Assembly (NCBI GenBank): GCA_902793995.1
Contig: CADBFP010000013.1
Location: 1 to 48,476, forward strand
Direction of reading: 5' to 3'
DNA: 48,476 nt
Origin: an uncultured Lachnospiraceae bacterium
GTDB lineage: Bacteria; Bacillota; Clostridia; Lachnospirales; Lachnospiraceae
Part shown: one piece after another, positions 1 to 48,476 of the stretch
How the letters are laid out: the number at the start of each line of letters is the position of its first letter
How positions within the stretch are numbered: the stretch's first letter is position 1
Notes under the pieces: generated by a model
What the model saw: only the letters and a program-made list of their open reading frames with translations
What the model was told of the DNA's origin: nothing
Database searches by the model: none
Program-made: the position numbers and the translations under genes

Positions 1-1271
1 TTCCCCACGAAGGTGGTCTCAACCTGCGTTGCCCCATCCTTCTTCTCCAAGCTTTCCCCTTCTTCCGCAATCGCGATGCTGCCGTAGCCAGACTGCACCT
101 CCGCCGTCAGGCGATGGGGCGGGGCAAATACCAGTTCCGCCCGGGTCCAGTTATCAATCACATCCCGGATGGTATCCAGGTATTCTTCTTCCTCCGTATC
201 CTGAATGGATTCCAGGTAATAGCCGAGGCGCTCCCGGATGTCCTCCGTGATCTCCGCTGCCACGACCCGGGCGATTCCCTCCACATCTATGGCTCCGGGG
301 CCATAGACGAAGCGTTCGTATTCTTCAAAATATCCAAAAAGGAATTCGTCCTCCTCATTATAAAAGAACGCGCCTTTCGCATCGGGCATCTGGGACGGTG
401 CCGAGCCCTCCTTCAGTTGGCCGGCAGCATTCAGCACCAACAGAATCCCCTGCAATTCCGCCGAGGGAAGATATTCCCTTCTGGCTCCGTTCCACAGGGT
501 GACGGAGGCCTCGTAATAAGGAAGCATGGCAAACACGGCCTGCAGCTCTATGTGCTCGTCCTTCAGTTCCACCGTGATTACCGGCTCTGTAGAATAATCC
601 GTCCCATTGCAGACCCACTTAACAAAGCGGCTGCCTTCACCGGGAACGGCCTGCAGCCTATAGCTGCCCACATAGGAGGAGTAGTACCAGTCGGGAAAAT
701 CCTCGTCTGTCATATTGGTACCGTTCCACCGTACCGTCAACCCTCCGTCCCCGGAGGTTTCCGCCTGGATATGCCGCAGCGGCGCAAAGCTGATGGCTGC
801 CTCTTTCCAGCCGTCTATCACATCCTGCACAGCCTGCTTCTGTTCTGCATTCAGCTTATCTCCCATTTCCGTCAGGAAGTTCCGGAGTCCATCCCGGACC
901 TCCTCCGTGATTTCCGCCCGAATCACCTTGGTGCCGCCCTCCGGATCCAGGGCCGCCGGTCCGAAGCCGAAGCTGTCGCTGGTGGAATCGTACATAAACA
1001 GGATTGCTTCCCCTGTTTCATCATAATAAAACTCCAGCTCCTCAAAGCCCTCCGGCGCCTCTCCTGCCTTCAGCTTGCCGGCCACCGCCAGGGCGGTCAT
1101 CACCCCAAAGCTTTCCGTTCTGTCGTAATCGGACGCCTTTGCTCCGTTCTTCATAACCAGGGTAACGGATTTATCCGGCGTCCCCTCTTCTGCCTGAACC
1201 CGGAATGTCAGTCCCATAAGCAGCGCTGCCAACAGCGCCAAAGTCCACCATGTTTTTTGTGCCGTTTTCAT
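1..1271 (-). CDS. Secreted protein with internal duplication, 3' end outside window
   Basis: About 423 residues are visible; the stop lies beyond the left edge. The start is the ATG at 1271, behind AAAGGAG. A Sec signal peptide covers about residues 1-27 (hydrophobic core, then RVQA before EEGT). The mature part contains a long unit that occurs twice: each copy has a stretch like FGFGPAALD or FVYGPGAID, then VxRAEITE or VVAAEITED, then a helical DVIDxW segment and a xFAP segment. Copy one ends in a beta module (YRLQAVPGEGSRFVKW) typical of the InlB-like bacterial repeat domain found in surface proteins. An acidic composition and secretion suggest an extracellular or wall-associated protein. 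No catalytic motif is visible and the function is unknown. It is transcribed away from the ABC-F gene from its own promoter. Confidence 0.8.
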   Translation of the reverse strand, partial: MKTAQKTWWTLALLAALLMGLTFRVQAEEGTPDKSVTLVMKNGAKASDYDRTESFGVMTALAVAGKLKAGEAPEGFEELEFYYDETGEAILFMYDSTSDSFGFGPAALDPEGGTKVIRAEITEEVRDGLRNFLTEMGDKLNAEQKQAVQDVIDGWKEAAISFAPLRHIQAETSGDGGLTVRWNGTNMTDEDFPDWYYSSYVGSYRLQAVPGEGSRFVKWVCNGTDYSTEPVITVELKDEHIELQAVFAMLPYYEASVTLWNGARREYLPSAELQGILLVLNAAGQLKEGSAPSQMPDAKGAFFYNEEDEFLFGYFEEYERFVYGPGAIDVEGIARVVAAEITEDIRERLGYYLESIQDTEEEEYLDTIRDVIDNWTRAELVFAPPHRLTAEVQSGYGSIAIAEEGESLEKKDGATQVETTFVG

Positions 1272-1307
1272 ATTCTTTCTCCTTTCGGAATTAGTATTCT
1301 GTAATAA

Positions 1308-1335
1308 ATTATACGCTTATTATTCCCTTTTGCAA
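1308..1335 (-). promoter_or_regulatory. Sigma-A-type promoter of the secreted protein gene
   Basis: On the minus strand a -35 box TTGCAA (1330-1335) is followed after 16 nt by a perfect TATAAT (1308-1313). It lies about 37 nt upstream of the start codon at 1271. Confidence 0.6.
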
Positions 1336-1407
1336 TCATTTATCAGACTTTTTCTCGAAAAAATGTTATTACACACAAAACGGATTCTGTTTTTCTTATC
1401 TTTCCCC

Positions 1408-1437
1408 TTGCATTTTTCAGGATTTATGCGACAATAT
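1408..1437 (+). promoter_or_regulatory. Possible promoter of the ABC-F gene
   Basis: TTGCAT (1408-1413) is followed after 17-18 nt by ACAATA/CAATAT, giving a leader of about 45 nt before the ATG at 1485. The -10 is weak, so this is tentative. The surrounding 200-nt gap is AT-rich and holds the divergent promoters of the two flanking genes. Confidence 0.35.
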
Positions 1438-1484
1438 AGAACGAGAAAAATACAAGAGAATCCTAACCATCAAGAGAGGTTTAT

Positions 1485-3116
1485 ATGATTACAGTCAGCA
1501 ATGTAACCGTCCGTTTCGGAAAAAGCGCCCTGTTTGAGGATGTGAATGTGAAATTCGTGCCCGGGGAATGCTACGGTCTCATCGGCGCCAACGGCGCCGG
1601 CAAATCCACCTTCCTTAGGGTGCTCACCGGGGAACTGGAGCCCAGCCGGGGGGAAGTGCATATCACGCCCGGGGAACGGCTCTCTTTCTTAAAGCAGGAC
1701 CATTTTGCCTATGATGAATATCCCGTGCTGGAAACGGTGATGATGGGCAATGCCCGGCTGGTGGAGATTATGAAGGAAAAGGACGCCCTTTATGCCAAAG
1801 AAGACTTCTCCGATGAAGACGGCATCAAGGCCAGCGAGCTGGAGGGGGAATTCGCCGCCATGAACGGCTGGGAAGCGGAATCGGATGCCGCCGCCCTCTT
1901 AAACGGCCTGGGGGTGGAGCCGGAGTTTCATTATATGCTAATGAAGGATCTGGACGGAGCTTTGAAGGTGAAGGTGCTGCTGGCCCAGGCTCTTTTCGGA
2001 AACCCGGACATCCTGCTGCTGGACGAGCCCACCAACCATCTGGACTTGGCGGCCATTGCCTGGCTGGAAGAGTTTTTGATCAATTTCGAAAACACGGTGA
2101 TTGTGGTGTCCCACGACCGCTATTTCCTGAATAAGGTCTGCACTATGATTGCGGATATTGACTACGCCAAGATCCAGCTTTACGCCGGCAACTACGACTT
2201 CTGGTACGAATCCAGCCAGCTGAAGATCCGGCAGATGAAGGAAGCCAATAAGAAGAAGGAGGAACAGATCAAGGAGCTGCAGGAATTCATCCAGCGCTTC
2301 TCCGCCAACGCCTCCAAATCCAAGCAGGCCACTTCCAGAAAGCGGGCCCTGGAAAAGATCCAGCTGGATGACATCCGGCCTTCCAGCCGGAAATACCCTT
2401 ATATCGATTTCCGCCCGGACCGCTCCATCGGCAACGAGGTGCTGGAGGTGCATAATCTTTCTAAAACCATAAACGGGGTAAAGGTGCTGGACGATATCTC
2501 CTTCGTGCTGGGCCGGGAGGATAAAGTGGCCCTGGTGGGTTCCGACGAGCTGGCCAAAACCACCCTCTTCCAGATTCTAATGGGGGAGATGGAGCCGGAT
2601 GCAGGCAGCTTCAAATGGGGCGTCACCACTTCCCAGGCTTATTTCCCCAAGGACAGCTCCGAGGAGTTTAAGAGCGATCTGAATATCACCGAATGGCTCA
2701 CCGGCTATTCCCAGATCAAGGATATGACCTATGTGCGGGGCTTTTTGGGCCGTATGCTCTTTGCGGGGGATGACGGGGTAAAGAAGCTGACGGTGCTCTC
2801 CGGAGGGGAGCGGGTCCGCTGCATGCTCTCCAAGATGATGATCTCCGGTTCCAATGTGCTGCTGATGGACGAACCCACCAACCATCTGGATATGGAATCC
2901 ATCACCGCCTTAAACAACGGGATGATCAAATTCCCCGGGGTGATTATCTTCTCCTCCCGGGACCACCAGATTGTGCAAACCACGGCCAATCGGATTATGG
3001 AACTGGTGAATGGCAAGCTGATTGATAAGATTACCACCTATGATGAATACTTGGCAGACGATGTGATGGCCATGAAGCGGCAGGTCTATCATGTGGATTT
3101 GAAGGATATAGGGTGA
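1485..3116 (+). CDS. ABC-F ATP-binding protein, YkpA/YbiT type
   Basis: 543 aa, soluble, with two ABC domains and no membrane segment, so it is a ribosome-associated ABC-F protein and not a transporter. NBD1 has Walker A GANGAGKS (34-41) and Walker B LLLDEP (178-183). The charged linker at about 240-300 (NKKKEEQIKELQEF, ANASKSKQATSRK) corresponds to the P-site tRNA interaction motif. NBD2 has LSGGER (439-444) and LMDEPTNHLD. Several motifs are degenerate: the NBD1 signature reads LDGALK (157-162), the NBD2 P-loop reads GSDELAKTT (353-361), and the NBD2 switch region reads SSRDH. As I recall, the YkpA family itself has an unusual NBD2 P-loop, so only part of this is special here. ABC-F proteins act in translation or antibiotic protection; the exact role is not inferable. 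The ribosome site is AGAGG. Confidence 0.9.
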   Translation: MITVSNVTVRFGKSALFEDVNVKFVPGECYGLIGANGAGKSTFLRVLTGELEPSRGEVHITPGERLSFLKQDHFAYDEYPVLETVMMGNARLVEIMKEKDALYAKEDFSDEDGIKASELEGEFAAMNGWEAESDAAALLNGLGVEPEFHYMLMKDLDGALKVKVLLAQALFGNPDILLLDEPTNHLDLAAIAWLEEFLINFENTVIVVSHDRYFLNKVCTMIADIDYAKIQLYAGNYDFWYESSQLKIRQMKEANKKKEEQIKELQEFIQRFSANASKSKQATSRKRALEKIQLDDIRPSSRKYPYIDFRPDRSIGNEVLEVHNLSKTINGVKVLDDISFVLGREDKVALVGSDELAKTTLFQILMGEMEPDAGSFKWGVTTSQAYFPKDSSEEFKSDLNITEWLTGYSQIKDMTYVRGFLGRMLFAGDDGVKKLTVLSGGERVRCMLSKMMISGSNVLLMDEPTNHLDMESITALNNGMIKFPGVIIFSSRDHQIVQTTANRIMELVNGKLIDKITTYDEYLADDVMAMKRQVYHVDLKDIG

Positions 3117-3118
3117 TG

Positions 3119-3189
3119 TGTCATTTTGAGGCCGTAGGCCGAAGAATCCCATCATTCGTATAGGATCCTTCGCTTCGCTCAGGATGACA
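3119..3189. repeat. REP-like imperfect palindrome (TGTCATCCTGAGCGA family)
   Basis: The arms TGTCATTTTGAGGCC...GAAGAATCC and GGATCCTTCGCTTCGCTCAGGATGACA are imperfect inverted copies. The element starts right after the ABC-F stop codon and ends before the ribosome site of the zinc-ribbon gene. A related half-copy lies at 29438-29475. Confidence 0.7.
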
Positions 3190-3215
3190 CTATACAATGT
3201 GAAGGAGGTTTAATT

Positions 3216-3809
3216 ATGGAAAGATTTTGCACCAACTGCGGAAATGTATTGGAAGAAGGCGCGCTGTTTTGTCCGGAGTGCGGCGAGCGGGTCGCAGCCC
3301 CCGCGGAAGAAAAGGCGGAAGATATGAAACAGGAATTCCAGCAAACCCTCGGGGAGGAAGCGGAACAGACTCCTGCGGAAGCGGAACTGCCTAAAATCCC
3401 GGACTATGCTGCGCCAGCCTTTACGGCAGGGGCTGCTACCGCCGCCGGCGCTGCTGCGGCTTCAGAAAAGCCTGTGGCGCCAGCTGCGCATCTGTCCGAA
3501 GGGCCGGAGGTTCTGACGGTTTACAACAAACCTTTAAGCACTGCCACTTACTTCTGGACGCTGCTGCTGTTTGCGGTGCCGGTCATCGGCTTGATTGCCA
3601 TGCTGATCATGGCCTTTGCTTCCAAAAATGCCAACCGCCGGAATCTGGCCCAGGCCTGCCTGATCGGCCTGTTGATTTGCCTGATTCTCCTGGGCTTGTT
3701 TATGCTGGTGCTGGTGGTCAGCGGCAAGAGCTTCGGCGTGGACATCAGCAAATTCAGTCTGAAAACCATTTGGGAAGGAATCCTCACGGGGATCGGATTT
3801 ACGAAATAA
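3216..3809 (+). CDS. Zinc-ribbon membrane protein
   Basis: 197 aa, start supported by AAGGAGG 7 nt upstream. An N-terminal zinc ribbon has CTNCG (5-9) and CPEC (22-25). It is followed by an acidic, Ala/Pro/Glu-rich linker to about residue 110 and two hydrophobic segments at about 113-133 and 147-170 separated by a short basic loop (SKNANRRN). This is the common zinc-ribbon plus membrane-anchor layout of Firmicutes proteins with no assigned function. It follows the ABC-F gene on the same strand with only a REP-like palindrome between them, so co-transcription is possible. A hairpin directly behind the stop closes the unit. The job is unknown. Confidence 0.85.
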   Translation: MERFCTNCGNVLEEGALFCPECGERVAAPAEEKAEDMKQEFQQTLGEEAEQTPAEAELPKIPDYAAPAFTAGAATAAGAAAASEKPVAPAAHLSEGPEVLTVYNKPLSTATYFWTLLLFAVPVIGLIAMLIMAFASKNANRRNLAQACLIGLLICLILLGLFMLVLVVSGKSFGVDISKFSLKTIWEGILTGIGFTK

Positions 3810-3835
3810 AAAAGGGGCGGTGGCAAGCCGCCCCC
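3808..3835. terminator. Shared rho-independent terminator
   Basis: Stem GGGGCGG (3814-3820) and CCGCCCC (3828-3834) with a short loop lie between the convergent zinc-ribbon and Nudix genes. On the minus strand a T6 tract follows, so it terminates Nudix transcripts strongly; plus-strand termination is likely weaker because few T residues follow. Confidence 0.75.
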
Positions 3836-4317
3836 TAAATCGTTAGGTCCCGGCCGTTTAATACGGCCTTTTTTAATATATCATTTTCGTAGCAGAGTTT
3901 TAAGGAAAAGAAAGGGGCCTCCTCCCGGATCAGTTTGAAGAAGATTTTATCGCCTTCCCACTGAGGCAGGGCATCGATTTCCGCCTCCGGCACCCAGCGG
4001 AGGATGCCTTCCTCGCACTCCTTCAGTTCTTCCTCCCGGGTTTCTGCGGTGAAAAGATGCATATACTCCGTACCCCAGCCATCGTTCACAAAGGTGACGA
4101 TGCCCCGGAAGCGGTAATCCGAAAGCGTCAGGCCCGTCTCCTCTTCCACTTCCCGCAGCAGGCATTCCTCGGGGCTTTCGCCGTTTTCAAACTTGCCCCC
4201 CACACCGATCCATTTGCCCTGATTCACATCCCCGTCTTTTTTAATGCGGTGCATCATCAGGTAGCTTTCGCCCCGGCGGATATAACAAAGAGTGGTATTA
4301 AACATCTGCAAAATCAT
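3835..4317 (-). CDS. Nudix hydrolase (MutT-like)
   Basis: 160 aa. The Nudix box runs from GGKFENGESP to REVEEETGL at about residues 40-62 and keeps the G-x5-E-x7-R-E-x2-E-E-x-G pattern that binds the catalytic metal. Such enzymes hydrolyse nucleoside diphosphates linked to another moiety. MutT-like sanitising of oxidised dNTPs is one option, but substrate cannot be assigned from sequence. The start overlaps the end of the DUF1287 gene by 4 nt (ATGA), so translation is probably coupled. Confidence 0.88.
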   Translation of the reverse strand: MILQMFNTTLCYIRRGESYLMMHRIKKDGDVNQGKWIGVGGKFENGESPEECLLREVEEETGLTLSDYRFRGIVTFVNDGWGTEYMHLFTAETREEELKECEEGILRWVPEAEIDALPQWEGDKIFFKLIREEAPFFSLKLCYENDILKKAVLNGRDLTI

Positions 4318-5288
4318 TCTCCGTTAAAGCCGTTCCAGCGGTAATGACCGACAATGATCTTGCTGGTAGATACCAGATAATCCTCTTCATACAGCACCTG
4401 TTCCTCGATGGCATGATGCAGCACATAGGGCACTGCGTCATCCGCCCGCCGGTCGGAAATCACGGCAATATGCCCTTCCCAAAGGCCTTTCTTGGGATGG
4501 AAAAGAATTACGAAATCCCCGGGCTGCCAGGCTGCCGTATCCTTCAGATCCGTAGTCAATTTCTCCGCCCGGTGCTCGAAGAAGGGATACAGCACCCGTA
4601 CCCGGCGGAAATCAATCTTGGGATCCCCGATTTCAAAGGAACTTTCCGGCCCATAACCGGCCGCCGCCAGCTCCGCCGTAAACCAGTCCGGATGATTGAC
4701 TACATCCGCGTCCACCAGGGCCTTTAAATCATAACCGGCCGCCAGCAGGGCCGCACCCACCACATCCGTGCAGACTCCTTCCCAAATGCCGTCCGGCCCG
4801 ATTTCCGGGTAGCCGCCGGCAAAATAACTGGAGGCATTATACCGGGGTTTATGGGTATCCAGGTAGGTTTTGGCTCCCTGGAGGATATCCGTCTGGTCGT
4901 CAATACCGTTGCCGTTTTTGTCCAAAGGGCTGCGGTAAGTCTCGATCCCGAAGTCTTCCCCCTTCTTGATGTAATAGCCGGGCTTACGGGTGTAGTCAAA
5001 AGCAGGGCCCACATATTCCGTGTCCGTGGGATATGGTTCCGAGACCGTGGTGGGTTCTGCTGTGGTAAGCGCTTCCGTCCCGAGGGGTTCCGTGGGATTT
5101 ACGATAACCGGCAGGGTCTGAGCCGTAGGCAGATTACCGGAAGCTTCCGTGCTTTTCCCGCTTTCCTGGACGCCGGCGCCGCAGGCGGCAGTCAGGGCCA
5201 GGGAAGCCATAATCAGGAGGCTCATCCATTTGAGTTTTCTTCTGCTTTCTGATTTATTCAAGTCTTTTATGGTATATCTCCTTCTCAT
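4314..5288 (-). CDS. DUF1287 lipoprotein
   Basis: 324 aa. A basic N-terminus, hydrophobic segment and lipobox LTAAC at about residues 32-36 mark a lipoprotein. A Thr/Pro/Glu-rich spacer follows to about residue 90. The DUF1287 domain comes next: GVCTDVV with a conserved Cys, the IDFRRV stretch, PGDFVIL and GHIAVIS with a conserved His. This Cys/His pattern resembles NlpC/P60-type folds, which suggests a cell-wall role but no proven activity. The segment DKNGNGIDDQTD looks like an EF-hand-type calcium loop. The start at 5288 has GAGG upstream and its own promoter. It heads a two-gene unit with the Nudix gene. Confidence 0.85.
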   Translation of the reverse strand: MRRRYTIKDLNKSESRRKLKWMSLLIMASLALTAACGAGVQESGKSTEASGNLPTAQTLPVIVNPTEPLGTEALTTAEPTTVSEPYPTDTEYVGPAFDYTRKPGYYIKKGEDFGIETYRSPLDKNGNGIDDQTDILQGAKTYLDTHKPRYNASSYFAGGYPEIGPDGIWEGVCTDVVGAALLAAGYDLKALVDADVVNHPDWFTAELAAAGYGPESSFEIGDPKIDFRRVRVLYPFFEHRAEKLTTDLKDTAAWQPGDFVILFHPKKGLWEGHIAVISDRRADDAVPYVLHHAIEEQVLYEEDYLVSTSKIIVGHYRWNGFNGE

Positions 5289-5303
5289 AGAGTGAACCTC
5301 GTT

Positions 5304-5331
5304 ATTATAGCATAGTTTAGGGATTAGGCAA
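5304..5331 (-). promoter_or_regulatory. Promoter of the DUF1287-Nudix unit
   Basis: TTGCCT (5326-5331), 16-nt spacer, perfect TATAAT (5304-5309). The -35 box falls inside a short CCTA-type repeat behind the U32 gene. Confidence 0.5.
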
Positions 5332-5352
5332 TAGGCAATAGGGGGGAGGGCA
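5311..5352 (-). repeat. CCTA-type pyrimidine-rich repeat behind the U32 gene
   Basis: On the minus strand it reads as imperfect units such as CCTATTGCCTATTGCC and CCTAATCCC. It starts just downstream of the stop codon at 5358. Related stretches sit behind three other minus-strand genes, at 7974-8012, 17566-17585 and 21385-21401. Confidence 0.5.
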
Positions 5353-5357
5353 AGGGG

Positions 5358-7517
5358 CTATTCCACGCCTTTTTTGTAATTGCCCCGGGTGAAGGAAAGG
5401 CCGGGGGGCGGGGCCAGGGCCTTCCGGCTCCCCGCCTGCAATCCGGAAAGGACATGCCCCAGCAGGGCTTCCGCCTCTTCCCTGGTTTCCGTGGTAAAAT
5501 GGATCCGCAGCCGCTCTCCGTATAAAGGCATATCCGCCAGATAGAGGGGCACGGCATTATACAGTATGCTGAAACAATGACGGCAGCGAGCCTGGCACAG
5601 ATGGGCCGCCCCGGTCCGATCCACCAGCGGGGTGGTCTGAGGCCGCGTCAAGGCAGGGTTTCCTGCTTCCTTCAGGCAGTGTCCTTCCGTTTTGAACAGG
5701 CACTGAGCGGAAATCATTAAGGGGGTGCGGCCGTAAATCAGCTGCTCCCGGGGCAAGCCGCTCTCCCCTAAGGCCGCCAGGTCCTTCTCATGCGGTTCCA
5801 GAGGCAAGGTCAGGCACTGTGCCCCCCAGGCGGCTGCCTCCCTTTCGGCCCATCGGTTCCAGATATAAAGACTGTGGTCAAAGACCCGCTCTCCCGGCAA
5901 GTCCTTTTCCTGCCAGAAAGCCGCTTCCTCCGGCGAAGCCAAAAGCACGCCGTCCGCTTTACTGCGATGAAGAGCCTCCAAAGCCCCGGGACTTCCCAGA
6001 ACCGCCCCCATGGGCCGCCGCAAAACCGGCGGCAGGGCATAATAAATCCGCTTCCCGGTCCGCCGCACTTTTTCCGCCATGGCCGGAAAATCCTCCGGAC
6101 TTACATAATCCGCCGGCAGATACACCCCCTGCACCGGGTGGGCCAGCACCATATCAAGCAAACAGATATCATCCAGCTGCACCAGAAGGGGTAAAGCCGG
6201 ATAGGCTGCTTCCGCTTTCGGGTTCAGGGCCTTGAGGGACATCCGGGCCGGTTTTTTCGCCGCCGGCCGCCGGAAGGGATTTAAGAGGGCTTCCTCCAGA
6301 GATTCCAAACCCCGGCGGCGCAGTTCATTTACCGCCCCCAAAGGCAGGAAACAGCCCTCCTCCAAATAGCCTTCCAAAGTATGAAAGACGAAACCGCTAC
6401 CCCCGGTTTTCATCAGCTGCTGCCGCAGTTTTTCTTCCGATAAGGGCTGCTTCTGAGCCCCTTCCACCAGGGTTCCCTCTGCCTGTACCTGGGTCCCCCG
6501 GTATCCCAGGCGGAGCCGGGCAGGCCGGTGCTGAAACAGCTCGTAAAATCCGTCTATGGCCAGGGGACGCTCCCCCAGATAAGCTTCCCGGATTTTTTCC
6601 TTGCCTGTTTCCTCCAGGCTCACATGGGTCTTTTTAGGGCCGGGATCCAGCATGTCCGCCCCGTTATGTCGGCGGGTATAACCTTCGGTAAATCCCCCCC
6701 GGTCAAAGAGGGCAGAGAGGGCCTTCCGGTCCGCCTCTTCCACCCGGAAGCTGCCTGCCTCAAGCCGGTTCAAATATTTCCTGTAAATGGCCGTGACCCC
6801 GGCGGTGTACTCCGGGCTTTTCATCCGGCCTTCTATTTTCAAAGAACATACCCCGGCGGCCTGAAGAGCCGGCAGCTCATCCAGCCCGCAGAGATCCCGC
6901 ATATTCATCAGGCGCCCGCCCTCGTAAGGTAAGCGGCAAGGCTGGGCACAGCGCCCCCGGTTGCCGCTGCGGCCCCCCAGAAAGCTGCTCATGAGGCAGC
7001 GGCCAGACCAGCAGTAACACAAAGCGCCGTGGACAAAAACTTCCGTTTCCAGGCCGCTTTCCCGGCCCAGGGCCTCGATTTCCTTTAAGGAAAGCTCCCG
7101 GGGCAGCACCAGGCGTTTCACCCCCCGCTGCTTCAGCAATCTTGCCCCCTCCGGGCCGCTCACCGCCATTTGGGTGGAAGCATGGAGGGGAAGGGAGGGA
7201 AAGTGCTCCCTCAGAAAGGCCAGAACGCCCATATCCTGCACAATTACCCCGTCCAGCCCCCGGCAAACCAAGGGGTCCATATAGTCAAACAGGAGGTTTT
7301 CCATCTCCTGCTCTTTCAGCAGGGTATTCACCGTCAGATAGACTTTTTTATCCCGCAGGTGCGCGTAATCCATGGCCTTTAGCAGCTGCTCTCCTGCCGG
7401 ATTGTCCGCAAAAGCCCGGGCTCCAAAAAGGGGCCCGCCCATATAAACAGCATCGGCCCCTGCCTGAAAAGCAGCCATAAGGGACTCAAAGGAGCCCGCC
7501 GGGGACAGCAGTTCCAT
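5358..7517 (-). CDS. U32 family protein with DUF3656-like C-terminus (RlhA-like)
   Basis: 719 aa. The N-terminus (MELLSPAGSFESLMAAFQAG) and GADAVYMGG are classic U32. At about residues 165-195 a Cys cluster (CYCWSGRC, then GRCAQPCR) matches the iron-sulfur ligands of the family, which were once called peptidases. The long C-terminal part fits the DUF3656-containing branch that includes RlhA, which hydroxylates C2501 of 23S rRNA using prephenate in E. coli. A tRNA-modifying role (TrhP-like) is the main alternative; the length favours the RlhA type. The start at 7517 follows ZapA by 9 nt, and the ribosome site lies within the zapA 3' end, so the two are one operon. A third Cys set (CQARCRHC) lies near the C-terminus. 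Confidence 0.85.
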   Translation of the reverse strand: MELLSPAGSFESLMAAFQAGADAVYMGGPLFGARAFADNPAGEQLLKAMDYAHLRDKKVYLTVNTLLKEQEMENLLFDYMDPLVCRGLDGVIVQDMGVLAFLREHFPSLPLHASTQMAVSGPEGARLLKQRGVKRLVLPRELSLKEIEALGRESGLETEVFVHGALCYCWSGRCLMSSFLGGRSGNRGRCAQPCRLPYEGGRLMNMRDLCGLDELPALQAAGVCSLKIEGRMKSPEYTAGVTAIYRKYLNRLEAGSFRVEEADRKALSALFDRGGFTEGYTRRHNGADMLDPGPKKTHVSLEETGKEKIREAYLGERPLAIDGFYELFQHRPARLRLGYRGTQVQAEGTLVEGAQKQPLSEEKLRQQLMKTGGSGFVFHTLEGYLEEGCFLPLGAVNELRRRGLESLEEALLNPFRRPAAKKPARMSLKALNPKAEAAYPALPLLVQLDDICLLDMVLAHPVQGVYLPADYVSPEDFPAMAEKVRRTGKRIYYALPPVLRRPMGAVLGSPGALEALHRSKADGVLLASPEEAAFWQEKDLPGERVFDHSLYIWNRWAEREAAAWGAQCLTLPLEPHEKDLAALGESGLPREQLIYGRTPLMISAQCLFKTEGHCLKEAGNPALTRPQTTPLVDRTGAAHLCQARCRHCFSILYNAVPLYLADMPLYGERLRIHFTTETREEAEALLGHVLSGLQAGSRKALAPPPGLSFTRGNYKKGVE

Positions 7518-7526
7518 CTTTCCGCC

Positions 7527-7844
7527 TTACCCTTCCTCCTGCCGCATTTTGCTGGAAACCAGTTCATGCTTTACACTGTAAAGCTCCTGTTCCAAAGCTT
7601 TTTGCTTTTTTACCAGTTCCTCCACCTGGGCCTGGGATTTGAAATAATCATCCGCCAGATTCATAATCAGCATCAGCATGCGGTAATCCTGATTCTGCCG
7701 CAGAAAGCCCTGGGTTTTGGATAAATCCGCCGCCCGGCCGTTCACATAAGTCGCCACTCTCTGCAGATAGGCCTCGTTTTCATTGCCCCCCAAGAGATAG
7801 GACTTTCCCATAATCGTGACTTCTGTATAGTTCTTTTCAGCCAT
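7527..7844 (-). CDS. zapA: Cell division protein ZapA
   Basis: 105 aa from the ATG at 7844. An upstream ATG at 7862 is rejected because its second and third codons contain the GGAGG that serves the 7844 start. The N-terminal part (EVTIMGKSYLLGG, then LQRVATYVNGR) matches ZapA, which forms coiled-coil tetramers and bundles FtsZ filaments at midcell. The C-terminal half is a predicted coiled coil (SQAQVEELVKKQKALEQEL). It lies directly upstream of the U32 gene, a linkage often seen in Firmicutes. Confidence 0.85.
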   Translation of the reverse strand: MAEKNYTEVTIMGKSYLLGGNENEAYLQRVATYVNGRAADLSKTQGFLRQNQDYRMLMLIMNLADDYFKSQAQVEELVKKQKALEQELYSVKHELVSSKMRQEEG

Positions 7845-7883
7845 GCAGTCACAGCCTCCCAATAGATACGATTAATCTCATAC

Positions 7884-7912
7884 AGTATAAATCAGTTCCG
7901 GCCAAAACACAA
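7884..7912 (-). promoter_or_regulatory. Likely promoter of zapA-U32
   Basis: TTGTGT (7907-7912), 17-nt spacer, TATACT (7884-7889) on the minus strand. The -10 matches five of six positions and the -35 three of six. Confidence 0.45.
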
Positions 7913-7935
7913 GGGGAAAATACAATTTGTGGACA

Positions 7936-7967
7936 TAAAAAAAAGAGAACCCCCAAGATGTTGGGGG
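7936..7967 (-). terminator. Rho-independent terminator of the HIT gene unit
   Basis: The hairpin CCCCCAA-GATG-TTGGGGG (7950-7967) is followed on the minus strand by TTCTC and a T8 tract. It closes the transcript that ends with the HIT gene. Confidence 0.8.
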
Positions 7968-7973
7968 TCAGGG

Positions 7974-8012
7974 AGTAGGCGTAGGCAGTAGGCGTAGGCA
8001 GTAGGCGTAGGG
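7974..8012. repeat. Tandem repeat, three 13-bp units
   Basis: The unit AGTAGGCGTAGGC occurs at 7974-7986 and 7987-7999, and with one change at the end at 8000-8012. It lies between the HIT stop codon (8014) and its terminator. On the minus strand it reads CCTACGCCTACT, the best-ordered member of the CCTA repeat group. Confidence 0.9.
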
Positions 8013-8013
8013 A

Positions 8014-8436
8014 TTAGATGCTTAGGGCGGTTTGGAGTTTTTCGCCTGTTTCCGCCAGTTCCTCCGAGCCGGGATGACCGGGCTTCCACAGGCCCATGGC
8101 CCCGTCCTCTTTCCGCCGGGGAATCACATGCAGATGAAAGTGGAAAACGCTTTGGCCGGCGGCCTCCCGGTTGTTTTGCAGAAGGTGAAAGCCTTCGTAG
8201 TCCAGGGCTTCCATCTGGGCCCGGCCGATCCGGGCCCCCACCGCCATGGCGTGGCCCAGGATTTCTTCCGGCATCTCTAAAGAGTCATCGAAATGTTCCT
8301 TGGGCAGCACCAGGGTATGACCGGGATTGGCCGGCGCCAGATCCAGGATGGCCCGGACCGCCTCGTCCTCGTACACCGTTACCGAAGGAATCTCTCCGGC
8401 GGCAATTTTACAGAAAATACAGTCGTGCTTGGTCAT
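8014..8436 (-). CDS. HIT family nucleotide hydrolase
   Basis: 140 aa. The histidine triad HFHLH is at residues 99-103 (then VIP), the catalytic signature of HIT enzymes that cleave nucleotide phosphoramidates or dinucleoside polyphosphates. The N-terminal CIFCKI carries the zinc-binding Cys pair usual in this branch. This is the Hint-like bacterial group; physiological substrate unknown. It is the last gene of the glycan cluster's direction of transcription, 78 nt behind the flippase, but is probably a housekeeping gene. The ribosome site is GAGGTG. Confidence 0.9.
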   Translation of the reverse strand: MTKHDCIFCKIAAGEIPSVTVYEDEAVRAILDLAPANPGHTLVLPKEHFDDSLEMPEEILGHAMAVGARIGRAQMEALDYEGFHLLQNNREAAGQSVFHFHLHVIPRRKEDGAMGLWKPGHPGSEELAETGEKLQTALSI

Positions 8437-8460
8437 ATTATTTCACCTCTTTCTTAAGCG

Positions 8461-8512
8461 GGCGTGCCCTAAAGGACTAGGCGCTTCGCGCCGTCGCAAT
8501 GCCAGCCCCTAC
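8461..8512. repeat. Possible REP-like intergenic element
   Basis: The gap between flippase and HIT gene holds the hairpin GGCGCTTCGCGCC and a GTAGGGGCTGGCAT end (minus strand). That end resembles GTAGGGGCGGCCAAT at the right island border (39169-39183). Similarity is by eye only. Confidence 0.4.
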
Positions 8513-8514
8513 GC

Positions 8515-9957
8515 TTATTTTCTATGCAGATAACTGCTCAAGACCCCCTTGATCATATCCAGCGCTTTTACTTTCAGCAGCCGGGCGCCGGCCAGATACA
8601 GGCCTATCCCCAGGGGAATCTGAATCAGCAGAGTAGGCAGATCCTTCAGCCCCAGCAGCTGCACCGCCATCACCGCGCCCCCCATCCCCAGGGATAGAAG
8701 GATGTGGGGCAGCATATCCCTCAGCTGTTCTCCGTAATGGTAATCCAGCAGCTTCCGGTTGGGCCAGGAATTGATCAGCTGGGACAACACGGAATTGAAA
8801 ATAGAGCCCAGAGCCATGGCCAGCACGCTGATGCGGACCGTAATCAGCAAGGTAGTAATCCCCACGATTTTCTTCAGGATTTCCAGCTTCAGAAACAGGT
8901 CGCTGCGCCCCAGAGCCTTGATGGCGTTCAGATTCGCCGTATGCACACAATAAAAGGCATACACGAAGCAGAAAATCTGCATAAAGGGCACCGCCGGACT
9001 CCACTGTTCCTTGAGAAGAAGCCGCACCAGGGGATGGGCGCAGGCCGCCAATCCCGCCATCATGGGCATAATCACAAAGGAGCTGACCTGAATGGCCTTC
9101 CGGGTGGTGGCTTTCACCATCTCCCGGTTTTCCTGCTCGGCGGACATCACCGGCAGCAGCACGCTGTTGGTGGCGTCGTTGATATTGGTCACCAGCAGAT
9201 TGGGGAAGGTATCCCCCTTATTGTAAAAGGCCAGATCCGTTTCGCTGTAGCGGACCCCGATCACCATCTGGTACAGTTTTCCGTAAACCGTATCAATCAA
9301 GGTGGAGGCCAGCAGCTTCCAGGCATAGGAAAAGAGTCCTTTCAGTCTTTCAAAGGAAAACATCCGCTTGGGCCGCCATTTAACGGTCAGCCACAAAATG
9401 ATGGTATCAATGCAGGTATTCACCAGATTCTGCACAATGAGAGCCCAGACGCCATAACCGTTTAAGGCCATCCAGATCCCCACTACCGCCGCAATCAGGG
9501 TTCCCCCCAGGGTGGCGTAAAAGAATCGTTTGAAAATCAGATGCCGGGCCACATAAGCGGTCTGGATATTCTTAATGCCCCCGAAAATCAAAATCAGGGA
9601 AAGTCCCCGGATGGGCCAGATCAGTTCCGGATTGTCATACAGGCGGGCAATGAGAGGCGCCGTCAGGAACAACAGGGTGTAAAGCCCCAGGCACATCACC
9701 ATATTAAAGTAAAATACCGTGGAGAAATCCAGATCGTCCGCATCCTTTTTCTGCACCAGGGCATCATTTAAGCCGCAGGTCACAAAGACATTGACGATGG
9801 TGGTAAACACGGTGACGATGGCCACCAGACCGTAAACTTCCGGTCCCAAAATACGCCCCAGTACAATGGATACAATAAAACCCACCCCCTGGGCGCCGAA
9901 GCGTTCCATGAAACGCCAGAGAAAATTGGAGGAAACCGTTCTGCCGTCATGCGCCAT
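8515..9957 (-). CDS. Polysaccharide flippase (Wzx/WzxC-like, MOP superfamily)
   Basis: 480 aa, about 12-14 hydrophobic segments. The N-terminus (NFLWRFMERFGAQGVGFIVSIVLGRILGPEVYG) is typical of the polysaccharide-synthesis branch of the MATE/MOP superfamily, which moves lipid-linked oligosaccharide units across the membrane. The start overlaps the 3' end of the GT2 gene by 11 nt, so the two are translated together. It is the only flippase in the cluster and no polymerase is visible in the window, so the exported unit may be short or polymerised elsewhere. Confidence 0.88.
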   Translation of the reverse strand: MAHDGRTVSSNFLWRFMERFGAQGVGFIVSIVLGRILGPEVYGLVAIVTVFTTIVNVFVTCGLNDALVQKKDADDLDFSTVFYFNMVMCLGLYTLLFLTAPLIARLYDNPELIWPIRGLSLILIFGGIKNIQTAYVARHLIFKRFFYATLGGTLIAAVVGIWMALNGYGVWALIVQNLVNTCIDTIILWLTVKWRPKRMFSFERLKGLFSYAWKLLASTLIDTVYGKLYQMVIGVRYSETDLAFYNKGDTFPNLLVTNINDATNSVLLPVMSAEQENREMVKATTRKAIQVSSFVIMPMMAGLAACAHPLVRLLLKEQWSPAVPFMQIFCFVYAFYCVHTANLNAIKALGRSDLFLKLEILKKIVGITTLLITVRISVLAMALGSIFNSVLSQLINSWPNRKLLDYHYGEQLRDMLPHILLSLGMGGAVMAVQLLGLKDLPTLLIQIPLGIGLYLAGARLLKVKALDMIKGVLSSYLHRK

Positions 9958-10939
9958 GGGTTTTCCCTCCCAGCTGTTTCAGCTTTGCCAAAAACGGAAA
10001 GACTTTTTTCAGAGCGGCGCGGCGCTGCTGCTTCCGATAGGCCCGGTACAGGGGCCGGAGCATTTCATCCCGGGCCGCTTCCCGGAGCCGTCCTCTTTCC
10101 TGCAAAAGCGCGAAACGGTACTCCGCCAGATTCTGCCGGCGGAAATCTTTGGCTTTTTCGATTTCCGCATGGAAGCGGCCTTCATAATGGGCGTCCACCC
10201 GGTTTAACATGTCCGTCATCACTGTCTCATGCTCCAGACGGGCCTTTTCATCCTGCCAGATATCCGCCGTCCAGGAGCCCTGAACCCCTTCGTTGTGCAC
10301 ACACATGGGAGCCGAAAGATAACGGCATTTTCCCAAAACAGATGCATAAAGCAGCCAGGGATAATCTCCCACCCCGGAAACGAAAAAGGCCTCGGGCAAA
10401 GTCTCTCCCACTTCCCGGCGCATCAAAAAGGAATTGGTGGCAAAAAGCCCGGCCCCCCGCACCATCAATTCTTCCCGCTCAAAATCCCGGTCCGACTCCT
10501 CCGCCGGATACAGGAAATCTTCCTCCTGAACCCTGCCTTCCCGGTGGAGCAGGGCCCGGTGGACGCAGATGCTGTAATCCGGATGGGCCTCTAAAAAATC
10601 CGCCTGCCGCTGCAGCTTATCCGGATCCGTGAACTGATCGTCCCCGTCGCAGATGGCGAAGTATTTCCCCCGGGCTTTGGGGTAGAGGAAGGTTTTCATG
10701 ATGGGGGTATCGGGTTTGGAATACTGGTTTTCCTTTTGGTAAATGGGTTTGATTATCTCGGGATAACGGCTTTCAAACTCCCGGATAACAGCAGCGGTGC
10801 CGTCGGTGGAGGCATCGTCATGCACAATCACCTCAAAGGGGAAGTCCGTTTTCTGCATCACAAAACCTTCCAGCGTCTGCCGGATGTAGGCTTCATGATT
10901 ATAGGCTAAACATAAAACGGAAACCAAAGGGGTCATCAT
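9947..10939 (-). CDS. Glycosyltransferase family 2
   Basis: 330 aa. A GT-A fold starts at the N-terminus (LVSVLCLAYNHEAYIRQTL), with the nucleotide-sugar motif DDASTDGT at about residues 42-49 and a DGDD metal site at about 97-100. There is no membrane segment. The basic C-terminal tail (YRKQQRRAALKKVFP) may attach to the membrane. Two ATGs at 10939 and 10936 are possible; I kept the first. It lies 6 nt behind the DegT stop and overlaps the flippase, so it belongs to the same transcript and likely adds a sugar to a lipid-linked glycan. Donor and acceptor unknown. Confidence 0.88.
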   Translation of the reverse strand: MMTPLVSVLCLAYNHEAYIRQTLEGFVMQKTDFPFEVIVHDDASTDGTAAVIREFESRYPEIIKPIYQKENQYSKPDTPIMKTFLYPKARGKYFAICDGDDQFTDPDKLQRQADFLEAHPDYSICVHRALLHREGRVQEEDFLYPAEESDRDFEREELMVRGAGLFATNSFLMRREVGETLPEAFFVSGVGDYPWLLYASVLGKCRYLSAPMCVHNEGVQGSWTADIWQDEKARLEHETVMTDMLNRVDAHYEGRFHAEIEKAKDFRRQNLAEYRFALLQERGRLREAARDEMLRPLYRAYRKQQRRAALKKVFPFLAKLKQLGGKTHGA

Positions 10940-10945
10940 ACACTC

Positions 10946-12046
10946 TTATTTCAGGATGATATCGCAAATCCGGTCCACATCCTCCGGCGCCAGATCCGCA
11001 TACAGGGGCAGGGTCAGCACCCGGTCCGCCACATGGGCGGCCAAGGGGGTTTTATCCTTTCCACCGGTGGGCAGGGAGCGGTAGCATTCGCTGTCATTGG
11101 TTAAAGGGTAAAAATATTTCCGGGGCACGATATCCTGGAACGCCAGGCGGTCAAAGACTTCGTCCCGGCTGTATTTATATCCGTCAAAAACCACGGGATA
11201 ATAGGCATGATTGGGGCTTACTCCGGGCTGGGTCCCCGCCAGGATAATGCCCTCCCGTCCCGCCAGGCGGGCGTTGTACTGTTCCACCACCCGGCCCCGC
11301 TTTTGGATTTCTTCCTCCAGCTGCCGCAGGTTGCAGAGTCCCATAGCCGCCTGGAACTCGCTCATTTTTGCATTGCCTCCGATATAGGCCACTTCTTCCG
11401 GCCCCCGGATGCCAAAGTTTTTCAAATCGTTCAGGAGCTGCACCAGGGAGTCCTCCCGATAGGCCAGGGCGCCCCCTTCTATGGTGTGGAACACTTTGGT
11501 GGCATGGAAGCTGTACATGGCCATGTCTCCGAAGCAGGCGCTGCTGACTCCCTCCTTCGTCACGCCGAAGGCGTGAGCAGCATCATAAAAAATCGGCAGC
11601 TTATACGCCTTACCCAGAGCCTCAAAGGCTTCCACATCGCAAAGCCTGCCATATACATGCACCGGCAGAATGGCAACTGTTTTCTCCGTAATCAGAGCCT
11701 TGACTTTCTCCGGATCCAGGGTATAGTCCTCCGGCTTGATATCCGCAAATACCGGCACCAGCCCGTTGCGGCTGATGGCATGGGTGGTGGAAACGAAGGT
11801 ATAAGGGGTGGTAATCACTTCCCCGCCCTTGGGCAAGTGCAAAGCCGCCAGGGCAGTCTCCAGAGCCAGATGGCCGTTAGTAAAAAGGGTCACATGAGGA
11901 ATGCCCAAATAGGCCTCAAGGGCCTCTTCCAGGGCCTGATGCTTATCTCCCATATTGGTCAGCCAGCGGGAGTCCCATAGCCCTTGTATTTCCCGGCAGA
12001 ATTCCTCAAAATCCGGCAAGGATGAACGAGTTACATTAATCCGCAT
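10946..12046 (-). CDS. DegT/DnrJ/EryC1/StrS family sugar aminotransferase
   Basis: 366 aa, the usual length. The PLP lysine is K184 in SFHATKVFH, followed by EGGAL, and FYDAAHAFG supplies the PLP-ring contact. The N-terminal SRWLTNMGDKHQALEEAL fits enzymes that put an amino group on keto-sugar nucleotides (VioA/FdtB-like). The gene implies an amino-sugar in the exported glycan. No sugar nucleotidyltransferase or dehydratase is nearby, so its keto-sugar substrate must be made elsewhere or by the SDR upstream. A ribosome site AGGAGG lies 6 nt upstream, followed upstream by a MITE-like repeat. Confidence 0.9.
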   Translation of the reverse strand: MRINVTRSSLPDFEEFCREIQGLWDSRWLTNMGDKHQALEEALEAYLGIPHVTLFTNGHLALETALAALHLPKGGEVITTPYTFVSTTHAISRNGLVPVFADIKPEDYTLDPEKVKALITEKTVAILPVHVYGRLCDVEAFEALGKAYKLPIFYDAAHAFGVTKEGVSSACFGDMAMYSFHATKVFHTIEGGALAYREDSLVQLLNDLKNFGIRGPEEVAYIGGNAKMSEFQAAMGLCNLRQLEEEIQKRGRVVEQYNARLAGREGIILAGTQPGVSPNHAYYPVVFDGYKYSRDEVFDRLAFQDIVPRKYFYPLTNDSECYRSLPTGGKDKTPLAAHVADRVLTLPLYADLAPEDVDRICDIILK

Positions 12047-12058
12047 AGAAATCCTCCT

Positions 12059-12121
12059 TGCCCTCTCCCGGACGCGGGAGAGGGGGGACCGCCGCCATAA
12101 GGCGGTGGTGGGTGAGGGCGA
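12059..12121. repeat. MITE-like element A with GCCCTC terminal inverted repeats
   Basis: The ends are GCCCTCTCCC (12060-12069) and GGGTGAGGGC (12110-12119), inverted copies with one mismatch. Inside are two hairpins, CTCCCGGACGCGGGAG and ACCGCCGCCATAAGGCGGT. The same ends bound a longer element at 39845-40057 in the opposite orientation. It lies inside the operon between the SDR and DegT genes. Confidence 0.7.
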
Positions 12122-12132
12122 CTTGCTACCGC

Positions 12133-12903
12133 CTATATATATTCCCCTCCCGTAATCCGGAGCACGCTGCCGGTCATCATGGCAGAGGCATCGGACATTA
12201 AATACACCAGGGCTTCCAGATAATCGCTCCGTTCCAGCATGCGGCCCATAGGCAGAATCTCTCCGGCCCGGCGGCGCAGCTGGGCCTCGCTTTCTCCCTG
12301 GCTTTTCCGCAAAGCCACTTCCCCCTCCGTAGGGGTCCAGCCCAGGGTCAGATAATTGCAGCGGATCTGATCCGATGCATAATGATGGGCAATATGCTCC
12401 ATCAAAACCCGCAGCACGCCCTTGGAGCAGGCATAGGCCGCCCGGTCCTTCTGGCCTCCCCAGGCATGGGCGGAGCCGGTAAAGACAATGGAGCCGCCCC
12501 CCTGGGCCTGCATGGGCCCCAGAGCCTCCTGCACGCAGAAGAAAGCCGCCTTGAAATTGATATCCATCACCCGGTCAAAGGTTTCCTCGTCGCAGCTGTC
12601 CAGGGGCGAAACCGGGGTAATGCCCGCATAAATAAACAGACCGTCTATCCGGCCGAAGCGGGTCAGGGTCTCCCGGATCAGCTTCCGGCAGTCTTCCACC
12701 TTTTCCAGATCCGTATGGACAAAATGGCCTTCGCTGCCATAGGTTTCCATCAGGCGGAGGGAGCGGTGGGCCGCCTCTTCATCCCGGCCGCCGATCACCA
12801 CCCGGGCCCCCCGGCGGGCGAATTCCTCCGCCGCCGCCCGGCCCACGCCTTTGGTGCCGCCGGAAACCGCTATCACTTTTCCCTTTAGTTCTTTTTCCGT
12901 CAT
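12133..12903 (-). CDS. SDR family oxidoreductase
   Basis: 256 aa. The cofactor motif is SGGTKGVG (14-21). The catalytic set is S144, Y157 and K161 (YACSK). RGARVVIGGRDEE, with a basic residue after the second strand, suggests NADP(H). The protein resembles classical FabG-like SDRs and not the extended sugar epimerase type. Its start overlaps the ATP-grasp stop by 4 nt. In this context it probably reduces or oxidises an intermediate attached to the glycan or its building block; substrate unknown. Confidence 0.88.
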   Translation of the reverse strand: MTEKELKGKVIAVSGGTKGVGRAAAEEFARRGARVVIGGRDEEAAHRSLRLMETYGSEGHFVHTDLEKVEDCRKLIRETLTRFGRIDGLFIYAGITPVSPLDSCDEETFDRVMDINFKAAFFCVQEALGPMQAQGGGSIVFTGSAHAWGGQKDRAAYACSKGVLRVLMEHIAHHYASDQIRCNYLTLGWTPTEGEVALRKSQGESEAQLRRRAGEILPMGRMLERSDYLEALVYLMSDASAMMTGSVLRITGGEYI

Positions 12904-14189
12904 GCCAGCTCCAGCGCCTTGTCCGCGTCAAAGGCCTTTAACACCATGTTCCGGCCTTCCGTATCATAAACCTTTACGGCCGCCCCGTATTCCTTTAGGG
13001 CCGCCGCCAGTTCCTCCTTCGAATCGCAAAGCAGATACAGGCGGGTCAGCACCTGTTTCTCCGTGCCTACCCACTCCGGCAGCACCCGGTCCCCTTCGTG
13101 AAGCCGCTCGATATTGGCCACCACCCGGGGATCCTCCTGGGCCTTTTCCAGGCCTTCTATCCGGGCAATCTCCCCTTCCTTCAGCAGGAACCACTGGGTA
13201 GCCGCCCATTTTCCCCGGAAAGTGGGATCGTCTTCTTTGGCCAGATCCACCGTCCCTTCGCTGCCGGTCAGCGCATAGCGGATCAGCATCTCCCGCTGAT
13301 CGAAGCCATGGGCGGCCTTCATCAGCAGATGAGGCGCCTCTCCCTGGAGGCGGAAGCCTGTGTCATATACATAAAACTCTCCGTCTTCATAAAAGGCGGA
13401 CAGCATCAGCACCCCGTTCGCGATGCCGATGGCCTTAAAGAGCCGCAAAGCATTTTGGTGCATGCGCTCGTAATACTCGTTGATATGTTTGGAGGGATAA
13501 GTGCCTCCCAGGCAGACCCGGGACAGTCCCGGCTGCTCGTCTGTGGTGTAGCGGTCGTAAATGCAGGAAGCGCTGGCCACCCCGTCTTTGAAGGTGTAAT
13601 ACAGCCCCATATCCTCGCATTGCATATAGCGTTCCACAATGAAGCGCCCGGCCCGGGAAGCCTCCAGGGCTTTTTCCACCGCCGCCGGTATTTCCGCTTC
13701 CGAAAAGCAGACCGTCATGCCCATGCCGCTGTAGGAATCCACGGGTTTTACCATTACCGGGTATTGGATCTTGTCCAGATCCTCCCGGCGCAGCTGCGCA
13801 TCCAGATAATACTCCGGCACCCCATGGACGCCGTAGCGTTCGCAGGTAGCTTTAAATACATCCTTATAAGAGAACACATCCACGATTTCCTGGCTGGCAT
13901 AGCAATACAAACCCAGGGCATCGCAGACCTTGCAGTAGGCCGGCACCAGAATGTCCGCCACCCCCACCAGGACGCCGTCCACCTCTTCCTCCCGGGCCAG
14001 GGCCACCAGCCCCGGCACATCCAGCCCGTCCACCTCGCAGGCTTTCCAGGCATAGGCCTTGGCTGCATCCTCCGGGCGGTTGCTGGTCACCAGGGTTTTT
14101 ACCCCCAACTCATTTGCCAGCTGCACCAGGGGAATGGTTTCCGGGTTGGCCCCCAGAATCAACAGTTTTTTGCCGGATAAATCACTCAT
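12900..14189 (-). CDS. ATP-grasp domain ligase
   Basis: 429 aa. The N-terminus (KKLLILGANPETIPLVQLANELG) is a pre-ATP-grasp Rossmann domain, as in PurK and CarB-like proteins. The ATP-grasp core follows: YPVMVKPVDSYSGMGM holds the ATP-binding Lys and Gly-rich loop, FIVERYM the second strand, and FYVYDTGFRLQG the metal-binding end. Such enzymes join a carboxylate to an amine or thiol through an acyl-phosphate. It overlaps the SDR and MBL genes by 4 nt on each side. It may attach an amino acid or small acid to the amino-sugar made by the DegT enzyme. This is inference from neighbours. Confidence 0.85.
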   Translation of the reverse strand: MSDLSGKKLLILGANPETIPLVQLANELGVKTLVTSNRPEDAAKAYAWKACEVDGLDVPGLVALAREEEVDGVLVGVADILVPAYCKVCDALGLYCYASQEIVDVFSYKDVFKATCERYGVHGVPEYYLDAQLRREDLDKIQYPVMVKPVDSYSGMGMTVCFSEAEIPAAVEKALEASRAGRFIVERYMQCEDMGLYYTFKDGVASASCIYDRYTTDEQPGLSRVCLGGTYPSKHINEYYERMHQNALRLFKAIGIANGVLMLSAFYEDGEFYVYDTGFRLQGEAPHLLMKAAHGFDQREMLIRYALTGSEGTVDLAKEDDPTFRGKWAATQWFLLKEGEIARIEGLEKAQEDPRVVANIERLHEGDRVLPEWVGTEKQVLTRLYLLCDSKEELAAALKEYGAAVKVYDTEGRNMVLKAFDADKALELA

Positions 14190-14947
14190 AATGCATATTC
14201 CTCCCCCGGATACATAAACAAAAAGGCCTGCTCCGGATATTCTTTCGTCATCAATTCATAAAACAGATCCGCCCGTCCTCCGTGGGAGGCAAACATGCCG
14301 AAATGGCAGGGAATCAGCAGGCGAGGTTTTAACAGATCCGCCAGAGCGGCGCAGTCCCGGTAATCCAAATTGCCGTAGGCGCCGTTGATAGGGGCCGCCA
14401 GAAGGTCCAGGGGACCGTCTGAGAGATACTCCTCCCGAAAGTCCCGCCGCAGGCAGGTATCCCCCGTAAAGAGAAGCCGCCGTCCCTCCGTCTCCACCAG
14501 CACTCCCACCGCCAGGGGCGCCCCCTTTCCGTGGTCGCAGGAGACAAAATGCAGGGAAAAACCGGCACATTCCACCCGCCTGCCCGGAGCGATATAGCGG
14601 ACGCAGCCCGCATCCAGGCCGTTTTCCGCCACCAGTTCCTCACAATCCCGGGGAGCAAAAAGGAGGGTTTCCTTTTTCATCAGGGCGGGCATGGCGTCTT
14701 TGTCGTAATGATCCTGATGATGATGGGTGGCGATAATCACATCCGCCGGCATGGCCGATGGATCCGCCGGTGGCGCCGCCAGCCGCTTATACCCCTCGTG
14801 TCCCTCCAGGGTCCGCACGCAATCGCTGAAATAGGGGTCGATCAGCAGCCATTTTCCCCGGCTGTTTTGTATGGCAAAGCCCGCCTGGCCTAAAAAGAAC
14901 AGGCGGGACTTTGGATTTGGTGCGGAGCTTAATACGTCCCGCAGCAT
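14186..14947 (-). CDS. MBL-fold metallo-hydrolase (UlaG-like)
   Basis: 253 aa. The metal motif HHHQDH (75-80) is preceded by the UlaG-like start (LFFLGQAGFAIQ, LLIDPYFSDC). FTGDTC and PCHFGMF supply further ligands. UlaG is a lactonase acting on L-ascorbate-6-phosphate; other members act on varied phosphodiesters or esters. It is the first gene of a four-gene set with 4-nt overlaps to the ATP-grasp gene, which in turn overlaps the SDR gene. A hydrolase of a lactone or ester intermediate would suit the cluster. Ribosome site GAGAGG. Confidence 0.87.
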   Translation of the reverse strand: MLRDVLSSAPNPKSRLFFLGQAGFAIQNSRGKWLLIDPYFSDCVRTLEGHEGYKRLAAPPADPSAMPADVIIATHHHQDHYDKDAMPALMKKETLLFAPRDCEELVAENGLDAGCVRYIAPGRRVECAGFSLHFVSCDHGKGAPLAVGVLVETEGRRLLFTGDTCLRRDFREEYLSDGPLDLLAAPINGAYGNLDYRDCAALADLLKPRLLIPCHFGMFASHGGRADLFYELMTKEYPEQAFLFMYPGEEYAL

Positions 14948-14974
14948 AAAACACCTCTCTTACTAAGCAGCCTC

Positions 14975-15418
14975 TTATTCGGTAGGCACATCGGAAGTAC
15001 AGTGAGGGCAGCGTACCGCATCCAGCGGAATCTCGCTCTTGCAGAAGGGGCAGGTCTTGGTGGTAGGCGCCGCTTCCTCCTCTTTCTGCATCTTGTTGAT
15101 GCCTTTGACGATCATAAACACAATCAGAGCCAGAATCAGGAAGGTGATGATGGCGGCAATAAAGGCGCCGAACTTAATGGCGACTTCTTCCGCAATCACT
15201 TCCCCGGCGGGGCTTAACTCCGCCTGCTTCAGCACGATCTTCAGGCTCTCTTCCAGACTGTTGACGCCGGGAATCAAGGCCAGCAGCGGGTTCACGATAT
15301 TGCCGGTAAAGGCCGTGACCAGAGCCGTAAAGGCACCGCCGATGATAACGCCGATGGCCATATGAACCATATTGCCCTTTACGGCGAACTCCTTGAATTC
15401 CTGCATGAACTTCTTCAT
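14975..15418 (-). CDS. mscL: Large-conductance mechanosensitive channel MscL with zinc-ribbon tail
   Basis: 147 aa. The start at 15418 has AAGGAGG 7 nt upstream; the open frame extends 15 codons further but without such a site. EFKEFAVKGNMVHMAIGVIIGGAF is the N-terminal helix and pore-lining TM1 of MscL. TM2 is at about residues 82-105. Instead of ending in a short charged helix, the protein continues to a zinc ribbon with CPFC and CPHC pairs near the C-terminus. MscL releases solutes during hypo-osmotic shock. The tail probably lies in the cytoplasm below the pore. The gene follows the HisC-like gene by 65 nt on the same strand. Confidence 0.92.
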   Translation of the reverse strand: MKKFMQEFKEFAVKGNMVHMAIGVIIGGAFTALVTAFTGNIVNPLLALIPGVNSLEESLKIVLKQAELSPAGEVIAEEVAIKFGAFIAAIITFLILALIVFMIVKGINKMQKEEEAAPTTKTCPFCKSEIPLDAVRCPHCTSDVPTE

Positions 15419-15483
15419 ACTGTTATCCTCCTTATCCTTTGCGGCCATTTCCTTGAGCCGCAAGTCTTTTCATCATACACCCA

Positions 15484-16593
15484 TCAGGAGAGAAATGCAA
15501 GGGATGCGGTTTCAATTACCCGCTCCATCTGGGATTTTTCCCCTATGGTGACCCGAAGGCAGCCTTCCAGGGAAGGGCTCTGGCGCACATCCCGCACAAA
15601 GATATTGGCCGCCTCCCACTGCCGCTTCAGCACCTCTTTTATCTCCGGAGTACGGCAGCGCAGCAGCACGAAGTTCCCCCGGCTGGGGAAAGCCTTCAGA
15701 TACGCCCCCAGGGGGCCCTGATTGATGGTCTCGATAAAATAGCTCCGGGCCTCCTGCACCTTCGCCGCATACTGCCGCATATAAGCGGCGTCCTCCAGGG
15801 CGGCAGCTGCCGCCACCTGAGTAAAGGTATTGATATTTTTGGGATTGCGGATTTTGGACACGGCTTCGATATTGGCCCGGGAGGCCAGAAGGTAGCCGAA
15901 GCGCAAATTCGCCAGTCCGAAGGCCTTGGAGAGGGTGCGGGTAATCAGGAGATTGTCCCGATCCCGCACCAGGGCATCCGCGCTTTCCTCCGCAAACTCG
16001 CCGTAGGCCTCATCCACCACAAAACAGCTGTCCGGGAAGTCCGCCAGCAGGGCGGCGATCCGATCCGCGGGAATCAAAGTTCCCGTAGGATTATTGGGGT
16101 TGCAGATATAGACCAGCCGGGGCTTCACCGCCTCCAGGCGGCGGCGGAAATCCGTTTCATCGAAGGCAAAGTCCTCCCCTAATTCCGCATAATACAGCCT
16201 TGCCCCGGTGGATTCCGCCGTAAGGCGGAAATTGTCGTAGGAGGGCCAAAGAATCAGCACCCTGTCTCCCGCCGTGAGATAGGCCCGGGCCAAGTATTCG
16301 TGCAAATCGTCGGAGCCGCCGAAGTATTGGATATTCTCCTCCGGCAGGCCCGTGTACTGAGCCAGCCGGGCCATCAGCTCTTCATTGAAGGTGGAGGGAT
16401 ACAGGCGGAACACATCCTCCTGCTCCATCAGCTCCGTCAGCAGCTGCTTCACCAGAGGCGAGGGGGGCACGGTGGCTTCGTTCCAGTCCAGTTTCAGAAT
16501 CCGGCTCCGCTCTTCGGGGGCCACTGCCCAGATTTTATGGGAGGCCACGGTATAGGGCTTGATGGTATCTAAGGTCTCATTCCAGGCTTTCAT
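15484..16593 (-). CDS. HisC-like PLP-dependent aminotransferase or decarboxylase
   Basis: 369 aa, fold type I. The PLP lysine is K223 in RTLSKAFGLANLRFG; CNPNNPTG (164-171) and DEAYGEF (194-200) bind the cofactor. The C-terminal LRVTIGEKSQMERV is very HisC-like. The HisC family also includes CobD, which decarboxylates phosphothreonine. There are no his genes nearby. The start overlaps the cytidylyltransferase stop by 4 nt, so the two are translationally coupled, and a LicD gene lies just upstream of both. I infer that the enzyme makes or modifies an amino-alcohol phosphate for the cytidylyltransferase. Plain histidinol-phosphate transamination is the default alternative. Confidence 0.85.
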   Translation of the reverse strand: MKAWNETLDTIKPYTVASHKIWAVAPEERSRILKLDWNEATVPPSPLVKQLLTELMEQEDVFRLYPSTFNEELMARLAQYTGLPEENIQYFGGSDDLHEYLARAYLTAGDRVLILWPSYDNFRLTAESTGARLYYAELGEDFAFDETDFRRRLEAVKPRLVYICNPNNPTGTLIPADRIAALLADFPDSCFVVDEAYGEFAEESADALVRDRDNLLITRTLSKAFGLANLRFGYLLASRANIEAVSKIRNPKNINTFTQVAAAAALEDAAYMRQYAAKVQEARSYFIETINQGPLGAYLKAFPSRGNFVLLRCRTPEIKEVLKRQWEAANIFVRDVRQSPSLEGCLRVTIGEKSQMERVIETASLAFLS

Positions 16594-17498
16594 GCTTCAC
16601 CTCCGTAGTTTTCGTAAGAAGGATCCAGCGCTTTCAGCTCGCTGAAGGTATCGATTTCCTGGATATCCTCCGCCAGGCAGGGTCTGATGGCCACCCGGTA
16701 CTTTTCTTTCAGCACTGCCATGGGCACCTGCTCCCAGTAATACTCCTTGCCCCCGGGCATTTCCGCCACCGCCGGCAGGTCCTCCGCCAGCTTTTTCCCG
16801 TCTTCTTCGCTCCAATAGGAAATGCCGATCACCTGGTAGCAGTCCAGGCCTCCTCTTCTTTCCTCCAGTATATAGCCGTTTTTCACTGGGAAGCACCAAT
16901 CGTCGGTGCGGGCGGTATAAATGCCCAGGAAGTTGGATTCGTAATGATAAGGAGCAATCAGGGCCGGCTTGTGCAGCAGCAGGTCCGCATCAAAAATATA
17001 GGCATTGGACAACAGATCCTTCACGCACAGGGCGGAGAGGATATTATTGGCCTCCGCATAGCCCGGATTTTCCACGAAACGGATCATGGGATATTTGTCC
17101 AGCAGCTGATCGAAGGCCTCCGCCTTATAGCCCCGGACAATCACAATATCCCGGATGCCCGCCGCCAGCACCGCATCCAAAAGGCCGTCTATCAGCCGTT
17201 TGCCCTTCACGGAAATCAGCGGTTTGGGAATATCCAGGGTCACAGGGGCCAGCCGGGAGCCGAAACCGGCAGCAATGAAAACCGCCCGGCGCACCCGGTA
17301 GGGTTCCAGGGCGGCGAGGCCTTCCGAGCTGATGCCCATCTCCCCCATTAAATGCCGCTCTAAAAGCTCTCGCACCACCTTATTGACGGTGCCCAGGGAA
17401 AGACCGCTGCGGAGGGAGAGCTGCCGCTGGGAAACGGGTCCCTTCTCCGCTGCCAGCAAAGATAAGATTTGGAATTCTTTTTTATTGATAGTGTTCAT
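16590..17498 (-). CDS. HTH-domain CTP:phosphocholine/phosphoethanolamine cytidylyltransferase (LicC-like fusion)
   Basis: 302 aa from the ATG at 17498. An upstream GTG at 17540 is rejected because it lies inside the promoter. Residues 7-52 (EFQILSLLAAEKG, VSQRQLSLRSGLSLGTVNKVV) form a winged helix-turn-helix. Residues 71-302 are a nucleotidyltransferase: AAGFGSRLAP (76-85), PKPLI (91-95), a GYKAEAF segment, YAEANNI and FDADLLL match pneumococcal LicC closely as I recall it. The C-terminal EIDTFSELKALD is also LicC-like. LicC makes CDP-choline for teichoic acid decoration; phosphoethanolamine is an equally possible substrate. The DNA-binding domain suggests self-regulation or substrate sensing. 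It is coupled to the HisC-like gene by ATGA. Confidence 0.85.
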   Translation of the reverse strand: MNTINKKEFQILSLLAAEKGPVSQRQLSLRSGLSLGTVNKVVRELLERHLMGEMGISSEGLAALEPYRVRRAVFIAAGFGSRLAPVTLDIPKPLISVKGKRLIDGLLDAVLAAGIRDIVIVRGYKAEAFDQLLDKYPMIRFVENPGYAEANNILSALCVKDLLSNAYIFDADLLLHKPALIAPYHYESNFLGIYTARTDDWCFPVKNGYILEERRGGLDCYQVIGISYWSEEDGKKLAEDLPAVAEMPGGKEYYWEQVPMAVLKEKYRVAIRPCLAEDIQEIDTFSELKALDPSYENYGGEA

Positions 17499-17530
17499 AA
17501 AACCCCCAAAGGCATGTTCAGTTGAAAGCA

Positions 17531-17559
17531 ATCTTAGCACTTCTATGAACGCATGTCAA
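17531..17559 (-). promoter_or_regulatory. Promoter of the HTH-LicC operon
   Basis: Perfect -35 TTGACA (17554-17559), 17-nt spacer, TAAGAT (17531-17536). It fixes the start codon at 17498 and leaves a leader of about 25-30 nt. GTTCA and TGAAC half-sites lie on both sides of the -10 box, a possible operator. Confidence 0.7.
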
Positions 17560-17565
17560 GGGGGT

Positions 17566-17585
17566 TTGGGATGAGGCAGCAGGAA
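17566..17585 (-). repeat. CCTA-type repeat behind licD
   Basis: On the minus strand the stretch directly behind the LicD stop reads CCTAATTCCTGCTGCCTC, similar to the repeats at 5311-5352 and 7974-8012. Confidence 0.4.
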
Positions 17586-18491
17586 TTAGGGGTTCGGCAG
17601 CAGGGTAGCATAGGGCTTATCCGGATCAAAGATGAATTCCTGATGGCCGCTGTCCCGCTTCTCCAAAGGCGGCAACTGCATATAATCTCCATACTCCCGG
17701 GTCAGGAAATCATGATAACCTTTGGGAATAGGCAGGCGGAATCCTTCGAAGGGGACTTCTATCCTTTCAGCCACATCTTCCTTGGGGAAATAATTGCTGT
17801 GATACGCATCCACCGTAATCACCGCATGGGAAATAAAGTCTGTCTCCCGCCCCTCAAAGCTGCGGGCCAGGCGCTGGATTTCCTGATAATTCTCATAGGG
17901 ATCCCGGCCGGACCAGGCTTCCGCCCGTTTTTGTTCCGCTTCCGTCATATGGGGGTTGGAGCGCCGCATATAAGAGGAATTGTCCCGGTTCAGCTCCATT
18001 ACCTTTTCATAAAGGGGCAGCCCCTCCTCCGGTACCCAGGGATCCAGGGGGAAAATATCGATCATCATGCCGTGATTCATGGGCTGATAAGCGAAACTGG
18101 GAGTGCAGGCGGTGGTGCGGCTGTTCCGCAATTTGGCATAGCTGTAAAAATACCCTTTGTCCGTATCCGGGGTCTGGAGGAAATAAGGCGCCTCAAACCA
18201 TTCCGGGTGGGCCAGCAGGATTTCATAATCCGCCCGGAACATGGCAATATCCATATCGTCGTCCCAGGGGATAAAGCCTTGATGGCGCACGGCGCCGATC
18301 ATGGATCCTCCCACCAGGAAAAAGCCCAGGCCATGGGCCCGGCAGACCCGTTTTAATTCCATAGCCAGATCCAGCTCCACCAACCAAAGCTTTTTCCGCC
18401 AGCTTTCCACCGCATAGCCGCTGCGGATTTCCTCCCGGAACCATTCTTGATCCAGCTTATATTTTTTCAGTAATCGCGTGCTTTCTTTCAT
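17586..18491 (-). CDS. LicD family phosphotransferase
   Basis: 301 aa. GGSMIGAVRHQGF (61-73) and WDDDMDIAM (76-84) are the nucleotidyltransferase-fold signature of LicD, with the Asp residues binding metal. LicD moves phosphocholine (or a similar head group) from the CDP-activated form onto teichoic acid or polysaccharide sugars. The gene lies just upstream of the LicC-like and HisC-like pair but has no overlap with it, since a strong promoter lies between. Ribosome site GGAG; it follows the CPBP gene by 8 nt. The visible partner for substrate supply is the HTH-LicC protein next door. Confidence 0.9.
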   Translation of the reverse strand: MKESTRLLKKYKLDQEWFREEIRSGYAVESWRKKLWLVELDLAMELKRVCRAHGLGFFLVGGSMIGAVRHQGFIPWDDDMDIAMFRADYEILLAHPEWFEAPYFLQTPDTDKGYFYSYAKLRNSRTTACTPSFAYQPMNHGMMIDIFPLDPWVPEEGLPLYEKVMELNRDNSSYMRRSNPHMTEAEQKRAEAWSGRDPYENYQEIQRLARSFEGRETDFISHAVITVDAYHSNYFPKEDVAERIEVPFEGFRLPIPKGYHDFLTREYGDYMQLPPLEKRDSGHQEFIFDPDKPYATLLPNP

Positions 18492-18499
18492 CCTGTCTC

Positions 18500-19294
18500 C
18501 TACAGCATTTTATCTTTCCGGCCTAATTTCAGGAAGGGCATGCCCCGGCGGATGAGCTCCCCCTTCCGGGCCAGTATGGCAGCGCTTAAAGCCAAATACA
18601 GGGAAACCAGGATCAGCCCCAGGCCCGCCTTCCCCGCCAGATAGGCCTCGGAAGGATTCATCCACTGCACCGCCAGGGATCCCGCCAGATCAATCAGCCA
18701 ATGAATCAGCACCACCAGGCCAAGACTCCCGCTCCAGGTATAAAAGGTATGGAGGAAGAGCCCCGCCAGGGCCGCAAACACCGCCTGAAAGACCCCTGAA
18801 CCGGACTCCGTGCGGTTGAGCAGATGCAGGCCCCCGAAAATCAGGGCCATGGCCAGGAAAATCCATGCCTTATAGCTGCCCTCCTCTTCAAACAGCAGCC
18901 GCCCCCAGAGGCGGAAAACCGCCTCTTCCCACAAGGCCGTGGCAAACATGCTGAGAATGACCAGCGCCACCGCCCCGGCCTGGGGCGTACGGCTTACCGG
19001 GCCTATGAAGAAAGCCCCCAGGAGCAGGGCGGGCACCAGGCCCAACAAGACAATCCAGGGAAAGCTTTTTCCCCGCCGGAGAGGAATCCGCGCTGCCCCT
19101 CCCGCCAGGGCCAGGGCCCCCAAGGCTATCAGCAGCTTTACCGCCGGCAATATCCAGGGCCTCCCCGGCAGCAAGGCCGAAGCGCCGCTTATGAGCAGCC
19201 CGGCCAGCAGAGCCATCAGCAAATACACCAGCATCCGCCGGCCCTCCGGAAGGGAACGAAGTTTTTGCACTAACGAATTCTCTTTCTCACTCAT
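18500..19294 (-). CDS. CPBP family intramembrane glutamic endopeptidase
   Basis: 264 aa, about eight hydrophobic segments. WEEAVFRLW (122-130) holds the EExxxR motif, FGGLHLLN the second His motif and LIHWLID the third, the set that defines Rce1-like CPBP (Abi) proteases. These often process or protect against small peptides. It stands 8 nt upstream of licD and may be co-transcribed. The start at 19294 has no strong ribosome site (AAAAGACG), so it is less sure than others. Substrate unknown. Confidence 0.85.
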   Translation of the reverse strand: MSEKENSLVQKLRSLPEGRRMLVYLLMALLAGLLISGASALLPGRPWILPAVKLLIALGALALAGGAARIPLRRGKSFPWIVLLGLVPALLLGAFFIGPVSRTPQAGAVALVILSMFATALWEEAVFRLWGRLLFEEEGSYKAWIFLAMALIFGGLHLLNRTESGSGVFQAVFAALAGLFLHTFYTWSGSLGLVVLIHWLIDLAGSLAVQWMNPSEAYLAGKAGLGLILVSLYLALSAAILARKGELIRRGMPFLKLGRKDKML

Positions 19295-19322
19295 ATCGTC
19301 TTTTATACGGCTTTAACGCTCT

Positions 19323-20960
19323 TTACTGAACATGGGCCAGGCGGATGAAATCCCTTCTGCCCGGCGCATCCTGATTCTTCTTCACGGCATACAGGGCCGT
19401 ATCCGCTTCGTTGATAAAATCCTCCTGCCGATGATAAGACTGGGGAATGCCATTGCAGATCCCCTGGGAGAGGGATACCAGCCCGTCCCCGCCCATGGCA
19501 GAATGGGGAATCATCTGGCTGCGGATTTCCCCGGCCAATTCCTCGGCGATCCCCCGGATCTCCGCATCCCGTTTATCCATATACAGCATAATAAACTCAT
19601 CCCCGCCGTAGCGGGCGCAGTACACCCCGGGTTTTTCGGAAGTTTTCTGAATCGCCTGGGCCACCTTCTGCAGGCAGATATCCCCCGCCAGGTGTCCGTA
19701 GGTATCGTTGTATTCCTTAAACTTATTGATATCCATCAGGCAAACGCCGAAAGATTTTCCTTCCCGCTGCGCCGTCTCAAAGAGCTGAGGCAGCAGGGAA
19801 TCCAGCATCAGCCGGTTGGGAATATGGGTCAGAGGGTCCGTCTGCACCTGAGACTGCAGCGCCTCATTTTCCTGCCGCATCTTCTCCTGCTCTTTCCGCT
19901 GAGCCTCCATAATCTGAATCAGGTCAATGGAATACTGATAGATTTTATTCTGCTCCATCTCCTGCTGCACGGAGAGGCGGTACTGGTTCCTAAGGCATTC
20001 ATTGACCTTTTCCACATCGCCCATTTTGTCATAATAAGCAATTTCAATGGAAGAAACCACCTTTTTCATCTGCACCACATTGGTGGCCTCCACGGTTTCC
20101 CGGACAATTTCCAGAATCTCTCCCACCGGCTCCAGATACCCTCGCTGAATCAGGAAATGGCAAAGATCCTCTATATCCAGAATATAATCGTATATGAAAT
20201 ATCCGCCCTTCAGCGTCCGGATGAAATCCCGGCTGCGGGTCCAGCTGAGGGCCTCGTTTCCCTTCAGCACCGCCACCAGATAGCGAAGCAGGGCTATAGG
20301 AATCAGCACACTGGAATTGTCTGCCGCGGCGCTTTCATTTTCCTTTTCCAGCTCCGTAATGCGCCGATCCGCCTCCCGGGCCTTTTCCAGATTTCCCATG
20401 AGGGCATACATGGTTCCTTCGGCAAAGTAACCGTTGATCATATTGATGTTGTAGTAAAAATCTTCCTTGGGGCACTGGGCCTGCAGCTCATTGCTGCGGC
20501 GGACATATTCCACCCCCTTTTCATAACTGCGCATGCGGCCGAAAACCTGGCCGATATTGTTGTGAATAATGCTCAGCAAATAAGGATCATCCATATCCTC
20601 GCAGGTCTGCAGGGCGTTCATCAGGTACAGGTAAGCCACATCAAAGCTGCCGTTGTTTATGGCATCGATGGCTATCAGATTATAGGCCCGGGCCAGCAGC
20701 TCCTTTTCTCCGGCCACGGATAAAAAAGAAACCGCTTTGGCCAGATGGTTGCGGAATTCGCTATACCCGGTTTCAAAGGAAAAATGAGCGTCCGCTATAT
20801 GATAATGGGCAAAGCCCTGCAGCCGCTTATCCCCCGTTTTCCGGGCTTCCTCCAGCAGCTGCTCCAAGGGGCCGAACACTTCCTGGGACATGTCCCGCTT
20901 CTGTTCCAGCACCTGATCGATTAAGACGCGGGTTGTTCCCTCGTAGTTTTGCAAATCCAT
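19323..20960 (-). CDS. Diguanylate cyclase with N-terminal TPR-like repeats
   Basis: 545 aa, no signal peptide or membrane segment. Residues about 1-340 are all helical, with TPR-like stretches (LQGFAHYHIADAHFSF, SIIHNNIGQVFGRMRSYEKG). A coiled coil at about 355-375 (AQRKEQEKMRQENEALQSQ) leads to the GGDEF domain: DPLTHIPNRL start, DINKFKEYNDTYGH, and ARYGGDEF with GGDEF at 452-456. The active-site motif is intact, so it should make c-di-GMP. The RxxD inhibitory site usually just upstream is absent (SEKPGVYC), so product inhibition may be lost. The TPR part probably senses a protein or peptide. Single gene with its own promoter. Confidence 0.9.
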   Translation of the reverse strand: MDLQNYEGTTRVLIDQVLEQKRDMSQEVFGPLEQLLEEARKTGDKRLQGFAHYHIADAHFSFETGYSEFRNHLAKAVSFLSVAGEKELLARAYNLIAIDAINNGSFDVAYLYLMNALQTCEDMDDPYLLSIIHNNIGQVFGRMRSYEKGVEYVRRSNELQAQCPKEDFYYNINMINGYFAEGTMYALMGNLEKAREADRRITELEKENESAAADNSSVLIPIALLRYLVAVLKGNEALSWTRSRDFIRTLKGGYFIYDYILDIEDLCHFLIQRGYLEPVGEILEIVRETVEATNVVQMKKVVSSIEIAYYDKMGDVEKVNECLRNQYRLSVQQEMEQNKIYQYSIDLIQIMEAQRKEQEKMRQENEALQSQVQTDPLTHIPNRLMLDSLLPQLFETAQREGKSFGVCLMDINKFKEYNDTYGHLAGDICLQKVAQAIQKTSEKPGVYCARYGGDEFIMLYMDKRDAEIRGIAEELAGEIRSQMIPHSAMGGDGLVSLSQGICNGIPQSYHRQEDFINEADTALYAVKKNQDAPGRRDFIRLAHVQ

Positions 20961-21007
20961 AATACTATTACACCTGTATTTCCGTTTTCGCCTTTGCGCA
21001 GTATTTT

Positions 21008-21036
21008 ATTATAGTATGCCATGGCAAAAATGTCCA
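21008..21036 (-). promoter_or_regulatory. Promoter of the GGDEF gene
   Basis: TGGACA (21031-21036), 17-nt spacer, perfect TATAAT (21008-21013). It begins 5 nt behind the T tract of the ferredoxin terminator, so the two units are separated cleanly. Confidence 0.7.
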
Positions 21037-21041
21037 CCACG

Positions 21042-21067
21042 AAAAAAGGGGCGGCATACACCGCCCC
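21042..21067 (-). terminator. Rho-independent terminator of the ferredoxin gene
   Basis: GGGGCGG-loop-CCGCCCC stem followed by T6 on the minus strand, 18 nt behind the ferredoxin stop. Confidence 0.85.
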
Positions 21068-21085
21068 GGACGCGGGCAACAGCCC

Positions 21086-21256
21086 TTACTCCATCTCGAT
21101 GGTTCCTACCGGGCAGCCGCCGGCGCAGGCACCGCATTCAATGCAGGCATCCGCATCGATCACATACTTGCCGTCGCCTTCGGAAATCGCCCCTACAGGG
21201 CAAGCACCGGCGCAGGCGCCGCAGGAGATGCAGTCATCACCAATCTTATAAGCCAT
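21086..21256 (-). CDS. Small 2[4Fe-4S] ferredoxin
   Basis: 56 aa, too short for most length cut-offs but clear. Two Cys motifs, CISCGACAGACP (9-20) and CIECGACAGGCP (39-50), follow the CxxCxxCxxxCP pattern and bind two cubane clusters. This is the clostridial-type ferredoxin that carries electrons at low potential in fermentation (e.g. for pyruvate:ferredoxin oxidoreductase and hydrogenase). Ribosome site AAGGAGG 8 nt upstream. It is a single-gene unit with its own promoter, a leader of about 85 nt and a terminator. Confidence 0.95.
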   Translation of the reverse strand: MAYKIGDDCISCGACAGACPVGAISEGDGKYVIDADACIECGACAGGCPVGTIEME

Positions 21257-21340
21257 AGTTCATTCCTCCTTTTTCTCCTGAAGCGGGGGCTATTCCCCGC
21301 CTCTGATAATCATTCCTTTGGATGATTCAGGCTCATCCGT
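21257..21340 (-). other. Ferredoxin leader with two stem-loops
   Basis: Between promoter and start codon the RNA can fold AATCAT...ATGATT and GCGGGG...CCCCGC hairpins, the second ending just before the ribosome site. This may affect mRNA stability or translation; no known riboswitch motif was recognised. Confidence 0.4.
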
Positions 21341-21345
21341 GCCTC

Positions 21346-21373
21346 ATTATAGCATACCCCGAAGGGATTGCAA
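21346..21373 (-). promoter_or_regulatory. Promoter of the ferredoxin gene
   Basis: TTGCAA (21368-21373), 16-nt spacer, perfect TATAAT (21346-21351). Confidence 0.65.
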
Positions 21374-21384
21374 GTGTTTTGTAT

Positions 21385-21401
21385 GGGGTAGGGAGTAGTG
21401 G
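21385..21401 (-). repeat. CCTA-type repeat behind the HtrA gene
   Basis: Directly downstream of the HtrA stop the minus strand reads CCTAACCACTACTCCCTAC, a member of the same pyrimidine-rich group. Confidence 0.4.
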
Positions 21402-22931
21402 TTAGGGGTTGGGGTTGTTGGATTTAAAGCCCAGGGTCAGTTTGGTCCGCCCCTCCTCGTAACTGCCCCGGTTCAGGCGCATATAAGTCACCTCGATTTC
21501 CGTGCCCCCTTTATAATACTGCAGTTCTTCCGTCAGGTCCTGATAGCTGTCCACCTTATGCCCCTCTATGGCCGTAATCACATCATAGGGCAGAAGGCCC
21601 GCCGCCTCTGCCGGGGACCCCTCCTTGATTTCATGAATCACGGCTCCATCCGGCACATTATAAAAAGCCAGATAGCCGGAGGGATAATTCTGGAAGACGA
21701 TACCCAAATAAGGCATATCGGCTTCCGAAACCTTCTGCCGGGGCTGCATCAAGGACAGCTCTTCCATCACATTCATAATGCTGGAGATGGGAATAGCAAA
21801 GCCTACGCCTTCCACCTCTTCGCTGGAATATTTGGCATTATTGATGCCGATAAGCTGCCCCCGGCCGTTCAGCAGAGCCCCCCCGCTGTTGCCGGGATTG
21901 ATGGCTGCGCTGATCTGCAGCAGATTCATGGATGTGCCGTCCTTAAACTTCACATTCCGGGACAGGGCGCTGACCACGCCGGTGGTAACGGACTGCCCCC
22001 AGCCCATGGCATTGCCGATGGCGATGACCCCTTCTCCCAGCCGCAGACCGGTGCTGTCGCCGAAGGCGGCGGTGCGGATGCTTTGCTTGGTGCTCTCGGA
22101 AAGCTCCTCCAGACGCACCCCCAAAACCGCTATATCGTTTTCCTCGCTGCTGCCCTTTACATAAGCCGCCACTTCCGAATCGTCCGCCAGCACCACATAG
22201 ATTTCCGTGGCATCATCCACCACATGGGCGTTGGTCACAATCCAGAGTTCCGTGCCATTGTCTCCAATGATCACGCCGCTGCCGGCGCCGGTCCCCACAT
22301 ATTCCCGTTCTCCGAAAAAGCCGGTGGAGACCTTCACCCGTTTGGAAGTATTGATGGAGACCACGCTGCGGATGGTTTCTTCCACAATGGCCGAAACATC
22401 CGTCAGCTGGCTGCCTCCCTGGCTTCCCCCCACCAATTCCGCCGTGTCCACCGCATTGCCCGCCGGCGTCCGGTTCACATCCGGCAGGGTGCGCGCGCTT
22501 TGCTGATAGGAGGCCAGTTCAGCCTGCAGCCGGGCCAGCTCCTCCCGGGTGTTCCGGGCATTTTGATGATTCACATAGGCAAAGGCCAGAGCGCCTAAGC
22601 CCAGCACGATGGCCAGGGCGGCTGCCGCTCCCCGGAGCCGGCGGCGGCGGGCCGCTTTTTTCTCCTCCCGAATCCGCTGCTGTTCCTCCTGAAATGCCTG
22701 CTGTTTGGCCCGCCATTCTTCTTCCTGCCGCCGGTTTTCCTCCGCCAGCCGCCGGGCCTCCTCCGCCGCTTCCCGGCGCTGCCGGGCCTCCTCTTCCGCC
22801 AGGGCCTTCCGGCGCAGGGCCTCCTGCACCGCCTCCTCCCCGCTGATGGGAAGCTGCGACTCGTTTATATATATGGTTTCCTGTTCAGATTCCTGATTCT
22901 GATTCCGTTCCTGTTCATTCCAATCCTGCAT
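21402..22931 (-). CDS. HtrA/DegP-like S1C serine protease with charged N-terminal coiled coil
   Basis: 509 aa from the ATG at 22931 (GGAGG 7 nt upstream). Residues 30-100 are a long, highly charged helix (RRKALAEEEARQRREAAEEA), cytoplasmic by the positive-inside rule because RRRRLR precedes the single membrane segment at about 101-120. The extracellular trypsin-like domain has the triad H236 (TNAHVV), D266 (ENDIAVL) and S349 (PGNSGG). A C-terminal PDZ domain (about 405-495, PYLGIVFQNYPSGYLAF on) regulates it. Such proteases degrade misfolded exported proteins. The coiled coil is longer than in typical Firmicutes HtrA and may bind a cytoplasmic partner. Confidence 0.92.
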   Translation of the reverse strand: MQDWNEQERNQNQESEQETIYINESQLPISGEEAVQEALRRKALAEEEARQRREAAEEARRLAEENRRQEEEWRAKQQAFQEEQQRIREEKKAARRRRLRGAAAALAIVLGLGALAFAYVNHQNARNTREELARLQAELASYQQSARTLPDVNRTPAGNAVDTAELVGGSQGGSQLTDVSAIVEETIRSVVSINTSKRVKVSTGFFGEREYVGTGAGSGVIIGDNGTELWIVTNAHVVDDATEIYVVLADDSEVAAYVKGSSEENDIAVLGVRLEELSESTKQSIRTAAFGDSTGLRLGEGVIAIGNAMGWGQSVTTGVVSALSRNVKFKDGTSMNLLQISAAINPGNSGGALLNGRGQLIGINNAKYSSEEVEGVGFAIPISSIMNVMEELSLMQPRQKVSEADMPYLGIVFQNYPSGYLAFYNVPDGAVIHEIKEGSPAEAAGLLPYDVITAIEGHKVDSYQDLTEELQYYKGGTEIEVTYMRLNRGSYEEGRTKLTLGFKSNNPNP

Positions 22932-22946
22932 GATTCTTCCTCCGGC

Positions 22947-22990
22947 AAAACTGCCCTGTATATCTTGTTTTAGACAAGCATACAGGGCAG
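22947..22990 (-). terminator. Terminator-like hairpin just upstream of the HtrA start
   Basis: CTGCCCTGTA (22981-22990 on the minus strand) pairs with TACAGGGCAG (22951-22960), with an inner CTTGT/ACAAG stem, and TTTT follows. It can terminate the LCP transcript, but it ends only about 16 nt before the HtrA start codon, so it must lie in the HtrA leader unless a promoter overlaps it. Confidence 0.7.
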
Positions 22991-23039
22991 CTGTGAACAA
23001 AGTGTGATAAACATATCATTTTTCGGTGATCCCTAAGCC

Positions 23040-24398
23040 TTAATTATCCGGTCCCGAATAATAACCCGTCCGGATAAAGGACTGATGCGCCTCTTCTATC
23101 CGTTTCACATTATCCGAGGGTTCATAATCCTCCAGCTGATACAGAAAATGGTGGAGATCGCTCACATCCTGGGCGAACACATCATCCGCCAGCAGAAACA
23201 ACTTGATTTCCATGGAGGTAGGATGCTGCGGGAAACCCATGGTGTCCGAAATCCTGTAGCGGGTGGCATTCACCGCAAAATCCAGAATCTGGCTGGAGTC
23301 CATATTGGTTTTGACATTCTGGCTTACCATTTCCACAATCTTGATAACCGTGGCAAGGTTTCTAAGGTCTTTCACCTTGCTCAGTATAGTAGAAATCACC
23401 TTCCGCTGGCGTTCGGTTCTGGCAAAGTCTCCTCCCGTGTTGCGGCGGATACGGGAATAGGCCACGGCATAGACCCCGTCCATATGTTTCATGCCCGCTT
23501 CGTAATTCCAGTTTTTGATACGGGTTTTCCGTCCCGTAGCCACCTCGATTTCATAAATAAACTGGTCCAGCTCTATCGCTTCTTCCGTCGTAACCTCCAT
23601 CTCAATACCGCCCAGCATATCGATCAGCTCCGCTTCCGCCGCCCAGTTGACCGCCACGAAATTGGTGATATTCAAATCCAGGTTACGGTTCAGGCCGGCC
23701 ATCACCTGTTCCGCCCCGTAGCGGTTGTAGGCGTCTGCCAATTTGCAGAACTGGCCGGTAGTAAACTCAAAGAAGAAATCCCGGTATACGGAGGCCAGGC
23801 GCATTTCGCCGCTGCCCTTGTCGATACTGATGAGGATAATCACGTCCCCCTGGGCGCCCCGGATCAGATTCACATTGTCCCGGGCATCCACGCCGAATAC
23901 CACAATGGTTTCATAGCCTTGCTGGGCTTCCACCACCCGGGAGGGCAGGGGATTTGTATAGGGTTCCGAGGGCGGCATGGTATCGGTATAAACCACCCCT
24001 TCCGTATCCGTCCAGCTCACCTGCTCGATGGTGGTGGTAGCGGCCGTGGTCCGGATGATCTCGCCGCTGGCATCCGTAGCCAGGGTGGTGCTTTCCCCGG
24101 GATAACGCGTCTGGGGCGCCAGGGTGGTTGCTTCGGAAGGAGCCGTGGTGACCCGCATATTATCAATCACCTTCTGGCCCCAGCTGATGGCCATGTATCC
24201 GCCTATGACCACGACTAAAAGCAGCAGTTCCAGGGCCAGGCCCACAATCTGCTGTTTATGCTTTTTCTTATACTTGCGCAAGCGCCGTAAATGCTCCTGA
24301 TGCGCCTTCTGTTCTTCCGCCAGTTCCAGGCTGCTTTCCTCCGGAGACGGATTGCGTTTTATGGTATTGTCCTGTTCAGTATTATTCTTCCAGCTCAT
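23040..24398 (-). CDS. LCP (LytR-CpsA-Psr) family wall-polymer ligase
   Basis: 452 aa from the ATG at 24398, with GGAGG 7 nt upstream; the longer frame starts inside the promoter. A basic cytoplasmic stretch (RRLRKYKKKHKQQ) precedes one membrane segment at about 51-72. A Thr-rich spacer follows. The LCP domain begins at TIVVFGVDARDN and includes RGAQGDVIILISIDKGSGEMRLASVYRDF and the Arg-rich AYSRIRRNTGGDFARTERQRKVI, whose Asp and Arg residues bind the polyprenyl pyrophosphate. LCP proteins attach teichoic acid or polysaccharide to peptidoglycan, so it may anchor the glycan made by the cluster further left. Confidence 0.92.
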   Translation of the reverse strand: MSWKNNTEQDNTIKRNPSPEESSLELAEEQKAHQEHLRRLRKYKKKHKQQIVGLALELLLLVVVIGGYMAISWGQKVIDNMRVTTAPSEATTLAPQTRYPGESTTLATDASGEIIRTTAATTTIEQVSWTDTEGVVYTDTMPPSEPYTNPLPSRVVEAQQGYETIVVFGVDARDNVNLIRGAQGDVIILISIDKGSGEMRLASVYRDFFFEFTTGQFCKLADAYNRYGAEQVMAGLNRNLDLNITNFVAVNWAAEAELIDMLGGIEMEVTTEEAIELDQFIYEIEVATGRKTRIKNWNYEAGMKHMDGVYAVAYSRIRRNTGGDFARTERQRKVISTILSKVKDLRNLATVIKIVEMVSQNVKTNMDSSQILDFAVNATRYRISDTMGFPQHPTSMEIKLFLLADDVFAQDVSDLHHFLYQLEDYEPSDNVKRIEEAHQSFIRTGYYSGPDN

Positions 24399-24420
24399 GG
24401 ATGCTCCTCCACAGCGCTCC

Positions 24421-24449
24421 ATTCTACTATTATCAACTCGAAAATGCAA
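24421..24449 (-). promoter_or_regulatory. Promoter of the LCP gene
   Basis: TTGCAT (24444-24449), 17-nt spacer, TAGAAT (24421-24426). It leaves a short leader before the ATG at 24398. Confidence 0.65.
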
Positions 24450-24472
24450 GTCGTATCTTTAATGACAATAGT

Positions 24473-24943
24473 CTAAACACTTTCTTTTTGTTGCAGTTCC
24501 CTGTTCTTTTTTTCGATTTCTTCAATCTGGCCAACCCGTCGGGCATGGCGGCCGCCTAAAAACTCCGCCTCCAGGAAAGCATCCACGATATTTTTGGCGG
24601 TATCCGGCCCCACAATCCGGGCGCCGAAGGCAATGATTTGGGCATGGTTATGCTGCCGGGCCAGACGGGCGGTGAGCGGTTCCGAGCAAACCGCTGCCCG
24701 GATGCCGGGCACTTTGTTGGCCGCCAGGGAGATGCCCACCCCGGTGCCGCAAATCAGAATGCCTCGCTCTGCCTGTCCCTCCGCAAGGGCCCGGGCCACC
24801 TTCTCTCCATACAAAGGATAATCACAGCTTTCCGGGGAAAAGGTGCCGTAATCCTTGACTTCGTGCCCCTTCTCCGCCAAATAGGCCTTTATGTCTTCTT
24901 TCATGGTAAATGCCGCGTGATCGCAGCCGATGGCGATAATCAT
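24473..24943 (-). CDS. rpiB: Ribose-5-phosphate isomerase B / LacAB-type isomerase
   Basis: 156 aa. C65 in ICGTGVGIS and H98 in QHNHAQI are the active-site residues of RpiB; DHAAF (8-12) binds the phosphate. Cys at 65 supports the RpiB class (ribose-5-phosphate to ribulose-5-phosphate in the pentose phosphate pathway), though allose-6-phosphate and galactose-type isomerases share the fold. The C-terminus ends in a charged coil (QIEEIEKKNRELQQKE). Monocistronic; a MuiA-like gene is divergent. Confidence 0.92.
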   Translation of the reverse strand: MIIAIGCDHAAFTMKEDIKAYLAEKGHEVKDYGTFSPESCDYPLYGEKVARALAEGQAERGILICGTGVGISLAANKVPGIRAAVCSEPLTARLARQHNHAQIIAFGARIVGPDTAKNIVDAFLEAEFLGGRHARRVGQIEEIEKKNRELQQKESV

Positions 24944-25027
24944 GTCAAAACTCCTGATGGTTTTTCCCGATTATACCCCATCCTTGCCCGGCTTTCAATT
25001 CCTCCTTTTACTTTTCCGCAACTTTGG

Positions 25028-25033
25028 TATAAT
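25028..25033 (+). promoter_or_regulatory. Extended -10 of the MuiA-like gene
   Basis: TATAAT preceded by TTTGG, about 43 nt before the start codon at 25076. No good -35 was found at the expected distance. Confidence 0.45.
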
Positions 25034-25075
25034 AGAAAAAAAACAGGCGGCCCGCCCGCAGGAAAGGACACAAAA

Positions 25076-26587
25076 ATGATTCAAACCAAAATCAGCGCTG
25101 TTTCCGTATATCGCTCCGGCTGTGTCATCAGCCGGGAAACCAAAGTCTGTCTGCAGGAAGGCTTTCAAAGCCTGAAACTGCTGGGGCCCGGCCCGGGCGC
25201 CGATGCGGAAAGCCTCCGTCTCAGCGTGCCAGAGGGAGTCCAGGGCGCTCATGTGCAGCTGGCATATCTGAGGGAAGAGGAGAAAGCAGAACTTCTGGAG
25301 GTGTTGCAAAAGAAAATAGGCCGGCTGGCCCGCCGGCTGGACAATCTGGACGAACAGATTGCCCTTTGGAGGACCAATGCGGATTTCAGCGGAAAAGACA
25401 ATATCTCCATTCAGGAAATGACGGATTTTCTGGAAGGGCTTCCTGCCCGGCTGGAAGAGCTGGAGGAAGGACGGGAGTCCCTGCGGGAGGAAAAAGCCCG
25501 GCTGGAAAAAGAGCTGGCAGCGCAGGCTAAGCGCCTGGAGTTTCCTTATGTCAGCGTGGACCTGGTGGCGGTTGCCGCCGGAGAATATCCCCTGGAGCTG
25601 AAATATAAAGACAGTGCCGCCGCCTGGGGGCCCAGCTACGAACTCCATGCCCGGGAAGAGGAATCCGGCAGGCTTTTATTGCGGCTCAGGGCCCAGATTG
25701 CCCAGGATACGGGGGAAGACTGGTCTCGGGTAAAACTGCAGCTTTTATCCGGCAATCCGGCTATTTCCGGAACCATCCCCCAGCTATACCCTCAGACGCT
25801 GCACTTCTACGAGCCGCCCCGGATGCTGGCCAAAGCCGCCATGGCGGGGGCAGGCGCCATGATGGACATGGCCGCCCCCATGATGAGGGAGGAGGCGGAG
25901 GAAAACGGCATGGCCAGGTCTGCAGCATCAAAATTCGAGATGTCCCAGGTCATAGCCGATTCCGGCCGGACCATTCAGGGGGATACCATGACAGAGTATG
26001 AACTGACGGGTCTGTGGGACATCCGGGACGGCCAAAGCATCCTTTGCGATATCCGCAGCGATGAGATTCCCTGCCGCTATCAGGTGGTGGCCGTGCCCCG
26101 TTTTACCGAGGAAGCCTACCTTTCCGCCGAAGTCAAAACCGCGGATCTGGAGGAAATGCAGCAGGTGGAGGCCGCGGTTTACCTGAAGGGGAACTTCGCC
26201 GGCCGGGTATTCCTACAGCCGGATATGACGGAGGAGACCTACTACCTGTCCCTGGGGGTCGATGAAACGGTGAAAGCCAAGCGGACGCAGAAGAAGAAAT
26301 ATACCTCCCAGGTCCTGCTGAAAGGACAGAAAAAGACGGAATATGAGTTTGAAATAGCCGTCAGTTCCCGGAAGCCCAAAGCCTGCAGCCTGCTGATCAA
26401 AGATCAGATTCCGGTGACGGAAGAAAAGAGCATCCAGGTGGATGTGCAGAATCTCTCCGGCGGGGAAGCGGAGGAAGAAACGGGCATCATCAAGTGGGAT
26501 CTGACTTTGCAGCCCGGAGAAAGCAGGACGCTGAATCTGGCTTACTCCGTGGCCTGGCCGAAGGATAAGCAGATTACAGGTTTCTGA
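25076..26587 (+). CDS. MuiA-like DUF4139 protein
   Basis: 503 aa from the ATG at 25076 (AGGAAAGGA upstream); a much longer frame that starts at 24638 is rejected since it overlaps rpiB and the promoter. Residues 1-60 match the DUF4140 N-terminal part (SAVSVYRSGCVISRE), then a coiled coil at about 75-160. The DUF4139 part follows (LKYKDSAAAWGPSYEL, DTGEDWSRVKLQLLSGNP) and ends in a beta-rich C-terminus. An Ala/Met-rich insert (AKAAMAGAGAMMDMAAPMM) interrupts it. MuiA blocks mucoidy in Gram-negative bacteria; the mechanism is unknown. The C-terminal half shows a transport-related beta structure only. Function here unknown. Confidence 0.82.
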   Translation: MIQTKISAVSVYRSGCVISRETKVCLQEGFQSLKLLGPGPGADAESLRLSVPEGVQGAHVQLAYLREEEKAELLEVLQKKIGRLARRLDNLDEQIALWRTNADFSGKDNISIQEMTDFLEGLPARLEELEEGRESLREEKARLEKELAAQAKRLEFPYVSVDLVAVAAGEYPLELKYKDSAAAWGPSYELHAREEESGRLLLRLRAQIAQDTGEDWSRVKLQLLSGNPAISGTIPQLYPQTLHFYEPPRMLAKAAMAGAGAMMDMAAPMMREEAEENGMARSAASKFEMSQVIADSGRTIQGDTMTEYELTGLWDIRDGQSILCDIRSDEIPCRYQVVAVPRFTEEAYLSAEVKTADLEEMQQVEAAVYLKGNFAGRVFLQPDMTEETYYLSLGVDETVKAKRTQKKKYTSQVLLKGQKKTEYEFEIAVSSRKPKACSLLIKDQIPVTEEKSIQVDVQNLSGGEAEEETGIIKWDLTLQPGESRTLNLAYSVAWPKDKQITGF

Positions 26588-26697
26588 TCACCACGCACAG
26601 CTTCGTGCTGCGCACTCCCGCTGTGCTGCCCTCATTCGGATTCCGCGGAGCCCCTGCCCCTGCTGCATCCTCATGAGGGGCGCGGCTTAAATCGTCA
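26588..26697. other. Spacer between MuiA-like gene and terminator
   Basis: About 110 nt of GC-rich sequence with GCACAGC/GCTGTGC-type hairpins (ACGCACAGCTTCGTGCTG). No open frame with a ribosome site. It may be a further member of the intergenic repeat set. Confidence 0.35.
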
Positions 26698-26734
26698 AGA
26701 GGCCGCTCTGTGCAAGCACAGGCGGCCTCTTTTC
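26698..26734. terminator. Bidirectional terminator between MuiA-like gene and groEL
   Basis: GAGGCCGC-t-CTGTG pairs with CACAG-g-CGGCCTC around a CAAG loop, with TTTT on the plus side and TTG/GAC on the other. It separates the two convergent genes. Confidence 0.8.
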
Positions 26735-26752
26735 CTCATTATCCGCTGGTGA

Positions 26753-28390
<1,638 letters not shown>

Positions 28391-28393
28391 TTA

Positions 28394-28681
28394 TTATTCT
28401 ACCACGGCCAGGATATCGCTCTGCTTAACGATGATATACTCTTCCCCGTCCAGCTTCACTTCCGTGCCGGCATACTTGCTGTAAATAACCTTCTGTCCGG
28501 TCTTCACTTCCATCTTAACCTTGTTGCCTTCTTTGTCCAGGCCGCCGGGTCCTACGGCAATCACCTCCGCCGTCTGGGGCTTTTCCTGGGCACTGCCCGG
28601 CAGCACGATGCCGCTCTTGGTCATCTCTTCCGCTTCCACCTGCTTTAAGACCACCCGGTCCGCTAAAGGAATCAGCTTCAT
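28394..28681 (-). CDS. groES: Co-chaperonin GroES
   Basis: 95 aa, normal length. LIPLADRVVLKQVEAEE opens the domain, the mobile loop is TKSGIVLPGSAQEKPQTAEV, and IVKQSDILAVVE closes it. It caps GroEL. Ribosome site GAGGAGG. First gene of the groES-groEL operon, with the CIRCE operator 34 nt upstream of its start. Confidence 0.98.
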   Translation of the reverse strand: MKLIPLADRVVLKQVEAEEMTKSGIVLPGSAQEKPQTAEVIAVGPGGLDKEGNKVKMEVKTGQKVIYSKYAGTEVKLDGEEYIIVKQSDILAVVE

Positions 28682-28714
28682 CTTATATTTTCCTCCTCAA
28701 AAGATTTCAATTTG

Positions 28715-28741
28715 TTAGCACTCTTTTTTATTGAGTGCTAA
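28715..28741 (-). promoter_or_regulatory. CIRCE operator (HrcA site)
   Basis: TTAGCACTC (28715-28723), nine-base spacer, GAGTGCTAA (28733-28741): a perfect match to the CIRCE inverted repeat. HrcA repressor binds here and represses groESL at normal temperature. It lies just downstream of the -10 box. Confidence 0.97.
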
Positions 28742-28745
28742 ATGC

Positions 28746-28773
28746 ATTATAACGCATCTTTTCCAAAATGCAA
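28746..28773 (-). promoter_or_regulatory. groESL promoter
   Basis: TTGCAT (28768-28773), 16-nt spacer, TATAAT (28746-28751), directly in front of the CIRCE operator. Confidence 0.8.
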
Positions 28774-28925
28774 GCCCCTTTTTTGCACTTTTTTCCGGAA
28801 TAGCCCCTTTCTTTTTCTCCTCTCCGCCCCTTTACAATCCCGCCGGAGTCCGCTACAATCAGGCTGTAACATAAACAAAACGCTTTCAGCGTCCCCTATG
28901 ACACATGCTAAAAGGAGGTGCCGCA

Positions 28926-29423
28926 ATGGGTAAAAGCAACACACTGGCAGCCATGATCGCCGGAGCCGCTATGGCGGGCGGTCTCATGTACTTAAAGAAA
29001 CTGAACGAAACGCAGTCCAAGCCTGCCCCGGGCAGCGTGGATGCGGAACTGAATGATCTGAAAAGAGAGCATCCCGAGACAGCATCCTGGCACGCCACCT
29101 ACACGATTGACGGGGAGGAAGTCAGTGCCGAGGAACTGAAGGCCCGCTTCAAGGAAGAGACCGCCAAAGCGGTGGAAAACTTCCGGGCAGACGCCAAGGT
29201 GGCCTCCGATGAAATCCTGACCGGCCTGAAAAAGGCCATGGTAGATATGAAAGCCGCAGTGGATGGCGCCCGGAAAGCAGCAGCGGATCGCCGGGCCGCC
29301 GTGGATGCGGAGTTCAAGAAGGAGGCGGCCTGCTGCTGCGAAGAGACAAAAGAGGAAGGCTCCTGCTGCTGTGAAGAAGCAAAAGAGGAAGGTTCCTGCT
29401 GCTGCGAGGAGAACAAGGAGTAA
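28926..29423 (+). CDS. Small protein with CCC-repeat cysteine tail
   Basis: 165 aa from the ATG at 28926 (AAGGAGG 7 nt upstream). A short hydrophobic N-terminus (LAAMIAGAAMAGGLMYL, about 5-21) could be a membrane anchor or a signal-like helix. The middle is helical and charged, Ala/Lys/Asp-rich, and probably a coiled coil (KKAMVDMKAAVDGARKAAADR). The last ~30 residues are three units starting with CCCEE: CCCEETKEEGS, CCCEEAKEEGS, CCCEENKE, nine Cys in all. The unit spacing is 33 nt and the DNA copies are nearly identical, so this is a recent tandem expansion. Metal or cluster binding is plausible. Family not recognised. It is divergent from groESL. Confidence 0.8.
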   Translation: MGKSNTLAAMIAGAAMAGGLMYLKKLNETQSKPAPGSVDAELNDLKREHPETASWHATYTIDGEEVSAEELKARFKEETAKAVENFRADAKVASDEILTGLKKAMVDMKAAVDGARKAAADRRAAVDAEFKKEAACCCEETKEEGSCCCEEAKEEGSCCCEENKE

Positions 29424-29437
29424 ATTTCATCCTCACA

Positions 29438-29475
29438 GTGTCATCCTGAGCGAGCACAGCAAGTCGAAGGATCTT
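29438..29475 (+). repeat. REP-like half-element (TGTCATCCTGAGCGA)
   Basis: Begins 15 nt behind the CCC-repeat gene and matches the right arm of the palindrome at 3119-3189. Confidence 0.65.
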
Positions 29476-29484
29476 ACAATCAGG

Positions 29485-29503
29485 GGGCGGCCATTGGCCG
29501 CCC
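29485..29503 (+). terminator. Terminator of the CCC-repeat gene
   Basis: GGGCGGCC-ATT-GGCCGCCC stem, followed by TT. The right half, ATTGGCCGCCC, occurs again at 39169-39179, at the other end of the island. Confidence 0.65.
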
Positions 29504-29551
29504 TTCAGTTAAGATAGTTTTAGCGTCTTTACACGGACGGCATGGCATTTG

Positions 29552-29656
29552 TCATGCCATCTGCTGCTTCATCAATTCATCGAGCGGACTAAAATCGACC
29601 AGATCGTACTCCGTGTTGGTGCCCTGACGGCGCTTGCAGCTGCTCTTGTCCAGCAC
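29552..29656 (-). pseudogene. Orphan 34-codon reading frame, possible C-terminal remnant
   Basis: A frame from GTG at 29656 to TGA at 29552 encodes VLDKSSCKRRQGTNTEYDL and ends SPLDELMKQQMA. The composition is protein-like (coherent charge pattern, no odd bias), but an in-frame stop lies just upstream and no ribosome site is seen. It stands at the left edge of the type I island, where a gene could have been cut by insertion. Family not recognised. The rest of the gap 29504-29673 holds an ATGGCA/TGCCAT inverted repeat and nothing else I can name. Confidence 0.3.
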
Positions 29657-29673
29657 TCCCAATTATGAATATA

Positions 29674-30387
29674 TCAAATTCCCAAGACGAACTCATAGTC
29701 GAGTTGTTTTTTTCTCTCTTGCCAGTCAGGCATATGCACCGTTAAGAGGTCGTAGAAATCTTTGTTGTGATATGGATAAAGAAAATGAATCATTTCATGC
29801 AAGATAACATATTCAACACATGGCACACTTGCTTTGTATAAATAGTAGTTCAAGTTTATGTTTGCATTTTTTCGGCTGCAACTCCCCCACAAAGTACTCA
29901 TCTTCTTGACGCAAACTTTCGGCATCTCAATGCCATGCTTCTTGATAATTGGATAAAGCCGTTCTACAACTTCCTGAAAATAAAGCCGTGATGATTGCTG
30001 CCACCAGTTGTTCACCTGGCGGTCTATTTTCTGCTGCTCTTTTTCATATGTCAGCACTTTTAAAATACCGTCTTCAACTATAATCTGTTTTTTGCTGGAT
30101 GGAGAAACTTCAACCGTCAATTGCCTTCCCAAGATTCTTGTCGATGTCCCTGAAGAAAAGTGTTCTTCTTTCTCGATTGCTTTTGTTCGGGCAAAAATGT
30201 CAAGCTTCTCTTCAATCCAAGAAGTCTTGTCCGTTAAGTATTCTTCAATCCAGTCCTTCGGGGTGTCTTGAGGAACTGATAAACGAATCTCCCCGGACGG
30301 AAAGACCTTTAGTCTGACCTGCTTCATCTTTTTCAGTGAAACTTTGACCGGATAGTCTTTCATTTTTATAGTCACATAGAACGCCAT
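29674..30387 (-). CDS. YgjP-like M48-related metallopeptidase
   Basis: 237 aa. HEMIHFLYPYHNKDFY (zinc motif HExxH plus third His) follows the conserved WGSCSRKNANINLNYYL segment, the signature of the YgjP (DUF45) family. These genes are very often attached to type I restriction loci; a protease or HsdR-handling role is guessed, not shown. It starts 2 nt behind the HsdR stop codon and so is the last gene of the operon. The gene is clearly more AT-rich than its neighbours outside the island. Confidence 0.9.
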   Translation of the reverse strand: MAFYVTIKMKDYPVKVSLKKMKQVRLKVFPSGEIRLSVPQDTPKDWIEEYLTDKTSWIEEKLDIFARTKAIEKEEHFSSGTSTRILGRQLTVEVSPSSKKQIIVEDGILKVLTYEKEQQKIDRQVNNWWQQSSRLYFQEVVERLYPIIKKHGIEMPKVCVKKMSTLWGSCSRKNANINLNYYLYKASVPCVEYVILHEMIHFLYPYHNKDFYDLLTVHMPDWQERKKQLDYEFVLGI

Positions 30388-30389
30388 CT

Positions 30390-33300
30390 TCAGTACCTGC
30401 TCATTGCGGTCTTAATGATGCTTTCAATCATCAAGTCCATTTTCTCCACTTGCAGATTTATGCCAAACTCATCGCAGAAATCCCATAGTAGATCTTCGAC
30501 TGCCTGGTTCATCTTTTTATGAATAGGGATGCTTGTTCTCCAGTCAACCCGAGCAAGAGCCTGAACTTCTTGCTTAATATTCAGGGCCAGATTCCCCAGT
30601 CCTTCTTCGTAGTCAAGAGTTTCTTCACCCTGCTGCTTAAGAACATCGCTGAAAGCGCCGTAGAACGCTTTTGCATCGCTGTCATTCATAATAGCAGAGG
30701 GATATGAGTGCCCGGTAAAGCCCTGCCGCAGATCCTCTGCCATTTTTCTCATGCTTTCCAGATACAAGTTCTCATCACGAAACTGGCGATATGCTGCAAT
30801 TGTCTCTCGAATCCGTTCGGAAAAACGCTTGTATAGTAAGGGATCCTCGTATCTGCGAGACTCCAGTTCCGATACAATTCGCGTGTGGATATAGGCAGCT
30901 TTTGCTTTCTGACCTTCCACCTCTTCAAGCTGTTTATCCATGGCCGCCTTGTCATGAAGAGCAATCGGCTCCACAACCATTTCAACCGGTTCAGACGTGA
31001 CAAAGGTATTCAGCAGGTTTCGGATTCCGTCTTCGTATTTGCTGAAATCGACCTTCTCCGCAAAGACCATCATCAACGCCGAGCGCAGTTTCTGGAAGAA
31101 AAGAAGATCTGCCTTGTATTTTTGCATTTCTTCAAATCCGATACTCTGATAAAGCGAATAGTCCGCCATAGCAAGACTCATCATTTTTGAGAATGCTGCA
31201 AGTTTTTCATAGAACTCTTTGCGAAGCTTTTCGTTTTCTTCCGAGTCTTCTTTATCGAAAAAAGCGACCCAGGCACGGGGGTTGTTTTGATCGAAGGTCG
31301 TCTCGCCAAAAAAACCCCAAAGAGCGGTGTGCGCTAGCTTTAGCTTTTCTTTTCCCTCGGCAGCGGTCTCAAGTGCTCCCGCAATATCCGTCGGATCAAA
31401 ACCGGAGAAGCCGGATTCATCATCGCTGTACATCTCAAGGGCACAATTCAGATTTCCAAAAAGCCCCCAATAGTCAACGATTAAACCAAAATCCTTGCCT
31501 GCTGCAATTCGATTTACACGGGCAATGGCTTGGAGAAGTGTATGTTCTTTCATTGGCTTGTCAACGTACAGCACCCCGAGAGATGGTGCGTCAAAGCCGG
31601 TCAACAGCATACTTTGCACGATGACAATATCAACATCTTCGCCGCCGATGATATTGTTCTTTACATACTCTTCGTAGTCGTCATATTTGCTTCCGAAGCG
31701 AGGCTCAACCTCGCTCTTAAAGAAGTCGCGGATAATGGCTTTGTCGCTGCTGGTTACACCTCCTTCATCACCTTCGGAGGAGACGGACTCGTCACAGATT
31801 AACGCCGCGGCATGAACACCGCCGATTCCGTTGATAGCCCGCTCCAACTTCACCGCTGTAGCTCGCGTGGAAACCGCGGCCATAGCCTTGAAACCGCGTG
31901 GCTGGCAATAGCTGAGGAAGTGCTCGTGGATGTCAAAAGCAATCATGGACAGCCTCTGCTCCGTTTGCGAGAGTTTCATGAAGGTGCTCCACTTTTTGCG
32001 CATATCTTCTTTTTGCGGCTCCGTCAACGGTGCAAGAATACCTTTCAGATAGTCGTCAATCCGGTCGCTGCTGACTTTCTGTGGGATGACCCGTCCGTCA
32101 TAGACCAGCGGGACGATCACGCCATCACGAATGCCGTCTTCAAAGCGATATGAGTTCCCGATGCGCTGGCCGAACTTCAAATAGGTGTTTGTTTGATCCT
32201 TTTTGAGAAGCGGCGTCCCCGTGAAACCGATCTTGAACGCATTCGGCAGGACGTCGTTCATCATATTGTGGAATTCTCCGGTGTGGGAGCGGTGACTCTC
32301 GTCAATTAGAAGAAAGATATTCTCATCCGGGATTCTTGTCCGAGATTTTGCCGCCGTCTCAAACTTGTTGATTGTAGTGGCAATGATGGTATTTCCTTGA
32401 TCTTTCAACAAACTGACCAAGCCGCGGCCGGTAGTTGCCTCTGCCGGGTCCATCCCCGTATGGACGAAGTTGTCCCGGAGCTGTTTAATCAGGTTCAGCC
32501 GGTCACAGACCAGTACAAAGCGAGGATTCTTGATCTTCTCGTCTGCGAGGATCCGCTTGACCAGCATGACCATGGTCAGAGATTTGCCGCTGCCCTGCGT
32601 ATGCCAGATGACGCCGCCGCGGTTCATGCAGCCATCCTCGCCGTGAATCCTACGCATGGTGTTTTCCACGCCGAAGAACTGCTGATAGCGGGCAATCTTT
32701 TTTACTCCGCTGTCATAGAGTATGAAGAAGCGCACGAGATTCAGTAGCCGCTGCTTGGACAGCATGGAGACAATCACCTTGTCCTGTTCGGTGATATGCC
32801 CGTCGTCTACATACCGTTTTGCCGCGTCTTCCTGCCACTGCACGTTTTCCTCGTGCCATCTGCAGTAGAATTCCTTCGATGTTCCGGCCGTGCCGTATTT
32901 CACCGTTTCCGGGTTCATTGCCATTACAAGCTGCGTAAACTTGAAAAGCCGGGGAATATAGTCCGGCTTCCAGTTGCGGACGTTCTGCTTGACGCCTTCT
33001 TCCACATCCACGCTGGACTTTTTGCACTCGATCACCACAAGCGGGATACCGTTTACGAAAAGCACAATATCCGGGCGGGCATATTTGCCGTTGGTGCGTT
33101 CCACAGAAAACTCGTCCGTCACCTGCCAGATATTGTTTTCCGGGTGCTCCCAATCGATGTAGGAAATATCAAAGGACTGCATGTTGCCGTCGTAAAGATG
33201 GACGTCACAGCTCTTTCCGTAAATCAGCCTGTCATAGATCACCTTGCTGGCAAACATCAGCCCGCGGTCGAGCTGAACATCCAGCTCGCGGATTGCATCG

Positions 33301-33521
33301 CCGATGGCCTCATCGGGAAACGGGGTCTGCTTGCCGCGATAGATAAACGACTGCGATGCGAGAAACTCCCGCATGACATCCGGAAAAAGTACATGCGAAA
33401 GATGGCCGCGCTTCTGCTCGGCCTCTGCACGCGGAATATACTGGTACCCCATCGCCTGTAATTCTTTCAGGGCTCTGTCCTGCGACTCCGGGCGCTCATT
33501 GAAAATCAAATGATTTGGCAT
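30390..33521 (-). CDS. hsdR: Type I restriction enzyme HsdR (motor and endonuclease subunit)
   Basis: 1043 aa. The nuclease core RPDIVLF...VVIECKKS (PD-ExK fold) lies near residue 150-170. The translocase has Walker A TQGSGKSLTM (about 308-317), DEAH-box IDESHRS, and the helicase motif IARVNRI. It cuts DNA after translocation when the site bound by HsdM and HsdS is unmodified. No frameshift or lost motif is visible, so it should be active. The small DUF2188 and beta-flower genes lie between it and the HsdS gene. The gene is in the same operon direction as hsdM and hsdS. Confidence 0.97.
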   Translation of the reverse strand: MPNHLIFNERPESQDRALKELQAMGYQYIPRAEAEQKRGHLSHVLFPDVMREFLASQSFIYRGKQTPFPDEAIGDAIRELDVQLDRGLMFASKVIYDRLIYGKSCDVHLYDGNMQSFDISYIDWEHPENNIWQVTDEFSVERTNGKYARPDIVLFVNGIPLVVIECKKSSVDVEEGVKQNVRNWKPDYIPRLFKFTQLVMAMNPETVKYGTAGTSKEFYCRWHEENVQWQEDAAKRYVDDGHITEQDKVIVSMLSKQRLLNLVRFFILYDSGVKKIARYQQFFGVENTMRRIHGEDGCMNRGGVIWHTQGSGKSLTMVMLVKRILADEKIKNPRFVLVCDRLNLIKQLRDNFVHTGMDPAEATTGRGLVSLLKDQGNTIIATTINKFETAAKSRTRIPDENIFLLIDESHRSHTGEFHNMMNDVLPNAFKIGFTGTPLLKKDQTNTYLKFGQRIGNSYRFEDGIRDGVIVPLVYDGRVIPQKVSSDRIDDYLKGILAPLTEPQKEDMRKKWSTFMKLSQTEQRLSMIAFDIHEHFLSYCQPRGFKAMAAVSTRATAVKLERAINGIGGVHAAALICDESVSSEGDEGGVTSSDKAIIRDFFKSEVEPRFGSKYDDYEEYVKNNIIGGEDVDIVIVQSMLLTGFDAPSLGVLYVDKPMKEHTLLQAIARVNRIAAGKDFGLIVDYWGLFGNLNCALEMYSDDESGFSGFDPTDIAGALETAAEGKEKLKLAHTALWGFFGETTFDQNNPRAWVAFFDKEDSEENEKLRKEFYEKLAAFSKMMSLAMADYSLYQSIGFEEMQKYKADLLFFQKLRSALMMVFAEKVDFSKYEDGIRNLLNTFVTSEPVEMVVEPIALHDKAAMDKQLEEVEGQKAKAAYIHTRIVSELESRRYEDPLLYKRFSERIRETIAAYRQFRDENLYLESMRKMAEDLRQGFTGHSYPSAIMNDSDAKAFYGAFSDVLKQQGEETLDYEEGLGNLALNIKQEVQALARVDWRTSIPIHKKMNQAVEDLLWDFCDEFGINLQVEKMDLMIESIIKTAMSRY

Positions 33522-33594
33522 GATGCTCTCCTCCGGTTTGAATAAGTAAGAGGCACAGCGGGGCTGTTTAAAGACCCCGCCGGCCTGATGTTTG

Positions 33595-33828
33595 TTATTT
33601 TCTGTCCTTCGGCGGACAAGGGTCGTTTCCGTGACTGTCCGGGCGTTGGATTACTCCGTCCCTACGGTGCGGGATCAGCTCGGTTCCCTGGTTGATACTC
33701 ATTCTGCGCCCTGCCTCCATGGCCTCTTTTTTGGTGTCGTAGTGGCCACTGACTCGCTTGGCGTTTTCGCGTTTGACGTCCCACCCTCCATTCGGGTTAG
33801 GGACAACATGATGTTCTTTTCTTGACAT
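33595..33828 (-). CDS. DUF2188 domain protein
   Basis: 77 aa. HHVVPNPNGGWDVKRENAKR (a beta hairpin) and SGHYDTKKEAMEAGRRMS (helix) match the DUF2188 fold, which occurs as a single small domain in many genomes and has no assigned function. The tail is charged (DGVIQRPDSHGNDPCPP). The ATG at 33828 follows AAAGGTAAGCGGAA. The gene lies 73 nt before hsdR. Adjacency to a nuclease suggests a regulatory or anti-phage accessory, but this is inference. Confidence 0.75.
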   Translation of the reverse strand: MSRKEHHVVPNPNGGWDVKRENAKRVSGHYDTKKEAMEAGRRMSINQGTELIPHRRDGVIQRPDSHGNDPCPPKDRK

Positions 33829-33844
33829 TTCCGCTTACCTTTCT

Positions 33845-33881
33845 CTTGACGATTGTCAAGCCGGCGTGCTAAACTTAGCAC
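33845..33881. repeat. Two adjacent inverted repeats before the DUF2188 gene
   Basis: CTTGAC-GATT-GTCAAG (33845-33860) and GTGCTAA-AC-TTAGCAC (33866-33881) lie 5 nt apart. Both are perfect. They sit just upstream of the DUF2188 start and could be operator sites or RNA hairpins. No T tract follows, so they are not typical terminators. Confidence 0.6.
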
Positions 33882-33945
33882 ATAAATTTGTGGATGCTTT
33901 CCCGTCTGCTTATTTGATCGAATGCTTGGACTGTTGCCGCAGTTT

Positions 33946-33972
33946 AAGCGTTCTTTTTTTGCGCCATCATAG
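33946..33972 (-). CDS. Possible 8-codon leader peptide
   Basis: An ATG ATG frame (about 33972) reads MMAQKKNA and stops. It is preceded by a textbook ribosome site AAAGGAGGT 7 nt upstream, better than that of the DUF2188 gene 120 nt downstream. It may be a leader peptide for hsdR-side expression or a remnant. Two inverted repeats follow it. Confidence 0.35.
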
Positions 33973-33999
33973 GCCCCACCTCCTTTGCACTGCAAATCA

Positions 34000-34356
34000 T
34001 TACTGAGCGAAAAACTGCGTCCCGGATAAAGGCGACCATGAAAGGCTATTCACTGCTCGAAGATGCTTTATCTCTCTAATGCTCTTAATAGGTTTGAGTT
34101 GCTTGAGACTTTTGAGCGGGCGAAGCTCTTTCAACGGCTTCAGCGGGCCAGAACCAGAGGCATTTTCTGAGAAGAATACGCAAGCGCCATTCAAATCTCG
34201 AACCCATCCTTTATCAAACCACCCGAGATGCTTGCCGTTAAACCCATAAACTGCGTTCTCCACAAAATAGGCGACTGCTTCGCCTGTGAACAGATAAACG
34301 TGGATCTCATCTTCTGAATACGCTATCGGCTTTCCATTGAGGTCATAAAACGTCAT
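34000..34356 (-). CDS. 4-fold beta-flower protein
   Basis: 118 aa from the ATG at 34356 (AGGAGG 8 nt upstream); the longer frame lacks this site. The N-terminal half has four short beta units, each with an aromatic and G pattern: FYDLNGKPIAY, HVYLFTGEAVAY, AVYGFNGKHLGWF, GWVRDLNGACVFF. The C-terminal half is a run of four-residue repeats (LKPLKELRPLKSLKQLKPIK), positively charged, ending SLSWSPLSG. This matches the 4-fold beta flower family. Function unknown. Within the operon it lies between hsdS and DUF2188. Confidence 0.8.
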   Translation of the reverse strand: MTFYDLNGKPIAYSEDEIHVYLFTGEAVAYFVENAVYGFNGKHLGWFDKGWVRDLNGACVFFSENASGSGPLKPLKELRPLKSLKQLKPIKSIREIKHLRAVNSLSWSPLSGTQFFAQ

Positions 34357-34428
34357 TGCTTTCACCTCCTTTCTTTTTAGGTCGAATGATCTGCTGCTAC
34401 ACAAATGTGTTCCGCAACAGGCAAGCTC

Positions 34429-35637
34429 TTAATTGGATACACGTACCAGCCCAGTCAGCAAAAGCTGCATCAGGGATTTTTTCTTTTGCTGTGCAGCCTC
34501 CAACTCACGCTGATGAAGGGTGATAAGGTTATCGAGATATTCAAAGCATTCTCCGATTTTGGATTGTTCTTCATGATTTGCGGTGAAGACAACATCTCTA
34601 TCGGCAAGAATAGAATAGTACCTCTTATATCCTTCTGATTGAGGTTTGTTCTTTTCCAGGAGCGGAAGCAAATACTTTCCGTCCATATTCTCAAAGCCTT
34701 TTACGATACGAACGCCGTCAGTTGCCACAAAAAACGGGGTTTTCGGCTTATATAACGATAAAGTATGGTCGCCAAAAATAACTGTATTCTCATAGTCTTT
34801 GCAGGGTTCTCCATCAGCATATCCAATAATAGGTTCATTGCCCTGTTGGATTATTTCATATCTTCCGTTTTGTTCAGGCACCTTCAAATAAGGCTTAAAA
34901 GGCAAGGGCTGTAGAATATCCCCCAGCTTACGCTGTTCCCAAGGGCCAGTGAATCTAGGGAATCTCGCCTCTGGCACGTCGGAACCCTTGCGAGGAAACA
35001 TTTTCGTCAAGCAGGTCTTTTTCAGATTTTGCAGTTCCTCCACAAATTTCTGCTTTAGTTCGATTTCTCTGTCACAGGTTGATAGGATTTCGGCGATTTT
35101 CTGCTGTTCGGCGATAGTGGGGACCGGCATGCGGATATTAGAGAAATTCTCGAAGAAAAGGTATTCACGGACGCTCCCTTCAAGATTGCGAAGGGTCTCC
35201 TTTTTGAAGTCCGGTGTTTTGGTCCAGCAATCGAAAAAGGCGCCGTCAAGTTTGTTGCTCGTTTTAACACACACATAAAGAGAACTGACAGCTGCCTCCT
35301 CAGCATCTCGAAGTCGTCCTATCGAACCTACGTTTACTCTTGCGGGGTTGTATGCGAATTCCCCGCGCTTTACGATTTTGTAAGCAGACTTGTCCAGCCC
35401 CTGGTAGCTTCCCTCTTCAAACTGTTCGCTCTGGGGGACAAATCCATTTCGGTTGTTTACCGAATATACCGGCCGCTCTTTTCCGTCTCGATTTGGTCTT
35501 GAAGTGCATTCAGACAGATTCCCGAGGCGTTCCACGCCCCAGTCTTCCGGAATAATATAGGGGCCGCTTTTTCTATACCCCTCCGGCACCTCGCCTCGGC
35601 GCACAGCCTCAATCCGTTTTCTGATTTCGTCTCTCAT
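34429..35637 (-). CDS. hsdS: Type I specificity subunit HsdS (two target-recognition domains)
   Basis: 402 aa, normal length. Two TRDs (about 30-175 and 235-355) are each followed by a conserved helical region: IAEQQKIAEILSTCDREI after the first, and EEQSKIGECFEYLDNLI after the second. PGxWxxRKLGDIL-like starts (IPEDWGVERLGNLSE, GPWEQRKLGDIL) open both TRDs. HsdS reads the bipartite DNA site for HsdM and HsdR. The gene is more AT-rich than hsdM, suggesting domain replacement. A second, half-size HsdS is encoded upstream of hsdM. Confidence 0.95.
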   Translation of the reverse strand: MRDEIRKRIEAVRRGEVPEGYRKSGPYIIPEDWGVERLGNLSECTSRPNRDGKERPVYSVNNRNGFVPQSEQFEEGSYQGLDKSAYKIVKRGEFAYNPARVNVGSIGRLRDAEEAAVSSLYVCVKTSNKLDGAFFDCWTKTPDFKKETLRNLEGSVREYLFFENFSNIRMPVPTIAEQQKIAEILSTCDREIELKQKFVEELQNLKKTCLTKMFPRKGSDVPEARFPRFTGPWEQRKLGDILQPLPFKPYLKVPEQNGRYEIIQQGNEPIIGYADGEPCKDYENTVIFGDHTLSLYKPKTPFFVATDGVRIVKGFENMDGKYLLPLLEKNKPQSEGYKRYYSILADRDVVFTANHEEQSKIGECFEYLDNLITLHQRELEAAQQKKKSLMQLLLTGLVRVSN

Positions 35638-35681
35638 ACGCTCACCTAGATCTCTGGAAATTGATTCTCACAAAGCCCCTA

Positions 35682-36527
35682 TTATTGGCATTCGCCATCT
35701 TTTAGCTTGCGCCGCTCCTGCTCCCGCTCAAGCTGTGCGATACTCTTCTCCGGTGTGGGCAAATTCTCCGGCATTGTGCCGCCAAGTTCTTTTATGGTCT
35801 CCCGAACCTTTTTACCAACCTGGAAATGCACCTCATTTGCGGCGTGCTTGCCTCTGATGTTTTCCCGGCGAAGTTTTTCGTCGGTCTGGGTTGCGCGGAA
35901 CAGATTCGCTGCCAGTTCCGTGCTTCCCATGTGGTCAAGAATCTTCTGGCTTTTCTTTAGTCCTTTCCGCTCATGGATCTCTTTTGCACCAAGGCCGCCG
36001 TATAGACCCTGGTAGCCTTTGTTTTGAAAAATCGCGTAGTCTTTCGGATCAATAACGCCTGCCATCTGAGCGGCTTCGGCGAGAGACTTGTTGTGAGCCG
36101 TCATTTCGTTCCGAATTGCCAAACGCTTCTGATCTTCACTTAGTTCATCATAGTTTTCGATCAGCTCTTGCTGCCTAGTCTTCACGGCGAAGTAGGACTG
36201 CCCAACCGCAATCACTTCTTTGCGAGGATCGCCGTTCATCACAATCAAATAGCAGGCATAGCGCGAGAGCATATAGTCCTGAATATCTTTCGACGCATTC
36301 TTAGGCATCGGGATCGTTTTGCTGACCTCAGCAAAATGATCAGAGGGATCAATCCCACTGTTCTGGCAAGCAAGTTTGGCTCGATCTATTGCTTCGTTGA
36401 AATTTCGCCACTGTGCATAGTCCAGTATAGGCTGGAGTTCGCGTGCCAGCCAGTATTCCTGCCCGTACTCATTTACATGCTTGATGATCTCGAAGGTCCC
36501 TTCGCTGTATTTTACAAGATCGTTCAT
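35682..36527 (-). CDS. dinD: DNA-damage-inducible protein D (DinD)
   Basis: 281 aa. YWLARELQPILDYAQWRNF, the SRYACYLIVMNGDP segment and GQSYFAVKTRQQEL match the DinD family, whose E. coli member inhibits RecA filaments and is LexA-controlled. The C-terminal KHAANEVHFQVGKKVRETI is also typical. It overlaps hsdM by 4 nt (ATGA), so it is translated with the modification genes. DinD genes in hsd operons are known from other bacteria; a link between RecA-driven repair and restriction is plausible. Confidence 0.92.
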   Translation of the reverse strand: MNDLVKYSEGTFEIIKHVNEYGQEYWLARELQPILDYAQWRNFNEAIDRAKLACQNSGIDPSDHFAEVSKTIPMPKNASKDIQDYMLSRYACYLIVMNGDPRKEVIAVGQSYFAVKTRQQELIENYDELSEDQKRLAIRNEMTAHNKSLAEAAQMAGVIDPKDYAIFQNKGYQGLYGGLGAKEIHERKGLKKSQKILDHMGSTELAANLFRATQTDEKLRRENIRGKHAANEVHFQVGKKVRETIKELGGTMPENLPTPEKSIAQLEREQERRKLKDGECQ

Positions 36528-38104
36528 AATCCCAACTCCTTTAAATACTTCTCCAACTGGGCCTCCACCTCGGCGATTTCCGCTTTCAGCCGCTGGATGT
36601 TGCCCTGCACCTCCTCAATATCCACCAGTTCTTCTTCCACAAAGGTGTCCACGTAGCGGGGGATGTTGAGGTTGTAGTCGTTGGTCCGAATTTCCTCGAG
36701 CGTGGCGACATGGGCGAAACGTTCCACCTCCACTCGATTGGAGTAGGCCTGATAGATGGCGTCAATGTGGCACTGATCCAGCTTGTTCTGATTCTTGTCC
36801 TTTCGGTAGCGGAGATTTCCCTCTGCGTCCTTGCCGGAAGCGTCGATGAACAGTACATCGCTGGTCGCCCGGTTCTTCTTGAAGACCAGAATACAGGCGG
36901 GAATGCTTGTCCCATAAAAAAGGTTTGCAGGAAGCCCAATAACCGCATCCAACAAATTCTTCTCGATAACTGTCTGGCGGATACATCCCTCCGCTGCGCC
37001 GCGGAACAGCACGCCATGGGGGACGACGGCCGCCATACGTCCATTGCTCCGCAGGGAGTAGAGCATGTGCAGGAGAAAGGCCCAGTCACCCTTGCTGGCG
37101 GGGGGGACACCCCAGTCGAAGCGGTGATACGGGTCCAGGTTCGCGGTCATCTTGAACTTTTTATCCTTGCTCTCGCTACCGTCATCCTGCCCGCCGCGGT
37201 TGAATCCCTCGGCCCACTTGTCTAGTGAAAAAGGCATATTCGCCACGATTACATCAAACTGCTTCAGGTTGCCGTCGGAGTCCAGATGCTGCGGATTGGA
37301 AAGCGTATCACCCCAGGCAATCGCGTCGCGGTTGACGTGGATGCCGTGGATAAAAAGATTCATTCTAGCCATCGACCAGGAGGAGCCGTTCATCTCCTGC
37401 CCGTAGATTGCCACGGAATCCAGATTGCCGGCCTTTCGCGCAGTGCGAATCAGCAGGGAAGCCGACCCGCATGTCGGGTCGTAAATGGATTCGTTGGGTC
37501 GCGGAACCGTCAACATACCCATCAGTTCCGAAACCATGCTCGGGGTGAAGAAGGAACCGGCTTTCTTGCCCGCTTCGGCGGCAAACTCGCCAACCATGTA
37601 CTCATAGGCATCGCCAATCACATAGGCGGGATCTTCACCCGGAGCCACCTCGATCTGCGAGGGTTCAAGGCAGAGGGACTTGAAGTCCTCCAACAGGGTG
37701 CGGAGCTTCGTCACCTTCTGCTGGGGGTTGCCGAGCATGGACTCACTGTTGAAATTGATGCTCCGGAAAACGCCGCCCAGCTCGGAATTGCCGTCCTGGA
37801 TTCCTTGCAGCGACGTATTGATCTTCTCGCCAATCTTCGGATCAAAGCGGTTTTCGTACAGATAATCAAAGCGTTGATCATCTGCCAGAACAAAGGGAAG
37901 GTTTTTCTTGGCCCGCTCGATACGGATTTCGTTTCCATTGTACCTTTTCTCCAGCTCGCGCAGATTCTCTTTGTATGTATCATCCAGATATTTTAAGAAT
38001 AGCATGGTGAGGACATAGTCCTTATAGTTTGCCGCATCGATGGAGCCGCGGAACGTACCAGCTGCTTTCCAAAGGGTTGCTTTGATGTCTTCGTACCGAG
38101 TCAT
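36524..38104 (-). CDS. hsdM: Type I DNA methyltransferase HsdM (N6-adenine)
   Basis: 526 aa. An N-terminal helical domain (TRYEDIKATLWKAAGTFRG) precedes the SAM motif YDPTCGSASLLI and the catalytic motif VIVANMPFS (NxPF; many relatives have NPPF, NMPF also occurs). The C-terminus is a coiled coil (ELVDIEEVQGNIQRLKAEIAEVE). It modifies adenine in the HsdS-selected site and works with HsdS as M2S1. Overlaps of 4 nt on both sides (half-HsdS upstream, DinD downstream) make a tightly coupled set. Confidence 0.96.
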   Translation of the reverse strand: MTRYEDIKATLWKAAGTFRGSIDAANYKDYVLTMLFLKYLDDTYKENLRELEKRYNGNEIRIERAKKNLPFVLADDQRFDYLYENRFDPKIGEKINTSLQGIQDGNSELGGVFRSINFNSESMLGNPQQKVTKLRTLLEDFKSLCLEPSQIEVAPGEDPAYVIGDAYEYMVGEFAAEAGKKAGSFFTPSMVSELMGMLTVPRPNESIYDPTCGSASLLIRTARKAGNLDSVAIYGQEMNGSSWSMARMNLFIHGIHVNRDAIAWGDTLSNPQHLDSDGNLKQFDVIVANMPFSLDKWAEGFNRGGQDDGSESKDKKFKMTANLDPYHRFDWGVPPASKGDWAFLLHMLYSLRSNGRMAAVVPHGVLFRGAAEGCIRQTVIEKNLLDAVIGLPANLFYGTSIPACILVFKKNRATSDVLFIDASGKDAEGNLRYRKDKNQNKLDQCHIDAIYQAYSNRVEVERFAHVATLEEIRTNDYNLNIPRYVDTFVEEELVDIEEVQGNIQRLKAEIAEVEAQLEKYLKELGL

Positions 38105-38682
38105 TTCTTATCTCCTCCGCCTGTCGTGATTTTTGAGGCCATCATGGTGACAAGCCTGTCGCTCTCTGTAATATATTCCCGTAGGAGTGCCTTGCGCTTC
38201 CGGGAAAGACGCCAGATCTCTCCAAGTTTTTTCTGTTCCGCCAAGGACACAACCGGAATCATAATCTCCGCCAGCTTTTTCTGGGAGATTGCCTTAATCG
38301 CGGCCGACGTGCCGGAGACGTGCTCCACCTGGCCGATGACCTCCTTTTGCTCAAGGAAGTAGGCGAGGTACAGCGCTTCTACTTCCGGCCCCGGGCGGAC
38401 AACAAGCAGGTTCTGCGACGCAATCGTACCTCTGTCCTCGTCTTTGACAACATACACGAACGAGGGATTCAAGCGCTTAATCAGGATGTCCCCCGACGAG
38501 AGAAGTTGCTTCGGGCTGAACTCCTCCTCGCGGAACTGAGTCTCCAATGCATCCAGCTCTCCAACGTCACTGAAGCTGTTTGGTTGGATAATTCTATAAG
38601 GATGGTCACCGGGCTGCCCTGTGTTGGGTATTCCGGCAAGAATCTCGGCCAATTCGCCGAGGGGTTTCAATGAGGAAAACAC
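38101..38682 (-). CDS. Half-size specificity subunit (single TRD HsdS)
   Basis: 193 aa, about half of a normal HsdS. The start is a GTG at 38682 with AAGGAGG 7 nt upstream. One TRD-like domain (LKPLGELAEILAG to about 140) is followed by one conserved helical region: SLAEQKKLGEIWRLSRKRKALL. It is the first gene of the operon and overlaps hsdM by 4 nt, so it is not a broken pseudogene. Single-TRD S proteins can pair as dimers and then read a symmetrical site. Whether it replaces, competes with or regulates the full HsdS is unknown. Confidence 0.85.
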   Translation of the reverse strand: MFSSLKPLGELAEILAGIPNTGQPGDHPYRIIQPNSFSDVGELDALETQFREEEFSPKQLLSSGDILIKRLNPSFVYVVKDEDRGTIASQNLLVVRPGPEVEALYLAYFLEQKEVIGQVEHVSGTSAAIKAISQKKLAEIMIPVVSLAEQKKLGEIWRLSRKRKALLREYITESDRLVTMMASKITTGGGDKK

Positions 38683-38704
38683 GTCATCTCCTCCTTTCGG
38701 AGTA

Positions 38705-38733
38705 ACAGTAACAGATTATTTGAACGATGTCAA
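38705..38733 (-). promoter_or_regulatory. Promoter of the type I operon
   Basis: Perfect -35 TTGACA (38728-38733), 17-nt spacer, weaker -10 TACTGT (38705-38710). A direct repeat AGTAACAGTAACAG overlaps the -10. The surrounding sequence is AT-rich, and no other promoter is seen in the 160 nt upstream. Confidence 0.55.
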
Positions 38734-38829
38734 CATAATTTTTTAGTTACGCCTTAACAAGTAATTTTTATAATTAATTTTTGGGCCATCTATGAATTGA
38801 GAATGAAAATAGATTGCCATTGTTTAACA

Positions 38830-38873
38830 AAAAGAAAACACCGACACAGCCAGAAACGGCCGCTCCGGTGTTT
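38830..38873 (-). terminator. Terminator of the truncated DUF4143 gene
   Basis: AAACACCG (38836-38843) pairs with CGGTGTTT (38866-38873). On the minus strand TTTTC follows. Confidence 0.65.
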
Positions 38874-38888
38874 AAAAACGCTGTTTGT

Positions 38889-39155
38889 CTATAGTATCAG
38901 CCAGTCGATCAGGTTCCGGGATTTGATCCCTTCATAGCTTGCATCAAAGCCGGGATCAAGTGGAAGAACCATTTTTTCATAGTTATCCCACACCTTCCGG
39001 AGAGGTTTTAGCTCGCGTATGCGCACGTCCTCGCTCGTCATGGATTCGGTCACCTGGACATAGATCTTTTCATCTGCCTTTGTGGCCACGAAGTCAATCT
39101 CCGCGTTGTCCACTTTGCCGAGCGTCACATCACAACCGCAGCGAAGGAACTCGAA
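38889..39155 (-). pseudogene. C-terminal fragment of a DUF4143-type AAA ATPase
   Basis: 88 codons remain. FEFLRCGCDVTLGKVDNAEIDFVA, then KIYVQVTESM, RELKPLRKVWDNYEKMVLPLD and EGIKSRNLIDWLIL match the C-terminal end of ATPases with a DUF4143 domain. The Walker A and B part is absent; an in-frame TAA (39156-39158) and the GTAGGGGCGGCCAAT repeat cut it upstream. The gene was most likely broken when the island formed. Confidence 0.85.
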
Positions 39156-39164
39156 TTAGTTTTG

Positions 39165-39183
39165 GAACATTGGCCGCCCCTAC
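39165..39183. repeat. Right-edge repeat (half palindrome)
   Basis: AACATTGGCCGCCCCTACA lies between the broken DUF4143 gene and the HAD stop codon. It shares ATTGGCCGCCC with the terminator at 29485-29503, on the other side of the island. Confidence 0.5.
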
Positions 39184-39830
39184 ATTATCAGCCTTCTAAA
39201 CTCTTCCACTGTCTTGCAATAATACCGGCAATGCTCCCGCATAAAAGCCTCCACCAGGGGATAATCCCCCGCCCAGGCGGCGGCCGCAAAGGGCACGCCA
39301 GCGGCCATGGCCATATCGTAGCCGGGTTTTAGATCGTCCAGCACCAGCACTTCTTCCTTTTCCAACCCCAGCTCTTTCAGAATGGCCCACACACAATGGG
39401 GCTGCGGCTTGCGGCGGGCCTTATCCACCTCCCATCCGAAAACCATGTCCGGCTCCGGCAGCCGGTTAAAGGCATAATCCCGGCGGATATAGTCGCTGAA
39501 GGAGTGGGAAATCACGCAAAAGCGGCCCCCTTCTTTTTTCCAGCGCCACAGCAGTTCTCCCATGCCGGGGTAGGCCCGGGGCGTATGATGGCTCACATAT
39601 TCCCGCCAGAAGGCCTCCTCCTGCCGCATTTCTTCTTCGTTTAATCCGACGATATTCTGAAAAAAGGGCAGAACGCCGGGGTGCAGGTTGAAAGTAAAAT
39701 AATCTTCCAGGCTGATATCCGTACCGCCCCGCAGCTGCTCCATAAAGGCTTTGAAAGCAGGATAATGCACCGTGGCGGTTGAATCCACCACGGTGTCGTC
39801 ATGATCTAATATGAGGCATTTGTAGTGCAT
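39180..39830 (-). CDS. HAD family hydrolase
   Basis: 216 aa. The nucleophile motif DHDDTVVDS (9-17) has the DxDxT pattern; motif II is VISHS, motif III is the Lys in RRKPQPH, and motif IV is VLDDLKPGYDMAMAAG. The cap is helical and inserted between motifs I and II. It resembles phosphoglycolate phosphatase-like HADs. Substrate not predictable. The gene looks like normal chromosome and marks the first intact gene right of the island. Confidence 0.9.
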   Translation of the reverse strand: MHYKCLILDHDDTVVDSTATVHYPAFKAFMEQLRGGTDISLEDYFTFNLHPGVLPFFQNIVGLNEEEMRQEEAFWREYVSHHTPRAYPGMGELLWRWKKEGGRFCVISHSFSDYIRRDYAFNRLPEPDMVFGWEVDKARRKPQPHCVWAILKELGLEKEEVLVLDDLKPGYDMAMAAGVPFAAAAWAGDYPLVEAFMREHCRYYCKTVEEFRRLIM

Positions 39831-39844
39831 GGATAGTCCTTAAT

Positions 39845-40057
39845 TCGCCCTCACCCGTCACGGCCCTTCGACACCCTTCGACAAGCCCTTCGACAAGCTC
39901 AGGGACCGCTCAGGAACCGTGCCACTACCCTCCATCGTCAGCTGCAAACCTTCCCTGATTGGTCGATTTGCAGGACGATGTCACCAAAAGCGCCTCGCTT
40001 TTTCCTCCACTGGAGGCGCTTCGGCGGTTTTGCCCCCCGCGTCCGGGAGAGGGCAAG
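39845..40057. repeat. MITE-like element B with internal tandem CCCTTCGACA repeats
   Basis: Ends are CGCCCTCACCC (39846-39856) and CCGGGAGAGGGCA (40043-40055), inverse copies of the ends of element A (12059-12121). Inside are three near copies of CCCTTCGACA (39863-39896) and a hairpin AGCGCCTC...GAGGCGCT. It fills the whole gap behind glnS. Confidence 0.65.
39984..40021 (-). terminator. Likely terminator of glnS
   Basis: AAGCGCCTC (40013-40021) and GAGGCGCTT (39988-39996) form a stem on the minus strand, followed by TTTTGG. It lies inside element B. Confidence 0.5.
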
Positions 40058-41827
40058 TTATCGTTTGAACCCATCCTTCAAGCTGACGCTGCGGTTAAAG
40101 ACCGGGTGGTCGGCCGTGGAATCCTTATTGTCCAGGCAGAAATAACCTACCCGCATGAACTGGAAGGTGGGGGCATTTTCTCCCCGGCGGTTCTCCGCCT
40201 GGTCATACTGCGCCGCAATGGCTGCCAGATCCCGCTCAATCTTACAATTCTGCAGGATTTCCAGGCTGTCCGGATTTAAGGCCTCCAGGAAATTCTTATC
40301 CGGTCCGTCCGGGTTTTCATCGCTGAAAAGGTTGTCATACAGACGGACTTCCGCATCCAGCGCCGTTTCCGCATCCACCCAGTGCAGGGTGGCGCCCTTC
40401 ACCTTCCGGCCGTCAGCCGGGTCGCCGCCCCGGGAGTCCGGATCATAAGTGCAGAACACCTCTGCGATGGTGCCGTCCTCATTCTTCCGGCAGCCGGTGC
40501 AGGTCACCAGATAGGCGCCCTTTAAGCGAACCTCATTGCCGGGGTACAGGCGTTTGTATTTCGGAATGGGCTCCTCCATAAAATCTTCGGCTTCTATCCA
40601 GAGATTCCGGCTGAAGGTGATGGTGTGGGTTCCCTGCTCGGGGGCCATGGGATTATTCTCCACTTCAAAGGTCTCAATCTGCCCCTCGGGGTAGTTCGTA
40701 ACCGTAAGCCGCACCGGACGCAGCACCGCCATGGTGCGCTCCGCCGTGGCGTTCAGGTCGTCCCTAAGGCAGCGCTCCAGCTCTGCAAACTCTATCACAT
40801 TGGTGTTTTTGGCCACCCCGATCTGGTCACAGAAATTACGGATAGATTTCGCGGTATACCCCCGGCGCCTTAAGCCGCAAAGAGTGGGCATGCGGGGGTC
40901 GTCCCAGCCGCTCACATAGCCCTGCTCCACCAATTGGCGGAGCTTGCGCTTGCTCATCACCGTATGATCCAGCCCCAGCCGGGCAAATTCGATCTGGCGG
41001 GGCTTGTGATAGGGGATGGAAACATTGTTCACTACCCAGTCATAAAGGGGCCGGTGATCCTCATACTCCAGGGAGCAGAGGGAATGGGTGATGCCCTCCA
41101 GCGCATCCTGGATCGGGTGGGCAAAATCATACATGGGATAGATGCACCACTTTGTTCCCTGCCGGTGATGGTTGATATAGCGGATCCGGTAAATCACCGG
41201 GTCCCGCATATTGAAATTGCCGCTGGCCAGATCGATCTTGGCCCGCAGGGTCATTTTTCCCTCCGGCACCTCGCCGTTCTTCATTTTTTCAAAGAGGGCC
41301 AGGTTTTCTTCTATGGGCCTGTCCCGGTAGGGGGACTTGGCCGGAACGCCGATGTCGCCCCGGTTTTCCTTAAACTCCTCCGGCGAAAGCTCGCAGACAT
41401 AGGCAAGGCCCTTTTTGATCAGCTCCACGGCATATTCATAGTCCTTCTCAAAATAGTCGGAGCCGTAGAAAAAGCGGTCGCCCCAATCAAAGCCCAGCCA
41501 ATGGATGTCCTGCATAATGGCTTCCACATATTCGGTATCTTCCTTGGCCGGGTTGGTGTCATCCATCCGCAGGTTGCAAAGGCCGCCGAACTCTTCCGCC
41601 ATGCCGAAATCGATGCACAGGGCCTTGCAGTGGCCGATGTGCAGATAGCCGTTGGGTTCTGGGGGAAAGCGGGTGTGGACCCGCATGCCTTCATACTGGC
41701 CGCCCTTGGCGATATCCTCCGCAATAAAGGCGTATATAAAATTACGGCCCCCGAAGTCTCTGCTCTCCTCCGGGCTGTTGTCTGTTTCAGGGGAAATATC
41801 TTCCCTAAGCACTTTTTCTTCTGCCAT
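40058..41827 (-). CDS. glnS: Glutamine-tRNA ligase
   Basis: 589 aa from the ATG at 41827 (AAGGAG 7 nt upstream); the longer frame would start inside ruvB. The class I motifs are PNGYLHIGH and VMSKRK (KMSKS-type). FGGLCNLRMDDTNPAKED, then IDWLGFDWG-like and RIRYINHHRQG stretches identify GlnRS. The C-terminal beta-barrel anticodon part ends at SLKDGFKR. GlnRS charges tRNA-Gln directly; not all Firmicutes have it, since many use GatCAB instead, so its presence is a taxonomic clue. It overlaps the ruvB coding region only if started too early. Confidence 0.96.
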   Translation of the reverse strand: MAEEKVLREDISPETDNSPEESRDFGGRNFIYAFIAEDIAKGGQYEGMRVHTRFPPEPNGYLHIGHCKALCIDFGMAEEFGGLCNLRMDDTNPAKEDTEYVEAIMQDIHWLGFDWGDRFFYGSDYFEKDYEYAVELIKKGLAYVCELSPEEFKENRGDIGVPAKSPYRDRPIEENLALFEKMKNGEVPEGKMTLRAKIDLASGNFNMRDPVIYRIRYINHHRQGTKWCIYPMYDFAHPIQDALEGITHSLCSLEYEDHRPLYDWVVNNVSIPYHKPRQIEFARLGLDHTVMSKRKLRQLVEQGYVSGWDDPRMPTLCGLRRRGYTAKSIRNFCDQIGVAKNTNVIEFAELERCLRDDLNATAERTMAVLRPVRLTVTNYPEGQIETFEVENNPMAPEQGTHTITFSRNLWIEAEDFMEEPIPKYKRLYPGNEVRLKGAYLVTCTGCRKNEDGTIAEVFCTYDPDSRGGDPADGRKVKGATLHWVDAETALDAEVRLYDNLFSDENPDGPDKNFLEALNPDSLEILQNCKIERDLAAIAAQYDQAENRRGENAPTFQFMRVGYFCLDNKDSTADHPVFNRSVSLKDGFKR

Positions 41828-41861
41828 TGATTTGCTCCTTATGATAAATTGCTGTTTTCCC

Positions 41862-42884
41862 TTAAACGAAGGGCAGCGTTTCCTGCGTAGGCGGCGGCAC
41901 CAGCCCCAGATGTTCATAGGCTTTGGCCGTCACCATCCGTCCCCGGGGGGTCCGCTTGATGAAACCGTTCTGCATCAAATAAGGCTCCACCACATCCTCC
42001 AGGGTGCCCGCATCCTCTCCCAGGGCCGCCGCCAGGGTATCCACGCCCACGGGGCCGCCGCCGTAGTTTTCTATCATCATCCGCAGCATGGTCCGGTCCG
42101 TCCGGTCCAGGCCCAGGGCGTCCACCTGCAGAATCTTCAGGGTCTCATCCGCAATCTCCCGGGTGATTTCTCCGTCATAACGCACCTGAGCAAAATCCCG
42201 CACCCGCTTTAAGAAGCGGTTGGCCAGCCGGGGGGTTCCCCGGGAACGGGAAGCAATTTCCCTGGCGCCGTCTTCATCAATCCCGACTCCCAGCACCCGG
42301 GCGGAGCGTTCCGCAATCACTTTCAGCTCTTCCGGCTTATAAAACTCCAGGCGGTGCACCACCCCGAAACGATCCCTCAGGGGGGCCGTCAGCATCCCGG
42401 CCCGGGTGGTGGCCCCTACCAGGGTAAAGGGGGGCAGCTTATACCGCACGGAGCGGGCGCCGCTTTCCTTCCCCAGCACAATATCCACCACAAAATCCTC
42501 CATGGCGGGATACAGCACTTCCTCCACCTGCCGGTTCAGGCGGTGGATCTCGTCGATAAAAAGCACATCTCCCGGCTTCATACCGGAAAGCACCGCCACC
42601 AATTCCCCGGGGCGTTCGATGGCCGGGCCGGAGGTCACCTTCATATTGGCCCCCATCTCCGTGGCAATGATGCCAGCCAGGGTGGTCTTGCCCAAGCCGG
42701 GAGGGCCGTATAAAAGCACATGGTCCAGAGGCTCCTGCCGGGCCTTGGCGGCTTCTATATACACTTTCAAGGTATTCTTTAATTCTTCCTGGCCGATGTA
42801 TTCCGCCAGGGTTTGGGGCCTGAGCTTTAAATCCAGCTTTTCTTCCTCCGGCAGGCGCTCGGTGCTGATGGTTCGTCTTTCCAT
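41862..42884 (-). CDS. ruvB: Holliday junction DNA helicase RuvB
   Basis: 340 aa. [11 protein letters not shown] is Walker [10 protein letters not shown] Walker B, and GATTRAG sensor 1. [14 protein letters not shown] and [16 protein letters not shown] contain the Arg finger and sensor 2. RuvB is the motor of branch migration with RuvA. It starts 12 nt behind ruvA, whose gene ends with AAGGAGGC that serves as ribosome site. The order dtd-ruvA-ruvB forms an operon. Confidence 0.97.
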
Positions 42885-42896
42885 AGCTTCGCCTCC

Positions 42897-43505
42897 TTAA
42901 AATGCCGCCAGTTTGCGGAAAGCCGCCTGGAGGATATCATCCACCGTCCAATCCTCTTCCGCTTCCAGACTCCGCACGGTCTTTAAGGCCTCGGAGGAGC
43001 TGTAGCCCAGGGCCTGGAGAGCCGCCACCGCCTCGGAAAAGGCATCGCTGACAATCACCGGCGCCGATCCGGCCTTGGCATCTCCGGGGCTGATGAGACT
43101 GGCGGCATCGATCTTGTCCTTCAATTCCAGAATCAGCTTTTCCGCCGTTTTCTTCCCCATGCCCGGAGCCTGGGAAATGGCTTTCACATCCCCGGCAATC
43201 ACCGCCAGCCTCAGCTCATCCACGCCCAGGGTTCCCAGCACGGAAACCGCCAGTTTGGGGCCGATGCCGCTCACTTTAATGATTTGCAGGAAAAGGCTGC
43301 GGGAATCCCGGTCTTTAAAGCCGTAAAGCTTTTGAGAATCCTCCCCCACCTGGTAATAGGTATAGAGTTTTACTTCTTCCCCCGGCGCCGGCAATTCCGC
43401 CATTAAGGAAGGGGGCAGCAGAATCTGATAGCCTACGCCTCCGGCTTCCAGCACCACCCCTTCTTCCGTATATTCCGTCAGGATGCCCTTTACATAATAG
43501 ATCAT
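42897..43505 (-). CDS. ruvA: Holliday junction protein RuvA
   Basis: 202 aa from the ATG at 43505 (GGGAGG 7 nt upstream), with 4-nt overlap to dtd (ATGA). The N-terminus ([28 protein letters not shown]) and [13 protein letters not shown] (HhH), [17 protein letters not shown] (HhH) are RuvA signatures. The C-terminal domain ([19 protein letters not shown]) binds RuvB. Confidence 0.97.
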
Positions 43506-43945
43506 CCGTTTTCCTCCCAAACAATGGTGAAGGGGCCGTCATTCACCAGGCTCACTTCCATATGAGCGCCGAAGACCCCGGTTTCCACCACCGGGCACGC
43601 CTCCCGGCAAAGCCCCACAAAATATTCGTATAAATCCTCCGCCTGCCGGCCGCCGGCGGCCTGGACAAAGCTGGGGCGATATCCCTTCCGGCAATCCGCA
43701 TAAAGCGTGAACTGGGACACCACCAGAAGCTGGCCTCCCACATCCGCCAGAGACAGATTGGTCTTGCCCTCCGCATCCGGAAATATCCGAAGCCCCAGCA
43801 TCTTTTTGGCCAGTTTGTCCGCCTGCTGCCGGGTATCCGTCTGGGAAACCCCCAGAAGCACCAGAAAGCCCCGGCCGATCCGGCCCACTGTCCGGCCCTC
43901 CACCTCTACGGCGGCCTCCCGAACCCGCTGCACTACTATTTTCAT
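43502..43945 (-). CDS. dtd: D-aminoacyl-tRNA deacylase
   Basis: 147 aa. SQFTLYAD and VNDGPFT are the two active-site motifs (the second usually reads NxGPVT; here the fifth residue is Phe). Dtd releases D-amino acids and glycine from mischarged tRNA. It overlaps ruvA by 4 nt. Confidence 0.96.
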
Positions 43946-43963
43946 ACCGCTGTCCTTTCCCCC

Positions 43964-45343
43964 TTAAGGATTCCCCTCTTCTCCGGGGTCCGGCGTCGTG
44001 GCAGGCACCGTAGTCTCTGCCGCTTCCGTTTCCGCCGGAGCGGTGGCAGGCGGCGTGGTGGTGGAACGGGTAGGCGGGGTTTCCGACTTTACCGTTACCT
44101 CCAGCCGGGGGCCCGGCAGGGGCGTGAAGATTGTCTCATCCTCACAATGCACTTCCACCTGCAGAATATACTTGCCCGGATTGGAGGCATAATCCGTCAC
44201 ATCCACCGAAAGACTGATGGTTGCCGGGTCGAAACCCTGGAAATCCGCTTCCAGGCCACGAATGCTCACCGTCACGGAGGTATCGTATTCATAACGATAT
44301 CCCTTTTCCTCCCCAATCAGGCGCAGCCCCCTTACCGTAAAGTCCCGCACCACCAATTCTTCCACCGACACGGCGACCGTGAAAAGCTGTTCCTCGCCCT
44401 CCATCAGTTCAATGCCCGGCGGCAGGAAATAAGAGATATCCATCTCAAAGACCTTTGTTTCCGTCACATCCCGCAAATTCAGGGACCCTGCGGGAATCGT
44501 CAGGGCCGCTACATCCGCCAGCCGGCTCTTTAAGCCCTTCACCTGAAAACTGGGAAGCGTGCTGTGGCCGGTATAGCGGTAGCCTTCCGGCACCTGCCCC
44601 TTCATCTCGTCCACCGCTTCCTGGCTGATCACCACCGGCAGCACCTTCATAGTCTGAATCTCCACACTGATCATGGAGCTTCCCGTGCTGACCCGGGTAT
44701 CCTTATAATCCTCCAGGCGCAGTTCCTCCCCCGTATTGGTAAAATACTGCAGCGAAGCTTCCACCTGGCCGCTTTCCGTCATCTGGGAAACATCCACTTC
44801 CGCCACCACAGAGCCGATTTTGTCCAGCACGGAGCTGGGGGCCGTTACCCGCACGCTGCGGGGGGTGGAGCTCAGGTTCCCCACGAAGTATCCCTCCGGC
44901 GGCGTTTCCGGCGACTCCACCGTCACCGTGAAGGTTTTGGAAACGATGCTTTCATACTTGATGGTCACCGAAGCGCTCAAGGGGGTGAGCTGGCTGTCGC
45001 TGATACTGGGATGAGAGCAGCTCACCTTAATGGGCACCGCCCCGTTAATGTCGATCATCTCTTCAATATTGGCGGTGGCCGTAAAATCCGAGGCTTTCAG
45101 GCCGTTCAGCAGAGATTTGGCGGCGCTGACCCGTACATTGACCGTCGGATTGACGCCCCCCTCCACCGTGTAGCTTTTGCCTGCCTGTTTCAGCAGATCC
45201 TCGTGCAGCAGATTCACGGGAATATTGTAAATGGTCCGCACATCCGAAGGGTCTGCCAGGGATATGATCACGAACCAGAGCAGAATAGCCATTACCACGG
45301 ACAGGAGTTTTAAGGGCCAGTTACTCAGCAATCTTTTCAGCAT
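43964..45343 (-). CDS. cdaR: CdaR (YbbR-repeat regulator of CdaA)
   Basis: 459 aa from the ATG at 45343 (AGGAGG 8 nt upstream); 43 extra codons upstream lack a ribosome site. One membrane segment (about 11-30) anchors the protein, with YbbR domains outside: repeats begin near YNIPVNLL, KTFTVTVES, LPVVISQE and VRDFTVRGLRL. A Thr/Pro-rich tail (STTTPPATAPAETEA) ends it, perhaps passing through the wall. CdaR controls c-di-AMP synthesis by CdaA. It overlaps cdaA by 23 nt. Confidence 0.92.
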   Translation of the reverse strand: MLKRLLSNWPLKLLSVVMAILLWFVIISLADPSDVRTIYNIPVNLLHEDLLKQAGKSYTVEGGVNPTVNVRVSAAKSLLNGLKASDFTATANIEEMIDINGAVPIKVSCSHPSISDSQLTPLSASVTIKYESIVSKTFTVTVESPETPPEGYFVGNLSSTPRSVRVTAPSSVLDKIGSVVAEVDVSQMTESGQVEASLQYFTNTGEELRLEDYKDTRVSTGSSMISVEIQTMKVLPVVISQEAVDEMKGQVPEGYRYTGHSTLPSFQVKGLKSRLADVAALTIPAGSLNLRDVTETKVFEMDISYFLPPGIELMEGEEQLFTVAVSVEELVVRDFTVRGLRLIGEEKGYRYEYDTSVTVSIRGLEADFQGFDPATISLSVDVTDYASNPGKYILQVEVHCEDETIFTPLPGPRLEVTVKSETPPTRSTTTPPATAPAETEAAETTVPATTPDPGEEGNP

Positions 45344-46268
45344 GGGGCTCACCTCCTGTCTTACTCTCCTGCGGCTGCGCTTCCTGTTTGGCCTCTGCCG
45401 ACGGCTGAGACTTCTTTTTCCGCCGTTTCTTGATTTCTCCTTCCAGATGCAATAGATCTGCGGATAGACCATCCTCGATGCTCAACAATTCTTTGCGCAG
45501 CTCATCCGGTTTCAAATTATGCAGCAGTTTCCCTTGTCTGGCCAGGGATACATCGCCGGTCTCTTCCGACACCACCACGATCCAGCTGTCCGTCACCTCG
45601 CTTAAGCCAATGGCCGCCCGGTGGCGGGTGCCCAGTTCCTTGCCTATATCCCGGTTGGAGGACAGAGGTAGATAGCAGGTGGCCGCCGTCACCTTATTCC
45701 CCTGCATGATCACCGCCCCGTCATGGAGGGGGGTATTGTGCTCAAATATGTTGATCAGCAGGGCGCTGGAGAGAATGCCGTCTATGCGGATACCGGTCTT
45801 GATGTATTCCCCCAACTCTATTTCCCGCTCCAGGCAAATCAAGGCGCCTGTGCGGTTTTTTCCCATGGTATAGGAGGCATCCAGAATTTCCTCTATGGCT
45901 TCCGGCGGATACAGCTTCTCCGTGTGGGAGCGGCCGGAACGCATAAAATAGCGGATATACTTTCCCTGTCCGATCTGTTCCAGGGCGGCCCTTAGTTCCG
46001 GCTGGAACAGAATCAAAAGGGCAATCACCAAAATGCTCAGCGTCCTGTCCGCAATAAAAGAAATAACATTTAGTTCCAGCACATTCGCCAAAATCACGAA
46101 AGCCAGCAGCACCACAATGCCCCGCAGCAGCACCCAGGCCCGGGAACGCTTGATCCACAGGAACAGATAATAAATCAAGACGGCCAGGAGCAGCATCTCG
46201 ATGATGTTTTTCGGTTCGATGGTTATGGCTTGTATCTGATGCCAGATACCTCTAAGGAACTCACGCAT
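45321..46268 (-). CDS. cdaA: Diadenylate cyclase CdaA
   Basis: 315 aa. Three N-terminal membrane segments (about 24-100) precede the DAC domain, with HDGAVI (DGA motif) and GTRHRAAIG (RHR motif), the active-site residues that make c-di-AMP from two ATP. The charged C-terminal tail (KKRRKKKSQPSAEAKQE) is longer than usual. It overlaps the next upstream membrane gene by 8 nt. Confidence 0.96.
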   Translation of the reverse strand: MREFLRGIWHQIQAITIEPKNIIEMLLLAVLIYYLFLWIKRSRAWVLLRGIVVLLAFVILANVLELNVISFIADRTLSILVIALLILFQPELRAALEQIGQGKYIRYFMRSGRSHTEKLYPPEAIEEILDASYTMGKNRTGALICLEREIELGEYIKTGIRIDGILSSALLINIFEHNTPLHDGAVIMQGNKVTAATCYLPLSSNRDIGKELGTRHRAAIGLSEVTDSWIVVVSEETGDVSLARQGKLLHNLKPDELRKELLSIEDGLSADLLHLEGEIKKRRKKKSQPSAEAKQEAQPQESKTGGEPHAEKIAE

Positions 46269-47253
46269 GGGACGCGTCCTCCTTATTCTCTTGGTTTTCC
46301 GCCGGCGGGACAGAAGGGCGGGCCTGGGCGCCGGAGCTTCTTTCCTCTCCGGCGGACAGGGCCATCTTGGGGACCGCCTTTACATAGTAATAGTACTCAT
46401 CATCCTCGAACTGTACCTGTTCCGTCTTCGCATAATTCAGGAAGCGGTGCAGGAAAGAAACCGCCAGCGCAAGGGGCAAAGCCGCCACGCTGCCCCAAAT
46501 CAGGCTCTCCGGCGCCGGGGGCCGGCGGAGAAAATCAAAGGTGGCCGCCAGCAGAATCGGATTCAGCAAGGCGCCGAAGCCCACGGCGATCTGCGGGGCA
46601 TAATCCGCCTTCATCCGGCTGATGAGAAACACCACCAGGGTAGTCAGGCAAAAACAAAACAGAACCGGCATCATCTCCTTGTGTTCGGCCATGCCCTTCA
46701 GCAGAAAGAGAAGCCGGTGCACCAGGGTATCCCCTTCCGGAGCGGAGAGATACTCAAGATTTTCCGCAATCAAACGGAGCAGGTAATACAGAATCACACC
46801 GCTGCCCACCGATACGAAGCCGCTTAAAACCCCTGTCACGCCTACAATCAGGGGAACCACGAAGGGAACCCGCCAAAGGAACAACAAAGGCAGCGCCACC
46901 AGGGTCAGGGCGGAAGCGGGCAGCATCAGATAACGGAGCAGGGCCAGAATCAGCAATACCACAAAGCAAAAAGCCGTAGCCTCCAGAGACAGGGCGCTGA
47001 GCTGAGCCAGAAGCCAGACGGCCGCCATGAAACTGAGATATTTCCAGGGCAATACCGCGCACAGGAGGGAAATGGCAATCACCACAATCATCCGCAGCAG
47101 GAAAGGACGCCCCGGGAAAAACTGGTTCAGGGTAAAAAAGGCGCAAAAAGCCATGACAGCCTTGGCCGCCATAGTGAGATAAACGCCCCAGGCCGCATAG
47201 ACGCGCTTTGCCAGGCGCCAGACCTCTGCCAGTTTTTCTCCTATGCTTCTCAT
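46261..47253 (-). CDS. Polytopic membrane protein upstream of cdaA
   Basis: 330 aa, about eight hydrophobic segments between residues 25 and 270. A cytoplasmic tail begins with EDDEYYYYVKAVPKMAL, an unusually Tyr-rich motif that I recall from Lachnospiraceae hypothetical proteins, then a Glu/Gln/Pro-rich end. It has no signature I know. Its start overlaps the upstream 147-aa gene and its end overlaps cdaA by 8 nt. Close packing suggests a role with c-di-AMP signalling, but this is guilt by association. Confidence 0.7.
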   Translation of the reverse strand: MRSIGEKLAEVWRLAKRVYAAWGVYLTMAAKAVMAFCAFFTLNQFFPGRPFLLRMIVVIAISLLCAVLPWKYLSFMAAVWLLAQLSALSLEATAFCFVVLLILALLRYLMLPASALTLVALPLLFLWRVPFVVPLIVGVTGVLSGFVSVGSGVILYYLLRLIAENLEYLSAPEGDTLVHRLLFLLKGMAEHKEMMPVLFCFCLTTLVVFLISRMKADYAPQIAVGFGALLNPILLAATFDFLRRPPAPESLIWGSVAALPLALAVSFLHRFLNYAKTEQVQFEDDEYYYYVKAVPKMALSAGEERSSGAQARPSVPPAENQENKEDASHA

Positions 47254-47693
47254 TCTTTTCCTCGACTGCGGTTTTCTTTGCCTCTGTTCAGATTCTGCAG
47301 CGCCTCCTCCAGGGCATAAATCCGCCCCAGCTGGCGAAATCTGCTTTTCTCCCGTTCCTGCTTCCGGTACGCTTTTTTATAAAGCCACACATGGGACAGG
47401 GCTGCCAGCAGCAGGCAAATCACCAATACCAGGAGATAAATCCGCAGCAGATAAATCCCCAAATTCACCACATCCGCAATCTTATAGCGGACAGTCCATT
47501 CATCGCCGTAGGCAATCAGCCCCAGCAGCACCGTCAGCCCGAAGGTAATGGTCACCGCAAAAAAGGCCTTCCAGAGCTCCAGGGTCATATAATCGTCAAA
47601 CCAATAATTCCGGGTAATAAAGCCCAGACGGGAATCCTTCTTTTCTTCCATGGCCAGACGGGTCATGATTATCAGCTTGTCTTTTTGCACCAT
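47250..47693 (-). CDS. Small membrane protein, first gene of the cda operon
   Basis: 147 aa. Two membrane segments (about 41-62 and 79-101) lie between a charged N-terminus (RLAMEEKKDSRLGFITRNYW) and a long basic C-terminal helix (YKKAYRKQEREKSRFRQLG). The ATG at 47693 follows GGGAGAGACAGCT. It overlaps the next gene by 4 nt. It heads the transcript unit with the 330-aa protein, cdaA and cdaR. Family not recognised. Confidence 0.7.
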   Translation of the reverse strand: MVQKDKLIIMTRLAMEEKKDSRLGFITRNYWFDDYMTLELWKAFFAVTITFGLTVLLGLIAYGDEWTVRYKIADVVNLGIYLLRIYLLVLVICLLLAALSHVWLYKKAYRKQEREKSRFRQLGRIYALEEALQNLNRGKENRSRGKE

Positions 47694-47751
47694 AGCTGTC
47701 TCTCCCTATGCACAGGACATAGTTAAATGGTATTGTAGCATAATTCTTTTC

Positions 47752-47801
47752 AAAAAAAAAGGAAAAGTCCTGCATTTCTTAAAAGAAAGCCGGACTTTTC
47801 C
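47752..47801 (-). terminator. Terminator of greA
   Basis: GGAAAAGTCC pairs with GGACTTTTCC around a second inner stem, followed by T9 on the minus strand. Confidence 0.9.
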
Positions 47802-47820
47802 CTAAACCCGAAGGGACTAC

Positions 47821-48288
47821 TTACTGGATTTCCAAAATCTTGAAGCGGATTTCGCCGATGGGGGCTTCCGCCACCACCTTCTGCCCTTTCTTTTTGCCCA
47901 GAAGCGCATGGCCGATAGGCGATTCATTGGATATTTTGCCCAGGGCGGCATTGGCTTCGGAGGACCCCACAATCTGGAAGGTCTGCTCCTTCTTGGCGGT
48001 TTCGTTCTTCACCCGCACCGTATGGCCCACGCTGACCACATCTTCGCCGATGGCTTCCGTATCGATCACCTCAGCGTTTTTGACAATGGCTTCCAGCTCG
48101 GCGATCCGGGCTTCAATGGCACGCTGCTCATCCCGGGCCACATCATATTCCGCATTTTCCGAAAGGTCGCCCTGTTCCCGGGCTTCTTTGATTTTCTTGG
48201 CAATTTCCTTCCGCTTCTGCAGTGTCAGCTCGGACAATTCTTCCTGCAGCTTTTCCAGCCCTTCCCGGGTAACGAGTTTCTTTTCCAT
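47821..48288 (-). CDS. greA: Transcription elongation factor GreA
   Basis: 155 aa from the ATG at 48288. A TTG at 48324 opens a longer frame but lies only about 8 nt behind the expected transcript start. The N-terminal coiled coil (REGLEKLQEELSELTLQKRKE, then REQGDLSENAEYDVARDEQ) carries the acidic tip D/E pair that enters the RNA polymerase secondary channel. The C-terminal globular domain ends ALLGKKKGQKVVAEAP. GreA rescues backtracked polymerase by RNA cleavage. It is monocistronic. Confidence 0.96.
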   Translation of the reverse strand: MEKKLVTREGLEKLQEELSELTLQKRKEIAKKIKEAREQGDLSENAEYDVARDEQRAIEARIAELEAIVKNAEVIDTEAIGEDVVSVGHTVRVKNETAKKEQTFQIVGSSEANAALGKISNESPIGHALLGKKKGQKVVAEAPIGEIRFKILEIQ

Positions 48289-48338
48289 ATCCTTTTGTTT
48301 CCCTTTCTGTATCACAGCGTTCAAAACACCGTTGCGTC

Positions 48339-48367
48339 ATTATACTCCCCCAAGGGGGCCTTGTCAA
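48339..48367 (-). promoter_or_regulatory. Consensus sigma-A promoter of greA
   Basis: Perfect TTGACA (48362-48367), 17-nt spacer, perfect TATAAT (48339-48344). The spacer holds the inverted repeat CCCCC-TT-GGGGG. Confidence 0.85.
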
Positions 48368-48476
48368 CCATCCTTTTCTTGAGTTTCCGCATTCTCACTG
48401 GGCAAGCATGTTACATATTTGTTGTTTTTGTGTAAAATCCGCATAAAAAAGAGGAATCTTCTTCTATGCTGTAGTA
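48368..48476. other. Right end without a recognised gene
   Basis: About 100 nt upstream of greA are AT-rich and hold no frame with a ribosome site on either strand; a neighbouring gene probably begins beyond the window. Confidence 0.5.

Follow-up and report, generated by a model that had tools for sequence, protein, structure and literature searches.

A possible CDP-amino-alcohol route linking a HisC-like PLP enzyme with LicC-like and LicD proteins in an uncultured Lachnospiraceae bacterium

Layout of the locus and overlap of the LicC-like and PLP genes

The window, the whole analysed stretch of 48,476 nucleotides, comes from an uncultured Lachnospiraceae bacterium whose nearest relatives are rumen dwellers. 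It carries adjacent genes for a LicD family phosphotransferase, a LicC-like cytidylyltransferase and a HisC-like PLP enzyme, followed by genes including those for a glycosyltransferase and a flippase (Table 1). A preliminary description had recognised the first three genes, and all three were confirmed, on the minus strand.

Table 1. Features of the locus, with positions in the window
Feature	Position	Strand	Remarks
LicD family phosphotransferase	17586..18491	-	301 aa; PF04991, 150.9 bits vs cut-off 22.6
LicC-like cytidylyltransferase (HTH-LicC)	16590..17540	-	316 aa; HTH_24 and NTP_transferase; N-terminal winged helix
Winged helix-turn-helix of the LicC-like protein	17355..17486	-	residues 19-62; HTH_24, 3.8e-08
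HisC-like PLP enzyme	15484..16593	-	369 aa; PF00155, 181.8 bits
MscL-like channel gene	14975..15463	-	named by eye from the translation; same place in 4/4 close relatives
Metallo-beta-lactamase fold hydrolase (UlaG-like)	14186..14947	-	
ATP-grasp protein	12900..14189	-	
Short-chain dehydrogenase	12133..12903	-	
DegT-type aminotransferase	10946..12046	-	
Family 2 glycosyltransferase	9947..10939	-	
Wzx-like polysaccharide flippase	8515..9957	-	

The LicC and PLP genes share a 4-base overlap, ATGA, with GGAGG upstream, which fits the translational coupling of the PLP gene to LicC suggested in the preliminary description. In four of four close relatives the overlap reads GTGA and the gene order is also kept, so the overlap is not due to chance. 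LicD is present in the four close relatives, and in L055 only the LicD end was found. In the Bacteroidales loci L056 and L057, the LicC gene follows the PLP gene, and in L057 LicC is fused to LicD (LicC::LicD). A plasmid search at 1e-40 returned no match, and no relative was found in the viral contigs searched.

Pocket residues and tree placement of the PLP enzyme

The window enzyme scored about 264 bits with the HisC model TIGR01141, below the curated cut-off of 276.55, and 166.6 bits with the CobD model TIGR01140, below the curated cut-off of 290.55; its homologue in L056 reached 275.5 bits with TIGR01141. When the subfamily profile was compared with solved structures, the best HisC gave 182.6 bits, and the decarboxylase-named structures 3fkd, 6oux and 1lc5 gave 103.7, 89.9 and 69.0 bits, respectively. 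The PLP lysine Lys223 and the phosphate-binding Arg334 and Arg347 are kept in 11 of 11 subfamily members, and the HisC residues Tyr14, Glu39 and Asp95 are kept both in these 11 and in 27 of 27 HisC-like rows, a set obtained after omission of L020, whose frame contains a stop. The genomic context, viewed for four of the 27 HisC-like rows (L016, L017, L018 and L019) and read by eye, placed all four among his genes.

According to a report on mycobacterial HisC (PMC4703992), Met129 and Tyr261* line the substrate pocket, and the mapping made in the present analysis places their equivalents at Asn121 and Lys252 of the window enzyme. This pair is Asn/Lys in all 11 subfamily members, and among the 27 HisC-like rows it is Met/Tyr in 25, Leu/Tyr in one and Met/Phe in one. 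Glu121/Trp252 occurs in 30 of 30 CobD-like sequences (19 of them above the curated cut-off), in four of four LicC::CobD-like fusions and in 1lc5, and in none of the 11 subfamily members; 6oux carries Ser/Trp, not Glu/Trp. The active-site comparison with CobD and HisC proposed in the preliminary description thus yielded a pair that matches neither class. Phe or Tyr at position 119 was no useful marker, Phe being found there in 18 of 30 CobD-like and 27 of 27 HisC-like rows. Judged by sequence, the window enzyme is a member of a rare subfamily of its own kind, nearer to HisC by score.

In trees that lacked a working root, a branch with support of 100 parted the subfamily from the group holding CobD and 6oux. 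The first tree included 18 of the 27 HisC-like and 16 of the 30 CobD-like rows, and the outgroup-free and outgroup trees each included 12 and 14, respectively. In the outgroup-free tree, the subfamily and HisC formed one side of a branch with support of 100, and a single clade of the subfamily, CobD and the fusions was not rejected (p-AU 0.425). In the outgroup tree, where the five outgroup rows did not fall on one side, the branch of one of them measured 8.67 and the bootstrap was unsettled, a single clade of the subfamily and HisC was not demonstrated, nor was it rejected (p-AU 0.397). The tree with all rows except three references gave the HisC-like group a support of 75.

In clusters of four relatives, a subfamily member occurs together with a LicC::CobD-like fusion and adjoins a HAD phosphatase and a TupA-like ATP-grasp protein. 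Pfam assignments of the fusion, dehydrogenase, HAD and ATP-grasp proteins refer to the L046/L015 contig, and for L058, L060 and L061 the corresponding proteins were assigned from BLAST similarity or by eye. In the fusion, the PLP part groups with 6oux; the decarboxylase-type partner of LicC in these relatives is a different protein, fused to LicC. Since the same four clusters hold both PLP enzymes, the two probably make different products; where the fusion is already present, there would be no need for another enzyme with the same product.

Histidine, phosphonate, cobalamin and choline genes in the genome

No match to HisD or IGPD (HisB) was found in the genome, which is 93% complete, though neither was matched in the B. 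subtilis control either, so that a miss is possible. One partial His_biosynth match was present (61 positions, 28.7 bits, above the cut-off of 23.6). The separate hisC considered in the preliminary description did not emerge: after the window gene, with 263.6 bits, the highest TIGR01141 score in the genome was 98.4 bits. No match to PEP mutase (PF13714) was found in the genome. Because matches to HisD, HisB and PEP mutase were lacking, histidine or phosphonate synthesis is unlikely, and the trio probably does not serve histidine synthesis; phosphonate tailoring was rejected on the PEP mutase result. A cobalamin CobD was likewise rejected, the single TIGR01140 match in the genome at 1e-35 (E 5.5e-49) having an E-value that fits the window protein. 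SerC was found in the genome.

The sole match to choline kinase (PF01633) in the genome at E up to 0.001 lies on contig C7, not in the trio operon, and scans of 20 of the proteins encoded in the window, half of them at 1e-10 only, found no choline transporter, so that the earlier statement that no choline kinase or uptake gene is visible at the trio holds. The choline locus on C7 comprises an HTH-LicC::choline-kinase fusion, a second LicC and a BCCT transporter, and another LicD lies on C7, separated from the fusion gene by about 12.6 kb.

The best solved relative of the window LicC is the pneumococcal LicC, 1jyk. The window protein has D, D and E at the positions of the metal-site acids 105, 107 and 216 of the pneumococcal enzyme, and aligned to 1jyk it contains the nucleotidyl-transfer motif. 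Trp136, Tyr190 and Asp105 of the pneumococcal LicC are kept, and position D192 is Glu. Among 30 choline-kinase loci, 20 had a LicC-like match, with 9 Glu, 9 Asp, 1 Ala and 1 gap at position 192, which yielded no substrate marker. The Asp/Glu combination of the window LicC at 105/192 occurred in none of these 20 proteins.

Possible pathway of the trio and its alternatives

We tentatively propose, with somewhat less than even confidence, that the trio constitutes a CDP-amino-alcohol route that has no kinase of its own and requires no choline, in which a HisC-like transaminase most likely supplies serinol phosphate for LicC and LicD to pass on to a glycan. The PLP enzyme would aminate a small keto-phosphate to a phospho-amino-alcohol, the most likely reaction being that of dihydroxyacetone phosphate and glutamate to serinol phosphate; LicC would then join the phospho-amino-alcohol to CMP from CTP, and LicD would move the amino-alcohol phosphate onto the glycan made by the neighbouring genes. 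We infer the transamination, the product and the acceptor glycan alike, and serinol phosphate is named as the most likely product by analogy with Cj1437. In Campylobacter jejuni the two activities are likewise paired, Cj1437 converting dihydroxyacetone phosphate to serinol phosphate and Cj1436 decarboxylating phosphoserine (PMC11800397). The idea in the preliminary description that the three proteins form one pathway feeding LicC without its own choline kinase was retained, and the PLP step as a CobD-like decarboxylation was not.

That step, in which the PLP enzyme converts O-phosphoserine to phosphoethanolamine, LicC forms CDP-ethanolamine and LicD transfers phosphoethanolamine, is unlikely. 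The precedent of the capsule-locus enzyme Cj1436, known for phosphoserine decarboxylation, favours it, as do SerC, with which phosphoserine should be available, Lys252, which could bind a carboxylate, and the Glu at the D192 position of LicC, as in Tde-PntC near the primary amine; the CobD score under its cut-off, the missing Glu121/Trp252, the position outside the CobD and 6oux branch, and the four clusters that already hold the fusion argue against it. Somewhat less probable still is a PLP enzyme whose substrate is some other phosphorylated keto or amino compound, or the CDP-linked compound after LicC, leading to a different amine-bearing phosphodiester. In FrbH, decarboxylation follows cytidylylation. 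FrbH is reported to cytidylylate L-2-amino-4-phosphonobutyrate; residues 121 and 252, fitting neither known class, also agree with such a substrate, though the HAD neighbours in the four clusters point to the handling of a free phosphate monoester.

The existence of a choline kinase in the genome and the retention of Trp136, Tyr190 and Asp105 would suit a second choline set, in which the C7 kinase supplies LicC and LicD with phosphocholine and the PLP enzyme acts separately. However, the choline locus has two LicC domains of its own and another LicD on the same contig, the PLP-LicC overlap is conserved, and the Asp/Glu combination is absent from the 20 choline-kinase-linked LicC proteins, which makes this reading improbable. 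A plain histidinol-phosphate aminotransferase lying beside LicC by chance, to which the near-cut-off TIGR01141 score and a genome without a better hisC could point, is extremely improbable and was rejected, considering the lack of a HisD or IGPD match, the pocket pair unlike that of all 27 HisC-like sequences, and the LicC linkage kept in four of four close relatives and two Bacteroidales.

The proposed serinol phosphate route resembles the Lic-1 phosphocholine pathway (LicA/LicB/LicC/LicD) in bringing a LicC-type cytidylyltransferase together with a LicD-type transferase at a locus for surface glycans, but differs in that the trio locus has no visible kinase or uptake gene, the PLP gene overlaps LicC, and the choline kinase and BCCT transporter of this genome lie on a separate contig. 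Likened by description rather than by sequence, the PLP enzyme Cj1436 and Cj1437, with Cj1435 and Cj1438C, also supply a surface polysaccharide with phosphoethanolamine or serinol phosphate, and the relatives carry HAD and ATP-grasp neighbours; in C. jejuni, however, an amide is formed and the phosphate is lost, whereas LicC and LicD of the window would keep it. In PntC and PntC-AEPT phosphonate tailoring, a LicC-like enzyme is also paired with a PLP transaminase, but PEP mutase was not found in the present genome, and the window transaminase is of class I/II and resembles HisC, whereas the title of 6pd1 names a class V aminotransferase. A physical tie between a cytidylyltransferase and a PLP enzyme likewise occurs in the LicC::CobD-like fusions found in relatives and, presumably, in FrbH; in the fusions, however, the PLP part is like CobD/6oux, and the window enzyme is a separate, HisC-like protein.

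The usual way to trace zwitterionic decorations is through genes for choline kinase, PEP mutase or phosphoethanolamine transferases. If LicC is indeed fed by the PLP enzyme, such decorations could arise from central metabolites alone, and since the PLP enzyme lies near the hisC model by score, routes of this kind could be missed; the Asn121/Lys252 pair together with a neighbouring LicC may provide a simple handle for further cases. A literature search, for which most subscription papers were out of reach, returned nothing recognised as the pathway of the trio. In a more specific and rather doubtful form, the route of the trio would be a CDP-serinol pathway, in which serinol phosphate is drawn straight from glycolysis, LicC forms CDP-serinol, and LicD or PF04464 transferases build serinol-phosphate decorations or a free-amine, teichoic-acid-like polymer. 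CDP-glycerol-type transferases of PF04464 were found near the PLP gene in L056, L058 and L061.

Organization and conservation of the gene set

The genome G000 (2.17 Mb, rated 93% complete), of which the window is contig C13, encodes in transcription order a LicD transferase, an HTH-LicC-like cytidylyltransferase, and a HisC-like PLP enzyme. Downstream are a gene that by eye we take to be MscL, and those of a metallo-beta-lactamase fold protein, ATP-grasp, SDR, DegT, glycosyltransferase, and Wzx-like flippase. ATGA is common to the LicC stop and the PLP start, with GGAGG upstream, and the corresponding overlap is GTGA in all four close relatives, in keeping with the LicC–PLP coupling proposed in the preliminary description.

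Querying named genome contigs with the window PLP protein and its G250 homologue yielded 10 loci, four of them close (L053, L054, L055, and L062; 76%–77% identity). Of the Lachnospiraceae MAGs that were the nearest named relatives found, two are titled as coming from goat omasum and a third as coming from water-buffalo rumen. The order LicC, PLP, MscL, and metallo-beta-lactamase gene was kept in 4/4 close relatives, and that through to the flippase in the three with contigs reaching so far. LicD lies directly upstream in L053 and L054 and approximately 4 kb upstream in L062, and the 3.9-kb L055 contig holds only the LicD end. The MscL-like gene's place inside the polysaccharide operon is likewise kept in all four. 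Two of the 10 loci are from Bacteroidales; in L056 the PLP gene is followed by a LicC-like gene, and in L057 by a LicC::LicD fusion.

The PLP family is rare. At 1e-40, 43 of 295 genomes of the order had a match, but apart from G000 a single genome (49%) was close, the remainder being at 29%–38%; at 1e-75, G000 alone matched in a sample of 398 genomes of the phylum. The analysis supports the trio as a conserved, rare Lic-scheme variant whose PLP enzyme belongs to its own subfamily and whose substrate and acceptor are putative.

Coordinates of the features in the window and the compared loci
Feature	Locus	Position	Strand
LicD	window	17586-18491	-
HTH-LicC-like protein	window	16590-17540	-
HisC-like PLP enzyme	window	15484-16593	-
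MscL-like mechanosensitive channel gene	window	14975-15463	
Type I restriction-modification genes (HsdR, HsdS, HsdM)	window	30390-38104	
Choline locus, contig C7 of G000	L093	5925-9995	
Choline locus	L044		
LicC::CobD-like fusion	L046	12295-14121	
LicC::CobD-like fusion	L058	151-1977	
LicC::CobD-like fusion	L060	3152-5047	
LicC::CobD-like fusion	L061	3350-5167	
PF04464 gene	L056	6706-8004	
PF04464 gene	L058	5834-7147	
PF04464 gene	L061	1132-3294	
LicC::LicD fusion (Bacteroidales MAG)	L057	3025-4689	

Histidine, phosphonate, and choline as alternatives

Histidine synthesis is an unlikely role for the trio, as neither HisD nor IGPD (HisB) had a match in G000, though both may have been missed, given the incompleteness of the assembly and the lack of a match for either in the B. 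subtilis control genome (13/14 controls detected). The organism may thus be a histidine auxotroph; His_biosynth had one match in G000 (61 positions, 28.7 bits, above the family cut-off of 23.6). A phosphonate route is likewise unlikely, as PEP mutase had no match in G000. The trio is probably distinct from the choline set. A choline locus with a kinase sits on the separate contig C7, where a 592-aa HTH-LicC::choline-kinase fusion is accompanied by a 247-aa LicC and a BCCT transporter; a LicD gene is approximately 12.6 kb away from the fusion gene. Identity of the window LicC to the two LicC proteins of C7 is 30% and 34%, and that of the window LicD to the C7 LicD is 30.5%. The pathway proposal was supported, in the form of a conserved variant with no choline kinase of its own.

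The catalytic acids are present in the window LicC. One report places Glu104 and Glu196 of Tde-PntC near the primary amine, with Asp105 and Asp192 as pneumococcal LicC counterparts (PMC6697681). At positions 105/192 (pneumococcal numbering), the window LicC, the four close relatives, L056, and L057 have Asp/Glu, a combination found in 0/20 LicC proteins of choline-kinase loci, where Asp/Asp is commonest (7), and the LicC::CobD-like fusions have Glu/Glu. Position 192 alone is not decisive for substrate, since Glu also occurs there in 9/20 choline-kinase-locus proteins.

Fusion clusters and the candidate product

In L058, L059, L060, and L061, a LicC::CobD-like fusion (605–631 aa) lies upstream of TupA-like ATP-grasp, HAD phosphatase, and PLP genes, in that order; L059, L015, and L046 are one contig (common length, 336038; neighbours identical). 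An octopine-dehydrogenase-like gene adjoins the fusion in L059/L046, L060, and L061 but is downstream in L058. The PLP part of the fusions groups with the decarboxylase-named structure 6oux, and the fusions are candidates for one-protein CDP-ethanolamine synthesis from phosphoserine. The decarboxylase idea originally put forward for the window PLP enzyme fits these fusions best and is unsupported for that enzyme, which belongs to a separate subfamily. Phosphoserine might nevertheless be its substrate, since Lys252 in its pocket might bind a carboxylate.

In C. jejuni, according to two reports, (S)-serinol phosphate arises by transamination of dihydroxyacetone phosphate by Cj1437, and phosphoethanolamine by decarboxylation of phosphoserine by Cj1436; Cj1438C then links either product to glucuronate, and Cj1435 removes the phosphate (PMC11800397, PMC12409886). 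The four fusion clusters, with an HAD phosphatase, ATP-grasp, and two PLP enzymes, resemble this plan. Should CDP-ethanolamine be the product of the fusion in these clusters, that of the PLP family member is probably a different one. For a HisC-like enzyme, going from histidinol phosphate to dihydroxyacetone phosphate would be a small change. In contrast to the phosphate removal described for C. jejuni, LicC and LicD in the window would retain the phosphate in a phosphodiester; the 20 window proteins scanned included no HAD member. The PF04464 (CDP-glycerol glycerophosphotransferase family) transferases, scanned for in three candidate neighbours (L056, L058, and L061), would suit a glycerol-like amine. 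The PF04464 gene adjoins the PLP gene in L058 and L056, overlapping it in the latter, and in L061 lies immediately upstream of the gene for the fusion.
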